The translations under genes and the position numbers were made by a program. The notes beneath the pieces are model-generated. The model saw only the letters and a list, made by a program, of their open reading frames with translations, searched no databases and was not told the DNA's origin. Shown here in pieces: positions 1-64,000 of a DNA stretch of 64,000 bases. The stretch is from Craspedostauros australis (Eukaryota; Bacillariophyta; Bacillariophyceae; Mastogloiales; Achnanthaceae). How positions within the stretch are numbered: the first letter of the stretch is position 1; each line of letters starts with the position of its first letter. The DNA is taken from positions 124,001 through 188,000 of the forward strand of contig JAMXDE010000070.1 in assembly GCA_026770025.1 (NCBI GenBank). Reading direction: 5' to 3'.

Positions 1-930
1 CTGAACAACGCGTACAAGGGACAAGACAGCACGAACAGCACCATCTTCAAGGCCGGCATCAACACGAAGGACCCTATCGAAGCCTCGGCCGCCATGAAGA
101 TGCTGGCATGCCGCGGTATCAGCCACTTCCCCACGGAGGGCACCGTCTTCAACAACATCGTGGCGTGCCAAATGCGACGCATGCTCGAGATTGCCGACGA
201 CCGCACCCCGGCGAAGGAGTACGTCCTGTCCGCACCGTGGGCGCTCAAGTGCACCAACTACACGCTGAAGCACAGCCTCAATCTGGCCACGCCAGAGCAC
301 AAGGCCGACCTCACCAACATCGCCGAGCTGATGCGTAACGAGCGTCGCCAGCATGTGAATTCCATCGTCATCCGGCAGGGCGTGCCCCTGTCGGAGGGAC
401 CGGATTTGTTCGTCCTGGTGAAGGACCCGGAGCACAACCTGTACCGCCTCGACATCGTTCAGGTCAAGAACTACAGCGACCTGCGCAACAAGGACGTCAA
501 CGAGATGGTGTCCCGCCTCGGCGCCGTGACGTCGCGCGGCACCGTCGCAGGCTTCGACCCCGAGAATGCCAACAACAGGTTTGACACGAGCGTGTTCCGC
601 ACCGGCGACATCCGCAAGGACATCGAGGAGACGAAGGAGCTGCTGGAGGATCTGAAGTCGTGGGGCACGAGCTCGAAGGGGCGCGTGCGGGACATCAAGA
701 AGGCCCACATCGCCCGCATCGCCACAACGCACTTCCGCCAGCAGCTGTCCAAGCTGATCGGGCAAAGCATCGTGATGGGGGATCGCATTCTGGTGCTCAA
801 CACGGACGCAGCGACTGCGCGGGATCATGCCGTGAGCGACACGACGGGTGTGACGGTCTGGTCCAAGGAGGTCCTTGAGCCCACCATCTCGTGCTTCAAC
901 GCTGGTCCGGATGAGGTGCCGGAATTCTAG
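1..930 (+). CDS. C-terminal part of a Crinkler/RHS-like protein with a nuclease-like domain
   Basis: The frame is open from base 1, so the start lies outside the window; the first internal Met is at 94. The visible 309 residues end with a fold that resembles a PD-(D/E)XK nuclease core: GPDLFVLV, then a charged turn, then YRLDIVQVKNY, followed by a helix rich in D, N and E. The last strand, RILVLN, aligns in position with HRLYCV and DRLYCV near the ends of the two larger proteins at 13105-15708 and 26977-30309. I therefore place it in the same family, whose N-terminal half is a P-loop NTPase. Crinkler and trypanosome RHS proteins share that P-loop plus nuclease plan and are thought to derive from mobile elements. 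The homology is my reading by eye. It could instead be a free-standing restriction-like nuclease gene. A GA run follows the stop. Confidence 0.6.
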   Translation: MNNAYKGQDSTNSTIFKAGINTKDPIEASAAMKMLACRGISHFPTEGTVFNNIVACQMRRMLEIADDRTPAKEYVLSAPWALKCTNYTLKHSLNLATPEHKADLTNIAELMRNERRQHVNSIVIRQGVPLSEGPDLFVLVKDPEHNLYRLDIVQVKNYSDLRNKDVNEMVSRLGAVTSRGTVAGFDPENANNRFDTSVFRTGDIRKDIEETKELLEDLKSWGTSSKGRVRDIKKAHIARIATTHFRQQLSKLIGQSIVMGDRILVLNTDAATARDHAVSDTTGVTVWSKEVLEPTISCFNAGPDEVPEF

Positions 931-2594
931 AGAGAGAGAGAGAAGTCAGTCTCTGGAATGGATGGGGAAGCATTGTCTCTGCGACTATTATATGTACGAG
1001 CAGCGAGGTATTATATGCTCAACACACATGCACAATACACAATATGGTACACAACACAATGCGCACATGGACGTGGACATGCACACACGGATAATGTAGG
1101 TGCATTGGAATGGGGATCGTTGCCGCATGCGAGGCATGACGGCGGTTCACTTTGTATATATTCCCACGCATACTATACGTAACAATCAACACAAACACAT
1201 CATTATTATATAATGTTACACGAGTATAGCGGTATCGCACGAACCACTGTGAATGTTGTCGTGAAAGCCTTGGTCGAGATTGGGTGAGTGTCGGAACAGT
1301 CGGCAAGAGATGGTTGCTCACGTCGAGTGGAATGGGATGTGCGATGATCGAGAGAGATCACGAGCAGATGCAGCCAGCCAACAAGGAGACAAAAGATCCG
1401 TTGATCTTGATCCGCAATGGCATCACTGGGACGACATCTGCAGGTGATTGCCTTGCGAACATGTGATGGCTGGAGTTCCCACCAGTCCGATCGTGAAGCA
1501 ACATGTGACACAGGAACTCGGAAGCTTCTTCGGATTCAAAGAGTGAATCACCTCCCTTCTGCTCGAACGCGTTGGATTTGGGATTTTGCAAAACGGCATC
1601 AGGCAAGAAACACCGCCATTTCGAGTTCATGAAACGAAAGAACAAGAGAAGTGACTGATACTCCGAGGAGAAAGTTCTCCGCTCTCACGAATGAATATTC
1701 GTGACTGGCAATTGTCGCCGGACCGGCCGGCGCGCTTGCGTGCAACGATCGCTGGTGGCCAATTTTCTGGACGGACATGCGCCACATGGGTTTGCAACGC
1801 ACACGAGTTGTCGAAGTTGTGGACAAAGCGTTGGTGGGAAGAAAAAGAGAACGATCTGTCGGACTCTGAACGAGCGGAAGCTCAACAGCTCTCACTCCCG
1901 TCTCCATCATCATCATCATCTTGCTTCGCCCCAATTGCCAAACAACAAGGCAGGAACTGCAGATAGATACCACGGCGCCAAGCATTCGGATCAAGAGTCA
2001 AAGTGAAGGAATCGAGTCTGGGTTTCTCTCGTGCATACTCTATCTTCACCTTCCGTCTGCTGCGGCACCTCCACCACGTCGAGAGAGGCCCCCCTGTGTG
2101 CATCAGCGGAAGAGCATTGCCACACACGATTGATTCTTTCCGTTCGGTGGACGAACAAGAAGAGCCAGTCGGCCACACAACACAAGGCAACAACTTGTCA
2201 ACCAGTCATCAATCAACCAACCGACCAAGAACAGGAGGAGTCGCAAAGACGCCAACGGCTCCAAAGCAGAGAGGTGTCATAAAAAGTGCGCAGACGAACC
2301 AAGCACTCACTCGTTTGGTCTGCTTCTTCATCACCATCTCCTCATCAGCCATACCGCAACATAGCAACCACAACAGCAACAGCGATCCATACTCATACTC
2401 ATACTTACACAAGGACCACAATTATCGACAGCACCTCTGCCATCATTCTGCCGTGCTCTACTCTGCCATACAATACCAATACTCAGGGCGACGCCACAGC
2501 AATCAGTACCAAGACACTATCATATTATACCATTGTACTATTCCATAGAATAGTATTATAGTGCGATACGTGAAGACAAGAGAAGGAACACAAC
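931..2594. other. intergenic region, no convincing gene
   Basis: About 1.7 kb between the nuclease-like gene and the large membrane protein. Open frames here are short, lack recognisable motifs and compete on both strands. It holds a GA run right after 930 and a short ATC run near 1905-1921. The last few hundred bases are probably the promoter and 5' UTR of the gene at 2595. Confidence 0.5.
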
Positions 2595-5500
2595 ATGTCG
2601 CGACAAAAGGCATTGCACAAGAAGGACCATCTGCGGTTGGCACCAGCCAGCGCCCGCGTGGCCTTCACGGGCGACGTCGTGCCCGGAGCCTTCCACGTGC
2701 AGGACGGACGCACGAGGCAGCGGCCTCAGATCGCGTCGGAGAACTACAGCCCGTATCTCGAGCAGGAGGAACAGCGCATGCAGGTGGTCGACGAGGATCA
2801 GTACGGCAATCGCATAGAGAATGGCGAAGAGAGGCAGATCCAGCGCTTCGATGCCACCAGCCGCAGCGAGCACGATGGTGATCGTGAGTATGACGCTGCT
2901 GCGCGCAATCAATCGGCCATAGTGCCCAAAGCGCCGGGCGAGGGCACCATGTTCCTGCCGGCCTCGCAGACCGGGTTGGCGGAGGCCAAGCCCGTGGTGT
3001 TGCGAAACAGCGGCAGCGGGAACGGCCCCAGCAACGGCAACATGCTCACCAACGGGACGCAGGAACACCAGCTGGCTCTGTGGGAGGTGGAGCACATCAA
3101 GGAGGAAGCAGAGCAGGCGGTGCAGCAGCAGGCGCAGAACAACACCATCAAGGCGCAGGAGTACGATGTCACCTTCGAGCGCGAGATGGCCGACCGCAAA
3201 GTGCGAAGGAGGCGACGTCGATGGGTCCTCATCCTGCTCTGCATCGTCATCTTCATCATTGTCGGCATCGTCGTCTCCCTCGTCTTCCTGCTCGGCAATG
3301 ATGACGATGACGGTCCCAGCACCAGCAGATCGATCGGCGACACCAACTCGGTGCCCACCAGCGCACCCACTGACATGCCCTCCACGTCGCCGACAGAGTC
3401 ATTCAACGCCACAGACACCAACGTCGATTGTCCCAACGCCATTCCCATCGACACTGATCCTTCCACACCCATCACCACCAGCGCCGCAGTCACGCAAGAC
3501 GATCCCATCAAAGTCATCGGCACCACCCTGGCTGCTCTGGCAACGGTCTCGGAGGACACGGCCGTGTGCGGGCCCGAGATCGTCAGCAACGGGCTCGGCA
3601 TGTGGTACAGATTCAGCGGGGACAACCGCGTGTGGACCATCTCCACGTGCAACGACCCCGACGCGCCGCCGTCGGAGCCATCCACCACGTTCGACTCGCA
3701 GCTCACCCTGTTCCAGACCTCCATCACCAACAATGCCTGCGAAGAGCTCGATTGCCGTGCATCCAACGACCAGTTCTGCGACGATCAGAGCCAGGTCACC
3801 TTCACGTCCGTCGTCGACAAGCTCTATTACATTTACATTCACGGATATCGTGAACAGCGCGGCGTCTTCAACATCAAGATGCACCCCGTGCCGCAGGATC
3901 ACTTCTCGTGCGACAAGGCCAAGGAGCAGGAGTCCTCCTCGAATGAGGCCATCGGCTCGTCCTACGAAATGGAGGAGGCGTTGCGCGCGGCGAATGATGG
4001 ATCCAATTCCACAATCCCAAAACTGTCCTGTCTGCCCAGCGGCGAGTTGGACACGCAGAACCCATTGCCCGGTCTGTGGTACGACCTCACGGGAACGGGC
4101 AACCGCATCACCCTCTCCACGTGCAGCGACACCACCAAGTACGATGCTCGCATTTCCGTCGTCACCATCAACACTGCAATCAACAACAGCACCAGCAAGT
4201 GCGGCGGCGATGATGGCGATGCAACCAGTGTCTTGCAATGTGTGGCCTTCGAGGAAGAGTTGTGTCCCACAGGCAAGGGACGTATCATCAGTTTTCAGAG
4301 CATGACGAATCAGTCGTACAGCGCCATCATCCATGGTCCGCAGGAGGACGACGATGCCACGTCCACCACGTCCCGGCGATTGCTCGAGTCCCCCGTGCCA
4401 ATCAACGCTGACAATGGCATCAGTGGCGATCTTCGTCACATTCGTGGGCAGCAGCAGAGTTCTCGCACGTTACAAGCGGACGCTAATGTGACAACGGCAC
4501 GCTTGGCGGATGAATTTGAATTTGGTCTCATCATTGCCGATGACGTGCCGCCAGGGCAGTACCTTTACAACCCGCGCGAATTCTGCCAGAACGCATCCAT
4601 GCTGGATTTCAGCACGTCCACCTCGGTCACAGTCGAGGGCAGCATCCGCAAGATCCCACCAGTCACCGCGCCAAACGATACCGATGCCTTCGGCGGAACC
4701 TGCGGTGACGCCACCTACAGCGAAGCACCCGGAGTGTGGTACCAGGTCGTGGGCAACGGCGCCGCCATTTCCGCCACCACGTGCGACAACCGCACCAACT
4801 TCGACACGCAGATCAGCGTCTTCTCCGGCGATTGCCAGGGCGCCCTCACGTGCGTGATTGGCAACGACCAATCCGCCTGCGGTTCCGCATCCTTCGTCAT
4901 GTGGCAAACGCAACCCGATGTCGTCTACCGCATTCTCGTGCATGGATACGGACAGAGAGTCGGCAACTTCGTCTTGACGGTCGAGACCGACCTGACGTTT
5001 TCGCCGACGTCCCTGCCGTCTGTGGCACCGTCCGACACACCGTCCACGGTGCCGTCGACAGCGCCCACGGCATCACCCACGCTATCGCCGTCATCCCAGC
5101 CAAGTACGTACCCACCCACCACTGTGCCGTCGATGCAACCATCCCATCTTGGCTCCATCTCACCAACTGTCACCTTCCAACCGTCCAATGCACCATCCGG
5201 GGCACCTTCCACTTCGCCGACCGTTGTACCATCCGCAACGCCGTCTATGTCACCTTCCTCCATACCTTCCGCATCGCCGTCCGTATCACCCACCGCAACG
5301 CCGTCTGCGTCACCTTCCTCTGTACCTTCCGCATCGCCGTCCGTATCACCTTCTTCTGTGCCCACGGCGACTCCCACTCGATTGCAATCCTCGGAACCTT
5401 CAGTCGCTCCAACTTCCAGTCCCACTGCAGCCCCGACGTCGGTGCCGACCAGCAGTCCAACGAGCAATCCAACATCGATGCCAACGAGCGCACCCACGAC

Positions 5501-6062
5501 GATGCCGACAGGCAAACCAACGAGCACACCCACAACAATGCCGACAAGCAAGCCAACCAGCAATCCCACATCAGCACCCACGGCACAACCGACGTCCGCG
5601 CCGACACTGTCCCCAAGCGTATCACCGACCGACCTGTTCCGTGTCCAGGATGCCTGCGCCGATGCCGGCACGTTGACCGTCGACGGGTCCAACGACGTCG
5701 GCGTCATCTTGCCGTACCCCACCGACATGGCCTTGGACTTCAACACCTTCCAGGGCACCTGCAGCCGGTCGGCCTACGCCTCGCCCTGGGGCGACTGGTA
5801 CCGCATGGAAGGTACCAACCGTCTCACCGCCATCGACACTTGCTCCGAATTGACGTCGCTGGACCTTCAAATCACCGTATTCCGCGAACTGCCCAGCAAC
5901 GATCTGTGTGGCAACCTGGAATGCATCGCCGGCAACGACACGCCGTGCGGATTGGTGTGGTGGGATTCGTTGCGCGGCGAGACGTACTACATCTTCATCC
6001 ATCCATTGAATGCTGGGGAAACCGGGACGTACCTTCTCAACCTGCAAGATCAGCCGTTGTAG
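2595..6062 (+). CDS. large single-pass membrane protein with four repeated ectodomains and a Pro/Ser/Thr linker
   Basis: 1155 residues. A long hydrophilic N-terminus (about 1-205) runs into a basic cluster (RRRRR) and one strong membrane helix at about 208-235 (WVLILLCIVIFIIVGIVV). There is no N-terminal signal peptide, so a type II orientation with the C-terminus outside is likely. The outside part holds four copies of a roughly 130-residue cysteine-containing module, at about 280-432, 436-585, 657-797 and 1016-1155. Each is marked by W-Y, a TC pair and a closing Y-x-I-x-[IV]-H strand (MWYRFSG, LWYDLTG, VWYQVVG, DWYRMEG; YYIYIHGY, YRILVHGY, YYIFIHPL). Residues about 798-1015 are a low-complexity linker of P-S/T-x-x-P-S/T repeats, which in diatoms is typical of cell-wall or surface proteins. 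The modules resemble PPC-like beta sandwiches. A surface or adhesion role is inference. The start is the first Met of a long open frame. Confidence 0.85.
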   Translation: MSRQKALHKKDHLRLAPASARVAFTGDVVPGAFHVQDGRTRQRPQIASENYSPYLEQEEQRMQVVDEDQYGNRIENGEERQIQRFDATSRSEHDGDREYDAAARNQSAIVPKAPGEGTMFLPASQTGLAEAKPVVLRNSGSGNGPSNGNMLTNGTQEHQLALWEVEHIKEEAEQAVQQQAQNNTIKAQEYDVTFEREMADRKVRRRRRRWVLILLCIVIFIIVGIVVSLVFLLGNDDDDGPSTSRSIGDTNSVPTSAPTDMPSTSPTESFNATDTNVDCPNAIPIDTDPSTPITTSAAVTQDDPIKVIGTTLAALATVSEDTAVCGPEIVSNGLGMWYRFSGDNRVWTISTCNDPDAPPSEPSTTFDSQLTLFQTSITNNACEELDCRASNDQFCDDQSQVTFTSVVDKLYYIYIHGYREQRGVFNIKMHPVPQDHFSCDKAKEQESSSNEAIGSSYEMEEALRAANDGSNSTIPKLSCLPSGELDTQNPLPGLWYDLTGTGNRITLSTCSDTTKYDARISVVTINTAINNSTSKCGGDDGDATSVLQCVAFEEELCPTGKGRIISFQSMTNQSYSAIIHGPQEDDDATSTTSRRLLESPVPINADNGISGDLRHIRGQQQSSRTLQADANVTTARLADEFEFGLIIADDVPPGQYLYNPREFCQNASMLDFSTSTSVTVEGSIRKIPPVTAPNDTDAFGGTCGDATYSEAPGVWYQVVGNGAAISATTCDNRTNFDTQISVFSGDCQGALTCVIGNDQSACGSASFVMWQTQPDVVYRILVHGYGQRVGNFVLTVETDLTFSPTSLPSVAPSDTPSTVPSTAPTASPTLSPSSQPSTYPPTTVPSMQPSHLGSISPTVTFQPSNAPSGAPSTSPTVVPSATPSMSPSSIPSASPSVSPTATPSASPSSVPSASPSVSPSSVPTATPTRLQSSEPSVAPTSSPTAAPTSVPTSSPTSNPTSMPTSAPTTMPTGKPTSTPTTMPTSKPTSNPTSAPTAQPTSAPTLSPSVSPTDLFRVQDACADAGTLTVDGSNDVGVILPYPTDMALDFNTFQGTCSRSAYASPWGDWYRMEGTNRLTAIDTCSELTSLDLQITVFRELPSNDLCGNLECIAGNDTPCGLVWWDSLRGETYYIFIHPLNAGETGTYLLNLQDQPL
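4990..5632 (+). repeat. Pro/Ser/Thr-coding minisatellite inside the membrane protein gene
   Basis: A degenerate tandem repeat encodes about 215 residues of P-S/T-x-x-P-S/T units. Unit phases of 12 and longer higher-order units are visible, for example two near-identical blocks between about 5240 and 5360. Because the repeat avoids stop codons, other frames also stay open here; those are shadows. Confidence 0.8.
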
Positions 6063-6734
6063 AGCGCAACACTCTGGAGTGGATTACGACACTCTGGAGA
6101 GACGAGATGATCGAAGGGACAAAGATATCAAGAAGCAAACGAGCCTTGTCCATCTTTGAACACTTGGGGCACGGGAACGAGAAGAAACTCCGCCAACGAG
6201 AACACAAAATAGAGTATAACACTTGGATGCAAGGGGCAACCGGTACATTGTATAATATTATGTAATACATCACCACTATGTAATCTATGATAGAATTCTC
6301 TACAGTTGAAGACTATCACCATGTCCACTCCGCATGAGCTCAACACCAATGTTCTCGCCACGCACGTTACTCGGAAGCCAGATGAACGATTTTCCCAGCT
6401 TCTTTCTAGATTCGTCTTCATAGTAGTTTCCCCATCATTCCAATTTATTCAGGTCTGAGTACAATGAAATGATCGGTTGGGAAAACGCGCCAAAGCGGTG
6501 CGTGTTTCGCCAAAGAAACCAAGATGCGAGATCGCCAGAACAGGCGAAAAGGACGGAAGGAGTGAGAAGGAGTCCGAAGCCGATCAAAGCGGAATTCTCA
6601 ACACCATCCAACAACCCATTCAGCCATTCCTCGTATCATTCACTTGGACGCATAGGAGATTATCCATTCAATTAGACCAAGTGAAACCATACCACATCAT
6701 AGCAAAGCAAAAGCCCAAGCAGCTACAAGTTCGA

Positions 6735-8071
6735 ATGCTCCACCTTGCGAGACGACAACTGCAACCCCAAGCAGTAGCGGCAACGTGTGTCTTCCGATCC
6801 AAAAATCCAACCATCCGCACCCAGTCATTCGTCCGCAGCAGACTTCACCGTTCGGTTGCCGTTCCGCTCAAGACATTCCTGGTCGTATCCACCTTGCTAC
6901 ACGCAGCAACCACCACGACAACGATCTTTGCGAGAGCCATGTCCACCCACTCGACCGAGCGTGATGGCAAGGGCACCATCGTGGTGTCGCCCAAGAACGA
7001 GGCCAGCCAATCGGCATTGATCATCATCTGCCATGGTCTCGGAGACTCGGCAGAAGGCTTTGCGCCGGTTGCGGAAGTGAGTGTGCAAATGGGAGTATAC
7101 ATCATGTGGTTCATGTTGAGCGAGAGTACAGTCGGTCTCGATCATTATAGGGTGCTGTACTCGAGGATTATCTGCTCTGCTCTGTTGTGCTCAGCTGTGC
7201 TAAGTAATGTATACTGCGTTCTGCATGCTGCATTCTGCATATTGTACTTGCTTGTTGACTTACCCATCTCCTCTATCATACTTCTCCCATCCCACATCGT
7301 CGATTGCGCTGGAGTGAACGGCCACGTTGACGCTATCTCCATCTCCAACAGCAACTCGCCGGTCAAATGCCGTACGCCAAATTCATTCTGCCGACAGCAC
7401 CGACGCAACCAGTGACGATGAACATGGGCATGTCCATGCCGGCATGGTACGACATCAAAGGACTCGACGAACGCGCCAACGAGAGCTGCAAGGGCATCGT
7501 GGAATCGCGCGATCGCATCACGAAGATAATGAAGGACGAGCACGATGCCACCGGATTGCCATTCGCGCGCATGCTCCTGGCTGGATTCTCGCAGGGCGGT
7601 GCCTTGTCGTTGTGGACGGGACTGCAGCTACCCGCCGAGCAAAGGCCGGCCGGCATCGTTGTCATGAGCGGATACTTGGCGGCGGCGGGACAGTTCACGC
7701 TGACGCCGGAGCTCAAGGATCTTCCCATCTTCCATGGGCACGGTCAGATGGACCCCATGGTGCAGTTCTCGTACGCGCAGAAGACGCAGAAGCGACTGCA
7801 GGACGCTGGCCTCACCAACTACGAGCTCAAGGCGTATCCAATCCAGCACAGCGTCAGCCCTTCCGAGATAGCCGACGTCTTGAAGTTCATCCAGAAGGTT
7901 CTGCCTCCCGATGACACGTGCACCATCAAGCTCAAGGATCCGTCGGAGATGTCTGTGAAGGAGCTCAAGGCGGCAATTCGAAAAGCTGGACTGGCATCGA
8001 AGGCGATCGGTTTCATGGAAAAGCGTGAGTTCATCCAGCTGCTGCAGAACCACAGAGCCGGCAAGTTGTGA
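6735..8071 (+). CDS. acyl-protein thioesterase (alpha/beta hydrolase) with a SAP/ARMET-like C-terminal tail
   Basis: Two exons, 6735-7076 and 7352-8071. The join restores the family sequence GFAPVAE-QLAGQMPYAKFI. The enzyme class removes palmitoyl groups from protein cysteines, or acts on lysophospholipids. Visible motifs: the oxyanion-side CHGLGDS, the conserved FILPTAPTQPVTMN, the nucleophile elbow GFSQGGALS (Ser), an Asp in HGQMDPMV and a His in YPIQHSVSP, so the Ser-Asp-His triad is complete. After the hydrolase, about 55 extra residues contain SVKELKAAIRKAGL and EKREFIQLL, which look like a SAP or ARMET-C helix-turn-helix fold, unusual for this enzyme. Two starts are possible. Met at 6935-6940 (6939) gives a normal cytosolic enzyme of 285 residues. 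Met at 6735 adds a basic, hydrophobic leader that could target an organelle. Confidence 0.85.
7077..7351 (+). other. intron of the thioesterase gene
   Basis: 275 bases, starting GTGAGT after GCGGAA and ending CCAACAG before CAACTCGCC. The exons on both sides are in phase 0 and the joined protein matches the family across the junction. Confidence 0.85.
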
Positions 8072-8239
8072 GCGAGCTATGAGTCGAGTGATCTCAACCC
8101 AACTGGACAATGCAACCGGCACAGTCAAACGAAGTGGCCACCCCACCTTCTATTACACTTCTGTATTGGTGTGTTGAAATATATGTACCTCACTGATTAA
8201 AACGGTTAAGTCATGCGCCAGGGGCACTTTGATTCCGCC

Positions 8240-9000
8240 TCGTTTATTCTACATGTCTGCACGCAGCGGGAACGGTTGTGCCGGTATTATGATCGTGTTG
8301 TGAGAGAGGGCTGTGGCTGTCGGGCTGGTCGGTTCGTTGGCGGTGTTGCGGCGGTGGGGGAATCGGCTCGGTTGCGATCCTTCCGCCTGTAGTTCCGCAT
8401 CCAGTTCACAAGTTCCACCGCAGCTGGTGGTGCGTTGCCTCTGAGGCCTTGGCGCATGGCTTGGACCCACGGAATGAGCTGGGCGGTCTGCTCAGTGAGT
8501 GGAGGATGCTCCAAAAGTGAGTGCAGGACTGTAGGGATGGTGGTTGGTGGGCATGTTTGCAGCGTCTGAAAATATTGGATCAGTACGGGCAGCATGACAT
8601 CAGGAGTCTGGGACACTTTGACCTCGTTCTGGTCCTGCCATTGTGCCAGTGCCGATTGCCACATGAGGTTGGTGATGCTGGCAGGCCAATCATGAAGTAG
8701 CCAGGGGGGGGGGGGCAGACTATGTGAGTGCAGGCCATAGTACCAACTTGATGGCAATCTCTACGACCTGCCTGAGAATTTGTGACGTCCGGATCCACTT
8801 GGCCCATGCTCTTGATTTCTGCAGTAGATATGTTGCATGCTCTGTCTGCTGCCTGTCTCAACGCGATGTCATTCCCAGGTACTTGGATGCCGACCTGGGG
8901 TTGGTGATGGCCAGTTGGGCTTGCCTGCCTGTGGATGCACTCATGTAGATGCCTTGGCTTGGCATGCTGAGGTCATACGCCCTGAAAGAGCACTATCAAA
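8240..9000 (-). mobile_element. broken retroelement, 3' part (probably non-LTR)
   Basis: On the minus strand, conceptual translation shows a KYLGM motif, typical of the thumb end of a reverse transcriptase, then a helical stretch (YLLQKSRAWAKWIRTSQ, EIAIKLVLWPAL) and a C-terminal region that is open from about 8757 to 8287. The element is clearly inactive, with several breaks and a long G/C homopolymer near 8704-8715. The catalytic part is absent or too decayed to see. A LINE is my first choice; another retroelement class is possible. Age looks moderate to old. Confidence 0.4.
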
Positions 9001-9032
9001 AAATCACGAGGGGAAAGCAAAAGCAAAGTACC

Positions 9033-9098
9033 ATGCCAGGATTTGAACTTGGAACCTCAGTGAGAATTCCTGGTGCTCTACCATTGAGCTACAGGCAT
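9033..9098 (-). ncRNA. tRNA-like sequence (pseudo-tRNA or tRNA-derived SINE head)
   Basis: The minus strand reads ATGCCTGTAGCTCAATGG (box A-like D arm, GCTC/GAGC pair) and later AGTTCAAATCCTGGCAT (box B match GTTCAAATC; the outer GGCAT pairs with the opening ATGCC). The D arm, T loop and part of the acceptor stem fit a tRNA. The anticodon stem does not form well and the total of 66 bases is short. I therefore read it as a tRNA relic or the head of a SINE rather than a working tRNA. It lies just upstream, in the same orientation, of the broken retroelement. Confidence 0.45.
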
Positions 9099-10179
9099 TG
9101 CGATTGCTGATCTGAACACAAGTGAAATTCATAGATAGTGGGGGCTGCAGGAATAACATAATTTTCACTATGCGTATTTGTGCTGATATCATGGGTCCCA
9201 AAGATCTGCTTCAATGGTCTGGATTGATCCCCAAACATGGGTGCAGGTGAGGCATGTATTCGATCAACTGGACTGCAGACAAGTTGAGTGGTTCATAGTG
9301 TCCCTCTCTAAGATAGTTAATAGTTTAGCTCTAATAATCTCTGTCTCCCTTCCCTCCTCTCCAAAGCTGAGCAGATCAGCAGAAAGCGAGAGAGTAACAA
9401 AGAACACTCTCTTTGCATAACTTCAACGATCGCTCGATCAGCCACGTCCACAAGGTACCAACAACCCACAGCAGAAAATGGCGAGGCCATGTCCCAATCC
9501 ACCAACTGGGCCAACACCTCAGACTCCCGGGAATGCCGCAACGCTCCTTCTCATTCCAATGCTCCTCTGCATCCAATCTGATTTGTTGTCTGAGTGTCGG
9601 TTGTCTTCAACTGTTCCACGCGGATCGCGGGGTCCTCAAGAATCTGCAACAGCGCCATCTGGTCTTTCGCGTTGTCTCCCTCCCTCGTTGATCGGAATCG
9701 ATGTGCTTCGTTGTTCCCCCAACCATGGACACGCACACGTCAGTTCTTTCCGACACAAGAACCATTTCGTTCCCAACTGTCGCTGATTGTTCTTTCTCAA
9801 CATGCGAACACCAAATCACACGACGTCATCTTACTTATGGGGATTCAAGGATCCATGACGTGGTCTGTCAATGATGACGTCGGGTTCATCGCCGGACTCA
9901 CATTTACTCCGATGGGTCCATTCACGAGTCACACACAACTTTGGCGAAATCGGACAATCTCAGAAAATGAGATCTTTCGGCTCCAACCAAGCCATCAACA
10001 CCATCAACACCATCAACACCATCAACACCTCTGCGATCTTCGTGGTTGTGACTGAGATCGGAGTTGCGTTGGACATGGCTGCAAGGGTGATCATCCCCAA
10101 TGGAGACCACATCACGAAGCACTCCAGATGAGAGAATCGCTCTGCATCCGCAACTGTCTCAGAAGAGCACACCACAACA
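9099..10179. other. intergenic region with a short 9-bp tandem repeat
   Basis: No open frame here looks like a gene. Four perfect copies of CATCAACAC lie at 9993-10028. The last 150 bases are likely the promoter and 5' UTR of the enoyl reductase; no upstream exon coding a plastid presequence was seen. Confidence 0.5.
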
Positions 10180-11016
10180 ATGAGCATCCAACAAGCTCAA
10201 CGACCGCTCGCATTGATCTTGGGTGTTGCGAATGCCAGATCCATCGCATGGAGCTGCGTCCGCTCCTTTCTCAACAACAACTACGATGTCATCCTCACGT
10301 ATCAGAATGAAAAGATCGGCGCCAAGGTGGAACGGATGATGCACAAGCACATCGAACAGCAGCAACGACAACATGAGACACAACAGCAACAGCAACATCC
10401 ATCATTGACAGGCCTCGTTTGCGATGTCCGATGCGATATCCCAAGACTCTTCCAACACGTGTCACAAGACCATCGTCCATTACATGCCATCGTGCATTCC
10501 GTGGCATTTGCCAACAACCTGCACCGACCCTTGCTGAATACCACCTTCGAAGACTATCAAGAGGCCCATGCCATCTCAGCATACTCCCTCATCGAACTGG
10601 CACGACATGCACAACCTCACATGGAACACCATTCCGGCATCACAGCCTTGACCTACTTGGGAGCCGTGCGCGCCATCCCATCGTATCATGTCATGGGACC
10701 GGCCAAGGCCAGCCTGGAATCCATCGTGCGCGGTCTGGCACTGGAGATGGCACCTGTGCGCGTCAACGCGGTCAGCGCGGGTCCCTTAAACACGGTGGCG
10801 GCCAAGGGTGGCATCACCAACTTTGGAGCTATGCGACAGGAGATGCAGGAGCGTGCACCGTTGGGCAATGTGACGGCGGATGAGGTTGCGGACACGGTGT
10901 CATTCTTGTCGATGGGTGGGACGGGAATCACAGGTCAGACGATCTATGTGGATGGTGGGTACAGTATCGTTGGTGGTCCAGCAGTTGATGGTCCGGTGGT
11001 GGATTCTGATTCGTAG
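10180..11016 (+). CDS. fabI: FabI-type enoyl-[acyl-carrier-protein] reductase (NADH)
   Basis: 278 residues, the usual FabI length plus a small insertion. The enzyme performs the last reductive step of type II fatty-acid elongation, reducing trans-2-enoyl-ACP. The N-terminal Rossmann motif is LILGVANARSIAW. The catalytic region reads TYLGAVRAIPSYHVMGPAKA, with the two tyrosines and the Y-x6-K lysine of the family in place. RVNAVSAGPLNTVAA and GQTIYVDGG follow the family closely. An insertion of His/Gln-rich sequence (about residues 50-75, QQQRQHETQQQQQ) sits after the coenzyme-binding helix and is unusual. The protein begins right at the Rossmann fold, so no plastid leader is visible, although FabI is a plastid enzyme in most algae. 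It may be a mitochondrial or cytosolic paralogue, or an upstream exon has been missed. Confidence 0.9.
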   Translation: MSIQQAQRPLALILGVANARSIAWSCVRSFLNNNYDVILTYQNEKIGAKVERMMHKHIEQQQRQHETQQQQQHPSLTGLVCDVRCDIPRLFQHVSQDHRPLHAIVHSVAFANNLHRPLLNTTFEDYQEAHAISAYSLIELARHAQPHMEHHSGITALTYLGAVRAIPSYHVMGPAKASLESIVRGLALEMAPVRVNAVSAGPLNTVAAKGGITNFGAMRQEMQERAPLGNVTADEVADTVSFLSMGGTGITGQTIYVDGGYSIVGGPAVDGPVVDSDS

Positions 11017-11916
11017 AATGGAACGGCATGGCATGGCATAACATGGCATGGAATAGAATAGAATAGAATAGAGCAGAGTGGGTCAGAGTAGAGTAGACAG
11101 AGTCGATTGTGTGGACTGATATAGGACGACTCGACGTGTGTGTTTGGAGTACTCTGCTGCATTGATTCTTGTGCTTGTAGATATGGAGCTGCATCGGAAT
11201 GTGTTGCATTGCAGAGTATGTTATGGTGTAGTGTAGTGTAGTTCAGTGCAGTATGGTATAGTGTGGTATAACTTTTCTACACGAGCGAGCATTGCACCTG
11301 GTCCCAACACTGTCGCCTCGAGTGGATGACTCCTCCAGAGCCAGAACGAAACCGAACGATCCTGCATTCTATTCGACGATGCCCTGCCCTGTTTGTTACT
11401 GGTTCCATTGGTTGACGAACACGCGAGAATGGACCTGGTCGAGCACAGACGTTGGATGATGGCACAGCACAAAACAACACAGGAGAGCACAACACAACAC
11501 AAACGGCACTTCGCGTGGCACGTTGCAACTCCTCTGTCGCTGTGCGCAACATGCTCCTGCCAGCATGTTCGTGTGAATGGAGGTGGCATGAGTTTGGAGC
11601 TGGATCTCGACTCAAATGTAGCCATGGGTCAGATGAATGGCGTTAGATGCATCGATCAAATCACAAGGAGACGATAGTAAAGATACAATGCGCTTCCAGA
11701 CGACTCTCTGTCGCTCTCTCTCTATATTCAAATCCCTAGAGTGCTCTCTGAAGTCCACAACAAGACTGTTTTATTCGTGCAAGTCAATCACACGATTCGA
11801 TCAACCAATTGGTCGCATGGGTCAATCGTTGTCTTTTTCTTGTCGGAATCAAATTTGAGCTAACACAGAGTTTGAATCGGTTGCAGCAAAACCTGACGAG
11901 TTCCAACAACGAAGAA
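11017..11916. other. intergenic region with short simple repeats
   Basis: Directly after the enoyl reductase stop come two simple repeats: a GGCAT/ACATGG series at about 11024-11050 and GAATA repeated at about 11051-11072. The rest shows no credible gene on either strand. Confidence 0.5.
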
Positions 11917-12231
11917 ATGGAAACCCGTGAACCACAGAACGCCTCAGAACTACACAGAGTTTCGGCACAGCGAAAGAAACAACAACGCAATCAAACACAA
12001 TTGCGCACATCGATCAAACAGGACCACAAACATCAAATCTTCCTCAGAACCAAGGCCATCTTCCTCTTTGTCTGCATCTCCATCCTCATCTGCATCTTCA
12101 TCTGTATTGTCGCCAGTGACAACGACAGTCGCAATCAGCAGCGAAAGGATCGCCAGCATCCACAGAGCACCAACTCCTCCAACAAGACGACCATCGTGAC
12201 AACGACAAGACAGGACAATCCACTGCCTTGA
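11917..12231 (+). CDS. possible small membrane protein
   Basis: 104 residues from the Met at 11917 (the frame is open from 11809). Residues about 47-66 form one strongly hydrophobic helix (AIFLFVCISILICIFICIVA), preceded by a basic, Gln-rich segment and followed by a Ser/Thr/Asn-rich tail. I know no family for it. It could be a real single-pass protein or a chance frame; the helix is the only argument for it. Confidence 0.3.
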   Translation: METREPQNASELHRVSAQRKKQQRNQTQLRTSIKQDHKHQIFLRTKAIFLFVCISILICIFICIVASDNDSRNQQRKDRQHPQSTNSSNKTTIVTTTRQDNPLP

Positions 12232-12280
12232 TTCCTTTCTTGGCGTGGCAACCACGAAGTCCGCATCTTGGCACGGTTCT

Positions 12281-12480
12281 GCCACACTTGAAGCAAGCAA
12301 ACAAACAAGCCTCAGTGCTGGCCACAACTCTGACAACCGACAACACAAGCAACACACGCAAGGCTCCGGGAAAGAACAAAGGCAACGATATGATTGGATG
12401 TCGGCGCTTTCTGCCGCACTTGAAGCGAGCAAAGACGCGAGCCTCGGTGCTGGCCACAACACCGACAGCACAAGCAGCAA
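12281..12480. repeat. imperfect tandem duplication, period about 127 bases
   Basis: The sequence TTCTGCCACACTTGAAGC... at 12281 returns as TTCTGCCGCACTTGAAGC... at about 12408, followed in both by GCCTC(A/G)GTGCTGGCCACAAC. The unit codes SATLEASK/SAALEASK in one plus frame, but no complete gene is evident. The two units differ at several positions, so the duplication is not recent. Confidence 0.55.
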
Positions 12481-13104
12481 ACACAAGTCTCTGGGAGAGA
12501 TCAAAGGTAAGGATATGGTTGGATGCAGGCGTGACATCGTATTGCACTTCGAACCATTCCAACTTCGTCAAACTGAGAGAACGAATCGATACTCCACCAA
12601 CGAACATTCACATCCACACTGACACTACCAATGACAAGGAAGGTGCATGACAGTGTCTCCTCGTTGTGATGGAGATTGTGCTTGTGCAGGTGCTTGCCCT
12701 TGTGTCAGGCCCGTTCAATTCCAGAGGATGGAATGTTGGCATTGCGTTGTATTGCATTGCATTGTACTGTAGACCCATCCATTGTGAGAAGGGGGTTGAT
12801 CGTGCCCACTCCAAATCCAACCAACTTCCATCCATCTCTCACAATCTGTCTTTCTCTTACCGCTCTTTTTTGAACTGTACCTGCTGCTCGTCGTATGCTG
12901 TTGCTTGTTGCTGAGCTTCGTCATCTCCGTCGTCTCTGTCGCGTTTTCTCTCATGACCATTCTCACTGATTCCTCAAGACGTGCAGCGCATATCCCACAG
13001 TGCTTTCCAACGTCACAGGAAGCCTGCAACCATCCACCCACACCATACAACAGACGACACCCCCAAGAGTTGGAACACCACACTCTGCAAGAACTGTTGC
13101 GACA

Positions 13105-15708
13105 ATGGGGAAGAACAACAAGCTCAAGAGCAAGAGCAGCAAGCAATCATTCACAGGATTCTCAACCCTCAACGAAAGCCCACCGGTGCCACTCCAAGAT
13201 GCCATCATCAACAAGTTGCACAATGCCATCCGTGAAAAGACAACACCAACACTCCATCAAGTGAAAGTTTGCACCAGACACGGCGATTGGTATCATTCTC
13301 GCCAGGTCTTCTCCATTGGCAACCCTCAGTTCCGACATCAAGCCAGACATGGAAGATCGCCCCAGCAGCTGTACATGGAAAAGGCAGACAGTGATCTGGT
13401 GCTGCTGTACTGCTCTGCCAGCGGGACCGGCAAGACAGCCGAACTCGCAGCGAGCGCGTACTCAAGAGATGCTGCCTTCTCCATCCAACTGGTTGTCGAC
13501 GAGGACATTCCTACTGCTAAGCGCGGCGCTGCTCGACGACGTGAAGCACGAATCTGTCTCAAGAAAAGTATTCACAAGCTCGTGGATCAAGACAAGAGCA
13601 TCCGAGCTCTTTTTGCCCAGATCGCTGACATGATCAAGCACCACCGCACCAAGGAAGACATGGTGCGAATCGTCGTCGCCATCGATGAAGCAGGATCCCA
13701 ACCCAACCTCATCAATGAGATCATTCGCAACGACGAAGATCTTGGTCAGGATCTTGCCGCATTCATCATGACGGGATGCAACAACCCAGACAAAGGTGAA
13801 AAATGTCACGATGAGATCAAGTGGATCAACACGCAGAAGGAATCACTGCAGGTGGTGTTCTCCATTGCAGGTACATGCTTCCAGAGTGACGCGCAAGGAA
13901 GCTTGCCTAACAACTTCAAGCAACTCCAACCAATTGCCCAAAGGAAGGTTGAGGAGGTCTACAACGTTCTCTGCCGAGAGTATCCAGACAGTCAGAACAA
14001 ATTTCCACCCTATCAACAGCTTCCAGAATATCCCCTCCTCAACGATATCGTCCATCACAACTCAAGAATGACCTCTGCCTTGGTGTTCCAACTTGCGACC
14101 AACAACTTCTTGTATTATGATCCCCGCCATCAAGCCAAGGTTGCCACGGCTGTTTTCAAGGACTTCTGCAAAAGCCATGCTATGGAGTCCTTGTGGAAGT
14201 CTCCACACGCGTGCCAGCAGGTTGCGGCAAGTGCTTACGCTGCCTTCGTCTTCCAGCAAAAGATCAAGGTGTCACCTGGTGAGGATGCCCATTCCATCCG
14301 AGAGAAGGTTCTGAACGATTCCATCCACTTCCAACACTTTGGTGAGGACCGCGTCGAGATACACGATCTCATTGGCGAGTATGGGCTCCTGACTATCCAA
14401 TCATTCGCAGATCTCTCCACGATGGCAGAACAGGAGGACGGGAGAGTTGAGATGTACCCTTTCCTCATGGATCCTGCCATGCAGCGACTCTGTAGCTGGA
14501 TCATCGCTGGTGGAGAAGCCATGGCACATCTCGATGAAGGTTTGGAGACGACACCATTCGCATATGAAGCGCTCACAGTCCAATTCATCTCCAGCGTGAC
14601 AGCTGCAGCCACGACCGTTGAGGCAACAGATCGAAAGGATCTGAAATCGATGCTCGAGGATGGCGCTGCGATGTACGCACCCGAAGTGAGAGATGGTGAT
14701 GCTGTCACATCTCCATTCGTGGACAAGGACATTGCAGAATCGTGGGAAGGGCTTCGCGGATGGTTCCCTGTTGCTTTTCCATCAGAGTTTGCCATGAAGG
14801 GCATGTACCTCCAGAAGTCACCCATGCAGTTGTCGCTGGGGCAAACACATCCACAACAGGAGCAGCAACAAGTACAGCAGCGACAGAACCGAACCTACTG
14901 GGGTGACCTGGAAGGTTGGATGGTCGAACTCAGCAATCCTGATCCCCCCAACAACACTGATGAACTCCAGAAGTATGCCCCTCTCCTGCATAGTGATGAA
15001 GCAACGCTCACCATCGACAAGGACTACCTCAAGGGACTCTGGGACCTGCGAAACGCCATCATCGAAAGACCGACACTGGAGGAAGGGACACAGGCGTTCC
15101 ACCCTCCAATCGCAAGCGTCGCAGAAGGCAACAGCAACTTGGCAGACGGATACGTGTCCGTCGTGGTTGCTCAAAAGGAAGAGGTTGGCAACAAGATCGT
15201 GTGGAAGAACCTCAAGCTCGTCACCATCTGCATCCAGGTAATGGAATACACAATCGATAAGATTTCCAACGAATCCATCCGCGACACCAAGAACAAGGTC
15301 CTTCACGAGCTCCTCCACATTCCATTTGGCAACGATCGCTTGTATTGCGTAGCAGGCAGACCAGAAAGCCTTGTGGATCGAACGATAAGCCAGGCCGATG
15401 CTGATGCGGCCAAAAGCGACGCAAAAAGAGTTGCTGGTGATCGTGCTGTCGCAGAATTCGAAGCCATGATCGAACAAAAGCTGGAAGCAATCGAAGAGGA
15501 AGCCAGAAATGCAGCCACAGCAGAAGCAGAAGCTGATGAGACCCACCTTGAGCCATACATCACGATGCCGATCGGTAAGTCCACCGCTTGGAAGGCGGTG
15601 TTGGACGTGGGTATTGACTGTGGCGGGTGTGGGAAGACTAAGAGTTTCGGTGTCCAGTTGAAGTACTCTTCAGCTCGAACCGACTTCGGACACACATCAT
15701 CGAAGTAA
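13105..15708 (+). CDS. Crinkler/RHS-like P-loop NTPase protein
   Basis: 867 residues from the Met at 13105 (MGKNNKLKSK), chosen over the upstream Met at 13000 because the extra leader is low quality. Walker A is SASGTGKT at about residue 103-112, preceded by DSDLVLLYC. Walker B is VRIVVAIDEA at about 186-196. A sensor-like strand, VVFSIAGT, lies at about 250. The middle is helical. The C-terminal region at about 679 onward (ADGYVSVVVAQ, KLVTICIQVM, RLYCVAGRP) aligns with the nuclease-like end of the gene at 1-930, but its nuclease signature looks weak. Residues about 771-812 are a charged coiled coil. The overall plan matches Crinkler/RHS-type proteins, which are multicopy and linked with mobile DNA. 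Cellular role unknown. Same family and orientation as 26977-30309. Confidence 0.65.
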   Translation: MGKNNKLKSKSSKQSFTGFSTLNESPPVPLQDAIINKLHNAIREKTTPTLHQVKVCTRHGDWYHSRQVFSIGNPQFRHQARHGRSPQQLYMEKADSDLVLLYCSASGTGKTAELAASAYSRDAAFSIQLVVDEDIPTAKRGAARRREARICLKKSIHKLVDQDKSIRALFAQIADMIKHHRTKEDMVRIVVAIDEAGSQPNLINEIIRNDEDLGQDLAAFIMTGCNNPDKGEKCHDEIKWINTQKESLQVVFSIAGTCFQSDAQGSLPNNFKQLQPIAQRKVEEVYNVLCREYPDSQNKFPPYQQLPEYPLLNDIVHHNSRMTSALVFQLATNNFLYYDPRHQAKVATAVFKDFCKSHAMESLWKSPHACQQVAASAYAAFVFQQKIKVSPGEDAHSIREKVLNDSIHFQHFGEDRVEIHDLIGEYGLLTIQSFADLSTMAEQEDGRVEMYPFLMDPAMQRLCSWIIAGGEAMAHLDEGLETTPFAYEALTVQFISSVTAAATTVEATDRKDLKSMLEDGAAMYAPEVRDGDAVTSPFVDKDIAESWEGLRGWFPVAFPSEFAMKGMYLQKSPMQLSLGQTHPQQEQQQVQQRQNRTYWGDLEGWMVELSNPDPPNNTDELQKYAPLLHSDEATLTIDKDYLKGLWDLRNAIIERPTLEEGTQAFHPPIASVAEGNSNLADGYVSVVVAQKEEVGNKIVWKNLKLVTICIQVMEYTIDKISNESIRDTKNKVLHELLHIPFGNDRLYCVAGRPESLVDRTISQADADAAKSDAKRVAGDRAVAEFEAMIEQKLEAIEEEARNAATAEAEADETHLEPYITMPIGKSTAWKAVLDVGIDCGGCGKTKSFGVQLKYSSARTDFGHTSSK

Positions 15709-16922
15709 GCGGAACGATAGAGAACGGGAGGTGGCTGGAGGCAACAGTGGTGGAATGTGGATGTGGTGAGAACCAGCGCCAACGCAGACTGCATGCAGGA
15801 CGGTGTGGAAGTGAAGCCGCTCAGCTGATCCGACCACGTCCACAATGGGTGATGCAAGAGGGTTGAAGATGTGGCGACAGAGGGGCGGTCCATGACAGTC
15901 CATGACAGTGGAGTGATGTGGCACAGCATCTCGGAAGTCGACAAGGAACCGTCATCAAACCATGTTGTGTCATGTGTGCCATATATGTAACATGGCAGAT
16001 TTCTGATAGTTGTGATGTTACTCGTGGAGAGCGGTTCACAATGAACAGGCTGCTGTTCTGTGCAGTGCATCCTGTCACCGTCCAGCCAGGGTTGGCCTGT
16101 TGTTGCTCTTGATTTGTTCCTGTGCGACCATTGTGTATCCCCAACGACTCCGAACGATACATAAATATGCTGCCTCCTCCATGAATTGCTCATTCACAAC
16201 ATCCGTATTATTGGGACGCAGCTGCGATGATGATTTGAACCTTTGCCGCGAACGTGAACACCTCCATGAAACTGTCTAGATATCCTCTGCTAGCTTGCCA
16301 CCGCCTTTCATGTGTTTGGTTGTCGTCGTTGTCTGCGTCGCGTCGACATGCGTGCCGTTGATTGGACAAACGTGAGAAACGGCTCTTTTTGTGTCGCATG
16401 GCCAATATTCCCAGCGTTTAGTCGATCTCAACGTTTCGAAAGCTGCACATCCAACTTTTTCCCATTGAACGCTGAGGATAATACTAGCCGTTTGCTCCGA
16501 GCTCACAAATTCCCCAGCAACAACGACGAAATGAGGCGCACCAGTCCACCCACACCCCGTTCATGCAATCCTATTCCGACGCGCTCATGCTTGAACAAGC
16601 AAGTGCACAGAGAGCTGAAGCACAACAGTGAGCGTTCACTATTGCAGGCTTCATACAGCCGCCACCCCTTGCCATACACACACCACCTCACATCACAATT
16701 CAAAAAACGCACCTGAAGTTTGCACAGCCATCAACTACAGCCACCAACAACGACAGCAATCTCGTGAGCAGCCTTTGGTGGCGCCGTTGATTTCCGCATT
16801 CACATCCGCCAATCAACAACAGCAACAGCAACAGCAACAGACCAGGCACACCGATTCTATCTCATACGCAACAAGCGACACCACTGGAAACGAACGAGCA
16901 ACCACCAACGACCAAAGTAGCA
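15709..16922. other. intergenic region upstream of the PDZ membrane protein
   Basis: No supported gene. A CAACAG run lies near 16815-16840, close to the start of the next gene and probably in its 5' UTR. Confidence 0.5.
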
Positions 16923-19900
16923 ATGATGAAGTCTGCGAGCAACGTGCTATGGTTGCTCATGCTTGTGTCGCATGTCGCGGCCTGGCCCAACACACCGTCC
17001 CTGGGAAAGTTGCGCGGCACGCGAAAAGAATCCAATCAGAACAGATTCCAGAAGAAGACACGCCGATTTGCCAGGCGCCTGGGTGCCAAACGCTTGCTCT
17101 TCTTTATCCCGGATACGACGGCCCCGAGCGTTTCAAATCAACCGTCGAAAGCTCCGTCCATCATGCCAACAAGCGAGCCTACAGTGTCGGCAAATCCATC
17201 TTTCATTGAATCGGAAACACCGACCAGCCACCCCACGGCGAGCCCAACATTGGCGCCGACCCCGTCGCCATCAGCAGCGCCATCAAACGCGCCAAGCGAT
17301 CACCCATCGAACTCGCCGACCCCGACGCCATCAGCAGCGCCAACAAACGCGCCAAGCGATTCCCCATCGAACTCGCCGACTTCAGCACCCACCACAAGCC
17401 CCACAGGATCTCCCTCCGTTCATCCCACTGTCATTCCCAGTTCCGCGCCCACAGCTACGCCGACGACTTCCCCATCCGAGAGCCCAACGCAGCACCCGAC
17501 GATCCAACTGAGCACAACTCCCAGCGCTATGCCTTCAACAGACCCCACACAACAGCCATCCAATCATCCCAGCACAGTTCCGTCCATGGTGCCATCAGCT
17601 TCACCTTCGGTCCTGCCATCTTCGTCGCCCTCCATCGAAATCATGAAGACCAAGACCGCAACCATCGTCCTGACGCTGCAAGGCTTCGAGGAGAAGCTGA
17701 ACGAAGACGCGGAACGCAAGTTCGAGACCCAAACCTTCGACTTCTTGCGAGACTACGCACCTCCTGGCGAGATGCACGATGTGGAGATGCTCGCCGTCAC
17801 GGTTCTGGGACAGGAGCTCACCGCGGACAGCGCCGAGAATTCGGATATCTCCGGACGTCGCCTGCTACGCAATCAGCGATCATTGGAAACAACCAAGACT
17901 ACCAATCTCGAGCTTTTCGTGCGGGTTGTCGGTGATGTTGTACGTGGCGTCGCTCCGAAGCACTTTTCCTTCGAGGACTACCTGACGAAGACGTTTGAAA
18001 ACAACTGGGCAGCATACACGCAACGTCTGTCCCAAATTGATACGACCTTCGAGCATCTCAACGAAGACGATAATCCCAAGGCTAGCGTACAACAAGGAGA
18101 TTCCAGCGAGACGCTCAAGGTGGCGCTCGCATTGGTTTGCTCCTTCTTCGCCTTGCTGGTGGCAGCGCTTGCATCGTACTACGCCATCAAGAAGCGACTA
18201 CGACGCAAGACGAAGGAGATCGGCTGGGAGCCATTCAACCAGGCGACTAGAAGCGAATCCAGCTCGGAGGAAGGCAGCGGAGATGGACTCATCCCGTTCG
18301 ATGATGTCCACGAGACCATTGACACGCCACCAGAACCGCTGCAGCTGCAGATCGAGAATGGCGATGCATCGAGCAAGGACGATCCCATCCACGGCATGAG
18401 CGTTTGCGGATCCGAAGCAAAGCGCAAGTCCGTCTCGCCGAGCGTCCTCTCCATGGGATCCAACGAGCAATACGGCATCCACGACGCCAACAACGCTCAT
18501 GGTGGTCACATGGGCGGCAATATCAACAGCAACGTCAACAACAATGTCAACAGCAACGTCCACGCAAGCAACAACACCAACGAAAGCAACAAGATCAAGA
18601 TGAACAAGAAATGGATGACGCCAAGATTCGGCAGAGGCAGCGTGGATGGCTTTGATACCGAGAGCAACAATGACCCTCCCCAGCACATGGACTCGATGAA
18701 CTTCGCCGCCTTGAACAAGGCAGGAAGACATTCGCTGGACCCGGACGCAGACTTTGCGCCACCCTACTTCCCTCGCCAAGATGGCCATGGCATCGGCAGT
18801 CAAGACTCAGAAGACTCAGGGAACAACGATGGCGTCCAGCTGCTCTCGAACAAGAACAAACGACGAACCAGCAGCGATCGGTACGGCGAAAACAAAGACG
18901 GCGATGACGACGAGGAGGACGATGACGCCCAATACTTCAACAACAAGAGTAGTGGCAACGGCAACAAGCGTCGCTCTCCCGCAAACAGAGCAGCAGCAGC
19001 AGCAACAACATCAACGACGACACAGTCCGAGTCCGTCTCTTTCGTCCCAAAGGCATTTGCCAACACGCCGCTTGGAAGTGTCGTAAACAGCACGGCCAAC
19101 AGCTTCTTCGGCATGTTCTCCAACGCCAACAACGCCGAGGGCGTCGGCGCGAACGAATCGACTAAGCCCACAAACACAAGCCGTCGTGATGACAACGGCA
19201 GTAGCGGTGGCAATACGAACAGCAAGCAGACCCACCGCAACGGATCGTCCAATGGCAGAAAGCAATATGTGCACATGTCCGAAGCCGCACTGTCCCAGCA
19301 CAGCGCGATGCACGGTGCAACGAAGGTGAATGCCATTGGGTCTGAAACCACCTCGAGCTACTGGCAAGCAAAGCAAAAGCAGCAGCAACAGCAGCAACAA
19401 CAGAAGGTGAACGTGAAGCAAGGCACTAAGAGCGAGGCAAGCTCTGGCTCCAGCCTTTACCCGCGGACTCATCCGCACCGTCCAAGTATGAACAAGCACG
19501 AACAGCAGGCCCCAAGCGTCGACGAAAAGAATCGTGGTACCAAACAGTATGGATCGTCTGCAACTGCAACGGCAACGCAGCAGCAACAGCAGCGCCAACC
19601 TCAAAGTCCCGCCAAGTGGAATCAACGCCCATTGTTCGACACGGCGACCGAAGTCGGCTGGGACGATGACGACAATCGCAACGACGTTGAAGAATTTGGC
19701 AGCCGCCGATCCGATTTCAGCCTAGAGATCGCCAAGGAACCTCGTCTGGGCAATTGGGAAGAGACGGCGATGGGCGGACTCTCAGTCGTTCAGTCCAAAC
19801 CAGCAAAGACGATGGATGCTGCCTCTAGAACCCAAACCATGCCGACGATGGAGCCAGACACACCCATGTCCTCCATGTTCGAAAAGAGTTCATACTTCAG

Positions 19901-20897
19901 CACCAACGCAAACCCACCGAGCTCTGTCACGGGAGGCCGACGGCCGTCCTCGTTCCACAACTTCAACAATCAAGAACAACCAAGCATCGCTTATCAACAT
20001 CCCACAAGACAGCGGAAGCGAGACCAGCCGCAACGCCAACGTCAACGGGAGACGCCAGCATACGCCAGTACTCGCATCAGCTACATCAGCAGCAGCAGCG
20101 CCAGCGAAGATGACAGTGAATACGACGGTGGCAGATCCGGATATGCTCAGTACGCATTCCAAACCGGAAACAATACTGGCAGCCACAACTACAACGGCCA
20201 CGACTACAACAACCGCAACACCCATAACTACAACAGCGACACGTACGGCACCCGCTCCAACACCCACACCCACAGCAATAGCAACGGCGGTGCAAGCAAC
20301 AGCACCAGCCACAACAATCGGTACAGTAGAAATAGTGACAGTCAGCCAGATCGCCACGGCGCCGCAAATCCATCACCACGACTGTCGGAAGAAGCGCGGT
20401 CCACCTTTTCTCTCGGTGCTCGCCCGATGAACGATCATGAGAAGAAGTACTACAAGCACGACAAGCTAAATGTCGCAGGAGGCGACGCGCAGAGCAAGAA
20501 CCGGGAATCTCGAGGTGGTTCGGACCACAGCAGCAACGCCAGCGGAAGCAGATACCGTCAGTACCAGCAACAGCTACGGCAACAGGAGCAGCAACAGGAG
20601 CAGGCAGGCGAGGACATTGTCCCAGCCTCGCTGTCACACCAGGAGAACCTGTACGACATCTTCGCACCATCTGGTCCCATCGGGATTGTCGTCGACACCA
20701 CCAAATACGGCCCAGCGGTGCACTCCATCAAGTCCACATCCCCCGTTCTTGGTCTCATCAACCGAGGCGACTTGATCGTCTCATTGGATGACGAGGACAC
20801 GCGGTCTATGACTGCGGCTGCGCTCACCCGCATGCTCGCAAAGAAGTCCAGACAGCGGGAACGCAAGATCACTCTCATCGCCGTGAATCGGTTCTAG
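16923..20897 (+). CDS. large type I membrane protein: signal peptide, Pro/Ser/Thr repeats, one TM helix, PDZ-like C-terminus
   Basis: 1324 residues. The N-terminus is a signal peptide (VLWLLMLVSHVAAW, about 1-21), followed by a basic stretch. Residues about 68-240 are P-S/T-x-x-P-S/T repeats. A folded ectodomain follows at about 241-395 (KTATIVLTLQGFEEKL, EMLAVTVLGQE), then one membrane helix at about 398-423 (VALALVCSFFALLVAALASYYA) with a basic stop-transfer (KKRLRRKTKE). The cytoplasmic tail is about 820 residues of Asn/Gln/Ser-rich low complexity. The last 80 residues (GPIGIVVDTTKYGPAVHSI, RGDLIVSLDD) look like a PDZ domain, which would bind partner C-termini. This layout suggests a cell-surface sensor or wall-membrane linker, but that is inference. 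The same kind of repeat occurs in the gene at 2595. Confidence 0.8.
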   Translation: MMKSASNVLWLLMLVSHVAAWPNTPSLGKLRGTRKESNQNRFQKKTRRFARRLGAKRLLFFIPDTTAPSVSNQPSKAPSIMPTSEPTVSANPSFIESETPTSHPTASPTLAPTPSPSAAPSNAPSDHPSNSPTPTPSAAPTNAPSDSPSNSPTSAPTTSPTGSPSVHPTVIPSSAPTATPTTSPSESPTQHPTIQLSTTPSAMPSTDPTQQPSNHPSTVPSMVPSASPSVLPSSSPSIEIMKTKTATIVLTLQGFEEKLNEDAERKFETQTFDFLRDYAPPGEMHDVEMLAVTVLGQELTADSAENSDISGRRLLRNQRSLETTKTTNLELFVRVVGDVVRGVAPKHFSFEDYLTKTFENNWAAYTQRLSQIDTTFEHLNEDDNPKASVQQGDSSETLKVALALVCSFFALLVAALASYYAIKKRLRRKTKEIGWEPFNQATRSESSSEEGSGDGLIPFDDVHETIDTPPEPLQLQIENGDASSKDDPIHGMSVCGSEAKRKSVSPSVLSMGSNEQYGIHDANNAHGGHMGGNINSNVNNNVNSNVHASNNTNESNKIKMNKKWMTPRFGRGSVDGFDTESNNDPPQHMDSMNFAALNKAGRHSLDPDADFAPPYFPRQDGHGIGSQDSEDSGNNDGVQLLSNKNKRRTSSDRYGENKDGDDDEEDDDAQYFNNKSSGNGNKRRSPANRAAAAATTSTTTQSESVSFVPKAFANTPLGSVVNSTANSFFGMFSNANNAEGVGANESTKPTNTSRRDDNGSSGGNTNSKQTHRNGSSNGRKQYVHMSEAALSQHSAMHGATKVNAIGSETTSSYWQAKQKQQQQQQQQKVNVKQGTKSEASSGSSLYPRTHPHRPSMNKHEQQAPSVDEKNRGTKQYGSSATATATQQQQQRQPQSPAKWNQRPLFDTATEVGWDDDDNRNDVEEFGSRRSDFSLEIAKEPRLGNWEETAMGGLSVVQSKPAKTMDAASRTQTMPTMEPDTPMSSMFEKSSYFSTNANPPSSVTGGRRPSSFHNFNNQEQPSIAYQHPTRQRKRDQPQRQRQRETPAYASTRISYISSSSASEDDSEYDGGRSGYAQYAFQTGNNTGSHNYNGHDYNNRNTHNYNSDTYGTRSNTHTHSNSNGGASNSTSHNNRYSRNSDSQPDRHGAANPSPRLSEEARSTFSLGARPMNDHEKKYYKHDKLNVAGGDAQSKNRESRGGSDHSSNASGSRYRQYQQQLRQQEQQQEQAGEDIVPASLSHQENLYDIFAPSGPIGIVVDTTKYGPAVHSIKSTSPVLGLINRGDLIVSLDDEDTRSMTAAALTRMLAKKSRQRERKITLIAVNRF

Positions 20898-21312
20898 AAA
20901 GGCAAGCTCTGTATCAGGCCAAAGATGAAGGGTGCGGTTGACGAATATGACAGTCTTACTGAGTGAAGGAAGAAGTTTCCTTGGATTCACATTGTACCTC
21001 GCGCGTTGCAACCACAATGGCGATCGGGACTGTGTTCGTACGATCCTCCCCTTCCGTGAAGCGAAAGAAGAGTAAGTGCTCGGCTGATATGCACAAAATC
21101 CATAACTCATAATACACAATGCAAAGTACACTGTCAATGATATGTATGGCTACACTCTTACGGATACTATGATACTATCAGTATGAATCACAACTTGAAG
21201 CATGTTCCGAACATGGTGATATGCAGATGCATCTCCACCTGTCTCCCGCAGAGACGAAGGAAACTTCTGCTGCTGCTTGATACGATGCGATGCGTGCTTG
21301 GCTTGAGCTTGT

Positions 21313-22575
21313 TCATAACGTTGGCATGAAGACGGCTGGGGGAAGGTCTTCGAAGCTCTGCGCCATTGTGGATGTGATTCCTTGCGAATCTGAGTGCGAA
21401 TACAGATGTCCGTGGAGTGATCGATGAAGATCACCTCGACAGCAATCGTATCCGTATCTCACCGCCGACAAGGATGCTGAACCGTTGTAATCGCACAAGG
21501 GAAAAGCAGTCGGTCGCATCGATAGCTTGAGGATGGGAACGTCCTTGGGTTGAAGCTTCCGCTCCGTCCTGTAAGATGCTGTCGACAATGGTTCCACTGG
21601 ATGTGCTGATGGTATGGGAGCAAACATCGGCAACGGCGGAGCTGGGCGGACAGTCTGCACCTTCACAGCAGCACCGTTGTTATGCGAAGCGGTGGATGTT
21701 CGAGAAGACTTGTGTAGTCCTGCCGGATGTCTATACTCGTACGACGTTTGTCGGTGATGAGGATGATAGGACATCGATGTCGATACGGACAATGATGATG
21801 ATGATGCTGGTGCTGGCGTTGCTCCATTCCTCGGGTACAAAGCAACGGGTGCGACTATCTGTGTTGGATACTGGATGCTTGCATTCCCGTGCAGCCGATT
21901 GGACCTTGGCATAGGCGCTGATTCTTGACATTGCTGAAAGCTGACCGTTGGGGTGGAACTTGGTGATGAGTAACTGCTCGTGAAAACTGGCGATGGATGT
22001 TGGGGCGAATCATTGGACAATGATACCGATGCTATCAATGGCGGTGGCGGGGTTGCTGGTCTCGAGCGCTGTTCAGGTGCAGGGCCGAGTGCGGGCATCA
22101 GGAGTGCAGGATCCATGTCCGCGGATGCGTCCATGTTTGTTTCGCAGAAGTCGCAAATGCGGTCAACGCCCGCGGGGCTGGTGATGCTGATACTTGCAGG
22201 TGGTTGTGCGGATGAGACCGTAGATGAGCGTGAAGGTGTTAGTGCTGGTGTTGGCATGGATGATGGCGTTGAAATGAAGGGTGCCTGTGCGACCTCTCTG
22301 GGCGGACCACTGCGGTGCAGCAGCCTCGGAAAGCGAGGAAGCGGCTGCTGGTTCATTTGCAGCCTTGTTTCGTTCAACATGCCCATGTTGTCGTGGTGGC
22401 GCCGTGTTTGGATGTCAGGAGCAGATGTTAATGGCTGAGGTGTTGTCATGAATAGCAACCGAGGCGAACACGCTTGTGCGTTTTTCGCTGCACCGAAGCT
22501 GACCTCACACCCATCAATCATGCTGAAACTGTCCTTGCGGTTCATTGTTGCCGTGTACTGGAGAGTGCTCTGCAT
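21313..22575 (-). CDS. low-complexity Ser/Pro-rich protein of unknown function
   Basis: The frame is open from 22725; I prefer the Met at 22575 (MQSTLQYTAT, 420 residues), because the sequence upstream is repetitive and Arg/Gln/Thr-rich. The protein is dominated by Ser, Pro and Thr, with a short RICDFCETNMD segment holding a C-x2-C pair. No family is recognised. Near the 3' end a GTGAGA within TCGGCGGTGAGATAC could be an intron donor, in which case the last 60 or so residues would differ. Long open length in a Ser/Pro-rich frame is weak evidence by itself. Confidence 0.45.
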   Translation of the reverse strand: MQSTLQYTATMNRKDSFSMIDGCEVSFGAAKNAQACSPRLLFMTTPQPLTSAPDIQTRRHHDNMGMLNETRLQMNQQPLPRFPRLLHRSGPPREVAQAPFISTPSSMPTPALTPSRSSTVSSAQPPASISITSPAGVDRICDFCETNMDASADMDPALLMPALGPAPEQRSRPATPPPPLIASVSLSNDSPQHPSPVFTSSYSSPSSTPTVSFQQCQESAPMPRSNRLHGNASIQYPTQIVAPVALYPRNGATPAPASSSSLSVSTSMSYHPHHRQTSYEYRHPAGLHKSSRTSTASHNNGAAVKVQTVRPAPPLPMFAPIPSAHPVEPLSTASYRTERKLQPKDVPILKLSMRPTAFPLCDYNGSASLSAVRYGYDCCRGDLHRSLHGHLYSHSDSQGITSTMAQSFEDLPPAVFMPTL

Positions 22576-22725
22576 GGTACGGGTATTTCGTTGCGTTGCG
22601 CTGTATTGCGCTGTGATGTATCGAGGGCTTTGCTTTCTTCTTCGTTGTTTGGTTGTTCTTGTGTTCGTACTCGTACTCGTGTGACACTGCGTGCCTTCGT
22701 CGTTTCGCTGTTGGTGCGGTGGCAA

Positions 22726-25600
22726 GGATTCTCGTTTTGTGATTGCATTGGTGTCAACAAATGATTGATGCTCCCTTCGTCGTGATGTTTCGTCTTGAGA
22801 CGATCAGACGTTCCAGAATGGGGATTGGTGAGCAAGGGGGCACCAATAGTAGTACCTTGTACGTGTAGTCTTGCCCAGTGCCAGAGACACGAGTGCACTG
22901 TGAACGAAACAGGAATCAGACAGAGAGAGAAGTGGTGGACAGATGCTCAGGTCTCGATGACACCGCGCTCGCGATCCCACGAAGGTGAGCAACCCGCGGC
23001 GGCCGATGACACGAGTGGAGAGGCGTGCGAGTGGAGGAGGTTCAATGCTCTCTTTGTCGTTCGTTTCGTTCGTGTCGTTCGTGTTGCTCTAACCGCAATA
23101 ACCGTATCACTCCAACACCTCACCGACTTCGCTTTGTGACATTTGCGTTGCATCTCTTGTGCTGTTGGCTCATGTAACCACCACACAACTACGAGCACCA
23201 ATGCTTGCACGCGCGTGGGTGACCCTTGCTGGCGCTGGAGTTGTTGAGGTTCGGAGTGGCGAACGATTTTGCCAATCAACCATTCTGCGAAGCGGAGGAG
23301 ACAAACAAGTACAGCGGATCAGCGAAAGGAAGGTGGTTGTTGGCAAGACCAAGCACAACAGTTCATTGCACGAGATGACACTTTCTCTGGGACAGCGTCC
23401 AAGTGGAATTTAATGAGGCGCTTCACTTCTGTGTGTTGTATGGTGATGGAGGTGTCACCGTTTTGCTAAAAATGAGAACATGACGCGCCGGGCGTGCTGA
23501 GATTTCATCACAAAAAATGTCAATGAAGGTACCAAATGATACTCCACGCTGAGGCGAAAACACAATACCGTCATTTCTTCAATCCACTACTCTGCACCGA
23601 TGCGAATCGGATAGCACACATTCCCAAGATTGCTGGTGCTGCCAAACGATCGGCACTTGGAACAAAAAACTGGCCAGTCCCTCGTGCGGTGCGGGGGAAA
23701 ACGATGAGGCGAACAGGGCGGGCGAAGGGATGAATGAATGGATGATCGGGTGCACGTGCGTGAATAATTGCCTCGGGTTTTGCGCACTGAATCACATAGC
23801 AAGTCCCGCCCCGTATTTGTAAGAGTTTCCATGGTCGGTAATTTGACAACAACAGCGAACCACGGAAAGAGTCCCTCGTCTCGCTGGGTGGGCGAGTTAG
23901 CAGACGATCGTGCAACATGATCCACGAGCGCAAGGCAGGAGCTCCTCGGAGCAAACGGCGTGCGGAGAAACGAGGCCATGGCACCGCTACCACAGCTTCT
24001 ACCACCATGGCTTGCTACCATTGCATGCGATCATTGCATGCGATCATTGCCCCCTCTCTCCAGAGAGATTGTTGATGAATGAGTCCTCTCCCCTTCCTGT
24101 CTTGGCGGAGAAGGGACTTCGTGGGCTTTAGTTCGCTGGAGATTGGTTGGCTGTGGCATTGGATCGAGAGAAGTAATTCCTGTGTCCGCGGGTATGTGTT
24201 CGCGCCCATGAATTCAAGCGCAAGTGATGGAGGCATGGGCATGTGTAGAGGTATTCATAGAGAGGTACTCCGGAGATTCCAGCACCATCGACTTGTCTGT
24301 CTGGAGAGGACTTCACACAGGGCATTGGGCGTTCCAATCCAAGACCACAAATGCCGCATCGAAGTTAGCGGAGGGTCAAGGACCTCGAGTGTCTGATAAG
24401 AAAGCAGAACCGCGGTTTCTTTGTCCTGAGGCGGAAGAGTGGAGGTTTCGACTGCAACAAAGCAGGCATCATCTGCTGCCCACTTGGTCATTCTCGCGGT
24501 TGTGATCGGCTCCCGCCAGGCTGGTCTCTTCACGTAGTCGTACAGATAAGGGTTTTCTGGTTGTCCTCCCATCTTTGCACTCTGCCACTGGTCGTTCGGT
24601 ACCAATGCATTCACCACTCATTCTTGTCTCAATTTTGGTGCCTCTTTTCGCAAAGTTTCGTTTCTTGGTGGCGGACGTCCATGTTGTGGCGACATTGGTC
24701 GATCTGGTCGACGAAAAACTAGAGATTTTGAGTCGTGGATATCAGCCGAGACGTGAAGCGAGGCGAATACGAGAGCCCATCGCCAATAATGGACATGTCA
24801 ACATGACCTCACCACCCACCAACCTGCCAACACATCGCTTGCGCGTTGGTGTGATGCGGATGCGTTGGATGGCATCGGGCGACAAATATCGGATGTTGGA
24901 CAGTGGACTTGTGTGTTGGACATTGCAGAAGAAGGACGGCGGAGCAGACGACGATGAACTGATCGAAGCGTGGGAGTTACATGCATCTGGGGCATCCGCA
25001 GAACAGATTCAAGAAGCTGTGGCTGGAGATACGGTCTCGGTTGTTCAGCACATTGCGCAACAACCACAATTTCTGGCGCTGGGGCTCGACCACTTTGTCA
25101 GTCTGCTTTTGCATGATCTTTCGATCCCGAGAGACCGAAGGTGTGGCTGCACCTGCCCAATCGTGGCTGAAAGAGGCGATTTCGGTGTGCTCGTCATCGG
25201 GCCAGCCACGATAGGGTTCACGCGCGATACCACACGATAAGCGTTTTTCGTGGATGTGAGTGCTTGAAGAACTGCGCTCGTCTACTCACGACCGTGGTTC
25301 TAGACGCCACGCCACTCTGCTCCACCGCACTCTGCTCGTGCAAGTGTTGCATCAATCCCACGATGAGAATTGGTTGTGCTGCGTTTCGAGTCAATCACTC
25401 AACTTCCCCAAAGCGACATTGATAACATCATTTTGCCTCGCTCTCGGTTGGTGATGCGGCTTTATTGGCAGGCTCAATGTCTCTACTTGATGAACGGCGC
25501 AGCGCACACGCGAGCGCTCATCAACACGGCGTCGCGAACATTATGGTTCTGCCTGTTGAGACAAGAGCAGACTCAGACAGGGACAGCCAGCCGTCCGACT
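22726..25600. other. gene-poor region
   Basis: Several frames of 100-220 codons exist on both strands (for example 24575-25240 plus and 24255-24617 minus) but none shows a domain, a good start context or an advantage over its rivals. A 13-base unit CATTGCATGCGAT is tandemly repeated at about 24012-24040. I see no gene I would defend. Confidence 0.45.
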
Positions 25601-25609
25601 TGTGAGAGG

Positions 25610-26976
25610 ACAACGGCGGCCACAGCATATCACATCGCGCAAATGAATGTCCGAATAGATCGTATAATAGATAACCTGGAGGAGTGGAGTCGGTTGAAAT
25701 GAACGGCAAAAGTGGCCCTCGTTTCACAGTTTGCCCGTTCATAGCGTTTGTTACGGGTGCCTCTTTCATTCGTCCAGGGCAGGATGCGTGATGCTTGCAG
25801 TATGGTATGGTGCGTGTCGACGATCGTTGAGGAGTGGAGTGATGTCAATGGCGCTGTCTCGCCTTTGGACCGCGCCGGAACGAGTGTCTCTCATGAAGGC
25901 AACGCGTTGCTTGCCGAGTATGGACTAGTACACCATCCAAGAGGGGCCAATGGAATCAACAGCAGCGAATGCGATCGTATATCATGGCGAAATGTTTGGC
26001 CACATCGGGTTGAACTTGGATTTGGGCTTGAACTGCGTGCGACTCTGTGTTGCAACCACTAAGTTCGTTGGCTCGCGCATGCTGCTTCCCTCATTTGCCA
26101 TTCCATCCATTTGCCATCCCATCTTGTTCCGTTCATCAACGGATCTGTCGCTTTGTGTGATGATGATGCCATCGTCGTGTTTCTTCGTATTTTGTTTGGT
26201 TTCCGAAAGATCATCGAAGATAGGTTCAGTCACGGGAGTGGATTCCAATCGTGTTTCACAATGGTGTCAATTCGTCGATTCTGACGAACTTGTTTCGACA
26301 TCGTTTGGTGATCAGCATCGTTGCCATCAACGAAGGAGAGGTTTGGAGGTTGGTGGCCAACGCAACGGCACCACATGACATGACATGAGATGAACGCGAT
26401 GAAGGAGACGACGATGATAGGCAACGATGGATGGAACAGTTCTTGTCATCAACGTGGCCTTCCCTGCGCGAGGGTGCGAATACTGAAGGCGCATTAAGCC
26501 GTTTGTGATGGCCGCATCACCCATGCCGTTCAGCACCCAAGTTGCGTCAAGACCAGATTATGAGACACACATCTCCGCTCTGACCAACCGCATCAATGAT
26601 GGACCACCCAAGTGTCCCGACCTCAAGAGGAGTTGGGGTTTTGTTGTGATCCTCTCAACATCAGGCTTTGATGCGAAGGAATCAAACACAACCATGCGTA
26701 TGGTCTGAGCACGAGTACGAATGCGAACGGAAAGAGGGGTGCACCATACCACAATCGAACAAGCATGGAGGACGTAATCATAGGCACACTCATTTCAATC
26801 ATCAACTCATAATCTGCACAAACGGCAAACCCGAAACGCAGGTGCGAGCAACCACAGGAAGTGAGGCCATCACTCGCCCATCAAACACTGCCATCGCCAC
26901 CACCATCACCATCACCACCACCAACAAACAACTCCAGACGAACAATACCTGCCATACAAGTAAGCCATCCTGAAAG
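25610..26976. repeat. duplicated upstream region, copy 1
   Basis: This stretch is collinear with 30525-31859: the same order of landmarks (CGTTGAGGAGTGGAGTGATG, GCCGAGTATGGACCAG-like, CATCGTTTGGTGATCAGCATCG) with scattered substitutions and small indels. Both copies end at the start codon of a Crinkler/RHS-like gene, so this is the 5' flank carried along when the gene was copied. A minus-strand frame is longer in copy 2 than in copy 1 and may be a gene relic; I do not call it. Confidence 0.75.
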
Positions 26977-29900
26977 ATGTCATTCAGTGCAATCAGGGCC
27001 GGCGGAGCCTCTGAGAAAGTGCCATACACCGAGTTCTGGTTCCTGAAGACTAATGCCGAGAACGAAAGGTTCATGGATTTGCGGGAGAAGGTCCTGAAGA
27101 CCTCCAAACCTATGAAATTCAAGGCCTTTGAGGAAGAGATGAGGTCTCTGTGTGATAAAGATGCTAAATTCAAGGATGCGCTCAACAAAGCACTCACGTT
27201 CGCGAAGAATCCTTCGGGTAACAAAAAACGCTTCGATAAGTCTAAAGACGAGAATGCGTGGATGTTGCAGATATTGGCGGCGATCTACCGTGCCATCAAG
27301 CTTGATCCACTCTTCAACGACTCCAAATTCTGGGACAGAGACTTGAAGCTACGCAAGGTGCGAAAAATGATAACTTCGGCGATCAAATCAAGCAAAGACA
27401 TCAGCGCAGCAGATAAAAAGACCATCAACGACATCGAAGACGCCAGGATGGAGACAATCAAAGTCATGACGAACCCCCCTGATGAGGGGGCCGCCAAGGC
27501 GTTATGGAACAAGGTTATTGGGTTTGTAGTCGAGATGAAGTCCTCCAATCCACTGCACCGATGGCTCACCGACCCCCATAATGTGAAGATCGTTTGCACC
27601 CTCAGACCCTTTTCCGAGATAAACGACGCCGTGCTCGACGCGCCGCTCCCGGTCATAACAACCAAATTGGATCAAGTTTATGCGAGTAGTTCCAGGGACA
27701 ATCTTCATCGCTTATTCTGCGATCCATGCCACGCCAACAACCAGAAGCTCTCGGCATTCTACATCGGCGATCTGGCTTTTCGACACAAGGGCAACACCAA
27801 CGCCCTCGGGACAGCCTATGTTCCAGATGGTGAGAACGAAGCTGGAAGCAGCGATCTGGTCCTTGTGTACTACTCGGGCAGCGGCAAAGGCAAGACGGTG
27901 GATATCGCAGCAAGCTCTGTGACCAGGAAGGCTGCTCTCACGATGGTACTGAAGATCGATGACGACATTTCGGACGGAATGGAGGAAGCTGCAAACCAAG
28001 CGCCGGATGCAACCAAAACGGTCCACGAAGTGGCGACAGAGATTCGGAAGAGATCGGCGTATAATGTGCTCGAGGAGGCCATGGTGCAAACGGCCGCACG
28101 ATCGAAGGCAGCAATTGACAAAGTTGTCGACTTCATCGAGACGATGAACAAATACCATCGAGCAAAAAACCCGCGTGTTCAGCTCACCGAAGCAGCAAAG
28201 AAGGTGATCAGAGTGGTCGTGGCCATCGATGAAGCATCCTTCCTCAAAGATATGTCTCAGTCCATTATTCGCCACCACACGAGCTTTGGAGAGCGCCTGG
28301 GGAAAGTCTTCATGAACCGGTGTGTGCGTGGCGAGGCAAAGCAGAATCCCAACGACCTATTCCGAGTCCACGTCGTCTTCTCCATCGCAGGGACGGGTGT
28401 GTACGGGATTGCTGTTGGATCTCAGCATGACAACTACCAGCTCGTCAAGACGATCGCAGAAAATCCGAATCACAAAAAGAATGTCTACAACGTCCTGTGT
28501 CACGAATACAGCTGCTATGCGTATTCATATGCCAAAAGATATCCACTCCCTAACTATGCTGATTTCGACAACTTCCCTCTTCTTCATACCATCGTCAACA
28601 ACAATTCGAGGATGACATCGATCTTGTTGAAGGAGATGAACGCCACCCCGTTCTCTCCCAAGTATCCACATGAGGAGGCCAGACTCTTGATCTGGGTCTT
28701 TGATGCGTTCATCGCAAGCAATTCGATGCGAACGCTTGAGAATTCTCCATCCGAAATGATGCTGACAGGAGCAAGGGCGATCGCTGTCTTCCTCTACCAA
28801 TCACCGTTCCATCCCCAAGAGCTCGAAGCGGAAGTCGCAACAAGCAAGTTTGCAGACATCGACTATGGCCTGGAATTCGAAAATTTCGAGACTGATCCCA
28901 AGTCTTCGAAAGGTGGAACCGACGAGAGAAAGGTCAGCAAGAAAATATTGATGTGGTTACTCGTCGCGAAGTTTGGTCTGGTGACACCAACTACCAACGA
29001 AGAAGATGCCAAGGCAGGACACAAGACAGTCTTGACCAATTCAATCCCCAAGCCTTTCGAAGTCGACGAGGCAATGTTGCTCTTGTCACTTTACATGGTG
29101 TCAGGGCGCGAGGCTGCAATGTCGATTGAAGCCTTCACGGGGACGACACCCTTCGCCATTGAGATGATGTCAACTCAGCTGATCAACTGCGCCATTGCCG
29201 CTGCCATGACAGTCAAGCTTGAGGAACGACTCCATCTCAACCTTCAACACATCCTGAAGACACACCTGGAGATTTACACCGACAGGTTGGGCAAGACAAC
29301 GGAGGAACATCCCGACGGCACACCTCTGCTTGTCAATGAAAGAATCCAAGAGGTATGGGAGAAACTTGCTCACTTCGTGCCAATTTCGTACAGCATCCCC
29401 CAAGCTCTCCAAGGTTCCTACCACCACAAGTCTAACTTCAACTTGGAAGTAGAGGATCCAACGAAAAGGGATACGGGAGTTATCATCAAGAAGCTGAAGC
29501 TGACGCCGAACGATGAGGGAGATCCCCAACTACGAGCGATCGAACGTGTGAATGATCGGTTTCGTCTTGAGCTTCGGCAGAAGACAGCCATCTTGACGAT
29601 CGACAATGATCTATCGAACAATATGCGCAAGGTGTTGAGGGACGTGAAGAAAGATCGGAAGCGTGTCAAAGCAAGGACTTTCAAGCTGCCTAGGTTGGGC
29701 GGGCCTGCCACAAAGCAGTTCTTTCCGCCAATCACAACCCTTCCGACTCGGACCAGCAACCTTGCCAACGGATACGTGTCTTGTGTTGGTGTCCAAATAA
29801 CACAAGAGGAAAAAGATGGTAAGCAGATCTTACGGGTCGAAGACCTCGATATCTTCACCATTTGCAACCAATCCCAAGACTATGTCGGAGCGGTGTCGTG

Positions 29901-30309
29901 TGCGGACCTTGAATTGAACATGAACAATGTGCACAACGAAATCCTGGACGAAGAGCTTGGGCGGCATCGCCTTTACTGTGTTTCGAGCCGATCCATCAGC
30001 TTCCCGAAAGCACCACAGCTTGAAGACGCGCGAATCCCTGTCGAATCGCTTCCTGTGGATAACGTGCGTCTACTTGCGGGGACCATGGCAAGATTGGAAA
30101 ACCTCCACAGCGACGGAGCGATGACACACAAATATGGAAAAACTCGCGTGAAGGTTTTGCGTCATCAACCAAACGCAGCTGTTGGCGTGGCCGAGCAGCC
30201 GCGCCGATCTTCAGATGGTGATGTAGGCAAGGACAATGGTGGAAGCATGGGCGACGATACAAGCATGGTCGATGCTTCAGCCTTGCCAGACCTGCACGAA
30301 GCCAGCTGA
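26977..30309 (+). CDS. Crinkler/RHS-like P-loop NTPase protein, long form
   Basis: 1110 residues in one uninterrupted frame. The N-terminus (SEKVPYTEFWFLK) is shared with the relic at 31860. Walker A is SGSGKGKT at about residues 298-310, in the context LVLVYYSGSGKGKT. Walker B is VIRVVVAIDEASF at about 409-421. VVFSIAGTG lies at about 467. The helical middle matches the protein at 13105 (NNSRMTS, TTPFAIE/TTPFAYE). The C-terminus (LANGYVSCVGVQ, LDIFTICNQ, HRLYCVSSRS) is the equivalent of the nuclease-like end at 1-930, again with a weak nuclease signature. It is probably functional as a protein, because the frame is intact over 3.3 kb. Its role is unknown; the family is seen in mobile-element hotspots and as secreted effectors in oomycetes. 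No signal peptide is visible here. Confidence 0.7.
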   Translation: MSFSAIRAGGASEKVPYTEFWFLKTNAENERFMDLREKVLKTSKPMKFKAFEEEMRSLCDKDAKFKDALNKALTFAKNPSGNKKRFDKSKDENAWMLQILAAIYRAIKLDPLFNDSKFWDRDLKLRKVRKMITSAIKSSKDISAADKKTINDIEDARMETIKVMTNPPDEGAAKALWNKVIGFVVEMKSSNPLHRWLTDPHNVKIVCTLRPFSEINDAVLDAPLPVITTKLDQVYASSSRDNLHRLFCDPCHANNQKLSAFYIGDLAFRHKGNTNALGTAYVPDGENEAGSSDLVLVYYSGSGKGKTVDIAASSVTRKAALTMVLKIDDDISDGMEEAANQAPDATKTVHEVATEIRKRSAYNVLEEAMVQTAARSKAAIDKVVDFIETMNKYHRAKNPRVQLTEAAKKVIRVVVAIDEASFLKDMSQSIIRHHTSFGERLGKVFMNRCVRGEAKQNPNDLFRVHVVFSIAGTGVYGIAVGSQHDNYQLVKTIAENPNHKKNVYNVLCHEYSCYAYSYAKRYPLPNYADFDNFPLLHTIVNNNSRMTSILLKEMNATPFSPKYPHEEARLLIWVFDAFIASNSMRTLENSPSEMMLTGARAIAVFLYQSPFHPQELEAEVATSKFADIDYGLEFENFETDPKSSKGGTDERKVSKKILMWLLVAKFGLVTPTTNEEDAKAGHKTVLTNSIPKPFEVDEAMLLLSLYMVSGREAAMSIEAFTGTTPFAIEMMSTQLINCAIAAAMTVKLEERLHLNLQHILKTHLEIYTDRLGKTTEEHPDGTPLLVNERIQEVWEKLAHFVPISYSIPQALQGSYHHKSNFNLEVEDPTKRDTGVIIKKLKLTPNDEGDPQLRAIERVNDRFRLELRQKTAILTIDNDLSNNMRKVLRDVKKDRKRVKARTFKLPRLGGPATKQFFPPITTLPTRTSNLANGYVSCVGVQITQEEKDGKQILRVEDLDIFTICNQSQDYVGAVSCADLELNMNNVHNEILDEELGRHRLYCVSSRSISFPKAPQLEDARIPVESLPVDNVRLLAGTMARLENLHSDGAMTHKYGKTRVKVLRHQPNAAVGVAEQPRRSSDGDVGKDNGGSMGDDTSMVDASALPDLHEAS

Positions 30310-30524
30310 TTCCACAGAAGCTGGAAAGACAGCACCAAGACTCCCACCGCCTCGATTCCATCAATTCATTCGCGTTGGTGTTGGTGGCTCATGCGGTCGA
30401 TAGTCGGGAAACCCACAATCCGATGGCTTTCGCATCACGAAAGCGCATGCCGCTTCTTCTTCTGTGGCCTGCAGTTTTGAAGTTCAGCGATGTTGGTCAA
30501 TGCCAAAAGACAAACGACGATGAC

Positions 30525-31859
30525 GGTCACAGCATAACACAGCATATTACATCGCACAAATGGAAGTCCAGATAACTATTATATGTACAATAAGAGCAGA
30601 ATCCGTTGAGATGAACCACGTGAGTGACCCTTGTTTCGTAGCTTCTCAGTTCACGGCGCTGCGGAGTTTGCAGTATGGTATGATGCGTGTCGATGATCGT
30701 TGAGGAGTGGAGTGATGCCAATGGCGCTGTTCTCGTCTTTGGACTGTGCCGGAACGAGTGCCTCTCATGAAGGCAACTCGTTGCTCGCCGAGTATGGACC
30801 AGTCGCAGTACACCATCCAAGAGGGGCCAATGGAATCGACAGCAGCGAATGCGATGGCATGACTACGCCATGGCGAAGCGTTCGGCCACGTCGGGTTGGA
30901 CATGGATTTGGACTCGAACTGCGTGCGACTCTGTGTTGCACTCACTGCGTTCGTTGGTCTCACGCATGCTGCTTCTCTTCTTTGCCATTCCATCTTGTTC
31001 CGCTCATCAACGGATCTGTTGCTTTGTGTGATGATGCCATCGTTGCGTTTCTTCGTATTTTGTTTGGTTTCCGAAAGATCATCGAAGATAGGTTCAGTCA
31101 CGGGAGTGGATTCCAATCGTGTTTCACAATGGTGTCAATCCGTCGATTCTGACGAACTTGTTTCGGCATCGTTTGGTGATCAGCATCGTTGCTATCAATG
31201 GAGGAGAGGTTTGGAGGTTGGTGACCAACGCAACGGCACAGGATGGCGTGACATGGCATGGCATACCATGGCCATGAGATGAACGCGATGAAGGAGACGA
31301 CGATGATACGCGACGATGCATGGAACAGTTTGACCATGAACATGGCCTTCCCTGCGCGAGGGTGCGAATACAGAAGGTGCATTGAGCCGTCTGTGATAGC
31401 CGCATCACCCACGCCGTTCAACACCCAAGTTGCGTCAAGACCAGATGATGACACGAACATCTCCGCTCCGACCAACCACATCAATGATGGACCGCCCGAG
31501 TGTCCCGACATCAAGAGAAGTTGGGGTTTTGTTGTGATGCTCCCAACATCAGGTTTTGATGCGAAGGAATCAAACACAACCATGCGTATGGTCTGAGTAC
31601 GAGTGCGAATGCGAACGGAAAGAGGAGTGTACCACAACTGAAACAAGCATGGAGGACGCAATCATAGGCACACCCATTTCAATGGTCAACTCATAATCTG
31701 CACAAACGGCAAACCCGAAACGGAGGTGCGAGCAACGACAACAAGTGAGGCCATCACTCACCCATCAAACACTGCCATCGCCGCCACCATCGCCATCGCC
31801 ACCACCAAACAACAACTCCAGGCAAACATACCTGTCATCCAAGCAAGCCATCTTGCGAG
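30525..31859. repeat. duplicated upstream region, copy 2
   Basis: Second copy of the flank at 25610-26976, ending at the ATG of the broken fourth Crinkler/RHS-like gene. Conservation runs right through the leader: CATCACTC(A/G)CCCATCAAACACTGCCATCGCC is found in both. The copy therefore includes promoter and 5' UTR. Confidence 0.75.
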
Positions 31860-32690
31860 ATGTCATTCAGTGCAACCGAGGCCGGCGGAGCCTCTGAGAA
31901 AGTGCCACACACCGAGTTCTGGTTCCTGAAAACGGTCAAGAACGATGGGTTCTATGAGTTGAAGAAGAGAGTCCTGCAGGTCCCCAATCCTATGGAATTC
32001 AAGGACTTTGTGGGAGAGATGTCCACTCTGTATAGTGTGAATACTGAAATCAAGAATGCGCTCGACAATTTACTCCGTCACACGATGACATCCGCAGATT
32101 TTCATATGCTCGCAAAGCAGGCAAGGGGTGATGACTCGGTGAGGCCTATGATGCCCTAGAGAATATTCAATGGCATCAAGCTTGATCCACTCTGCAGGAG
32201 CCGCGAGTTCTGGAAACCAGATCTGGATAAGGGGGAATTGGCAAAGATGCTAAATTGCAGCGCTCCGTCCAGGCAAACGACCCATTGACAACGAGAAAGA
32301 GGTCATCGAAGGCATCACAGAGACTAGCACGGACGCGATCGAAACTGTGACTAGTCCTCCTCATGATGATGGAGAGTGATGGGATCGGCGGCAGACTCAA
32401 TAATGAATCGCTGCTTGCACAGCCATTGCATCCCACTTTTCGTGCACGAGAACATGAAGAGGGTGTCGGTGCAAGAAGCCAGTAGCCTGGGATGCGAAGT
32501 TGATCGAGGTACAGAAGACATGAAGACGGCACTTGTTGGAACATCAACGGAACGTACTTCCTCGTTGAATATATTAGTCTATGTAAACGAATCAAGATGA
32601 TTTTTGTGATCGATGATGTGCGCCACGCACGAGCTTCTCCACAACACTCCAACAACCACGTTTTCGCGCCGAAACTTGACACGTGAACAG
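31860..32690 (+). pseudogene. broken fourth copy of the Crinkler/RHS-like gene
   Basis: The first roughly 100 codons (SEKVPHTEFWFLKT) align closely with the start of the gene at 26977. Similarity continues beyond in a decayed form, including a shared GCATCAAGCTTGATCCACTCT near 32175 (27295 in the long copy). The NTPase core is absent. It is a fossil with several breaks and a truncated 3' side, younger than the family split because its 5' flank is still similar to that of the neighbouring copy. Confidence 0.7.
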
Positions 32691-32832
32691 ATCCGCATCA
32701 TCCGACCTGCAAGATCCGAAATCGTTGTTGCGCCGAGTCGTTGTCCTCCTCATGAACCCACAAACATCCCAACTATTATACTATTATTACATACAATACT
32801 CCTTTAATCGATAACTCATCGAGGAACCATAA

Positions 32833-33552
32833 ATGATGACACGTATCCGAACAGGAGTCCTGCTGGCCATCGCGACGATCAGCACGCCGTTGCTCCCATC
32901 CGCCCTCTCATTCACGGCTCGACCCAACACTGATGGCCAATCCAGGAATGCGTCATCTGCGCGAAGAGCGGCAGCTTCCTTCCAAGAGACCGACACCCCA
33001 CCGCTCCTCAATGTCCCGACCTACTCCGTCGCGACCCTCAACGCCGATGGCACGACGAACATGAACATCCTCTCGTACGCCATCCCCACGTCGAGCCGCC
33101 CCGACCGCATCTGGACGTTGGGCGTGTACAAGGGCACTTTGACCGAAACCAACGTCCTGCGCGAAGGCACGTGCGTGCTGCAATTGCTGACAGAAGAGCA
33201 TGCGAACCTCGTGCCATTGCTGGGCGGCACGTGCGGCCGCGACGTCGACAAGGCCGCCGTGTGTAGCAGCAAGTCGATGCCGTTCGTGGCGCTGCCGCAG
33301 TCCGATGCGCCGATGGTGCTGCCGCGATGCGGGCGGTACTTGCTCATGACGGTGGATATGCAGCAGGATGTCGTCGATGGTGGTTCGCACTGGATTTTGA
33401 ATTGCAAGGTGGAACGCATGTGGGAGGTGGAGGATGGCACGGCGCCGCATTTGATGGGTGCGAAGCTTCGGGAACTCGGCATCATTTCTCCTGTTGGTCG
33501 CGTGTCGGATGAAGCCAAGGAGGAGATCCTTGCGGAGCTTGGATTGGAGTAG
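32833..33552 (+). CDS. plastid-targeted flavin-reductase-like (FMN-binding split barrel) protein
   Basis: 239 residues. The N-terminus is a bipartite leader: an ER signal peptide (GVLLAIATISTPLLPSALS) followed by F-T-A-R-P, the F at +1 being the mark of plastid import through a secondary membrane in diatoms. The mature part begins near residue 50 and resembles flavin reductase-like FMN-binding domains: VATLNADGTTNMNILSYA, then IWTLGVYKGTLTETNV, then VLQLLTEEHANLVPLLGG. These bind FMN or related flavins and pass electrons to partners; the substrate cannot be told. The C-terminus ends in an acidic helix. Start chosen at the first of two adjacent Met codons. Convergent with the PsbP-like gene on the other strand, about 190 bases apart. 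Confidence 0.7.
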   Translation: MMTRIRTGVLLAIATISTPLLPSALSFTARPNTDGQSRNASSARRAAASFQETDTPPLLNVPTYSVATLNADGTTNMNILSYAIPTSSRPDRIWTLGVYKGTLTETNVLREGTCVLQLLTEEHANLVPLLGGTCGRDVDKAAVCSSKSMPFVALPQSDAPMVLPRCGRYLLMTVDMQQDVVDGGSHWILNCKVERMWEVEDGTAPHLMGAKLRELGIISPVGRVSDEAKEEILAELGLE

Positions 33553-33741
33553 GAGATTTGCGGGTGTGAATGCAAGTATGGCGCTAGCAAGGAAACAGAG
33601 AATTTGATATTACTTCTTGACAAATGCAGTACTTCTATGCTGTTTTATTGGTACTAGTCACTGATCTCGCATTCTATCATTCGATACCAAGGGTTCTGAA
33701 TGCACGGTGGTTTCCGATCATTATATTCCATGTGAATGAGT

Positions 33742-34838
33742 TCAATCGTAATTCGGCAACAGTGACGACGCCCGCTCTTTCTTGCGCAGCTTCATCGACG
33801 TCTGCGGCGCAGGAATGGCCCGAAACGAGTCAGCGATGGAGGCCACCTGCTGATCGACTCCCTTGTTCTTCCACCGTGTCGCCGTGGAACTGCCGATGAG
33901 CATGACGGCCTGCGCCGATCCCTTCGGCACGGTGGCGATGAGCTGGGCCTTGCGCGGAATCTCGGTCTGTGTCGATTGCAGCAGGTTGGAGAATCCAATC
34001 TCGAGGATACGGTAATCGCCCCGCGTCGTGGAGCGCTTGATCTTGACGTCGGTGGGTTGGCCGTAAAAGGAGAAACGGCCCGTCGGTGCGAGGAGGTTGT
34101 CGATGAAGAAGGCATCCGGGATGTCCTGAATAGATCGGCCATCGACGTTCGTGGTGACGGCGAGGAAAGCGCCATCGCCCGTTTTGGCGTCGCGACATTC
34201 GACGTCGAAGAAGGATCCCGTGGCCAATGGCCATGGTGACGTGTAGCTGGCAAGCGCTGCCATGCGTCCGCCGTCGGGTGTGGCCAACAAGATTTCAGCG
34301 AGGACATCGCCGGAACGTCCATTGCGGGATACGTCGCTTCCGTCTCTGTGCGTGGGCGATGGCGTATTTGGTGTGTGAACGTCGGTGGATGGTTTAGACA
34401 TGAAAGTGCAAGTGGAAGAATACATGCTCGTGGAGCCAACAGATGAATGCGCTTCTCGCTATCACTGTCATCGCTGTCGCCGTCGTTGTGAACACACCCA
34501 ACGCATGCGTCATGATCACATGTACGCATACACTACACTCACCTCAGCACGACGCCCGTCTCAGGTCGGCTTTTGCCTGCCTGCGAACTGACACCCATGT
34601 TACCGCCGGCATCCATACCGGTGCGCAAGAAGTTGTCAATGTTGAGCGAGTCCTGGACGGCCGCCGCCGCATTGGCCTCTTGCGCATTGCCAATCAGTGC
34701 ACCGCATGTTGCGGCCATTCCCGTCAGTACATCACGTCTGCAAGGCGATGCCAATGCTTGGACGCTGATCGCGTTGTGAGTAACGACGATGAAACAAACG
34801 CCGATGGTCTGCATCAAGGGAGGGGCTGCGAACTTCAT
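33742..34838 (-). CDS. thylakoid-lumen PsbP-domain protein
   Basis: Two exons, 34838-34543 and 34345-33742, giving 299 residues. Splicing restores VVLR-DGSDVSRNG across the junction. The leader is tripartite: a signal peptide (TIGVCFIVVTHNAISVQA), a short transit region, and a twin-arginine signal (CRRDVLTGMAATCGALIGNAQEANA) that predicts Tat export into the thylakoid lumen. The mature part carries the PsbP-like elements GRSGDVLAEIL, FFDVECRD, FLAVTTNVDGR and YRILEIGFSNLL. PsbP-family proteins support the oxygen-evolving complex or photosystem assembly; which subgroup this is cannot be told by eye. I chose the Met at 34838 because it directly precedes the signal peptide; upstream in-frame Mets only add low-quality sequence. 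Confidence 0.75.
34346..34542 (-). other. intron of the PsbP-domain gene
   Basis: 197 bases on the minus strand, GTGAGTGTAG at the donor and CGCACAG at the acceptor. It splits the AG-A arginine codon. The joined reading is continuous with the family pattern. Confidence 0.75.
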
Positions 34839-35438
34839 AGTTGTGCGATGGGTGTCTTGGCCCATGTTGGAGAGTGTAGTTTGGAACTTGTACGGAGAGG
34901 TAGAGAGGTAATATGTTTCGATTGGATTATGATGATCCGCGTGAGAACGGCGAGCGGCGAAGGGTCCTGGTTTTGTGATCGGTTCGGCATCCACCATGAG
35001 AGTTGTGTCATCGGTGGTTCGTGTGGATTGACGGTGATGGGGCTGACGTGTGGCAGTTGAAAAGATACCATTTTCGGAGACCTCGTGAATTTGATCTGCG
35101 CTGGCAAAACGTGTACAGGACGAGCTCTCGATTGATCGGAAGAGCGCGTGCCAAACCGACGCCAACCATCACTCAACCACACAAAGAAACGCACGGAGCA
35201 GACCTCCGACAAACCAATTTCATTCGTATCATCATTCAAATCACCATCATTGTCGACAGCAGCGTCGACAGCAGCAAACGCTCACAGTTGCATCCGCAAT
35301 CATCGACTCACACTGCTCACAACCACAATAGTCTCCTATTCTATTGTTGCATACGAACAATTCAGTCCACACCAGCCCTATCCAGTTCATTCCAATCCAT
35401 TTGCAAGTGAGCATGCTGATGAGCAATCTTCGATTTCG

Positions 35439-38400
35439 ATGAAGTCCAACCTCTCAAAGCGAACGATCGCATTCTGCGCAGTCTGCTCGTACTCCATCCC
35501 ATCATCGGATGCCTTTCTGCAAGTGCAGACATCCCTGCACACAACAGCTTCAGCCTCTCTAGCACCATCGCCAGCATCACCAGGGATCAGTTGCCATGTC
35601 CCTCAGCATATCGCTCTCGATGGCGCAACTGTATTACAAGCAGCGTCGACGCATGATGAGGCAGAAGGCACCAGCATCCATGCGAATGTTGGCTGCTCTG
35701 AGGACATCACAAGATCAGATATCACAGCACGATCGAACAATAGAATATCACAATCCACACCATCCGCACCACCACTATCAATAGCAACGACCACAGCAAC
35801 GTCAGAAATCGATCGACCAGATGCATCACGCAGAAAAGCCCTGCAAAGCATACTGGCATTGGCAGCCACATCCTCGGCCGCCGCGATTGCCTTCCCATCA
35901 CCTGCTCATGCTGGCAAACCGGAGTTGGATCGCAGCACGGGATCGCTCTTCGTCCCCAAAGCAGAGATGCTGTCCGGAGGCAGCTCCGAGACCAGAGGCA
36001 TCGCCATCACCAAATCCACCAACAAGCTCAAGCCGGGCCAGGCATTGCAGACGGTCTACGAACCACGCTTCATCGCCTACCTCTCGCGCTTTCTCATCAA
36101 GTACGACCCGGCGGCCAACGCGTACTGGGCCAAAACGTACGATGCCGACAAAGTCGAGCAGAACTTCGCCTCGTTTGCGGAATCGGTCGAGATTGGATTG
36201 GCGGACTACTTCGTCGGTCCCTACGGCAGCTACTCTTCCCTCGCCGCGATGAAGGCCGGCGTGTCGGCGAAGGTGCCGGCCAAATCCGCCCGCGTCGATG
36301 CCGAACCGACTCAGTTCTGGTTCCTCGACAAGATCCTCTTCTCGTCGCCCGTCAAGGAGTCCAAGAAGGCCATCATCCGAGACAGCTACTCGAAGCAGGG
36401 CATCCTCAATCTCTACACGCTGCTCAAGGCGCGCTACACGACGCAATCGGAGAAGCGCCAGCTCGCGATTCTATTCTCCTTCATCTCCAATCCCAAACTG
36501 CAACCGACGGCCGAGATCCGGGCGCTGCTCAGCGAGGCCGACAACTGTTCCATCCAAACGATCGCATTGACGAAACCGCCGTTGATCAATTCCACCGAAG
36601 TCACATCGCGCACGAGCAGCCGGCGCGGTGGCGGATACTCCATCAGCAATCCACCCACCGTGCAGATCGAGGCGCCGGCCGCGTTGGGCGATTCCTACAA
36701 ACCAGCCAAAATCAAGCCCATCCTGCGTCCCACATCGCGCGTCCTCAAGATCGACGTCGTCGATGGGGGACAGGGCTACGCGGAACCGCCCGACGTCGTC
36801 GTCATGTCGCCCAACGTCGTGCGTCCTTGTTCGGCATGCGCCATCCTGGACCGCGAAGGTCAGGTCGAGAGCGTGCTCGTGCTCGACGCGGGATACGGCT
36901 ACGACGAACCACCGCCAACGGTCACGATCGCTCCACCCAAGAAGAAACGTGTCGACGAGACGGTGCAGGCAAAGGCCATCGCGCAGTTGGAATACGAGAT
37001 TGCGGACATTGAGATTGTGTCGGGCGGCAACGGGTACTCGTCGTCGGAGCCGCCCAAAGTGACGATCCAACCCGTGCGACAAGATCCCGATTGGTTCGTC
37101 GAGGATCGCGAATCGCGCGAGTCCGCATCCTTCGGCGCCACCATCGCCACGTTCCAATCGCCGACGGGCCAAGTCCTGCCCACCTACGAACGCCCCGATA
37201 CGCGCATTCCAGTCCGCCGCATTCAGGCCGATCCGCAAAAGCTGCTGCCGAACACCATACGCCCGCAGCTCAACGCGCAAGGATATTACGAAATTCCCGG
37301 CTTGGCCGAGTACCCCACCGTCTCGAACGTCCCACTCCAAAAGTACCGCGCGTTGGATCCCATCTTTGGCAACATCGGCAGCGTGCCCATCACGAAGGGC
37401 GCGTTGGAGCTGTCGTCGAGCGAGTACGCGCGATTGGCGTTGAGCGGCGGCGTTTGCACCGTCATCGTGCGCACGGCATTGAATCCGTTGGAATTGATCA
37501 AGACGAAGCAGCAGTTGGGCAACGACGCGGAATTGTTGGAGTATGCTGTCGAACAGCGCATGCCTGCGACGACGACGACTCAGCAAAATGAGGAATTGGG
37601 CGCATGGGAGTTGATTGGGGCGTTGGTCAAGCTGCGCGGTCCGTTGTCCTTGTTCCAAAGCTCCGACATTACGTTTTTGGCATCCGTCATGTTCGGATCG
37701 TTCGGATTTGGTGCGACGGAGCTATTCCGTCGATCCTTTACACTGGCATTCTTCACGCAAGGTGGTGGAGAACTGTTGACCGAGATCATTCTGTTGTTGG
37801 CGGCGGCGGTGGCCACTATTTTGACGAGCGCGATTGCAACTCCATTCGAGGTACGAACCTGTGAATACCATGCAAGGGAGCTGTTGCGTCATGAAACGTA
37901 AAGCAATGAATTGAAATGACATGAAACAGCCGCCTCTCACACCGTTGCATCGTATTGTTTGCTCCTTCCAACTCAGGTATTGCGAGTCCGCAGCATGGGA
38001 CTGTTGGAATCGAAACGGGTTCCAATCGTGCTGGATGAATTCTTGGAAGAAAAATCCAGCAATAGCCAGCACCCACAACAGCATCAACATCATCAACAAC
38101 AACGGCGACGCCTCAAAGACTTGTTGCCGCTATGGGCCGGCTTCGGACCTACCGCATCGCGCGAACTGGCCTTCGCCATTCCCAAATTCCTGGCATTCGA
38201 CATCTTCGCACGGTTGCTGGCCGGATTCGCCAATGCGCAGGCCGATTCGGGCGCTTTGCCCGTGCAGGTGGGCGTGGGAACGGAGGGGCTGATCATCTCC
38301 GCGCTGGCAGGTTCGTTGGCGGGCGTGGCCGGTGGCATCGTGTCGCATCCGTTCGATCTGATCCTGACGTACACGTCGTCGTCGAAGGACTCGGATTGGC

Positions 38401-38627
38401 GTCAGATCGTGAAGGATCTGCTGGGCCGCGATGGTGGATTCGCCAATCTGTTCCTGGGTCTGGCGCCGCGCTTGACGTTCTTCATCCTGGTGATCGGGTT
38501 GCAGTTCTTTCTGTACGATTACTTCAAGAGCCTGCTGAATGTGGGGCAGGATGATCTGAGTCTCGTGCTCGATGTGTTCTACGGCGTGCGGCAAGGTCTT
38601 GTGGAGATGGCGAATGCGCAGATGTGA
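35439..38627 (+). CDS. plastid-leader protein fused to a mitochondrial-carrier-type transporter domain
   Basis: Two exons, 35439-37850 and 37977-38627, 1020 residues. The N-terminus is a signal peptide ending SSDA-FLQ, an ASAF-like plastid motif. At about 129-158 there is a second, twin-arginine-like signal (SRRKALQSILALAAT, ending PAHA), which would normally lead into thylakoids. Residues about 390-545 hold four repeats of GG-x-GY-x-PP-x-V-x-I (GGGYSISNPPTVQI, GGQGYAEPPDVVV, AGYGYDEPPPTVTI, GGNGYSSSEPPKVTI). From about 655 the carrier domain begins, with P-x-[DE]-x-x-[KR] signatures NPLELIK, TPFEVLR (restored by splicing) and HPFDLIL. Carriers of this family exchange metabolites across inner organelle membranes. 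The joint architecture is unusual. The start at 35439 was preferred over 35148 because it opens the signal peptide. Confidence 0.8.
37851..37976 (+). other. intron of the carrier fusion gene
   Basis: 126 bases, CCATTCGAG|GTACGA to ACTCAG|GTATTG, phase 0. The splice rebuilds the second carrier signature PFEVLR, which strongly supports it. Confidence 0.85.
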
Positions 38628-38741
38628 TTGCTGGGCAGTATTTTTAAAGTAAGATACTTAGAGCAGGCAGCTGAGAGAGATTAATCCCACACTTGGATAA
38701 GCTATGCTACGTTATGCTATTTCACATGTCTACCACATTTG

Positions 38742-39950
38742 CTATGACCTTGCACCGTCCATGTTGGGCCGCGGCGCTCTCCTCTGCCGTTTTGACCTGC
38801 GGCACATCCGGAGCACGCGATAGTAGCAATTGAGGATGGATCGCATGAACCGCTGCGCCGGCACGCAGAATGTCGTGGGCGATGCCATGCGGCGCAAGAT
38901 GATCTGATGCATCCAAATGAGGACCACCAACGCGATGGGGAGAACCCACTGCGGCGGATACCGATAACACAGCGCTACTATGAAGAGGGTGAGGCACGTG
39001 ATCCACGCCACGCCCGCGCTGAGGATGAGCAGGAGGAAGTACTTGTAATTGCCGCCGAATTCTCCTGTGAAGTTTCCGTCGTTGTCGTATCCCACGCGTC
39101 CCGCGATGCAGCGGCCCAGCACGCTGCAATGATGATCGAAGTGGGCGACGCATCGTTGGCAGATGGGACAGTGGTAGTACCGCACGTTGTGCGGATCGCG
39201 TCGCCAGATCAAGCATTTGGTGCAGTACGTTGCGGTGGGTCCCGTGGTGACCGTGCCATCGACGTCCTTCATTGTCAAGTAGGGCACGGACGGACGCAGG
39301 GGAGCGCGTTGTGGATTCTCGGCGTCGTGAAGCAGTTCCAACCAGCCGCGAATCGGGATGGGCAGCGGAAAGCAGCCGTCGACGCTGCGAGGCAAGACGC
39401 CGGGATCGGTCGTGAGGACGCAGGCCAGCATGGTGATGGCGAACGCCGTGAATGTGGTCATGACGATGACGGCCGTCCACCAGATGGACTGTTTGGCATC
39501 GGCGTTGGGGATGGAACGGTTGTCGTAGCCGCCCAGCACCACCAGCGTGCCACCGAAGGTGATGGACAGCATGAGGATGATGAGGCACGTGACCACGGTG
39601 ATGCCGTTCATCGTCTCGTTGCGCAGCATTCTGTGTTTGGGCGTCAGCAACGGCGGCAGCACATCCAACATCATGCTGTCGTTGTCATCGTCATCGTCGT
39701 CAACGCTGACGTTGACATTGATACCTTTGCCACCATTCTTTGCAACCCTGTCTATCTCAACATCCTGCTGAGTAGATTGCGCAGACAGCGGACCATGTTC
39801 TGCATCTGCCGAGGGTTGGATGGATTCGTAGCCGCTGACGTCGTCCAGCAGGATCGTCTCCTGTTCGGAAGCCTTTGTTGCTTCTGCGCCGTTCTCATCA
39901 TCATCAGCTGGTGCAGCCGCAGCGATGCTGGGCTCCTGCACTTGCGACAT
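38742..39950 (-). CDS. DHHC-type protein palmitoyltransferase
   Basis: 402 residues from the Met at 39950 (MSQVQEPSIA), the last upstream Met being dropped because the added leader is non-descript. The cysteine-rich domain reads YCTKCLIWRRDPHNVRYYHC, then CQRCVAHFDHHCSVLGRCI, with the catalytic DHHC cysteine. TTDPGVLPR is the family's DPG motif, just before the domain. Four membrane helices fit: two before (ITVVTCLIILMLSITFGG; WWTAVIVMTTFTAFAITML) and two after (YFLLLILSAGVAWITCLTLF; WVLPIALVVLIWMHQIIL). The enzyme transfers palmitate from palmitoyl-CoA to cysteines of cytosolic faces. The N-terminal 100 residues are acidic and disordered. Its stop lies 114 bases from the carrier gene's stop: convergent neighbours. 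The palmitate-removing enzyme of the window is the gene at 6735. Confidence 0.9.
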   Translation of the reverse strand: MSQVQEPSIAAAAPADDDENGAEATKASEQETILLDDVSGYESIQPSADAEHGPLSAQSTQQDVEIDRVAKNGGKGINVNVSVDDDDDDNDSMMLDVLPPLLTPKHRMLRNETMNGITVVTCLIILMLSITFGGTLVVLGGYDNRSIPNADAKQSIWWTAVIVMTTFTAFAITMLACVLTTDPGVLPRSVDGCFPLPIPIRGWLELLHDAENPQRAPLRPSVPYLTMKDVDGTVTTGPTATYCTKCLIWRRDPHNVRYYHCPICQRCVAHFDHHCSVLGRCIAGRVGYDNDGNFTGEFGGNYKYFLLLILSAGVAWITCLTLFIVALCYRYPPQWVLPIALVVLIWMHQIILRRMASPTTFCVPAQRFMRSILNCYYRVLRMCRRSKRQRRAPRPNMDGARS

Positions 39951-40435
39951 GATTGCGTCGGTTGAGTTGGATTGGATTGGATTGATACAATTAGATTGGC
40001 GCAATGTAATGCTATGCAATGCAATGAAGTACAAGAGCTATACTATTTTGATGATGCTTCTGGACACGCACTCTTGAGGGAATGGCAAGAGAGAGATGAT
40101 GCAGTGGATCCTTTCCCTCTTGTGATGTTTGTGGAGGCGCGAGTTCGCGCCAACAACACAAACAAGAAACAAACCACGAATCGTTCGGTTGGAGAATGCT
40201 ATTGACTTAGCGCTTTGTTACTCGTGTATTTGCAGAATTGGTCCAAAAACAGATGAAAGAAATCATGATACGACGATTTCAAAAGAGCTAATGATACTAA
40301 ACCCACGAAGGGAGACAGATCAACCATTCGTTCCTCCTACCCTACTTCCATGTTTCCTGCTGTTTGCGACGAATCAAACGGCAGAATGGGGTACTCTACT
40401 ATTGCATTGCATTATACTATCATGTTCGGCAATCT
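39951..40435. other. short intergenic region
   Basis: Between the DHHC gene start and the 3' end of the next minus-strand gene. Contains the DHHC promoter; no gene or clear motif seen. Confidence 0.5.
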
Positions 40436-41629
40436 CTACTTGCTGCTGCTGGCCAAGATGGCCATGGCCGACACTCCCACACCGACACCCGCCGCAAAGC
40501 TCGCTGCCGCAAACGATCCAACCGACGCATCCTTCGCCTCCACGCTGCGCGATGCAGCCTGCTGCGCCGTCCGCAACTTTTTGGGCGCCGCCGCCACGAT
40601 ATCCAACGTCAGCTCATCGTTGAGGATATGGATCTTCGTGTTGGCCAGCATATCATCGAGAATGCCCAAGACCAGCCCGTACAACGAGGCATGCATCTGC
40701 GCCACGAACTGCTTGCGCACGAACAGCGCATCCCACCATCCCAATTCCTCGTCGATGCCCGAATCCTTGGCGAATGCCACGAGCTGCTGCATGTCGACCT
40801 TGGATAGGGACGACGCGGCTTGCACGGCGCTTTGTTGCATCGCGCCATCATCGGCGGCGTCAATGACGAACCGCAACTGATGACCGCACACCTGCAACGC
40901 GAACGTTTGCGAGACGGCCGTGAGGATACGAAAGATGATCTTGATGCAGTTGGTGTAGATCTGTCGTTCCAACGCGTCGGGCACCATGCTGAAGTTGATG
41001 GCCTTGTTGCTGATGAGCCGCTCGGCGACGTCCTCCAGGATCTTGTCGTCGATCATGGACTTTTCGGAGGCCGAAGAGAGGAAGAGCTTGCGCTGTGCTT
41101 GATGCGCATCGTCGTCGTCGTCGTCGTCTCTGTTCTGCTTGTGCAGACGGATCTCATGCGCCAGGAGGGTCGTGCCGTTGATGGAGCCGATGGCGGAGTA
41201 GAAGGCGCCGATGGTGAGCTGGATGGTGGACTTGTAGATGCGGCGTTCGATGGAGTCGGGGATGCTGGAGATGTTGATGGTGGGGTCGTTCAGGATCTGC
41301 GTGACGAGCTCATCGATGTCTTCCTCTGGCACCGTGCCGCACCACTTGGGTGTTGGTTCTTCCTTTGTTGCTTCCTTCGGTTCTTCCTTTGCATCACACA
41401 GCGTGGCGGAACTGTCCTGCAGACACGAGGAGGATCCCGCAGCAACCAACAAGGTGGCGCCTGCGATGGCAAACGCAGACGACGTGTTGGGCGTCGCACC
41501 AGCCTGTCCAGAAGCGCTGCTGCTGAATGCAGTGGCCAAGGATCGGTGGGAGGCCCTCGTCGCGACCATTTTGGTCTGCAGCTGCTTGGAAGCCAATCGC
41601 ACGAGACTCGTCATGCTTCTCATCGTCAT
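40436..41629 (-). CDS. mitochondrial-looking protein with an internal duplication
   Basis: 397 residues from the Met at 41629 (MTMRSMTSLVRLASKQ), where a basic amphipathic presequence begins; the frame is open upstream to 41764 but that part is Thr-rich and unconvincing. The presequence suggests mitochondrial import. Two stretches repeat each other: INISSIPDSIERRIYKSTIQ and INFSMVPDALERQIYTNCIK, each followed by a hydrophobic helix and a HE-I-R-L/HQ-L-R-F ending. The C-terminus (FAAGVGVGVSAMAILAS) is a likely membrane anchor. I do not recognise the family. The shared helix pair suggests a membrane-associated all-helical fold. Confidence 0.65.
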   Translation of the reverse strand: MTMRSMTSLVRLASKQLQTKMVATRASHRSLATAFSSSASGQAGATPNTSSAFAIAGATLLVAAGSSSCLQDSSATLCDAKEEPKEATKEEPTPKWCGTVPEEDIDELVTQILNDPTINISSIPDSIERRIYKSTIQLTIGAFYSAIGSINGTTLLAHEIRLHKQNRDDDDDDDAHQAQRKLFLSSASEKSMIDDKILEDVAERLISNKAINFSMVPDALERQIYTNCIKIIFRILTAVSQTFALQVCGHQLRFVIDAADDGAMQQSAVQAASSLSKVDMQQLVAFAKDSGIDEELGWWDALFVRKQFVAQMHASLYGLVLGILDDMLANTKIHILNDELTLDIVAAAPKKLRTAQQAASRSVEAKDASVGSFAAASFAAGVGVGVSAMAILASSSK

Positions 41630-42562
41630 CGTTTGGTGCAGTCTGTTGACGTTGCGTTTGCAATTCCTTCGTGCCTGCTGCCACTCTCTTGATGTTGTTG
41701 ATGTTGATGTTGTTGTTGTTGTGAGTATCACCCTGCTGCTCCCAGAGAATGTCCACCCCATCACAGACAGAACGGAATCGAATCAGCAAGGGAAGATCTT
41801 GCATCTCGCGCAGCCGAACGTGGTCGTGTCCACAGTGATGATTGCGAACATTCGCGAAGAGAACACAAGAGAGAAAACGAGAAAGATGTCTGAGAATCGC
41901 AATGTGGTCCGATTGGTCGCAACATAGTTAGATCTGTGCAGTCGATGGAGTCGGATGCGAGGGAAGTCCGAAATACCGTTACTTGAACGGTTCACACAGT
42001 GACTGTTGACATCGTTGTTTTATCCATCTTGCTCCCTTGTGTCAAGAAGACGTTTCGTATCTTTGATATTTATGCTACTGATGTCGCAGGCCACCTATGA
42101 TTGGTGGATTGGGTGTGTTCTCTGCAAGGAGAGGGACATCATGACGGGCTTAATTTCGGCGACAGCGAACCAAGAAGTCGTGAAAGAGAGAAGAGCGTGT
42201 GTGGCGTGAAGAGTCATGATGGTGATGGATTGTGCACGTATTGCGACCGATTGCGTGATTACTTTGGTTGTCCTTGTTTGCCTCCAGGCAGTCCGTTTGA
42301 GACACAATTTCTGGTTGACAAATTTCGGCAAGCCGTTGGTCGATCGCGTGTTGCGCTAACACGCTCGAGTGGCCAAATCATCTCTCTTGTGGGTGCGCAA
42401 ATGGTGGCCAGAAATCTCCACATGTGACATCGCAAAAATCGGCCATTGATCACAATTCAAGAGTCAATCGAAGAGAGGGCGACCAACAAACTCAAACGGA
42501 AAACCTGGAGTATTGCCGATCCGAAGCCTCTCTTCTTGGTGCTCTCTTTGTGCCAGAGTGGC

Positions 42563-42601
42563 TGACAGTTGACGGTTGACGGTTGACTGTTGACGGTTGA
42601 C
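42563..42601. promoter_or_regulatory. cluster of TTGAC repeats just upstream of the TPR gene
   Basis: Several copies of (A/G)GTTGAC in tandem (GTTGACGGTTGACGGTTGACTGTTGACGG), ending about 40 bases before the ATG at 42642. It could be a transcription-factor binding cluster or only a simple repeat. No functional evidence in the sequence. Confidence 0.35.
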
Positions 42602-42641
42602 AGAGTGGTGGGCAGACTTGATTGATTGACGGGGCCGCATC

Positions 42642-44972
42642 ATGAAGGCCAACAACGGCAATAACGATGACCACATCATCAAAAACCGCAGCAACAACCA
42701 CAGACGAGCAAAGCCGCCACGGAACAGTCCTGCGAAGTCACATGCATCGGCAGCAACGGCTCCGAAGCGACCCACCAACTCCGGCTTTTCGTTCCTATCC
42801 TTGAAAGAGGACGCACCGCAGAACAGCGTTGGCGTCAGCACCCACAACCACACCACCAACACCTTCACGCATCTGGACAGCGTCACCAACTCCAACAAAC
42901 AGCGACGCCGCTGGAGACGCTTTTCGTTGCGCAAGCGTCGCACAAACGACATTGACAACAAGCAACAACAGCGCAACAAGCTGCTGCAGCTCGCCAAGAA
43001 CACCAAGACGAACGCCATGAGATTGTTACGTCGGCGTTCCCACAAGGAGTCGGAGTCTTCCACGGCCGCGTTTGGCAGCATCCATCGGTATCGTCGTCAA
43101 CGTGCTGCTGCTGTGGACAAAGATGACAACCATGTCAACGAGACACCACCAACAGAGATTGCGCTGGTCCCAAACGAACTCATCCCCGAACCCCCGATTC
43201 CCAATAGCCCCACGGGCGTCATGGAGTTTGCGCAACCAATGACGGACATCGACGATGATGACCAAGAAGGCGACGTCAAGGGACTTTCGCGCCCCGCCGT
43301 TGCGACTGGCAATGCAGAAGAAGGCAAGGCCAAACGCGGAAGCAGCGGGTTGCTCAACGCCATCACCACCATCGCCAGACGCAATAGTGCCAACAGCAAC
43401 AACAACAACAACAACAACAATGGTGATAGCAACAACATTGGCGACACCAAGGCCAAAGGCAATAGCAATAGCAATGGGAACAACAATGATGGCAACGATC
43501 AGCAGGATGAAGACGAGGCCAATGACTCGGTCGCCTCTCGCAGTGTCATCCCCATGCGATCAAGATCGCTCATGCTGTCTCCCGCTGTCATGAATGATAC
43601 AATGCTGGCCAGCGGTGCTGTGGGGGATGATGACGACAACGAGAGCAATGACAATGCCATACTACGCATCTCATTCTCCACAGCTCCCACCACCCCCATC
43701 AACAATGACAACAACTCTGCATTGCCATCACCTGCAACGCAATCGCTGTCTCCAAACGGCGTCGCCACCAACTCCGTCACGTTCGTTGGCATGATCATCA
43801 ACGCGATGGGTCAGACGATCCACGTCTTCTGGATGATCATCGAGACCGTTCTCCTCCTGCGCCTCTTTCGACGCATCTTCCGCAAGATCCTCAGGTTGCC
43901 ACGCAAGATCGTGGCGTCCGCGACGTTCCGCACCAGGCTCATCTTCGGCACGAAACGCAAGTTGCCAGTCTACAATTTCAAACGCACCAAGGCCGAAGAC
44001 GCGACCATTGCCTACTGGACCAGCATGGTGGCGACGCGAACCACCACGTACGGCGAGAACCACCCCCGAACAGCGCAAGCCTACTTCGATCAAGGCCAGT
44101 GCTTCATGAAGGTTCACGATTACAAGGCCGCGCTGCGTGCCTTCCTCTCGGCGCGTTTCGTGTGGCAGCAACACGACGGCCCGCACTCGCTGCGCGTGGC
44201 AAAGGCCCTCGATGCGTCGGGTCAGGCCATGGTCAAGGACGTGCGCTTCCTCATCAGCCAGTTCGATCAGGATCGGTACGGCTACGCGCATGAGTGGCAT
44301 TCCGAGATGCTGGAGCATGCCCAGGATATGCTCGAAGAAGCCTATCGCATTCAGCGTGAGATTTACAACGAGACCAAGCCTGTGCAGCGGCTTGTTCCAG
44401 CGCGGACGTCGCTGACGGCCGACGACAAACCAACCAAGCTGAAGCGGTCGCGTTCCAGGCACAAATTCCAAAAACTGGCCTCCAAGCTCACCGTGTCCAT
44501 ACCATCGTCGAAGGGATCGGCGCAGACCGCCACGACGGAACCCACTAGTGCGAGTGGCAAGTCCGCAACGACCGCGGGCCCAACTTCAGCACCCAGCACA
44601 CCTGCCTTGCTTCTTTCCGATCCAGTGCCCCTTACCCGCTCGCCGGACCACGTCGACTGCCTCGAAACCTACAACAAACTCGCCAGCGTCAAGCTGTACC
44701 TCGAAGAGTACGAACTGGCGAGCCTCATGTTCAAGCGCGTCATGCTGCAACGCCACGACTGGTTCGGACGACAGCATCCCTCCGTCGCCATCGCGGCGCA
44801 GTGCATCGCCAATGCTTACGTACAGTGCGGCGATCATGGCCGTGCCATCAAGTACTTCAATCATGCGCTTCACATTTATCAGCACATGCGCATGAAGCCG
44901 AGCCCCAATCTGATTCGGCGTTTGTTGCGTTCGCGCGAGAATGCATCGAAGCGCAACGCGCCCGTTGGTTGA
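42642..44972 (+). CDS. TPR (tetratricopeptide) protein with a hydrophobic segment
   Basis: 776 residues. The first 330 are basic and low-complexity, with an (AAC)n run coding Asn repeats near residue 250. A hydrophobic segment at about 380-405 (FVGMIINAMGQTIHVFWMIIETVLLLRL) is followed by a basic stretch and may anchor the protein. The C-terminal half carries TPR-type helices of the kinesin-light-chain style: ENHPRTAQAYFDQGQCFMKV, DYKAALRAFLSARFVW, and later TYNKLASVKLYLEEYELASL, QHPSVAIAAQCIANAYVQCG, RAIKYFNHALHIYQ. TPRs bind other proteins, so a scaffold or cargo-adaptor role is plausible. The gene is unspliced as read. Confidence 0.75.
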   Translation: MKANNGNNDDHIIKNRSNNHRRAKPPRNSPAKSHASAATAPKRPTNSGFSFLSLKEDAPQNSVGVSTHNHTTNTFTHLDSVTNSNKQRRRWRRFSLRKRRTNDIDNKQQQRNKLLQLAKNTKTNAMRLLRRRSHKESESSTAAFGSIHRYRRQRAAAVDKDDNHVNETPPTEIALVPNELIPEPPIPNSPTGVMEFAQPMTDIDDDDQEGDVKGLSRPAVATGNAEEGKAKRGSSGLLNAITTIARRNSANSNNNNNNNNGDSNNIGDTKAKGNSNSNGNNNDGNDQQDEDEANDSVASRSVIPMRSRSLMLSPAVMNDTMLASGAVGDDDDNESNDNAILRISFSTAPTTPINNDNNSALPSPATQSLSPNGVATNSVTFVGMIINAMGQTIHVFWMIIETVLLLRLFRRIFRKILRLPRKIVASATFRTRLIFGTKRKLPVYNFKRTKAEDATIAYWTSMVATRTTTYGENHPRTAQAYFDQGQCFMKVHDYKAALRAFLSARFVWQQHDGPHSLRVAKALDASGQAMVKDVRFLISQFDQDRYGYAHEWHSEMLEHAQDMLEEAYRIQREIYNETKPVQRLVPARTSLTADDKPTKLKRSRSRHKFQKLASKLTVSIPSSKGSAQTATTEPTSASGKSATTAGPTSAPSTPALLLSDPVPLTRSPDHVDCLETYNKLASVKLYLEEYELASLMFKRVMLQRHDWFGRQHPSVAIAAQCIANAYVQCGDHGRAIKYFNHALHIYQHMRMKPSPNLIRRLLRSRENASKRNAPVG

Positions 44973-45078
44973 GTTGAGTTGAACGCAATTCGTTCATGAT
45001 TCACAAAACAAAGCAAAGCAAGGCTCTCAGTTAAGATATGATAGCTATTGTTCAGTTAACTCGTTTCCATTCAGTACT

Positions 45079-46089
45079 TTAATGGCCATACGCCGCGGCC
45101 TTTTCGAGATCGGCACCCGTCTTGAGCTGATCCTCCGGCACGCAGAACTTCTTCATCTGGCTCATGTCGAACTCCGACATGTACAGCTTGTGTCCCCACA
45201 GGCCTTCGCCCCAATCCGACAGCTGACACAGATGCTGGTACCCGAAGCTCTCGAGACGCTCCTTGAGCCCCTCCTTGATGCGCTCGACCGTGAGCAGCTT
45301 GATCGTGTAGGTCTCCAATGGAAAGCTCGCCATGATGTACTCCTCCGCGCCTTCCACGTCGAGACTCATGTAATCGATGATGTGCGGCACGTCGTACCGC
45401 TCGAAGATCTCCAGCAGCGTCATCGTGTACTCCTGCTTCGGCAGATTCTGCTTCTTCCTGCGCTTGTTGTCGAACTCCTTGCGCACGATGCCGCCGAACT
45501 CGCCCTTGTAGACAAAGTCGATGGGTTCCATGCGCTGCGTGCCCACGACGGCCGCCACGACGTGGCAGTGCGGGCGGAAGTGGCCCAATCCGTACCAGTA
45601 CTCGGGGTTGGGTTCGATGCAGAGGCCATGCCAGCCGTGGTACTTTTCCAGGGCCAGCGAGTTGCTGTGGTGGATGGCGTCGTTGGCGGCGAGATCGACG
45701 AAGAAGCCGTTCTGCTTGTGCTTGAGCAACGACAGGATGGTCTCATCCTGATGCACCTGCGAGAACCACTGCGCGGATTCCTGCAGCTTTTCGGTGGAGC
45801 CGTAGAAGATGTCGATGCTGTGCCAGCCGTCCTCTTCGGTGCCCGTGCGCGGTCGGTTGGCCTCGTTGCGCTCGTCCTGGTGGATCTGTTTCTGGGCGCG
45901 TTGCAGTCGATGCAGTTCCTCGATGGCGTTCGCGTCGAAGATGGTCTCGTCCTTGGCGAAGTAGTATCCCAGCAAGGCGCCCACCAGCACCGACAGCAGC
46001 GTGTGCACGGAGACCACGGACGCACGCGATGATGACTGTCCGCTCTGGCGCAAAGAGAATGGGTTGCCGCGGCCTGTTTTGCGCGCCAT
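45079..46089 (-). CDS. membrane-anchored FkbM-type methyltransferase
   Basis: 336 residues. A type II anchor near residues 26-44 (VVSVHTLLSVLVGALLGYYF) follows a short basic cytosolic tail, so the catalytic part would face the Golgi or ER lumen. The domain carries SQVHQDETIL, FFVDLAANDAIHHSNSLAL, then GLCIEPNPEYW (acidic SAM-ribose ligand) and IDYMSLDVEGAE, the hallmark block of FkbM-family SAM-dependent methyltransferases. Those proteins methylate sugars or small-molecule hydroxyls; the substrate here is open. The gene sits tail to tail with the TPR gene, about 100 bases apart. Confidence 0.8.
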   Translation of the reverse strand: MARKTGRGNPFSLRQSGQSSSRASVVSVHTLLSVLVGALLGYYFAKDETIFDANAIEELHRLQRAQKQIHQDERNEANRPRTGTEEDGWHSIDIFYGSTEKLQESAQWFSQVHQDETILSLLKHKQNGFFVDLAANDAIHHSNSLALEKYHGWHGLCIEPNPEYWYGLGHFRPHCHVVAAVVGTQRMEPIDFVYKGEFGGIVRKEFDNKRRKKQNLPKQEYTMTLLEIFERYDVPHIIDYMSLDVEGAEEYIMASFPLETYTIKLLTVERIKEGLKERLESFGYQHLCQLSDWGEGLWGHKLYMSEFDMSQMKKFCVPEDQLKTGADLEKAAAYGH

Positions 46090-47169
46090 CGTGTGTGTGC
46101 GCTGCTAGGGATGACTGTGTGTGTTGTCCTGATGGATGTCGGGGACCTTTACTCAAGATGTTTGTGCCCAATGAAGAACTCCCCTGTTTGCATTCTTTTG
46201 CGACAACCATTCTCGCAGAAGAGTTGACAGTTGAACTGCTTGAAGCGTTGGAGGAGACTGGTTTTGGTCATTTGTGACGCAAATTGGGTTTTGGAGGGTT
46301 GCGGTTTTATTATTGAAATGGATGTAGTTTCCATTGTGTCAATGGATTGGGAGTAGCGGTAGGTTATTTCTACGCACAGTTTGACTTCGCCTCACATTTC
46401 AGCGTGTTTGTGGTGAGATGTGATGGTGGTGGTTGTCCGTCCTCGACACTGGAGTCCTCACACCCACGCTCAGCTCCCAACAAGGCACGTTCCCAAAGGA
46501 GCAAGGTGTGGACTGTTTGTGGAAGAGAAGCGAGTGAGAGAGAAGCACGATAAGTGCATAATTGCTGTTGCTGTCTCGGTTCCCATGACACATGCGACGA
46601 GGAGCGATCAAGAATGAACATCAGAAATCAGACATGAGCCTCCTTGAAAGGAGGAGCGTGGGTGCGCGGGTGCACTAATGGGCGACTTTGTCTGCTCTTT
46701 AGCTCTCCCCTTGTGCCTCTTCATCCCACTCAGGGGTCACGTATAGTACAATGGTGGCTCCGCCATGCAAAGGTTTCGAACTTCGGGAGGGGGGAGGACG
46801 ACCAATGCTGCAGTGGTCGTTCCGCCTTTTCTGGAAATGTAATAGTAGTGTGCCTGGCATGTGACCTTCCTCGCCCATCGAATGTCATGCCGCGAACGAG
46901 AGTCATGAGCAAAGTTGTATTCGTGTAGTCATGGCGATGCAGTTCGATCAGAACTCTCGGTCAGAGATGGACACATAGAGAAGTAGCCTTGTGTTCTCGA
47001 TTGCGCTGATCCCTTGTACGGATCTCAAGTTGATGCGATCATAAAGACAGCACTCCGGATCGTACGAGCATGGCTGGTCCATCAACAACAAGCGAAAGCC
47101 ATCCACAGTACCATCTGCAACACACCACGATTTCACATCGCGATTTCACACCGCTCCACGCATTATGAT
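46090..47169. other. intergenic region
   Basis: About 1.1 kb between the methyltransferase start and the broken monooxygenase. No supported gene. A tRNA-like word at 46743-46790 was considered and rejected. Confidence 0.5.
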
Positions 47170-48042
47170 ATCCTCGGAACAGCAGCATCCAGAAAGATCT
47201 TCTTCGCAACGCCCATCTTGTCCACGATGAAGAAGAAAACATCCCGGGACTTGGCCAACGGCCCCGACAAGGCCTCCAGGTATGCCAGAAGACCACCGTC
47301 GTGGTGGCCGTGGTGGTGGACCGTTGCTTGTCCTTGTATTCTATCTGCAGGATGTCTTCAAGGCTGTTCCCGCCATTGGCTTATTCATCGCACTGCACAT
47401 TGTATTGCCAAATGGCATTGGTCAGACAGCAGGCGTCTTGGATGGCCTGATTGGTGCCCTGTCCCAGGAACGGTGGCATGGCGTGCGCCGCATCACCGCA
47501 GACAGTCAGGATGGCGGCCTTGTCTGCGCCGGTGCTTCCATTGCGGTTGGGATTGCGATTTCCGTTGATGGCCCTCATTGCCTTGGTCCATCGCGCAAAG
47601 GGTTTGTGGAAGTAGATCCCCAACTCGAAGAAAGAATCGGCATTGTCCATGAGTTGATTGATGATAGGCCTTGTGATGTGCTTGGCGATCTTGGCATCAT
47701 CGATCTACTGTCGCATCTGTTGCTGGATGCGTTTGGCCTCGGATGATGCCTTCCAAGCGACGGTCTCGTCGTTGGTGTCGATGGCGTCAGTTTTGCTGAC
47801 TGTCTCGAAATTTGCGCCAAGGAGAGACCGGCGATGCCACCACCGATAACTGCGACCTTCCGTATTGGTTGGCGACTCTCATTCCAACTCCCACTCCTAT
47901 TGCTGCTGCTGCTGCGTTGGAGTGAAGATGACGGGGATGGTGATGACAGTGAGTTCGTTGCCACCAACATGCAAGCGATGCAAATGGCACCAATCGTCCT
48001 CTTTTGATGCATCGGCCAAGCCGTTGCTGTCATTTCTGTCAA
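47170..48042 (-). pseudogene. broken FAD-dependent monooxygenase
   Basis: The minus strand starts with a leader (KRTIGAICIACMLVATNS) and the FAD-binding motif VAVIGGGIAGLSLA. About 100 residues later, in another frame, comes the second FAD motif of this family, ILTVCGDAAHAMPPFLGQG. Intact members have some 250-300 residues between the two, so roughly 200 are missing. The reading frame also changes after SLA. There is an in-frame stop between QQQMRQ and DDAKIAKHIT, another stop after QYNVQCDE, and a last recognisable piece (YLEALSGPLAKSRDVFFFIV) in yet another frame. I saw no introns that repair this. The leader part is duplicated at about 52800 and 57610, at the edges of the segmental duplication. 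Confidence 0.75.
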
Positions 48043-49043
48043 TGCTGCTGTTGCAGTGATTCTTCTGGTTGTGGCTGTCTCTGTGGTTGGGCGATCAATG
48101 AGTGAGGAACCAAGTCAACCAGCCGACAGTGTTCGAAGTCTCTCTAGAAATAGAGAGAGAGGGAGAGACGGAGCATTGACATGCTCTGTGAATAGTAGAT
48201 ACTTGATGGCAACGGTGATCATCATGTGAGTGTTGCAGTTGTGACGATCTGCATCAGTATTCTGCAGCGATGTCTGCAGCGCCACCACCATGGCCATCAT
48301 CATCGCCACAGAGTTCGCAACGATTGGGTGAAGCGAGATGAGTCCTGGATACGTTTGTTGTCGATTGAAACACGAGTGGTGTCATGCTCATCACCACCAT
48401 TGCCATGTTCCAACAAAACCCGAGAAACGACCCTGGCGCCCACCGAAGAAGTCATCGTGATGGATTCGTCGCATCGTGGATCTGCCCATTGCAGTCGTTC
48501 GATGACATCCAACTGCCGAAGCACATTGCATGCATTCGTATGGTCTCGCGGTTGACTCCCTCAAGACCATCACGGAGGGATGTGCCTTCTCAGATTACAC
48601 AAACAATGGTATCACATGAAGAAGCATAACTGCACAGCGTGGCCAAGTCGGGCACAATCGAAAGTCGCATCGTGCGAGCGAGCGAGCGAGTTAGCCAGCT
48701 TCGGGTTGTGATGTACCTGTCCACGGTCGTACTATCATGCCATACCACACCACACCACACCACGCCATATGATACACCGTGGTGGAACTGCGCAAGTCCA
48801 TGAAGGCGTGTTGACTGACGACACGTTGCTTCATGATCAATGCACAGGATCATGAAATGGAGGACAGCAAACTTGAGCAGATGAGCTCATAATCGCCATG
48901 CAAGCGCAGCTGATTTAGGACTGCATACTCTACCTGCTCTATCAGCTCTACTTGCTCTACTCGTACGATTGTACCACCAACAACAACAATCAACAACAAT
49001 CACCAGCAGTAAACACAGCAACCACAGCGACATTAAGAAAAGG
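48043..49043. other. spacer upstream of LRR-like gene 1
   Basis: Collinear with 52930-53920 and in part with 57725-58200. Contains GA-rich runs near 48145-48170 and no supported gene; small frames here are not conserved as frames between copies. It probably carries the promoter of the LRR-like gene. Confidence 0.5.
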
Positions 49044-50420
49044 ATGAACCGTAACATGGATGCTGTTGCCAACACCAATACCAACACCAACCATGATCCG
49101 GACTTCAAGACTTTCTGGAAACAACTCCATGGCAAAGAGCTGCCACCGAAGACCGTGTTCACTCTGCACTACCCACCAGAAAAGCAGATCGACTGCTACA
49201 GTGTCACACCCAAGCGGATGGAATACTGGGACATGGCCATCGAAGCAGGATTCACCTTTAATGACTTGGAATCGATGGTGAAGCGGCGGCACGAGCACGT
49301 TGCTGTATCACCTTGTATTTTACTGAGCGGTTTGCCTGGCTTGTGCTGCGGGCTGATGCACATTCGATCCCTGAGTCTGGATTATGGCACCATTGACCAA
49401 TTCGGAGAAGAAGACAAGCAAGTGATTCGCTTCGTACTTCGATTGGTTGCCGAACACCCACTCAAGTCTTCATTCGACAAAGGCATCGAATTGCCTCAAC
49501 GCTTCGTGGAGATGAAACAGCTCCACGATATCCCTCTTGTGACAAATTGTGTGCATTTGGATTCATGTGATCTTGTTGATTGCGACAAGCTCATGTTCAA
49601 CATCTCCCAAAACTCGAAATACGTTCAGTTCAGCGGCTGCAAGCTCGCCAATGGTGGCGCTGATTTGTGCAGATGGCTGTCTCCAAACAATTGTCGCGTC
49701 ACCAGAGTATCCATTTTACTCACCCGTGTCACTTGTGATAGCTTGGCAAAGCTATTCCGGTCAAACAAGCGCATCAACAAGCTCAACATCAGTTTCTGTC
49801 GGCTCACCGACAGACAACGAATCTACTCGCGACAAGAAATCGATCAGATCATCCAACTCCTTTCAGATGCATCACACCTGAAGGAGCTTTGGGTTGCCAA
49901 TGATTGTAAGGGGTTATCGCGACAAGAACGAGATACATGGGGCGACATTTTTATATCGCTACTGGGAAACAAGAGCTTGTCATATTTCGGATACCGGCGC
50001 TATGGTGCTCCCAGCATGTTTGAGGTTCCGCCCCAGATCTCCTCGACACAAATGGAAGCACTTGAGCAAGCCATGGAGCAGACTACCCAACTCACCTGTC
50101 TCCGCATTTCTCCAAGCCTGCCCAACAAACATGCCCATTGGTACCATGCACTTGTTGAACGTACCTTGCGTCGAAATTATCGCACCAAGATGAGTTCAAT
50201 GCCGCGTTCCCTTCCAACATGGTCGCGACCACTGGCCCTGTTTGGGGAGGTGCTGATGAGAATAAGCAAACGTCAGAGTAGACTTGATCCAGTGGGTTCC
50301 ACGAACGAGACTTTTCACATTCTGCTGCAGTGCAGTGACATGTTGAAACAGACGTGGGACGATCGTATTGCCGATCAGCAACGACCAGACACGACAGAAG
50401 AAATAGCGCCGCAGCGATAA
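49044..50420 (+). CDS. LRR-like protein, tandem copy 1
   Basis: 458 residues from MNRNMDAVAN; the upstream Met at 48969 is not shared by copy 2, while this one is. No signal peptide, so probably intracellular. After about 110 residues of non-repeat sequence there are irregular leucine-rich segments with strand-like words: IRSLSLDYG, CVHLDSCDL, KYVQFSGCKL, RVTRVSILLT, INKLNISFCRL, LKELWVANDC, LTCLRISPSL. The repeat is of the ribonuclease-inhibitor kind with variable spacing. The C-terminal tail is hydrophilic. No known family assigned. The protein differs from copy 2 mainly in four short patches at about residues 192-200, 217-228, 311-328 and 376-389, which fall on predicted strands. Confidence 0.75.
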   Translation: MNRNMDAVANTNTNTNHDPDFKTFWKQLHGKELPPKTVFTLHYPPEKQIDCYSVTPKRMEYWDMAIEAGFTFNDLESMVKRRHEHVAVSPCILLSGLPGLCCGLMHIRSLSLDYGTIDQFGEEDKQVIRFVLRLVAEHPLKSSFDKGIELPQRFVEMKQLHDIPLVTNCVHLDSCDLVDCDKLMFNISQNSKYVQFSGCKLANGGADLCRWLSPNNCRVTRVSILLTRVTCDSLAKLFRSNKRINKLNISFCRLTDRQRIYSRQEIDQIIQLLSDASHLKELWVANDCKGLSRQERDTWGDIFISLLGNKSLSYFGYRRYGAPSMFEVPPQISSTQMEALEQAMEQTTQLTCLRISPSLPNKHAHWYHALVERTLRRNYRTKMSSMPRSLPTWSRPLALFGEVLMRISKRQSRLDPVGSTNETFHILLQCSDMLKQTWDDRIADQQRPDTTEEIAPQR

Positions 50421-50861
50421 GATCATGGGCCTTCTGCCAGCGCAATGAAATTGGCAGCCAACTGGCCACACTAATGAAAGCGACGGAACTTGTGATTGGC
50501 GCTCGGTGTTCACAAAGCAAAGAAAGGTGTGTCGATGATTGATATCATACGATGCTGTATCACCTTAAACAACTGTAGGACAACTTCTCTCATCCAACTC
50601 CACTGACTGCAAGCGAGTCGAGTATGTCCATGCCCGTGCGCATTCCTGGAAAGACTACAAAACTGATGCATCTGCAACGACGAGAAACCGCCTCGCGCAG
50701 CGTCAACCAACAACACCAAACAAAGCAAAGAGAGTCACGATGATACTATTATACGATACTACTATTCGGGATACTCTATCTCCGACGATCGGCATGCTTG
50801 ACTTGCGGTCAACGAAAGTCAGAGGCGTCGGCAGCGAGAGTCGCAAAACAAAACTGATGTT
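50421..50861. other. spacer between LRR-like gene 1 and the acidic gene
   Basis: Convergent 3' region of about 440 bases, present in unit B at 55298-55715. No gene seen. Confidence 0.5.
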
Positions 50862-52458
50862 TCAGCCAGCCAGCACGACACCTGCTGCGATGCCACCGCC
50901 GATGATGAGGACAGCCGCGATGACGACGGGGACCATGATGTTGCTCTTGGTCGGTGCTGGTTCCTGCAACGTCGGCTTTGTGGTGGTGGTGGCCGTCTGT
51001 GCCTCAATGTCGACGTAATGCATGCTTGTGGTGTTGCCGGTGTCCTGCTCGACCACGTTCTTCAGATCGAGATGGTTGCTGGATCCCTTGGAGGGTCCGA
51101 TGGATTCTTTTCGCGTGAGCTGCTTGACTTGTGGATCTTGATTGGTGGTTTGCGCCGGATCAGTTGTGGGAGTCATGGGAGTGATGGATATTTCAATGGA
51201 GTTGGTGCGCGAGACGAGCTGGGTGGGCATGTCCTCGTTGGTGTCGTTGGTCTCGTTGAGGAGGATGGCGGAATGAGTGGATTGGCTTTTGTCCAAAACC
51301 ACCCCGGCTGAAGCGGAACTGCCGCTCATGAGGCGGTTGGCGGATGTGGAGATGTACGTTGACGCTGGGTCTTTGGCGGAAGGTGGATCCTCACCGTCCA
51401 TGTCCATGTCCACATTGCTGTGGTTGGATTCCTTGGAAAGGGAGTTGGTGGAGTCCTGGTTGCCGTGGTTGCTGGTCGATGAATTGGAGGTTGCGGCCGT
51501 GCGCTGGGTACCGTCATTTTTTGGCGGAGACCATGGAAGAGAAGAGCCCGGAATCCCCATTGGAATGGGCACCGAATTCGCCTGGCTTGCGTTTGTTGGC
51601 AGTTCTGGTGGACGGTCGCTCCGTCTCGTCGCCCTCCTCGCCTTCGACGACAGACTCCAGTCCACCTTCCTGGCGGATGGAGGACATCCTCTTGGCGGAG
51701 GAGAAGCCGAAGGACGAGATCCCCGTTGGAGGAGGCGTTGGGGCTGTCCTGGACGGCGCGGTGGTGGCGGTGGTGGGAGATGTTCCGATCGGGCGTGGGC
51801 GCTGGTCGGATGTGGAACGGAATTCGTCATGAAAGGAGTCGTCTCGCATGGAGTCGTCCTCGTCTGTGAACTCGTCGAAGCCTCCATCGGTCGTCTTGTC
51901 GGTCATCTTGTCGCCCGCCTCCTCATCGGAACACTGGCTCTCGATGTCGTCATCGTCATCGTCGATGATGTGGATGTCGTCATCTATCTGCTGCGTGTTG
52001 GCGCCAGCACCCGCGCTGACATCGTGACTCTGGCTGTGACTGCGACTGCGGCTGTTGGCGTCGGCACCCTCATCGTCGTCGCTGTTGTCGCTGTCAATGT
52101 CGTCGTCCAGGCCTTCCTCCAAGCCTTCGTCGAAGGGCTCCTCGTCGCTGTCCGCCACCCTCGCACTGATGGAGTCCACCATGTCGGCGTCGAAGTCCTG
52201 CTGCGAGTGCATGGAGAACTCTGCCTCATTGTCATCGCTGTACACGGTCTGCTGCTGGCTGCCCAGGTCGTCCATGTACTTGGCGGTGTAGGCGGAAGCG
52301 TGGCCAGTGGGCAATGATGCTGCCGATGACGACATGGAGCTTGGTGGTGATGGCGCAGAGTTGCGGCCGTACTGGTGACCGGTCTTGCGTTCAATGCCGG
52401 ACGTGGAGGAGGACGACCGTGAAGCCTTGCTGGTGAACGGGAATCTGTTGTCTTCCAT
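50862..52458 (-). pseudogene. acidic C-terminally anchored protein, tandem copy 1 (one frameshift)
   Basis: Starts MEDNRFPFTSK at 52458. The first half is Ser/Asp-rich with an acidic core (DDDIHIIDDDDDDIESQ). The second half is Ser/Thr/Asn-rich and ends in a membrane helix (IMVPVVIAAVLIIGGGIAAG) right at the C-terminus, as in tail-anchored proteins. The frame breaks at VSAKK, where this copy has a run of six T (plus strand, about 51517-51523) against five in copy 2, and then continues open to the stop at 50862. A one-base homopolymer difference could be an assembly error, so the gene may be intact in the organism. Function unknown. Spans about 530 residues if read through. Confidence 0.6.
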
Positions 52459-53920
52459 CGATTTGTGTTGTCTTCTGTTGCCTTGTATTGTGTTGTTTTG
52501 GGAATGATCTGCTCTGTTGCTTCGTTCAATCGTTCAATCGCACAATGATCGATGCTCAATGTTGAATGTTGAATGGACGGCCTGTTGCGACGAACGTGAT
52601 TGCCGATGGCGCAGTATCCAATGTCCAATATCCAATGGTGGATCTACTCTCTCTCTCTCCAGCGATTCTTGAGGCAACGGGGTGATGCGATGGGATACAC
52701 AATGTGGTTGATGTTGATGATGGTGTCGCCGTTGCGATTGTTGAGCCTGTCAAAGGAAATGGCTGTCAGTGGTTCTCAATCCACAACGGAAGAAAAGTGT
52801 CGGGGATGGCGATGACAGTGAGTCCGTTGCCACCACCATGGACGCGATGTAGATGGCACCAATCATCCTCTATTGATGCATCAACCACATCGTTGGTGTC
52901 AATGCTGCCATTGCTGTGATTCCTCTGGTTGCGGTTGTCTCTGTGGTTGGGCGATCATTGAGTGAGGAACCAAGTCAACCAGCCGGCATCGTTCGAAGTC
53001 TCTCTCAAGAAGCAGAGAGAGAGAGAGAGTGTTGGCATAGTAGTACGTGCTCTGTGAATAGTAGATACTTGATGGCAACGGTGATCATCATGTGAGCATT
53101 GCGGTTGTGACGATCTGCGTCAGTATTCTGTAGCGATGTCTGCAGCGCCACCACCATGACCATCATCGTCATCACGAAATGAATCGTTTTGCACACGTTC
53201 GTTGTTGATCATGAGACTGATCGTTGATTCATTCGCCACAGAGATCGCAATGATTGAGTGAGGCGAGATGAGTCCTGGATACGTTTGTGGCGAATTGAAA
53301 CACGAGTGGTGTCATGCTCATCATCACCATCGCCATGCTCCAACAAAACGCGAGAAACGCCTTCGGTGTCCACCGAAGGAATCGTTGTGGTGAGTTTTGC
53401 ACATCGTGGATCTGCCCATTGGAACTGTTCGATGACATCCAAATGCCGAAGCACATAGTATTCATTCGTATGGTATCGCGGTTGACTCCCCCAAGACCAT
53501 CACAGAGGGATGTGCCTTCTCAGATTACACAAACAATGGTATCGTATCACATGAAGAAGCGCAAGCGCGCAGCGTGGCCAAGTTGGGCACCATCGAAGGT
53601 CGTATCGTGCGAGCGAGCTTGCCAGCTTCGGATCATGATGTGGCTGTCCACGGTCGTACCATACCACACCACGCATCGTGGTGGAACTCCGCATGCCCAT
53701 CCAGGCGCGTTGACTGACGACACGTTGCTTCGTGATCAATGCACAGGATCATGAAATGGGGGACAGCAAACTTGAGCAAATGAGCTCACAATCGCCATCC
53801 AAGCGCAACTGATTTGGGACCACATACTCTGCCTGCTCTGTAGCTCTACTCGTACGATTGTGCCACCAACAACAATAATCAACATCAATCAGCAGTGACG
53901 ATAACAACGACAAGAAAAGA
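52459..53920. other. junction between duplication units A and B
   Basis: Holds the 5' flank of the acidic gene, a CT run near 52646-52660, and at about 52795-52870 a fragment equal to the leader of the broken FAD monooxygenase. Beyond that it is the spacer of unit B. No intact gene. Confidence 0.6.
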
Positions 53921-55297
53921 ATGAACCACAACATGGATGCTGTTGCCAACACCAATACCAACAGTGACCATGATCCGGACTTCAAGACTTTCTGGAAACA
54001 ACTCCATGGCAAAGAGCTGCCACCGAAGACCGTGTTCACTCTGCACTACCCACCAGAAAAGCAGATCGACTGCTACAGTGTCACACCCAAGCGGATGGAA
54101 TACTGGGACATGGCCATCGAAGCAGGATTCACTTTTCATGACTTGGAATCGATGGTGAAGCGGCGGCACGAGCACGTTGCTGTATCACCTTGTATTTTAC
54201 TGAGCGGTTTGCCTGGCTTGTGCTGCAGGCTGATGCACATTCGATCCCTGAGTCTGGATTATGGCACCATTGACCAATTCGGAGAAGAAGACAAGCAAGT
54301 GATTCGCTTCGTACTTCGATTGGTTGCCGAACACCCACTCAAGTCTTCATTCGACAAAGGCATCGAATTGCCTCAACGCTTCGTGGAGATGAAACAGCTC
54401 CACGATATCCCTCTTGTGACAAATTGTGTGCATTTGGATTCATGTGATCTTGTTGATTGCGACAAGCTCATGTTCAACATCTCCCAAAACCCGAAATACG
54501 TTCGGTTCGGTGACTGCAAGCTCGCCAATGGTGGCGCTGATTTGTGCAGATGGCTGTCTCCAAACAATTGCAGCGTCACCGGAGTATCCATTTTATTCAC
54601 CCGTGTCACTTGTGATAGCTTGGCAAAGCTATTCCGGTCAAACAAGCGCATCAACAAGCTCAACATCAGTTTCTGTCGGCTCACCGACAGACAACGAATG
54701 TACTCGCGACAAGAAATCGATCAGATCATCCAACTCCTTTCAGATGCATCACACCTGAAGGAGCTTTGGGTTGCCAATGATTGTAAGGGGTTATCGCGAC
54801 AAGAACAAGATACATGGGGCGACATTTTTATATCGCTTCTGGGAAACAAGAGCTTGTCATCTCTGGCATACTGTTACTATGCGGAGCCTGGCAGAACTTA
54901 TGTTCCGCCCCAGATCTCCTCGACACAAATGGAAGCACTTGAGCAAGCCATGGAGCAGACTACCCAACTCACCTGTCTCCGCATTTCTCCAAGCCTGCCC
55001 AACAAACATGACCATTGGTACCATGCGCTTGTTGAACGTATCTTGCGTCGAAATCATCGCAACAAGGTGAGAGCAGTGCTGTGCTCCCTTCCAACATGGT
55101 CACGACCACTGGCCCTGTTTGGGGAGGTGCTGATGAGAATAAGCAAACGTCAGAGTAGACTTGATCCAATGGGTTCCACGAACGAGACTTTTCACATTCT
55201 GCTGCAGTGCAGTGACATGTTGAAACAGACATGGGACGATCGTCGTGCCGATCGGCAACGACCAGACACAACAGAAGAAATAGCGCCGCAGCGATAA
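53921..55297 (+). CDS. LRR-like protein, tandem copy 2
   Basis: 458 residues, same length as copy 1, with very few changes outside four patches. Compare KYVRFGDCKL with KYVQFSGCKL, SVTGVSILFT with RVTRVSILLT, and SLAYCYYAEPGRTYV with YFGYRRYGAPSMFEV. The third patch is replaced almost completely at the DNA level (54856-54904) while both sides are near-identical. Same features as copy 1: no signal peptide, irregular LRRs, hydrophilic ends. The frame is intact, so both copies are probably expressed proteins. The pattern recalls specificity-determining surfaces in LRR receptors, but that is inference. Confidence 0.75.
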   Translation: MNHNMDAVANTNTNSDHDPDFKTFWKQLHGKELPPKTVFTLHYPPEKQIDCYSVTPKRMEYWDMAIEAGFTFHDLESMVKRRHEHVAVSPCILLSGLPGLCCRLMHIRSLSLDYGTIDQFGEEDKQVIRFVLRLVAEHPLKSSFDKGIELPQRFVEMKQLHDIPLVTNCVHLDSCDLVDCDKLMFNISQNPKYVRFGDCKLANGGADLCRWLSPNNCSVTGVSILFTRVTCDSLAKLFRSNKRINKLNISFCRLTDRQRMYSRQEIDQIIQLLSDASHLKELWVANDCKGLSRQEQDTWGDIFISLLGNKSLSSLAYCYYAEPGRTYVPPQISSTQMEALEQAMEQTTQLTCLRISPSLPNKHDHWYHALVERILRRNHRNKVRAVLCSLPTWSRPLALFGEVLMRISKRQSRLDPMGSTNETFHILLQCSDMLKQTWDDRRADRQRPDTTEEIAPQR

Positions 55298-55715
55298 GAT
55301 CATGGGCCTTCTGCCAGCGCAATGAAATTGGCAGCCAACTGGCCACACTCGTGAAAGCGACGGAGCTTCTGATTGGCGCTCGGTGTTCACAAAGCAAAGA
55401 AAGGTGTGTCGATGATTGATGCGGTACTGTATCACCTTAAACAACTGTAGGACAACTACTCTCGTCTATCTCCACTGACTGCAAGCGAGTCGAGTATGTC
55501 CATGCCAGTGCGCGTTCCTGGAAAGACCACAAAACTGATGCATCTGCGATGACGAGAAACCACGCAACGTCAAACAAAGCAACGAGAGTCACCATGATAC
55601 TATTATACGATACTACTATTTGGAATACTCTATCTCCGACGATCGGCATGCTTGACTCGCGGTCAACGAAAGTCAGAGGCGTCGGCAGCGAGAGTCGCAA
55701 AACAAAACTGATGTT

Positions 55716-57255
55716 TCAGCCCGCCAGCACGACGCCTGCTGCAATGCCACCGCCGATGATGAGGACAGCCGCGATGACGACGGGGACCATGCTGTTGCTT
55801 TTGTTCGGTGCTGGTTCCTGCAACGTCGGCTTTGTGGTGGTGGTGGCCGTCTGTGCCTCAATGTCGACGTAATGCATGCTTGTGGTGTTGCCGGTGTCCT
55901 GCTCGACCACGTTCTTCAGATCGAGATGGTTGCTGGATCCCTTGGAGGGTCCGATGGATTCTTTTCGCGTGAGCTGCTTGACTGGTGGATCTTGGGTGAT
56001 GGTTTGCGCCGGATCAGTTGTGGGAGTCATGGGAGTGATGGATATTTCGATGGAGTTGATGCGCGAGACGAGCTGGGTGAGCATGTCCTCGTTGGTGTCG
56101 TTGGTCTCGTTGAGGAGGATGGCGGATGTGGAGATGTACGTTGACGTTGGGTCTTTGGCGGAAGGTGGATCCTCACCATCCATGTCCATGTCCATGTCCA
56201 TGTCCACATTGCTGCGGTTGGATTCCTTGGAAAGGGAGTTGGTGGAGTCCTGGTTGCCGTGGTTGCTGGTCGATGAATTGGAGGTTGCGGCCGTGCGCTG
56301 GGTGCCGTCATTTTTGGCGGAGACCATGGAAGAGAAGATCCCGGAATCCCCATTGGAATGGACACCGAATTCGCCTGACTTGCGTTTGTTGACAGTTCTG
56401 GTGGATAGTCGCTCCGTCTCGTCGCCCTCCTCGCCTTCGACGACAGACTCCAGTCCACCTTCCTGGCGGATGGAGGACATCCTCTTGGCGAAGGAGAAGC
56501 CGAAGGACGAGATCCCCGTTGGAGGAGGCGTTGGGGCTGCCTCTGGCCGGCTGGGACGTCCTGGACGGCGCGGTGTTGGGAGATGTTCCGATCGGGCGTG
56601 GAGGCTGGTCGGATGTGGAACGGAATTCGTCACGAAAGGAGTCGTCTCGCATGGAGTCGTCCTCGTCTGTGAACTCGTCGAAGCCTCCATCGGTCGTCTT
56701 GTCGGTCATCTTGTCGCCCGCCTCCTCATCGGAACACTGGCTCTCGATGTCGTCATCGTCATCGTCGATGATGTGGATGTCGTCATCTATCTGCTGCGTG
56801 TTGGCGCCAGCACCCGCGCTGACATCGTGACTCTGGCTGTGACTGCGACTGCGACTGTTGGCGTCGGCACCCTCATCGTCGTCGCTGTTGTCGCTGTCAA
56901 TGTCGTCCAGGCCTTCGTCCAAGCCTTCGTCGAAGGGCTCCTCGTCGCTGTCCGCCACCCTCGCACTGATGGAGTCCACCATGTCGGCGTCGAAGTCCTG
57001 CTGCGAGTGCCTGGAGAACTCTGCCTCATTGTCATCGCCGTACACGGTCTGCTGCTGGCTGCCCAGGTCGTCCATGTACTTGGCGGTGTAGGCGGAAGCG
57101 TGGCCAGTGGGCGATGATGCTGCCGATGACGACATGGAGCTTGGTGATGGCGCAGAGTTGCGGCCGTACTGGTGGCCGGTCTTGCGTTCAATGCCGGAGG
57201 TGGAGGAGGACGACCGTGAAGCCTTGCTGGTGAACGGGAATCTGTTGTCTTCCAT
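55716..57255 (-). pseudogene. acidic C-terminally anchored protein, tandem copy 2 (one frameshift)
   Basis: Starts MEDNRFPFTSK at 57255, like copy 1. The frame is open to about 56560, where this copy carries a 19-base insertion (plus strand, around CCTCTGGCCGGCTGGGACG) and a nearby 9-base deletion relative to copy 1. From there the coding sequence continues in another frame through ISSFGFSFAKRMSSI and SAKNDGTQRT to the membrane helix and stop at 55716. This copy is whole at the site where copy 1 is shifted. The two lesions are therefore independent. It also lacks about 60 bases found in copy 1 (around 51260-51330) and has an extra DMDM repeat. Confidence 0.6.
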
Positions 57256-58350
57256 CGATTTGTGTTGTCTTCTGTTGCCTTGTATTGTGTTGTTTTGGGA
57301 ATGATCTGCTCTGTTGCTTCGTTCAATCGTTCAATCGCACAATGATCGATGCTCAATGTTGAATGTTGAATGGACGGCCTGTTGCGACTAACGTAATTGC
57401 TGATGGCGCAGTATCCAATGTCCAATGTCCAATATCCAATGGTGGATCTACTCTCTCTCTCTCTCTCCAGCGATTCTTGAGGCAACGGGGTGATGCGATG
57501 GGATACACAATGTGGTTGATGTTGATGATGGTGTCGCCGTTGCGATTGTTGAGCCTGTCAAAGGAAATGGCCGTCGGTGGTTCTCAATCCACGACGGGAG
57601 GAAAGTGTCGGGGATGGTGATGACAGTGAGTTCGTTGCCACCAACATGCACGCGATGAAGATGACACCAATCATCCTCTTTTGATGCATCAACCACATCG
57701 TTGGTGTCAATGCTGCCATTGCTGTGATTCTTCTGGTTGCGGTTGTCTCTGTGGTTGCGCAATCATTGAGCGAGGAACCAAGTCAACCAGCCGACAGTGT
57801 TTGAAGTCTCTCTCTCGAAGCTGAGAGAGAAACGAGAGAGAGAGTGTTGGTATCGTACTCGGTGGATAGACACTTGATGGAGACAGTGATCATCATGTGA
57901 GTGTTGCGGTTGTGACGATCTGTATCAGTATTCTGCAGCGATCTCTGCAACAGCAGCACCACCGTGGCCATCATCGTCATCATGGGCACAAAATGAATCG
58001 TCTCTCACACGTTCCATGTTGAACACAGGTCGGTCTTTGGTTCGTCCACCACTGATTGTTCCTCGTGACGGTTGTGTGAGACGAGATGAGTCCTGGATAC
58101 GTTTGTTGTCGATTGAAACACGAGTGGTGTCACCATCGTCATTGTCGTCATCCTCTTGACAAAACACGAGAAACGCCTCTGCAAGGCACGGGAATTCCGC
58201 TGAAACTGTCACACGTTCGCATTCGACCACTCTGACTAATCATCAACTTCGTACGTGACTTGATTGGAACGACTCAACACTCGGAGTATATCCACAATGA
58301 TAACGTATATAACCGTTTAATGTTTGAAATCCGAACACCATCTACCCCGT
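57256..58350. other. right edge of the segmental duplication
   Basis: Contains the acidic gene's 5' flank, a CT run near 57450-57468, a third copy of the monooxygenase leader fragment at about 57605-57680, and a partial third spacer that stops matching near 58170-58200. No gene. Confidence 0.55.
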
Positions 58351-58450
58351 CAACAAACGTTGAAAGTGCTCAACAAACGTTGAAAGTACTAAACAAACGT
58401 TGAAAGTACTCAACAAGCGTTGAAAGTACTCAACACACATCGAGAGTAGT
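58351..58450. repeat. five tandem 20-bp iterons
   Basis: Unit CAACAAACGTTGAAAGTACT, five copies in a row with growing divergence to the right (the last reads CAACACACATCGAGAGTAGT). The core AACGTT is palindromic. Located just left of the transposase region and possibly a subterminal binding array. Confidence 0.8.
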
Positions 58451-58859
58451 TATTGTTGGTATACGATCCCATGACAGTGCAGCAACAATCTCCCATGTTT
58501 GCGGCCTTCGTTCAGTCAGGGATATTCACAACAATGACATCACACATACACACACACACACATCACGCATCGTCTCCCAATTATCACAGTTATGTCAAAG
58601 AATCGTTTCGCGCCGTTACAAACCTGATTCAAATTTGTCGGCCACACGACACTTGTGGCGAACGCGATGGCCTTCCTGTGTGTTCTGCTCCATGATAAAT
58701 TAAAAGCCGTTCGTCACACATCATCACCCTTCACCGATCATCCATCAAGCAATCAAGACATTGGAAACATCAAGGAGAAGAAAACCAGCAAGGAGAAAGC
58801 ACAGGCATTGACACAGCAACCATTGCAAACAGCCAAGGAGGAAGAAGAGCGGGCAGCGG

Positions 58860-59820
58860 CACCACACACATGACAAGCAGCCAAGGAGGAAGAACCACCA
58901 GCAGCAGCACAGCAACCATCGCGAACATCCAAGGAGGAGGAAGCGAGAGCGCAGGAGCATGGCAATCATCGCAAGCAAGCAAAGAGGAGGAAGCCAGCGA
59001 GGGGGAAGCATGGGTGGCAGCACAGCAACTATCGCAAGCAGCCAGGGAGGAGGAGGAAGCATGGGCAGCAGCACAGCAACCATTGCAAGCAGCCATGGAG
59101 GAGCAAGCCGGCGAGGAGGAATGGCGAGCAGTGGCACCACAACCATCGCGAGCAGCCGAGGTGGAGGCAGCATACGCAGCAGCGCAGCGACCATCTCGAC
59201 CAGCCAAAGAGGAGGAAGCCAGCGAGGAGGAAGAAGGCGAGGAGGAACGACGATCAGCGGCACAGCAACCATCGCAAGTATCCGAAGAGGAGGAAGCACG
59301 GCCAGCAGCACAGCAACCACCACGAGCAGCCGAGGAGGAAGAAGCCGGCGAGGAAGAACGGCAGACAGCAGCACAGCAACCATCACAAGCAGCCAAAGAG
59401 GAGGAAACCAACGAGCGGGAACGGCGAGCAGCGATTCAGCAACTGTCGCGAGTAGCCAAGGAGGAGTTGCAAGCAGAAGCACAGCAACCATCGCAAGCAG
59501 ACGAGGAGGAGAAGGCTCAGTCAGCACAACAACGATCGCAAGCAGCCGAAGAGGAGGAATCCAACAAGGAGGAATGGCGAGCAGCGGCACAGCAACCATC
59601 GCAGGCAGCCGAGGAGCAACCACAAGCACCAGCATCACAACCATCACAAACATCCGAGGAGGAAGCCAGCAAGGAGGAACCACGAGCAGCAGTACAGCAA
59701 CCGTCGCAAGCAGCCGAAGAGGAGGAAGCCAACGAAGAGGAACGGCAAGCAGCGACACAGCAACCATCACGAGCAGCCAAGAAGGAAGTGCGGACAGCAG
59801 TACGGCAACCAACACAACAA
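58860..59820. repeat. large minisatellite with three long open frames
   Basis: About 15 diverged units of 45-66 bases built around CAGCAACCATCGCAAGCAGCCGAGGAGGAAG. Because the units lack stops, two plus frames and one minus frame stay open for 300 codons or more: an Ala/Gln/Glu-rich frame, a Gly/Ser/Thr-rich frame (in phase with the transposase) and a Leu/Val/Ala-rich minus frame. I regard these as products of the repeat unless expression is shown. Confidence 0.8.
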
Positions 59821-59825
59821 CAGAC

Positions 59826-60802
59826 ATGGAATTCTTGGACAGCGATGAAGTGCTTGCGCTTGGCCTGGAGTATGCCGGTTTTCATCAGACGAAGATGGCT
59901 AGCAGAACCAAGCAGACTCGTTTTGCTGCAACATACGGTCTGTGCCCTGAAAGCTTTGCTTCTCTCTTTGTCGATCTTTCTAACATTCAAACACACCAAT
60001 TCAAACAGCCACGTCCACATGATCTCTTTGTTGTCTTGAACTGGCTGAAGACATACTGCACAGAGCATGTGATGGCTGGTCGCTGGTGCTTAGACGAGAA
60101 AACCATCCGCGGTCTCATTTGGTCGTACCTGCCGGCCATTCAATCTCTGCTTCCAAACAAGGTAAGTGAAACAAAGCTCATACTGGAGCGGATATTTCAT
60201 GTGCTTTGCTCGAGCTGATCCTCTCATTCCAATATTACTTTCCATTCATTCCGATCCCTCATCATCAGGTCATCTGGCCACCAAATACAGCGGAGCTCAC
60301 AGGAGATGACAAGCACTTCATCATTACTGTTGACGGTGTTCATATCAAGATCCACGAACCGAGGATGGATCCAGGAGCAAAGTGGTACTCCCACAAGTCG
60401 CACTCGGCCGGACTGACATATGAGCTTGGGATATCACTCACAGAGAGCAAGCTGGTGTGGATCAATGGTCCATTTCCGGCTTCAACTTCAGATCTTGTGA
60501 TGTATCGCAAGCCAGGCGGTCTCAAATCCAAGATCCCACCAAATGCCCTGGTGATTGCAGATGGGGGGTACAACAACGAGCCCACAATCAGTGCCCCAAA
60601 TCCGTGCGATTCTGCTGCTGTGAGGAAGTTCAAGAACAGAGCAAGAGCACGGCATGAGAGCTTCAACGGGAGGATAAAGAATTTCAGGGCACTCGCGGGC
60701 GGCTACCGGAACCAACTGCACAAGCATCAGTGCTTATTTGAGACATGCTGTGTTCTGATTCAGTATGAGCTCGACAATGGGCACCCGATATTCGATATCT
60801 AA
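59826..60802 (+). CDS. PIF/Harbinger-type DDE transposase (DDE_Tnp_4 class)
   Basis: Two exons, 59826-60161 and 60269-60802, 289 residues from MEFLDSDEVL. Exon 1 codes a helical N-terminal part with a likely DNA-binding region (FKQPRPHDLFVVLNWLKTYC, EKTIRGLIWSYL). Exon 2 holds the catalytic core: first Asp in ITVDGVHIKI, second Asp in LVIADGGYNNEP, and the Glu in RARHESFNGRIKNF. SHSAGLTYELGIS and WINGPFPASTSDLVMY are family-typical, so the triad is complete and the gene may be active. The frame is also open upstream through the minisatellite to 58959, which would add a Gly/Ser/Thr-rich N-terminus of 289 residues; I prefer the short form. It cuts and joins DNA at element ends. Confidence 0.85.
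60162..60268 (+). other. intron of the transposase gene
   Basis: 107 bases, AACAAG|GTAAGT to CATCAG|GTCATC, phase 0. It joins LLPNK to VIWPPN just before the DDE core. Confidence 0.85.
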
Positions 60803-60868
60803 TGGTAATGCAGGTAGAGAACTGTAGTTGATAACTGTTCCAAATACTTCATGTTACTAATTGGTTGT

Positions 60869-62780
60869 TTAGGCATGAGAAAAGAAGTCTGCGAGTTCAT
60901 CATCAAAATCCTCAGTCTCACTGTCACTGTTGCCGTCACTGCTGGGAAGAGTCGTGTTGACTGCGAAGTCGATTGCTGCAGGCTTGCCGTCCTCGACAAT
61001 CTCTTGAGACTTCATCTTCTTTGGACTATTATGGGCACCCGTCATGGGAGGAGAACGCTTGAGATGCTGCCCTGGGTCGCCCATGATTGTATCTGCTCTG
61101 CGGTTCGAATCCGGAGGGGCGCCACAAGCAACAGCTACAGGCTTGATTGCTGCATTCTTGAATGCTGCTGGCTGCTTCCTAGCAGCGGGCTCCAAAGTTC
61201 CCGATGGTGCATTGGGCATCGTCAATCCCAATGCAGCAACGTCCTTCGCATTTGCGGCCGGATCCACACGTGTTGGACCAGCGACATTCTCATTGCTGTA
61301 CGTTGGATCCGGAATTGTGCGATCGACGATGGTTCCATTGCTATAGGCTGGGTCCGGAGTTGTTTGATTGATGCCGATACCACCGTTGCTGTAGGTTGCA
61401 TCCGGTTCTTCCAAACCGTGCTGGTATCTTGAGCTGGCACCACTTGACTTGTCGCTGATGCTCATGTCATCACTCTTGTTGTTGGTGATTGTAAATGACG
61501 CTGTATATGAAAGAAGTTGACATGTACATGCAAAAAGAGTAGTTAGTGTTTGTTTGCAAGTTCCTATTTGTGTGTTACTGCTATGTCATGCAAAGCACAA
61601 GTCAATCAGACGGAAGCCAATGGCTGTGTTACGCACCTGCTTTCTCCATCATGTTGAAGAACGCATCTTCATCATCGTTGGTCTCCTCTTCCAGGACGAC
61701 CTTTCCATGGAAACCCTTGATGGCGACTTTCCAGCTCACCATATTCATCGGGATCATGATGCTCTTCTGGGTCTTTTGGTGAGTCAGAATCTTGGGGATC
61801 GGACGGTACTTCCGAGTCAAGCGCTCTGGCTCGTTGCCAAAGAAGCTGGTGGAGAGCTCCATGCCATCAGGGCAGCGGAAGTACGTGTACTTCTTCTCGA
61901 TGCCCCTGCTGATCTCACGGTTGGCGATCTTGTTGAAGGCATTTCTCTCTCTGTCCATGTTCGGATCAACTTCGCCCTTCTTCAGGGCAAACATGGTCTC
62001 CGTGGACTTCTCGAGCATCAGGGCCGGGATGGCAGGCTCTTCGATCTTGATCGACTTGCCATCGTCGCAGAGTGAAGCCTTCACCTTTGCAACATCATCC
62101 TTGTCAAGAACGAACTTGCGAATGACGAGGCAATCGAAGGAGCGGCCGTCCACTACCACATCATCGACACGATAGATGATCGTGTTATCCGCGTTTTGGA
62201 ATGGATGGGAGAGGTTGATGTTGTACTCCATCCCATGGTCCTCGTCGTCGGCATAGTCAGTGTCGTCGTCACTTGCCTTCGTCATCTTGCTGCCTGTGCT
62301 GAAGTTGATCCTTCGTTGGTGTTGTGGCGAAATTGTATTCGTTGCTGTTGACGCTGGCGTAGTGGTCACAACAATGGGAGGTCTTGATTGCGGGAGAGGT
62401 GTTTCGATGAGGGCTTCGTTGTGTTTGTGATCTGCACTGTGATGGGTTGTTGGCGTCGTTTTGTGAGCAGTATTGTTGCCTGTCAGGCCGAGGGCTGTTC
62501 GATGCGTTGCTCGCAGCGCTTTCATGCCAGCCTTGTCCAAGTTGCGCTCGAGGTAGTACTTCCTCTGCCTGCTCGCTGTGCGCTCCGCAGTGGCAGGTCC
62601 GCCAAGGATGTGCTGCTTGCTGTTGCAATACACGCGAAAGCTGTCAAAGCGGCTCGATTCGAGGAGATACTCGAGGATGGCCAGATCAACCTCTGGAGCT
62701 ACCGTTTTGAAGTTTGAACGGTTGGGTGTTGCTTTGCGGGTACCAGCAGAGCGCGGCGTGGGTGAAACAAGATGTGCCAT
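60869..62780 (-). CDS. two-exon protein of unknown function next to the transposase
   Basis: Exon 1 is 62780-61637 and exon 2 is 61500-60869; together 591 residues. The splice (GCAG|GTGCGT to ATACAG|CGTCA) rebuilds an Ala codon and keeps the frame into a 210-residue second part. Without splicing exon 1 would stop three codons later. The N-terminus is basic (about 1-100, with DLAILEYLLESSRFDSF), then comes a disordered Thr/Pro-rich stretch. A globular part follows at about 200-380, with FDCLVIRKFVLDKDDVA and DDGKSIKIEEPAI, a rhythm faintly like an Hsp20-type beta sandwich, and a Trp-containing WKVAIKGFHGKVVLE. The C-terminus is acidic (SETEDFDDELADFF) with a PKKMK basic motif that could be nuclear. 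It ends only 66 bases from the transposase stop, so it is likely an element-encoded partner. Confidence 0.65.
61501..61636 (-). other. intron of the 591-residue gene
   Basis: 136 bases on the minus strand, GTGCGT donor and TATACAG acceptor, phase 1. Supported by the exact frame match on both sides. Confidence 0.7.
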
Positions 62781-63254
62781 TGCGCTGTCGTGAGAATTTG
62801 ATTTTGTGTGTGCTCGTGAGTGTGCCCGTGAGTGTGGTTTCGGTGCGCGGGCTCTTGTGATTTTGTGGGAGTCGGATGTTGTGAGCCTCAGTTTGGCGAA
62901 CCCCCTCCATTTTCGTCGTCGTCCAAACGTCTACACGATCCACGAAAGAAGCAATTTGCCTTGGCCATCTAGCAAGATCAGGAGTAGAACCTACACAAAC
63001 AGCAACAGTGCCAACCACAATGGTGATCGCACCATCTTTGGGCAAGCAACGGCAACCACCAGATTTAAATCAATCCTACCATGTGCGAAGAGTCATGGCA
63101 AACGGCTATAAACGGAACCAATGGCGCGAAAGTGGATAAGTGCGACGGCAATGGCAAATGCGTAGTATGAGCAAATACGACCGTGCCAATTCGAGTGCCA
63201 TCTGCGTCGAGGGTAGCACACAATACCTACAACAGAAGGTGCCAGCATAACAAC
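62781..63254. promoter_or_regulatory. divergent promoter region
   Basis: About 470 bases between the starts of the minus-strand 591-residue gene and the plus-strand small basic gene; both are probably driven from here. No clear TATA or repeat motif was recognised. Confidence 0.4.
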
Positions 63255-63752
63255 ATGGCAACACCAACACCAAAAAGCAAAATGAAATGGGCCGATGCCA
63301 AAAAGGTGCTGGAGGAGGACCTGAAAATGGGAGCTATCACACCCGGCATGACACCCAAACAAATCTACGAAGGTCGTGCTGAGTTTGGCAGCATCAACTA
63401 CGTCAACTTCCGAAACAACTTGAATCGACTTCGGAAGAAATGGAAAAAGTACAAGCAAGATGCGGACGAAGCCGACAAAGCGCTCCAAGCGTTTGAACGT
63501 ATGCACATTACACCACCGCAGACAACGAAGCTGAGATGGGATGGATCGGAAGCACAACGGAAGCTCAAGCAAGATATGCAGGATGAGGCATTGAAGAACT
63601 ATACATCAAGGCAACTTCATGACATGCGAGGGTGCTATCAGGTGTTCCCGATGGATCAATTTCGGAAACACTTTCACGCGGCGAAAAGATCAAAGTACGA
63701 GTCTTTGTATTGGCAGCAACGCAAGAAGGAGAAGAAGCGATCAAAGAGGTGA
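63255..63752 (+). CDS. small basic, probably DNA-binding protein
   Basis: 165 residues from MATPTPKSKM (the frame is open from 63183). The core reads KWADAKKVLEEDLKMGAITP, then a predicted helix with FGSINYVNFRNNLNRLRKKW, then a charged coiled segment, and the C-terminus is a run of Lys/Arg (KKEKKRSKR). The W-x2-AK-x2-L-x2-DL-x-x-G pattern recurs, to my knowledge, in proteins found near transposable elements in protists, but I cannot name a family with confidence. The charge and helices suggest DNA binding. By position it is the third gene of the putative Harbinger-type element. Confidence 0.6.
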   Translation: MATPTPKSKMKWADAKKVLEEDLKMGAITPGMTPKQIYEGRAEFGSINYVNFRNNLNRLRKKWKKYKQDADEADKALQAFERMHITPPQTTKLRWDGSEAQRKLKQDMQDEALKNYTSRQLHDMRGCYQVFPMDQFRKHFHAAKRSKYESLYWQQRKKEKKRSKR

Positions 63753-64000
63753 AGCTGATAACGGTGTAGTAGCGAAATAGGTTATATCAATCAATGCAGC
63801 ATCACCCTTTTCACGTAGCTATGTATTTATCTTTTGTTTGATGGTAGAGTGAAGCAGAGGAGAGTACGATGCACCACACTCACTCTACAAACCGATAGCA
63901 CCAGTTGTAGAGTTTTTGGCTCCTCAGTGTGGGATTTTTCGTGTTGCATAGCCTAGCCTAGAGCAAAATTGCAATCCATCCCAAATAATGCTCATGATGC

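What the first reader, a model, noticed from the sequence alone, without database searches (positions are those of the whole stretch)
49044..55297. Recently duplicated LRR-like genes that differ almost only on predicted LRR strands
The two 458-residue copies are near-identical for hundreds of bases, yet four short patches differ strongly: about residues 192-200, 217-228, 311-328 and 376-389. Three of these lie on strand-like words of the repeat (KYVQFSGCKL, RVTRVSILLT, SLSYFGY). At 49979-50027 versus 54856-54904 the DNA is almost completely replaced while flanks are conserved. This is the signature of diversification of a binding surface, by selection or by conversion from another copy, and suggests a recognition system.
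Basis: partly seen in the sequence, partly recalled or inferred. Interest (0 to 1): 0.8.

Follow-up and report, generated by a model that had tools for sequence, protein, structure and literature searches.

The report
Hypervariable LRR gene repertoire, probably diatom
The two genes belong to a family of about ninety related copies, mostly in rows along the genome of what is probably a diatom, in which the scaffold of a repeat protein stays constant while its likely binding face differs between copies, as in known recognition repertoires.

Summary
Two 458-aa copies differ at 59 of 1377 nt, clustered in patches. They are not an isolated pair: the same 74.8-Mb genome gives 102 matches to the N-terminal domain, 92 after removing contig overlaps, mostly in head-to-tail arrays. 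Of 45 full-length copies held, 34 distinct intact ones were aligned. In eight LxxLxLxx units the buried positions average 0.3-0.5 bits of amino-acid entropy, the exposed strand positions 1.9-2.3. Thirty-two distinct copies carry 32 different 24-residue exposed faces. At hypervariable sites, changes in eight recent pairs are skewed to non-synonymous (pN/pS 2.08, p=0.003); low-entropy sites give 0.58. Copies recombine (PHI, 0 of 500 permutations). Patch 4 is a short conversion tract, probably into B, and is not on a strand; patch 3 has no close donor in the assembly. The two copies match no Pfam family; no viral or prokaryotic relative was found. Best reading: a germline repertoire of intracellular-looking LRR recognition proteins, diversified by selection plus paralogue exchange. 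Ligand, expression and function are unknown.

The parts
49044..50420 (+). Copy A: 458-aa LRR-like protein, one uninterrupted frame
   Evidence: intact; no Pfam match at E 1
53921..55297 (+). Copy B: 458-aa LRR-like protein, one uninterrupted frame
   Evidence: 59 nt and 38 aa differences from A; no Pfam match at E 1
47924..52800 (.). Tandem unit 1 (about 4.85 kb) carrying copy A and a minus-strand neighbour frame; ends approximate
   Evidence: direct repeats spaced about 4.8-4.9 kb; aligned profile
52793..57980 (.). Tandem unit 2 carrying copy B; ends approximate
49101..49328 (+). Copy A conserved N-terminal domain (aa 20-95), no known family
   Evidence: probe window:49095-49355 found 102 places in the genome
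49362..50165 (+). Copy A LRR region (about aa 107-374): eight LxxLxLxx words starting at aa 107, 167, 191, 219, 244, 279, 312 and 350, with hypervariable exposed positions
   Evidence: low-confidence models put strands on four of these words
49617..49643 (+). Patch 1 in A (aa 192-200): exposed positions 195, 197, 198 of the word at 191
   Evidence: 4 of 27 nt differ
49692..49727 (+). Patch 2 in A (aa 217-228): word at 219, exposed position 226
   Evidence: 4 of 36 nt differ
49974..50027 (+). Patch 3 in A (aa 311-328): strand word at 312 and the following loop; no close donor found in the assembly
   Evidence: 20 of 54 nt differ; best other match 84% of 74 nt
50169..50210 (+). Patch 4 in A (aa 376-389): after the last strand word, not a strand; the form also found in C13:1290990
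   Evidence: 41 of 42 nt identical to C13:1290990
54494..54520 (+). Patch 1 in B
54569..54604 (+). Patch 2 in B
54851..54904 (+). Patch 3 in B; best other match 81% of 74 nt
55046..55087 (+). Patch 4 in B: probable conversion tract carrying the commoner family form between flanks that match C13:1290990
   Evidence: 40 of 42 nt as in C13:1849546 but 34 of 42 as in C13:1290990; flanks 85/90 and 148/150 as in C13:1290990
50862..52458 (-). Unit-1 neighbour: acidic, low-complexity frames ending in one hydrophobic segment; two overlapping frames, so spliced or broken
   Evidence: part of the unit, link to the LRR gene unknown
55716..57255 (-). Unit-2 copy of the same neighbour

Best explanation
A and B are two members of a repertoire of about 90 mostly tandemly arrayed genes for soluble-looking LRR proteins, probably of ribonuclease-inhibitor-like type. 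Shown: a conserved N-terminal domain, eight LRR words and a conserved C-terminal part form a fixed scaffold; exposed strand residues differ between copies; copies exchange short tracts; copies sit head to tail in units of about 3.5-5 kb. Inferred: the exposed residues form one concave face that binds many different or fast-changing ligands (parasite, virus, bacterial or non-self proteins); duplication supplies copies, exchange reshuffles patches and homogenises the scaffold, and diversifying selection keeps new faces; the conserved N- and C-terminal parts pass binding to a common output.
For: Family size and arrays: 102 N-terminal places, 71 of 72 neighbouring pairs on one strand, median spacing 4491 nt. 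Motif-phased entropy by LxxLxLxx position: 0.37 0.48 1.07 0.31 2.33 0.49 2.31 1.87; exposed versus other LRR-region residues p=7e-11. 32 of 32 distinct copies have different exposed faces, median 17 of 24 positions differing (minimum 2), core 3 of 24. Eight independent recent pairs: hypervariable sites chosen from the other copies, pN/pS 2.08 (binomial p=0.003), low-entropy sites 0.58, Fisher p=3e-6. Motif-chosen exposed sites pN/pS 2.38 with kappa 3, p=0.0067. Exposed residues rich in S, F, N, D, Y, H and poor in L, I, V, M, Q. Recombination: PHI 0 of 500; B's patch 4 follows another copy than its flanks do; C68:199294 has the N-terminal part of C68:194588 and a different C-terminal part (translations, by eye; this copy has an internal stop). 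No strongly hydrophobic N-terminus in 34 copies. Top structural rows mostly LRR proteins.
Against: Models are poor (pLDDT 36), so the concave face is motif-based. With equal rates the motif-chosen exposed sites give pN/pS 1.77, p=0.065. In the same close pairs the rest of the gene is 0.9-1.3 and the core 1.25-1.54 on 16 changes, so part of the variation may be relaxed constraint. Conversion breaks the independence that these tests assume. 20 of 95 matched copies have a stop inside; 10 of 45 held copies were dropped for that, 7 of them with the stop in the last 8 or fewer matched residues. No expression, ligand, allele or population data. In only 11 of 42 difference clusters does a form match another held intact copy at 97% or more, so visible exchange does not explain most patches.
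Confidence: 0.78

Rival explanations
1. Relaxed constraint: a decaying, over-amplified family in which exposed strand residues vary because only the buried framework is needed for folding.
For: 20 of 95 matches have internal stops; outside the exposed sites pN/pS in close pairs is about 0.9-1.3.
Against: Stretches between strands, part of which must be surface, have mean entropy 0.15-0.60. Hypervariable sites exceed pN/pS of 1 while low-entropy sites are at 0.58; over all 496 pairs core sites are 0.55-0.68. 35 of 45 held copies keep the frame. Exposed positions favour S, F, N, D, Y, H.
Confidence: 0.1
2. Adaptor repertoire: substrate receptors of a ubiquitin ligase or a similar machine, with the LRR choosing targets, like rapidly evolving F-box families (recalled); the selected function is destruction of foreign or selfish proteins rather than signalling.
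For: Cytosolic-looking LRR with conserved non-LRR ends; SKP2, FBXL17 and Rad7 LRRs are among the structural rows.
Against: No F-box, BTB or SOCS family among the ten Pfam families matched by any of 34 members at E 0.1; structural rows concern the LRR part only.
Confidence: 0.3
3. Self or mate recognition: the variable faces distinguish individuals or mating partners and not parasites.
For: Two LRR receptor-like kinases are among the positively selected genes regulated in diatom sex (PMC5485032, passages); the same signature serves allorecognition in fungi (PMC1805685, passages).
Against: No membrane or secretion segment shared by the copies (2 of 34 reach hydropathy 1.6, both in the window), which cell-cell recognition would normally need; about 90 loci is many for one locus-pair system.
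Confidence: 0.15
4. Targeted mutation: a mechanism that randomises chosen nucleotides (like a diversity-generating retroelement) makes the patches.
For: Many hypervariable codons keep one third base in all or nearly all copies while bases 1 and 2 vary; patch 3 has no close donor in either form.
Against: Simulated selection on a low neutral background gives equal or lower third-base change (0.15-0.20 at omega 12-20, observed 0.268); variable sites are spread over eight repeats. No template or reverse transcriptase was looked for.
Confidence: 0.05
5. Assembly artefact: patches come from collapsed or chimeric repeats.
For: Contig ends break in these arrays and overlapping pieces differ by small gaps, so local errors exist.
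Against: Both patch-3 forms keep the frame without gaps, and the same sites vary in other copies on many contigs.
Confidence: 0.04

Closest known systems
Highly variable plant NLRs (hvNLRs; PMC8226289, passages read)
   Same: Gene clusters; periodic entropy spikes above 1.5 bits at exposed LRR strand positions; exchange among paralogues. The published cut of 10 positions above 1.5 bits is passed here by 97 of 458 positions, though between paralogues and not between alleles.
   Different: No NB-ARC, TIR or coiled-coil NLR family among the Pfam matches of 34 members; variation measured inside one genome; about 458 aa.
Brown-algal LRR-ROCO candidate immune receptors (PMC11378527, passages read)
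   Same: Photosynthetic stramenopile candidate receptors whose selected sites lie on the concave side of the LRR.
   Different: There each repeat is an exon that is shuffled and alternatively spliced beside ROC-COR; here the LRR is in one uninterrupted frame with no ROC-COR match, and diversity sits between about 90 gene copies.
Fungal NWD/HNWD allorecognition genes (PMC1805685, passages read)
   Same: Multigene family with sequence exchange, homogenised repeat framework, and selection on a few exposed positions per repeat.
   Different: WD repeats with a NACHT core, 10 genes; here LRR, about 90 genes, no such core found.
Tandem LRR expansions in the diatom Seminavis robusta (PMC7335047, passages read)
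   Same: Diatom LRR families grown by tandem duplication.
   Different: The passages I saw report no hypervariable exposed sites or exchange between copies; whether this family is among them is unknown.
Lamprey variable lymphocyte receptors (PMC3900441, start of abstract in a listing)
   Same: LRR scaffold with diversity produced by a conversion-like process.
   Different: Made in lymphocytes (recalled); here only germline copies are seen.

Membership tests
LRR superfamily, ribonuclease-inhibitor-like type | Several LxxLxLxx words with conserved hydrophobic positions, separated by helices | tested here: met
   Eight words with core entropy mean 0.39; predicted strands on four of them alternate with helices, at low confidence
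LRR superfamily, ribonuclease-inhibitor-like type | Match to a curated LRR sequence model at E 0.001 or better | tested here: not met
   A and B: no family at E 1. Best LRR model is LRR_R13L1-DRL21, 8 of 34 members at E 0.1, best E 0.016
LRR superfamily, ribonuclease-inhibitor-like type | Horseshoe fold | tested here: inconclusive
NLR receptors (hvNLR) | NB-ARC or NACHT domain | tested here: not met
   No such Pfam family in 34 members at E 0.1; an unrecognised divergent domain cannot be excluded
NLR receptors (hvNLR) | Ten or more sites above 1.5 bits, periodic in the LRR | tested here: met
   97 of 458 sites; motif-phased; measured on paralogues, not alleles
LRR-ROCO receptors | ROC-COR domains | tested here: not met
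   No match in 34 members at E 0.1
LRR-ROCO receptors | One LRR per exon, shuffled | tested here: not met
   LRR region lies in one uninterrupted frame
F-box/LRR adaptors | F-box | tested here: not met
   No Pfam match in 34 members at E 0.1
Cell-surface LRR receptors | Signal peptide and transmembrane segment | tested here: inconclusive
   Hydropathy only: 2 of 34 copies (maximum 1.85, copy A at 86-104) reach 1.6; N-terminal 35 residues at most 0.03; no signal-peptide predictor available
Diversity-generating retroelement target | Template copy and reverse transcriptase nearby | not tested
   Only the codon-position pattern was examined

The most novel reading that the evidence does not exclude
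A diatom carries an antigen-receptor-like repertoire: about ninety stand-alone intracellular LRR proteins whose binding faces are renewed by a patch-wise process (templated micro-exchange plus something that creates donor-less patches), possibly fast enough to differ between strains or even cell lines.
Probability: 0.15. Interest if true: 0.92.

Novelty: new variant of a known kind. Interest (0 to 1): 0.74.

Why it matters
How single-celled algae recognise viruses, parasites or each other at the molecular level is largely open (recalled). A family of about 90 genes with a constant scaffold and a copy-specific exposed face names the candidate molecules and the exact residues to test. It also offers another solution beside plant NLRs and brown-algal shuffled-exon ROCO receptors: a bare LRR whose diversity is stored as tandem germline copies. 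In recent pairs differences arrive as short clusters, and many of these have no close match among the copies examined, which makes the source of new faces a testable question.

Tried and rejected
Subtelomeric (VSG- or var-like) location: suggested by many copies near contig ends, rejected as evidence because fetched pieces of C68 and C43, and of C13 and C35, overlap at 99.7-99.9% identity; the ends look like assembly breaks inside arrays. The full extent of the overlaps is extrapolated, and so is the removal of 10 of 102 places.

DGR-like randomisation: hypervariable codons vary mainly at bases 1 and 2, but simulated selection with calibrated neutral divergence gives as little or less third-base change; kappa there (11.4) came from 25 four-fold sites and is rough.

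Old patches kept while the framework is homogenised: synonymous diversity is slightly higher within 4 codons of hypervariable codons (0.130 and 0.114) than at 5-19 codons (0.07-0.09), near versus far p=0.08, but highest at 20 or more codons (0.155, 11 codons); overall correlation p=0.29. Not resolved.

IQ-TREE codon omegas (30 exposed codons 3.4; conserved codons 0.54; all codons 20-399 1.29; all but the exposed 1.11): kept as supporting only, because one tree is assumed and the kappa estimates for the small set were degenerate; the 30 codons differ a little from the 24.

Sequence search of solved structures with the 34-row profile gave four rows, best E 0.28, no LRR protein. Pfam gave, for single members, LmeA (2 of 34, E 0.0018) and SipB (2 of 34, E 0.0053), taken as chance. 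Viral and prokaryotic collections, searched by two peptide patterns: 30 and 9 pattern matches, none confirmed. Paper searches for such a family in diatoms (one search listed 20 of 109) showed none that describes it, by titles, abstract starts and the passages read; the species is unknown, so prior description is not excluded.
Full report
The sequence. Neighbouring frames with long Ser/Thr/Pro stalks, and the gene style, suggest a pennate diatom; this is recall and inference, no tool named the organism. Copy A (49044-50420) and copy B (53921-55297) are uninterrupted 458-codon frames with 59 nt differences. They lie in two tandem units of about 4.85 kb that share a minus-strand neighbour. Divergence along the unit is uneven: 4-24 substitutions per 100 columns upstream of the gene, 0-2 in several gene blocks, 22 in the block with patch 3, 12 in that with patch 4, and mostly 0-6 in the neighbour with one block of 13 and two large gaps.

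Check of the claim. The 59 differences are clustered (21 in 64 nt; maximum of 5000 random placements 13). The patches hold 25 of 38 aa differences, 17 of them in the three strand patches, and 7 of 38 hit exposed strand positions. Within this pair, dN/dS is not informative: pS 0.051, pN 0.041 over the gene.

The family. The copy-A protein found 92 matches and a second member 95. The N-terminal domain found 102 matches among 104 candidates, all scored, so the count may be near complete. Clustering at 25 kb gives 30 places, seven of them single; 71 of 72 neighbours share a strand; 56 of 72 spacings are 3-5.5 kb. Removing 10 entries in overlapped contig ends leaves 92, including degraded and distant ones. 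Distant relatives at C35:617335, C25:255310 and C2:77585 (47, 39 and 27% identity) keep the same architecture. A and B match no Pfam family at E 1; over 34 members the best LRR model reaches E 0.016. No relative was found in viral or prokaryotic collections by two-pattern searches.

What was aligned. Of 45 full-length copies held, 10 were dropped for an internal stop (7 of them with the stop in the last 8 or fewer matched residues) and 1 as an exact duplicate; 34 were aligned. Tests on distinct copies used 32, after two near-identical ones were set aside. Copies not fetched (about half) are not in any diversity figure.

Where the variation is. Entropy over 34 copies is 2 bits or more at 46 of 458 sites and 1.5 or more at 97. 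Eight LxxLxLxx words were assigned from the conserved hydrophobic residues. By position their mean entropy is 0.37 0.48 1.07 0.31 2.33 0.49 2.31 1.87. The 24 exposed positions average 2.17, the 24 core positions 0.39 and the other 248 residues of the region 0.73 (p=7e-11). Stretches between the strands average 0.15-0.60. The words were placed after seeing the alignment, which favours low core values; the contrast between exposed strand residues and the stretches between strands depends on that less. A further variable stretch lies at 96-100, before the first word. All 32 distinct copies have different 24-residue faces, from 2 to 22 differences apart, median 17. Exposed positions are rich in Ser, Phe, Asn, Asp, Tyr and His.

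Selection. In eight independent recent pairs, with sites classed by the entropy of the other copies, hypervariable sites have 125 non-synonymous and 16 synonymous changes (pN/pS 2.08, p=0.003), middle sites 1.12 and low sites 0.58. With motif-chosen sites the figures are 1.77 (p=0.065, equal rates) and 2.38 (p=0.0067, kappa 3); in the same pairs the rest of the gene is 0.9-1.3 and the core 1.25-1.54 on 16 changes. Over all 496 pairs of 32 copies core sites are 0.55-0.68, exposed sites 1.5-2.05 and other LRR-region sites 0.77-1.00. Four-fold sites in the framework (25) differ by only 0.084 between copies, against 0.57 and 0.53 at bases 1 and 2 of hypervariable codons; a simple simulation needs omega of about 12-20 to match. 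Conversion, a single tree and the kappa estimate make that number rough; omega above 1 is the safer statement.

Exchange. The PHI statistic is 0.599 against 0.684 +/- 0.006 for permuted sites (0 of 500 as low), and stays below all 500 permutations when codons of 1.5 bits or more are left out. Patch 4 is the clearest tract. Both A and B follow C13:1290990 on either side (86 and 85 of 90 nt before, 149 and 148 of 150 after), although that copy is only 85-86% identical to them overall. Inside the patch A still follows it (41 of 42 nt), while B has 34 of 42 and instead matches C13:1849546 at 40 of 42; of 32 other copies 26 are closer to B's form there and 4 to A's. So a tract of about 40 nt was probably converted in B. 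C68:199294 joins the N-terminal part of C68:194588 to a different C-terminal part (by eye). In seven recent pairs differences fall in 42 clusters; in 11 of 42 at least one form has a match of 97% or more among the other intact copies. Patch 3 has no close match to either form in the assembly (best 84% and 81% of 74 nt, flanks included). Exchange is therefore real but does not supply most variable patches from the copies that can be seen.

Interpretation. Shown: a large, mostly tandem LRR-like family; a constant scaffold with variable exposed strand residues; excess non-synonymous change there; exchange between copies. Inferred: a binding face under diversifying selection, hence a recognition repertoire. 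Open: ligand, cell compartment, output, expression, and whether diversity renews within a lineage. It works like hvNLRs (PMC8226289), brown-algal LRR-ROCOs (PMC11378527) and fungal NWD genes (PMC1805685) but fails the domain tests for the first two and shows no NACHT or WD match for the third, so it is not filed as a member. Tandem LRR expansion in diatoms is known (PMC7335047); I saw no report of this signature in them in the searches listed.

Noticed in passing
50862-52458 and 55716-57255 (-): Neighbour of each LRR copy: acidic, Ser/Asp-rich frames ending in a hydrophobic segment; frames shift between its N and C halves in several units (spliced or broken). Of 14 sources looked at, 6 (window, C68 twice, C45, C5, C13) show it at E 1e-10 and 8 do not, so only part of the arrays carry it.
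   Followed up: partly
47054-47897: Block about 1.1-2 kb upstream of copy A recurs at 79-88% identity beside many family copies (40 places scored, the window's own included); its minus-strand frame has a GGGIAGLSLA word like a flavin-binding motif (recalled), no Pfam match.
   Followed up: partly
13000-15708 and 26977-30309 (+): Two long frames that look related by eye, with P-loop-like words (GTGKT, GSGKGKT) and a shared VVAIDEA word; no Pfam match at E 0.01.
   Followed up: no
58870-60218: Low-complexity Ala/Glu/Gln-rich repeat region, eight copies of a 128-nt unit at 61-78% to the reference copy, open in several frames.
   Followed up: no
C9:1674132, 1678620, 1683108: Three family copies spaced exactly 4488 nt with identical scores: probably a very recent array expansion.
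   Followed up: no
L024 (C43:10000-17500) versus L022 and L023: The same stretch on two overlapping contigs: a family frame broken at C43:11527 but intact at the matching place C68:194588; such breaks may be assembly errors, so some internal stops may be artefacts.
   Followed up: partly
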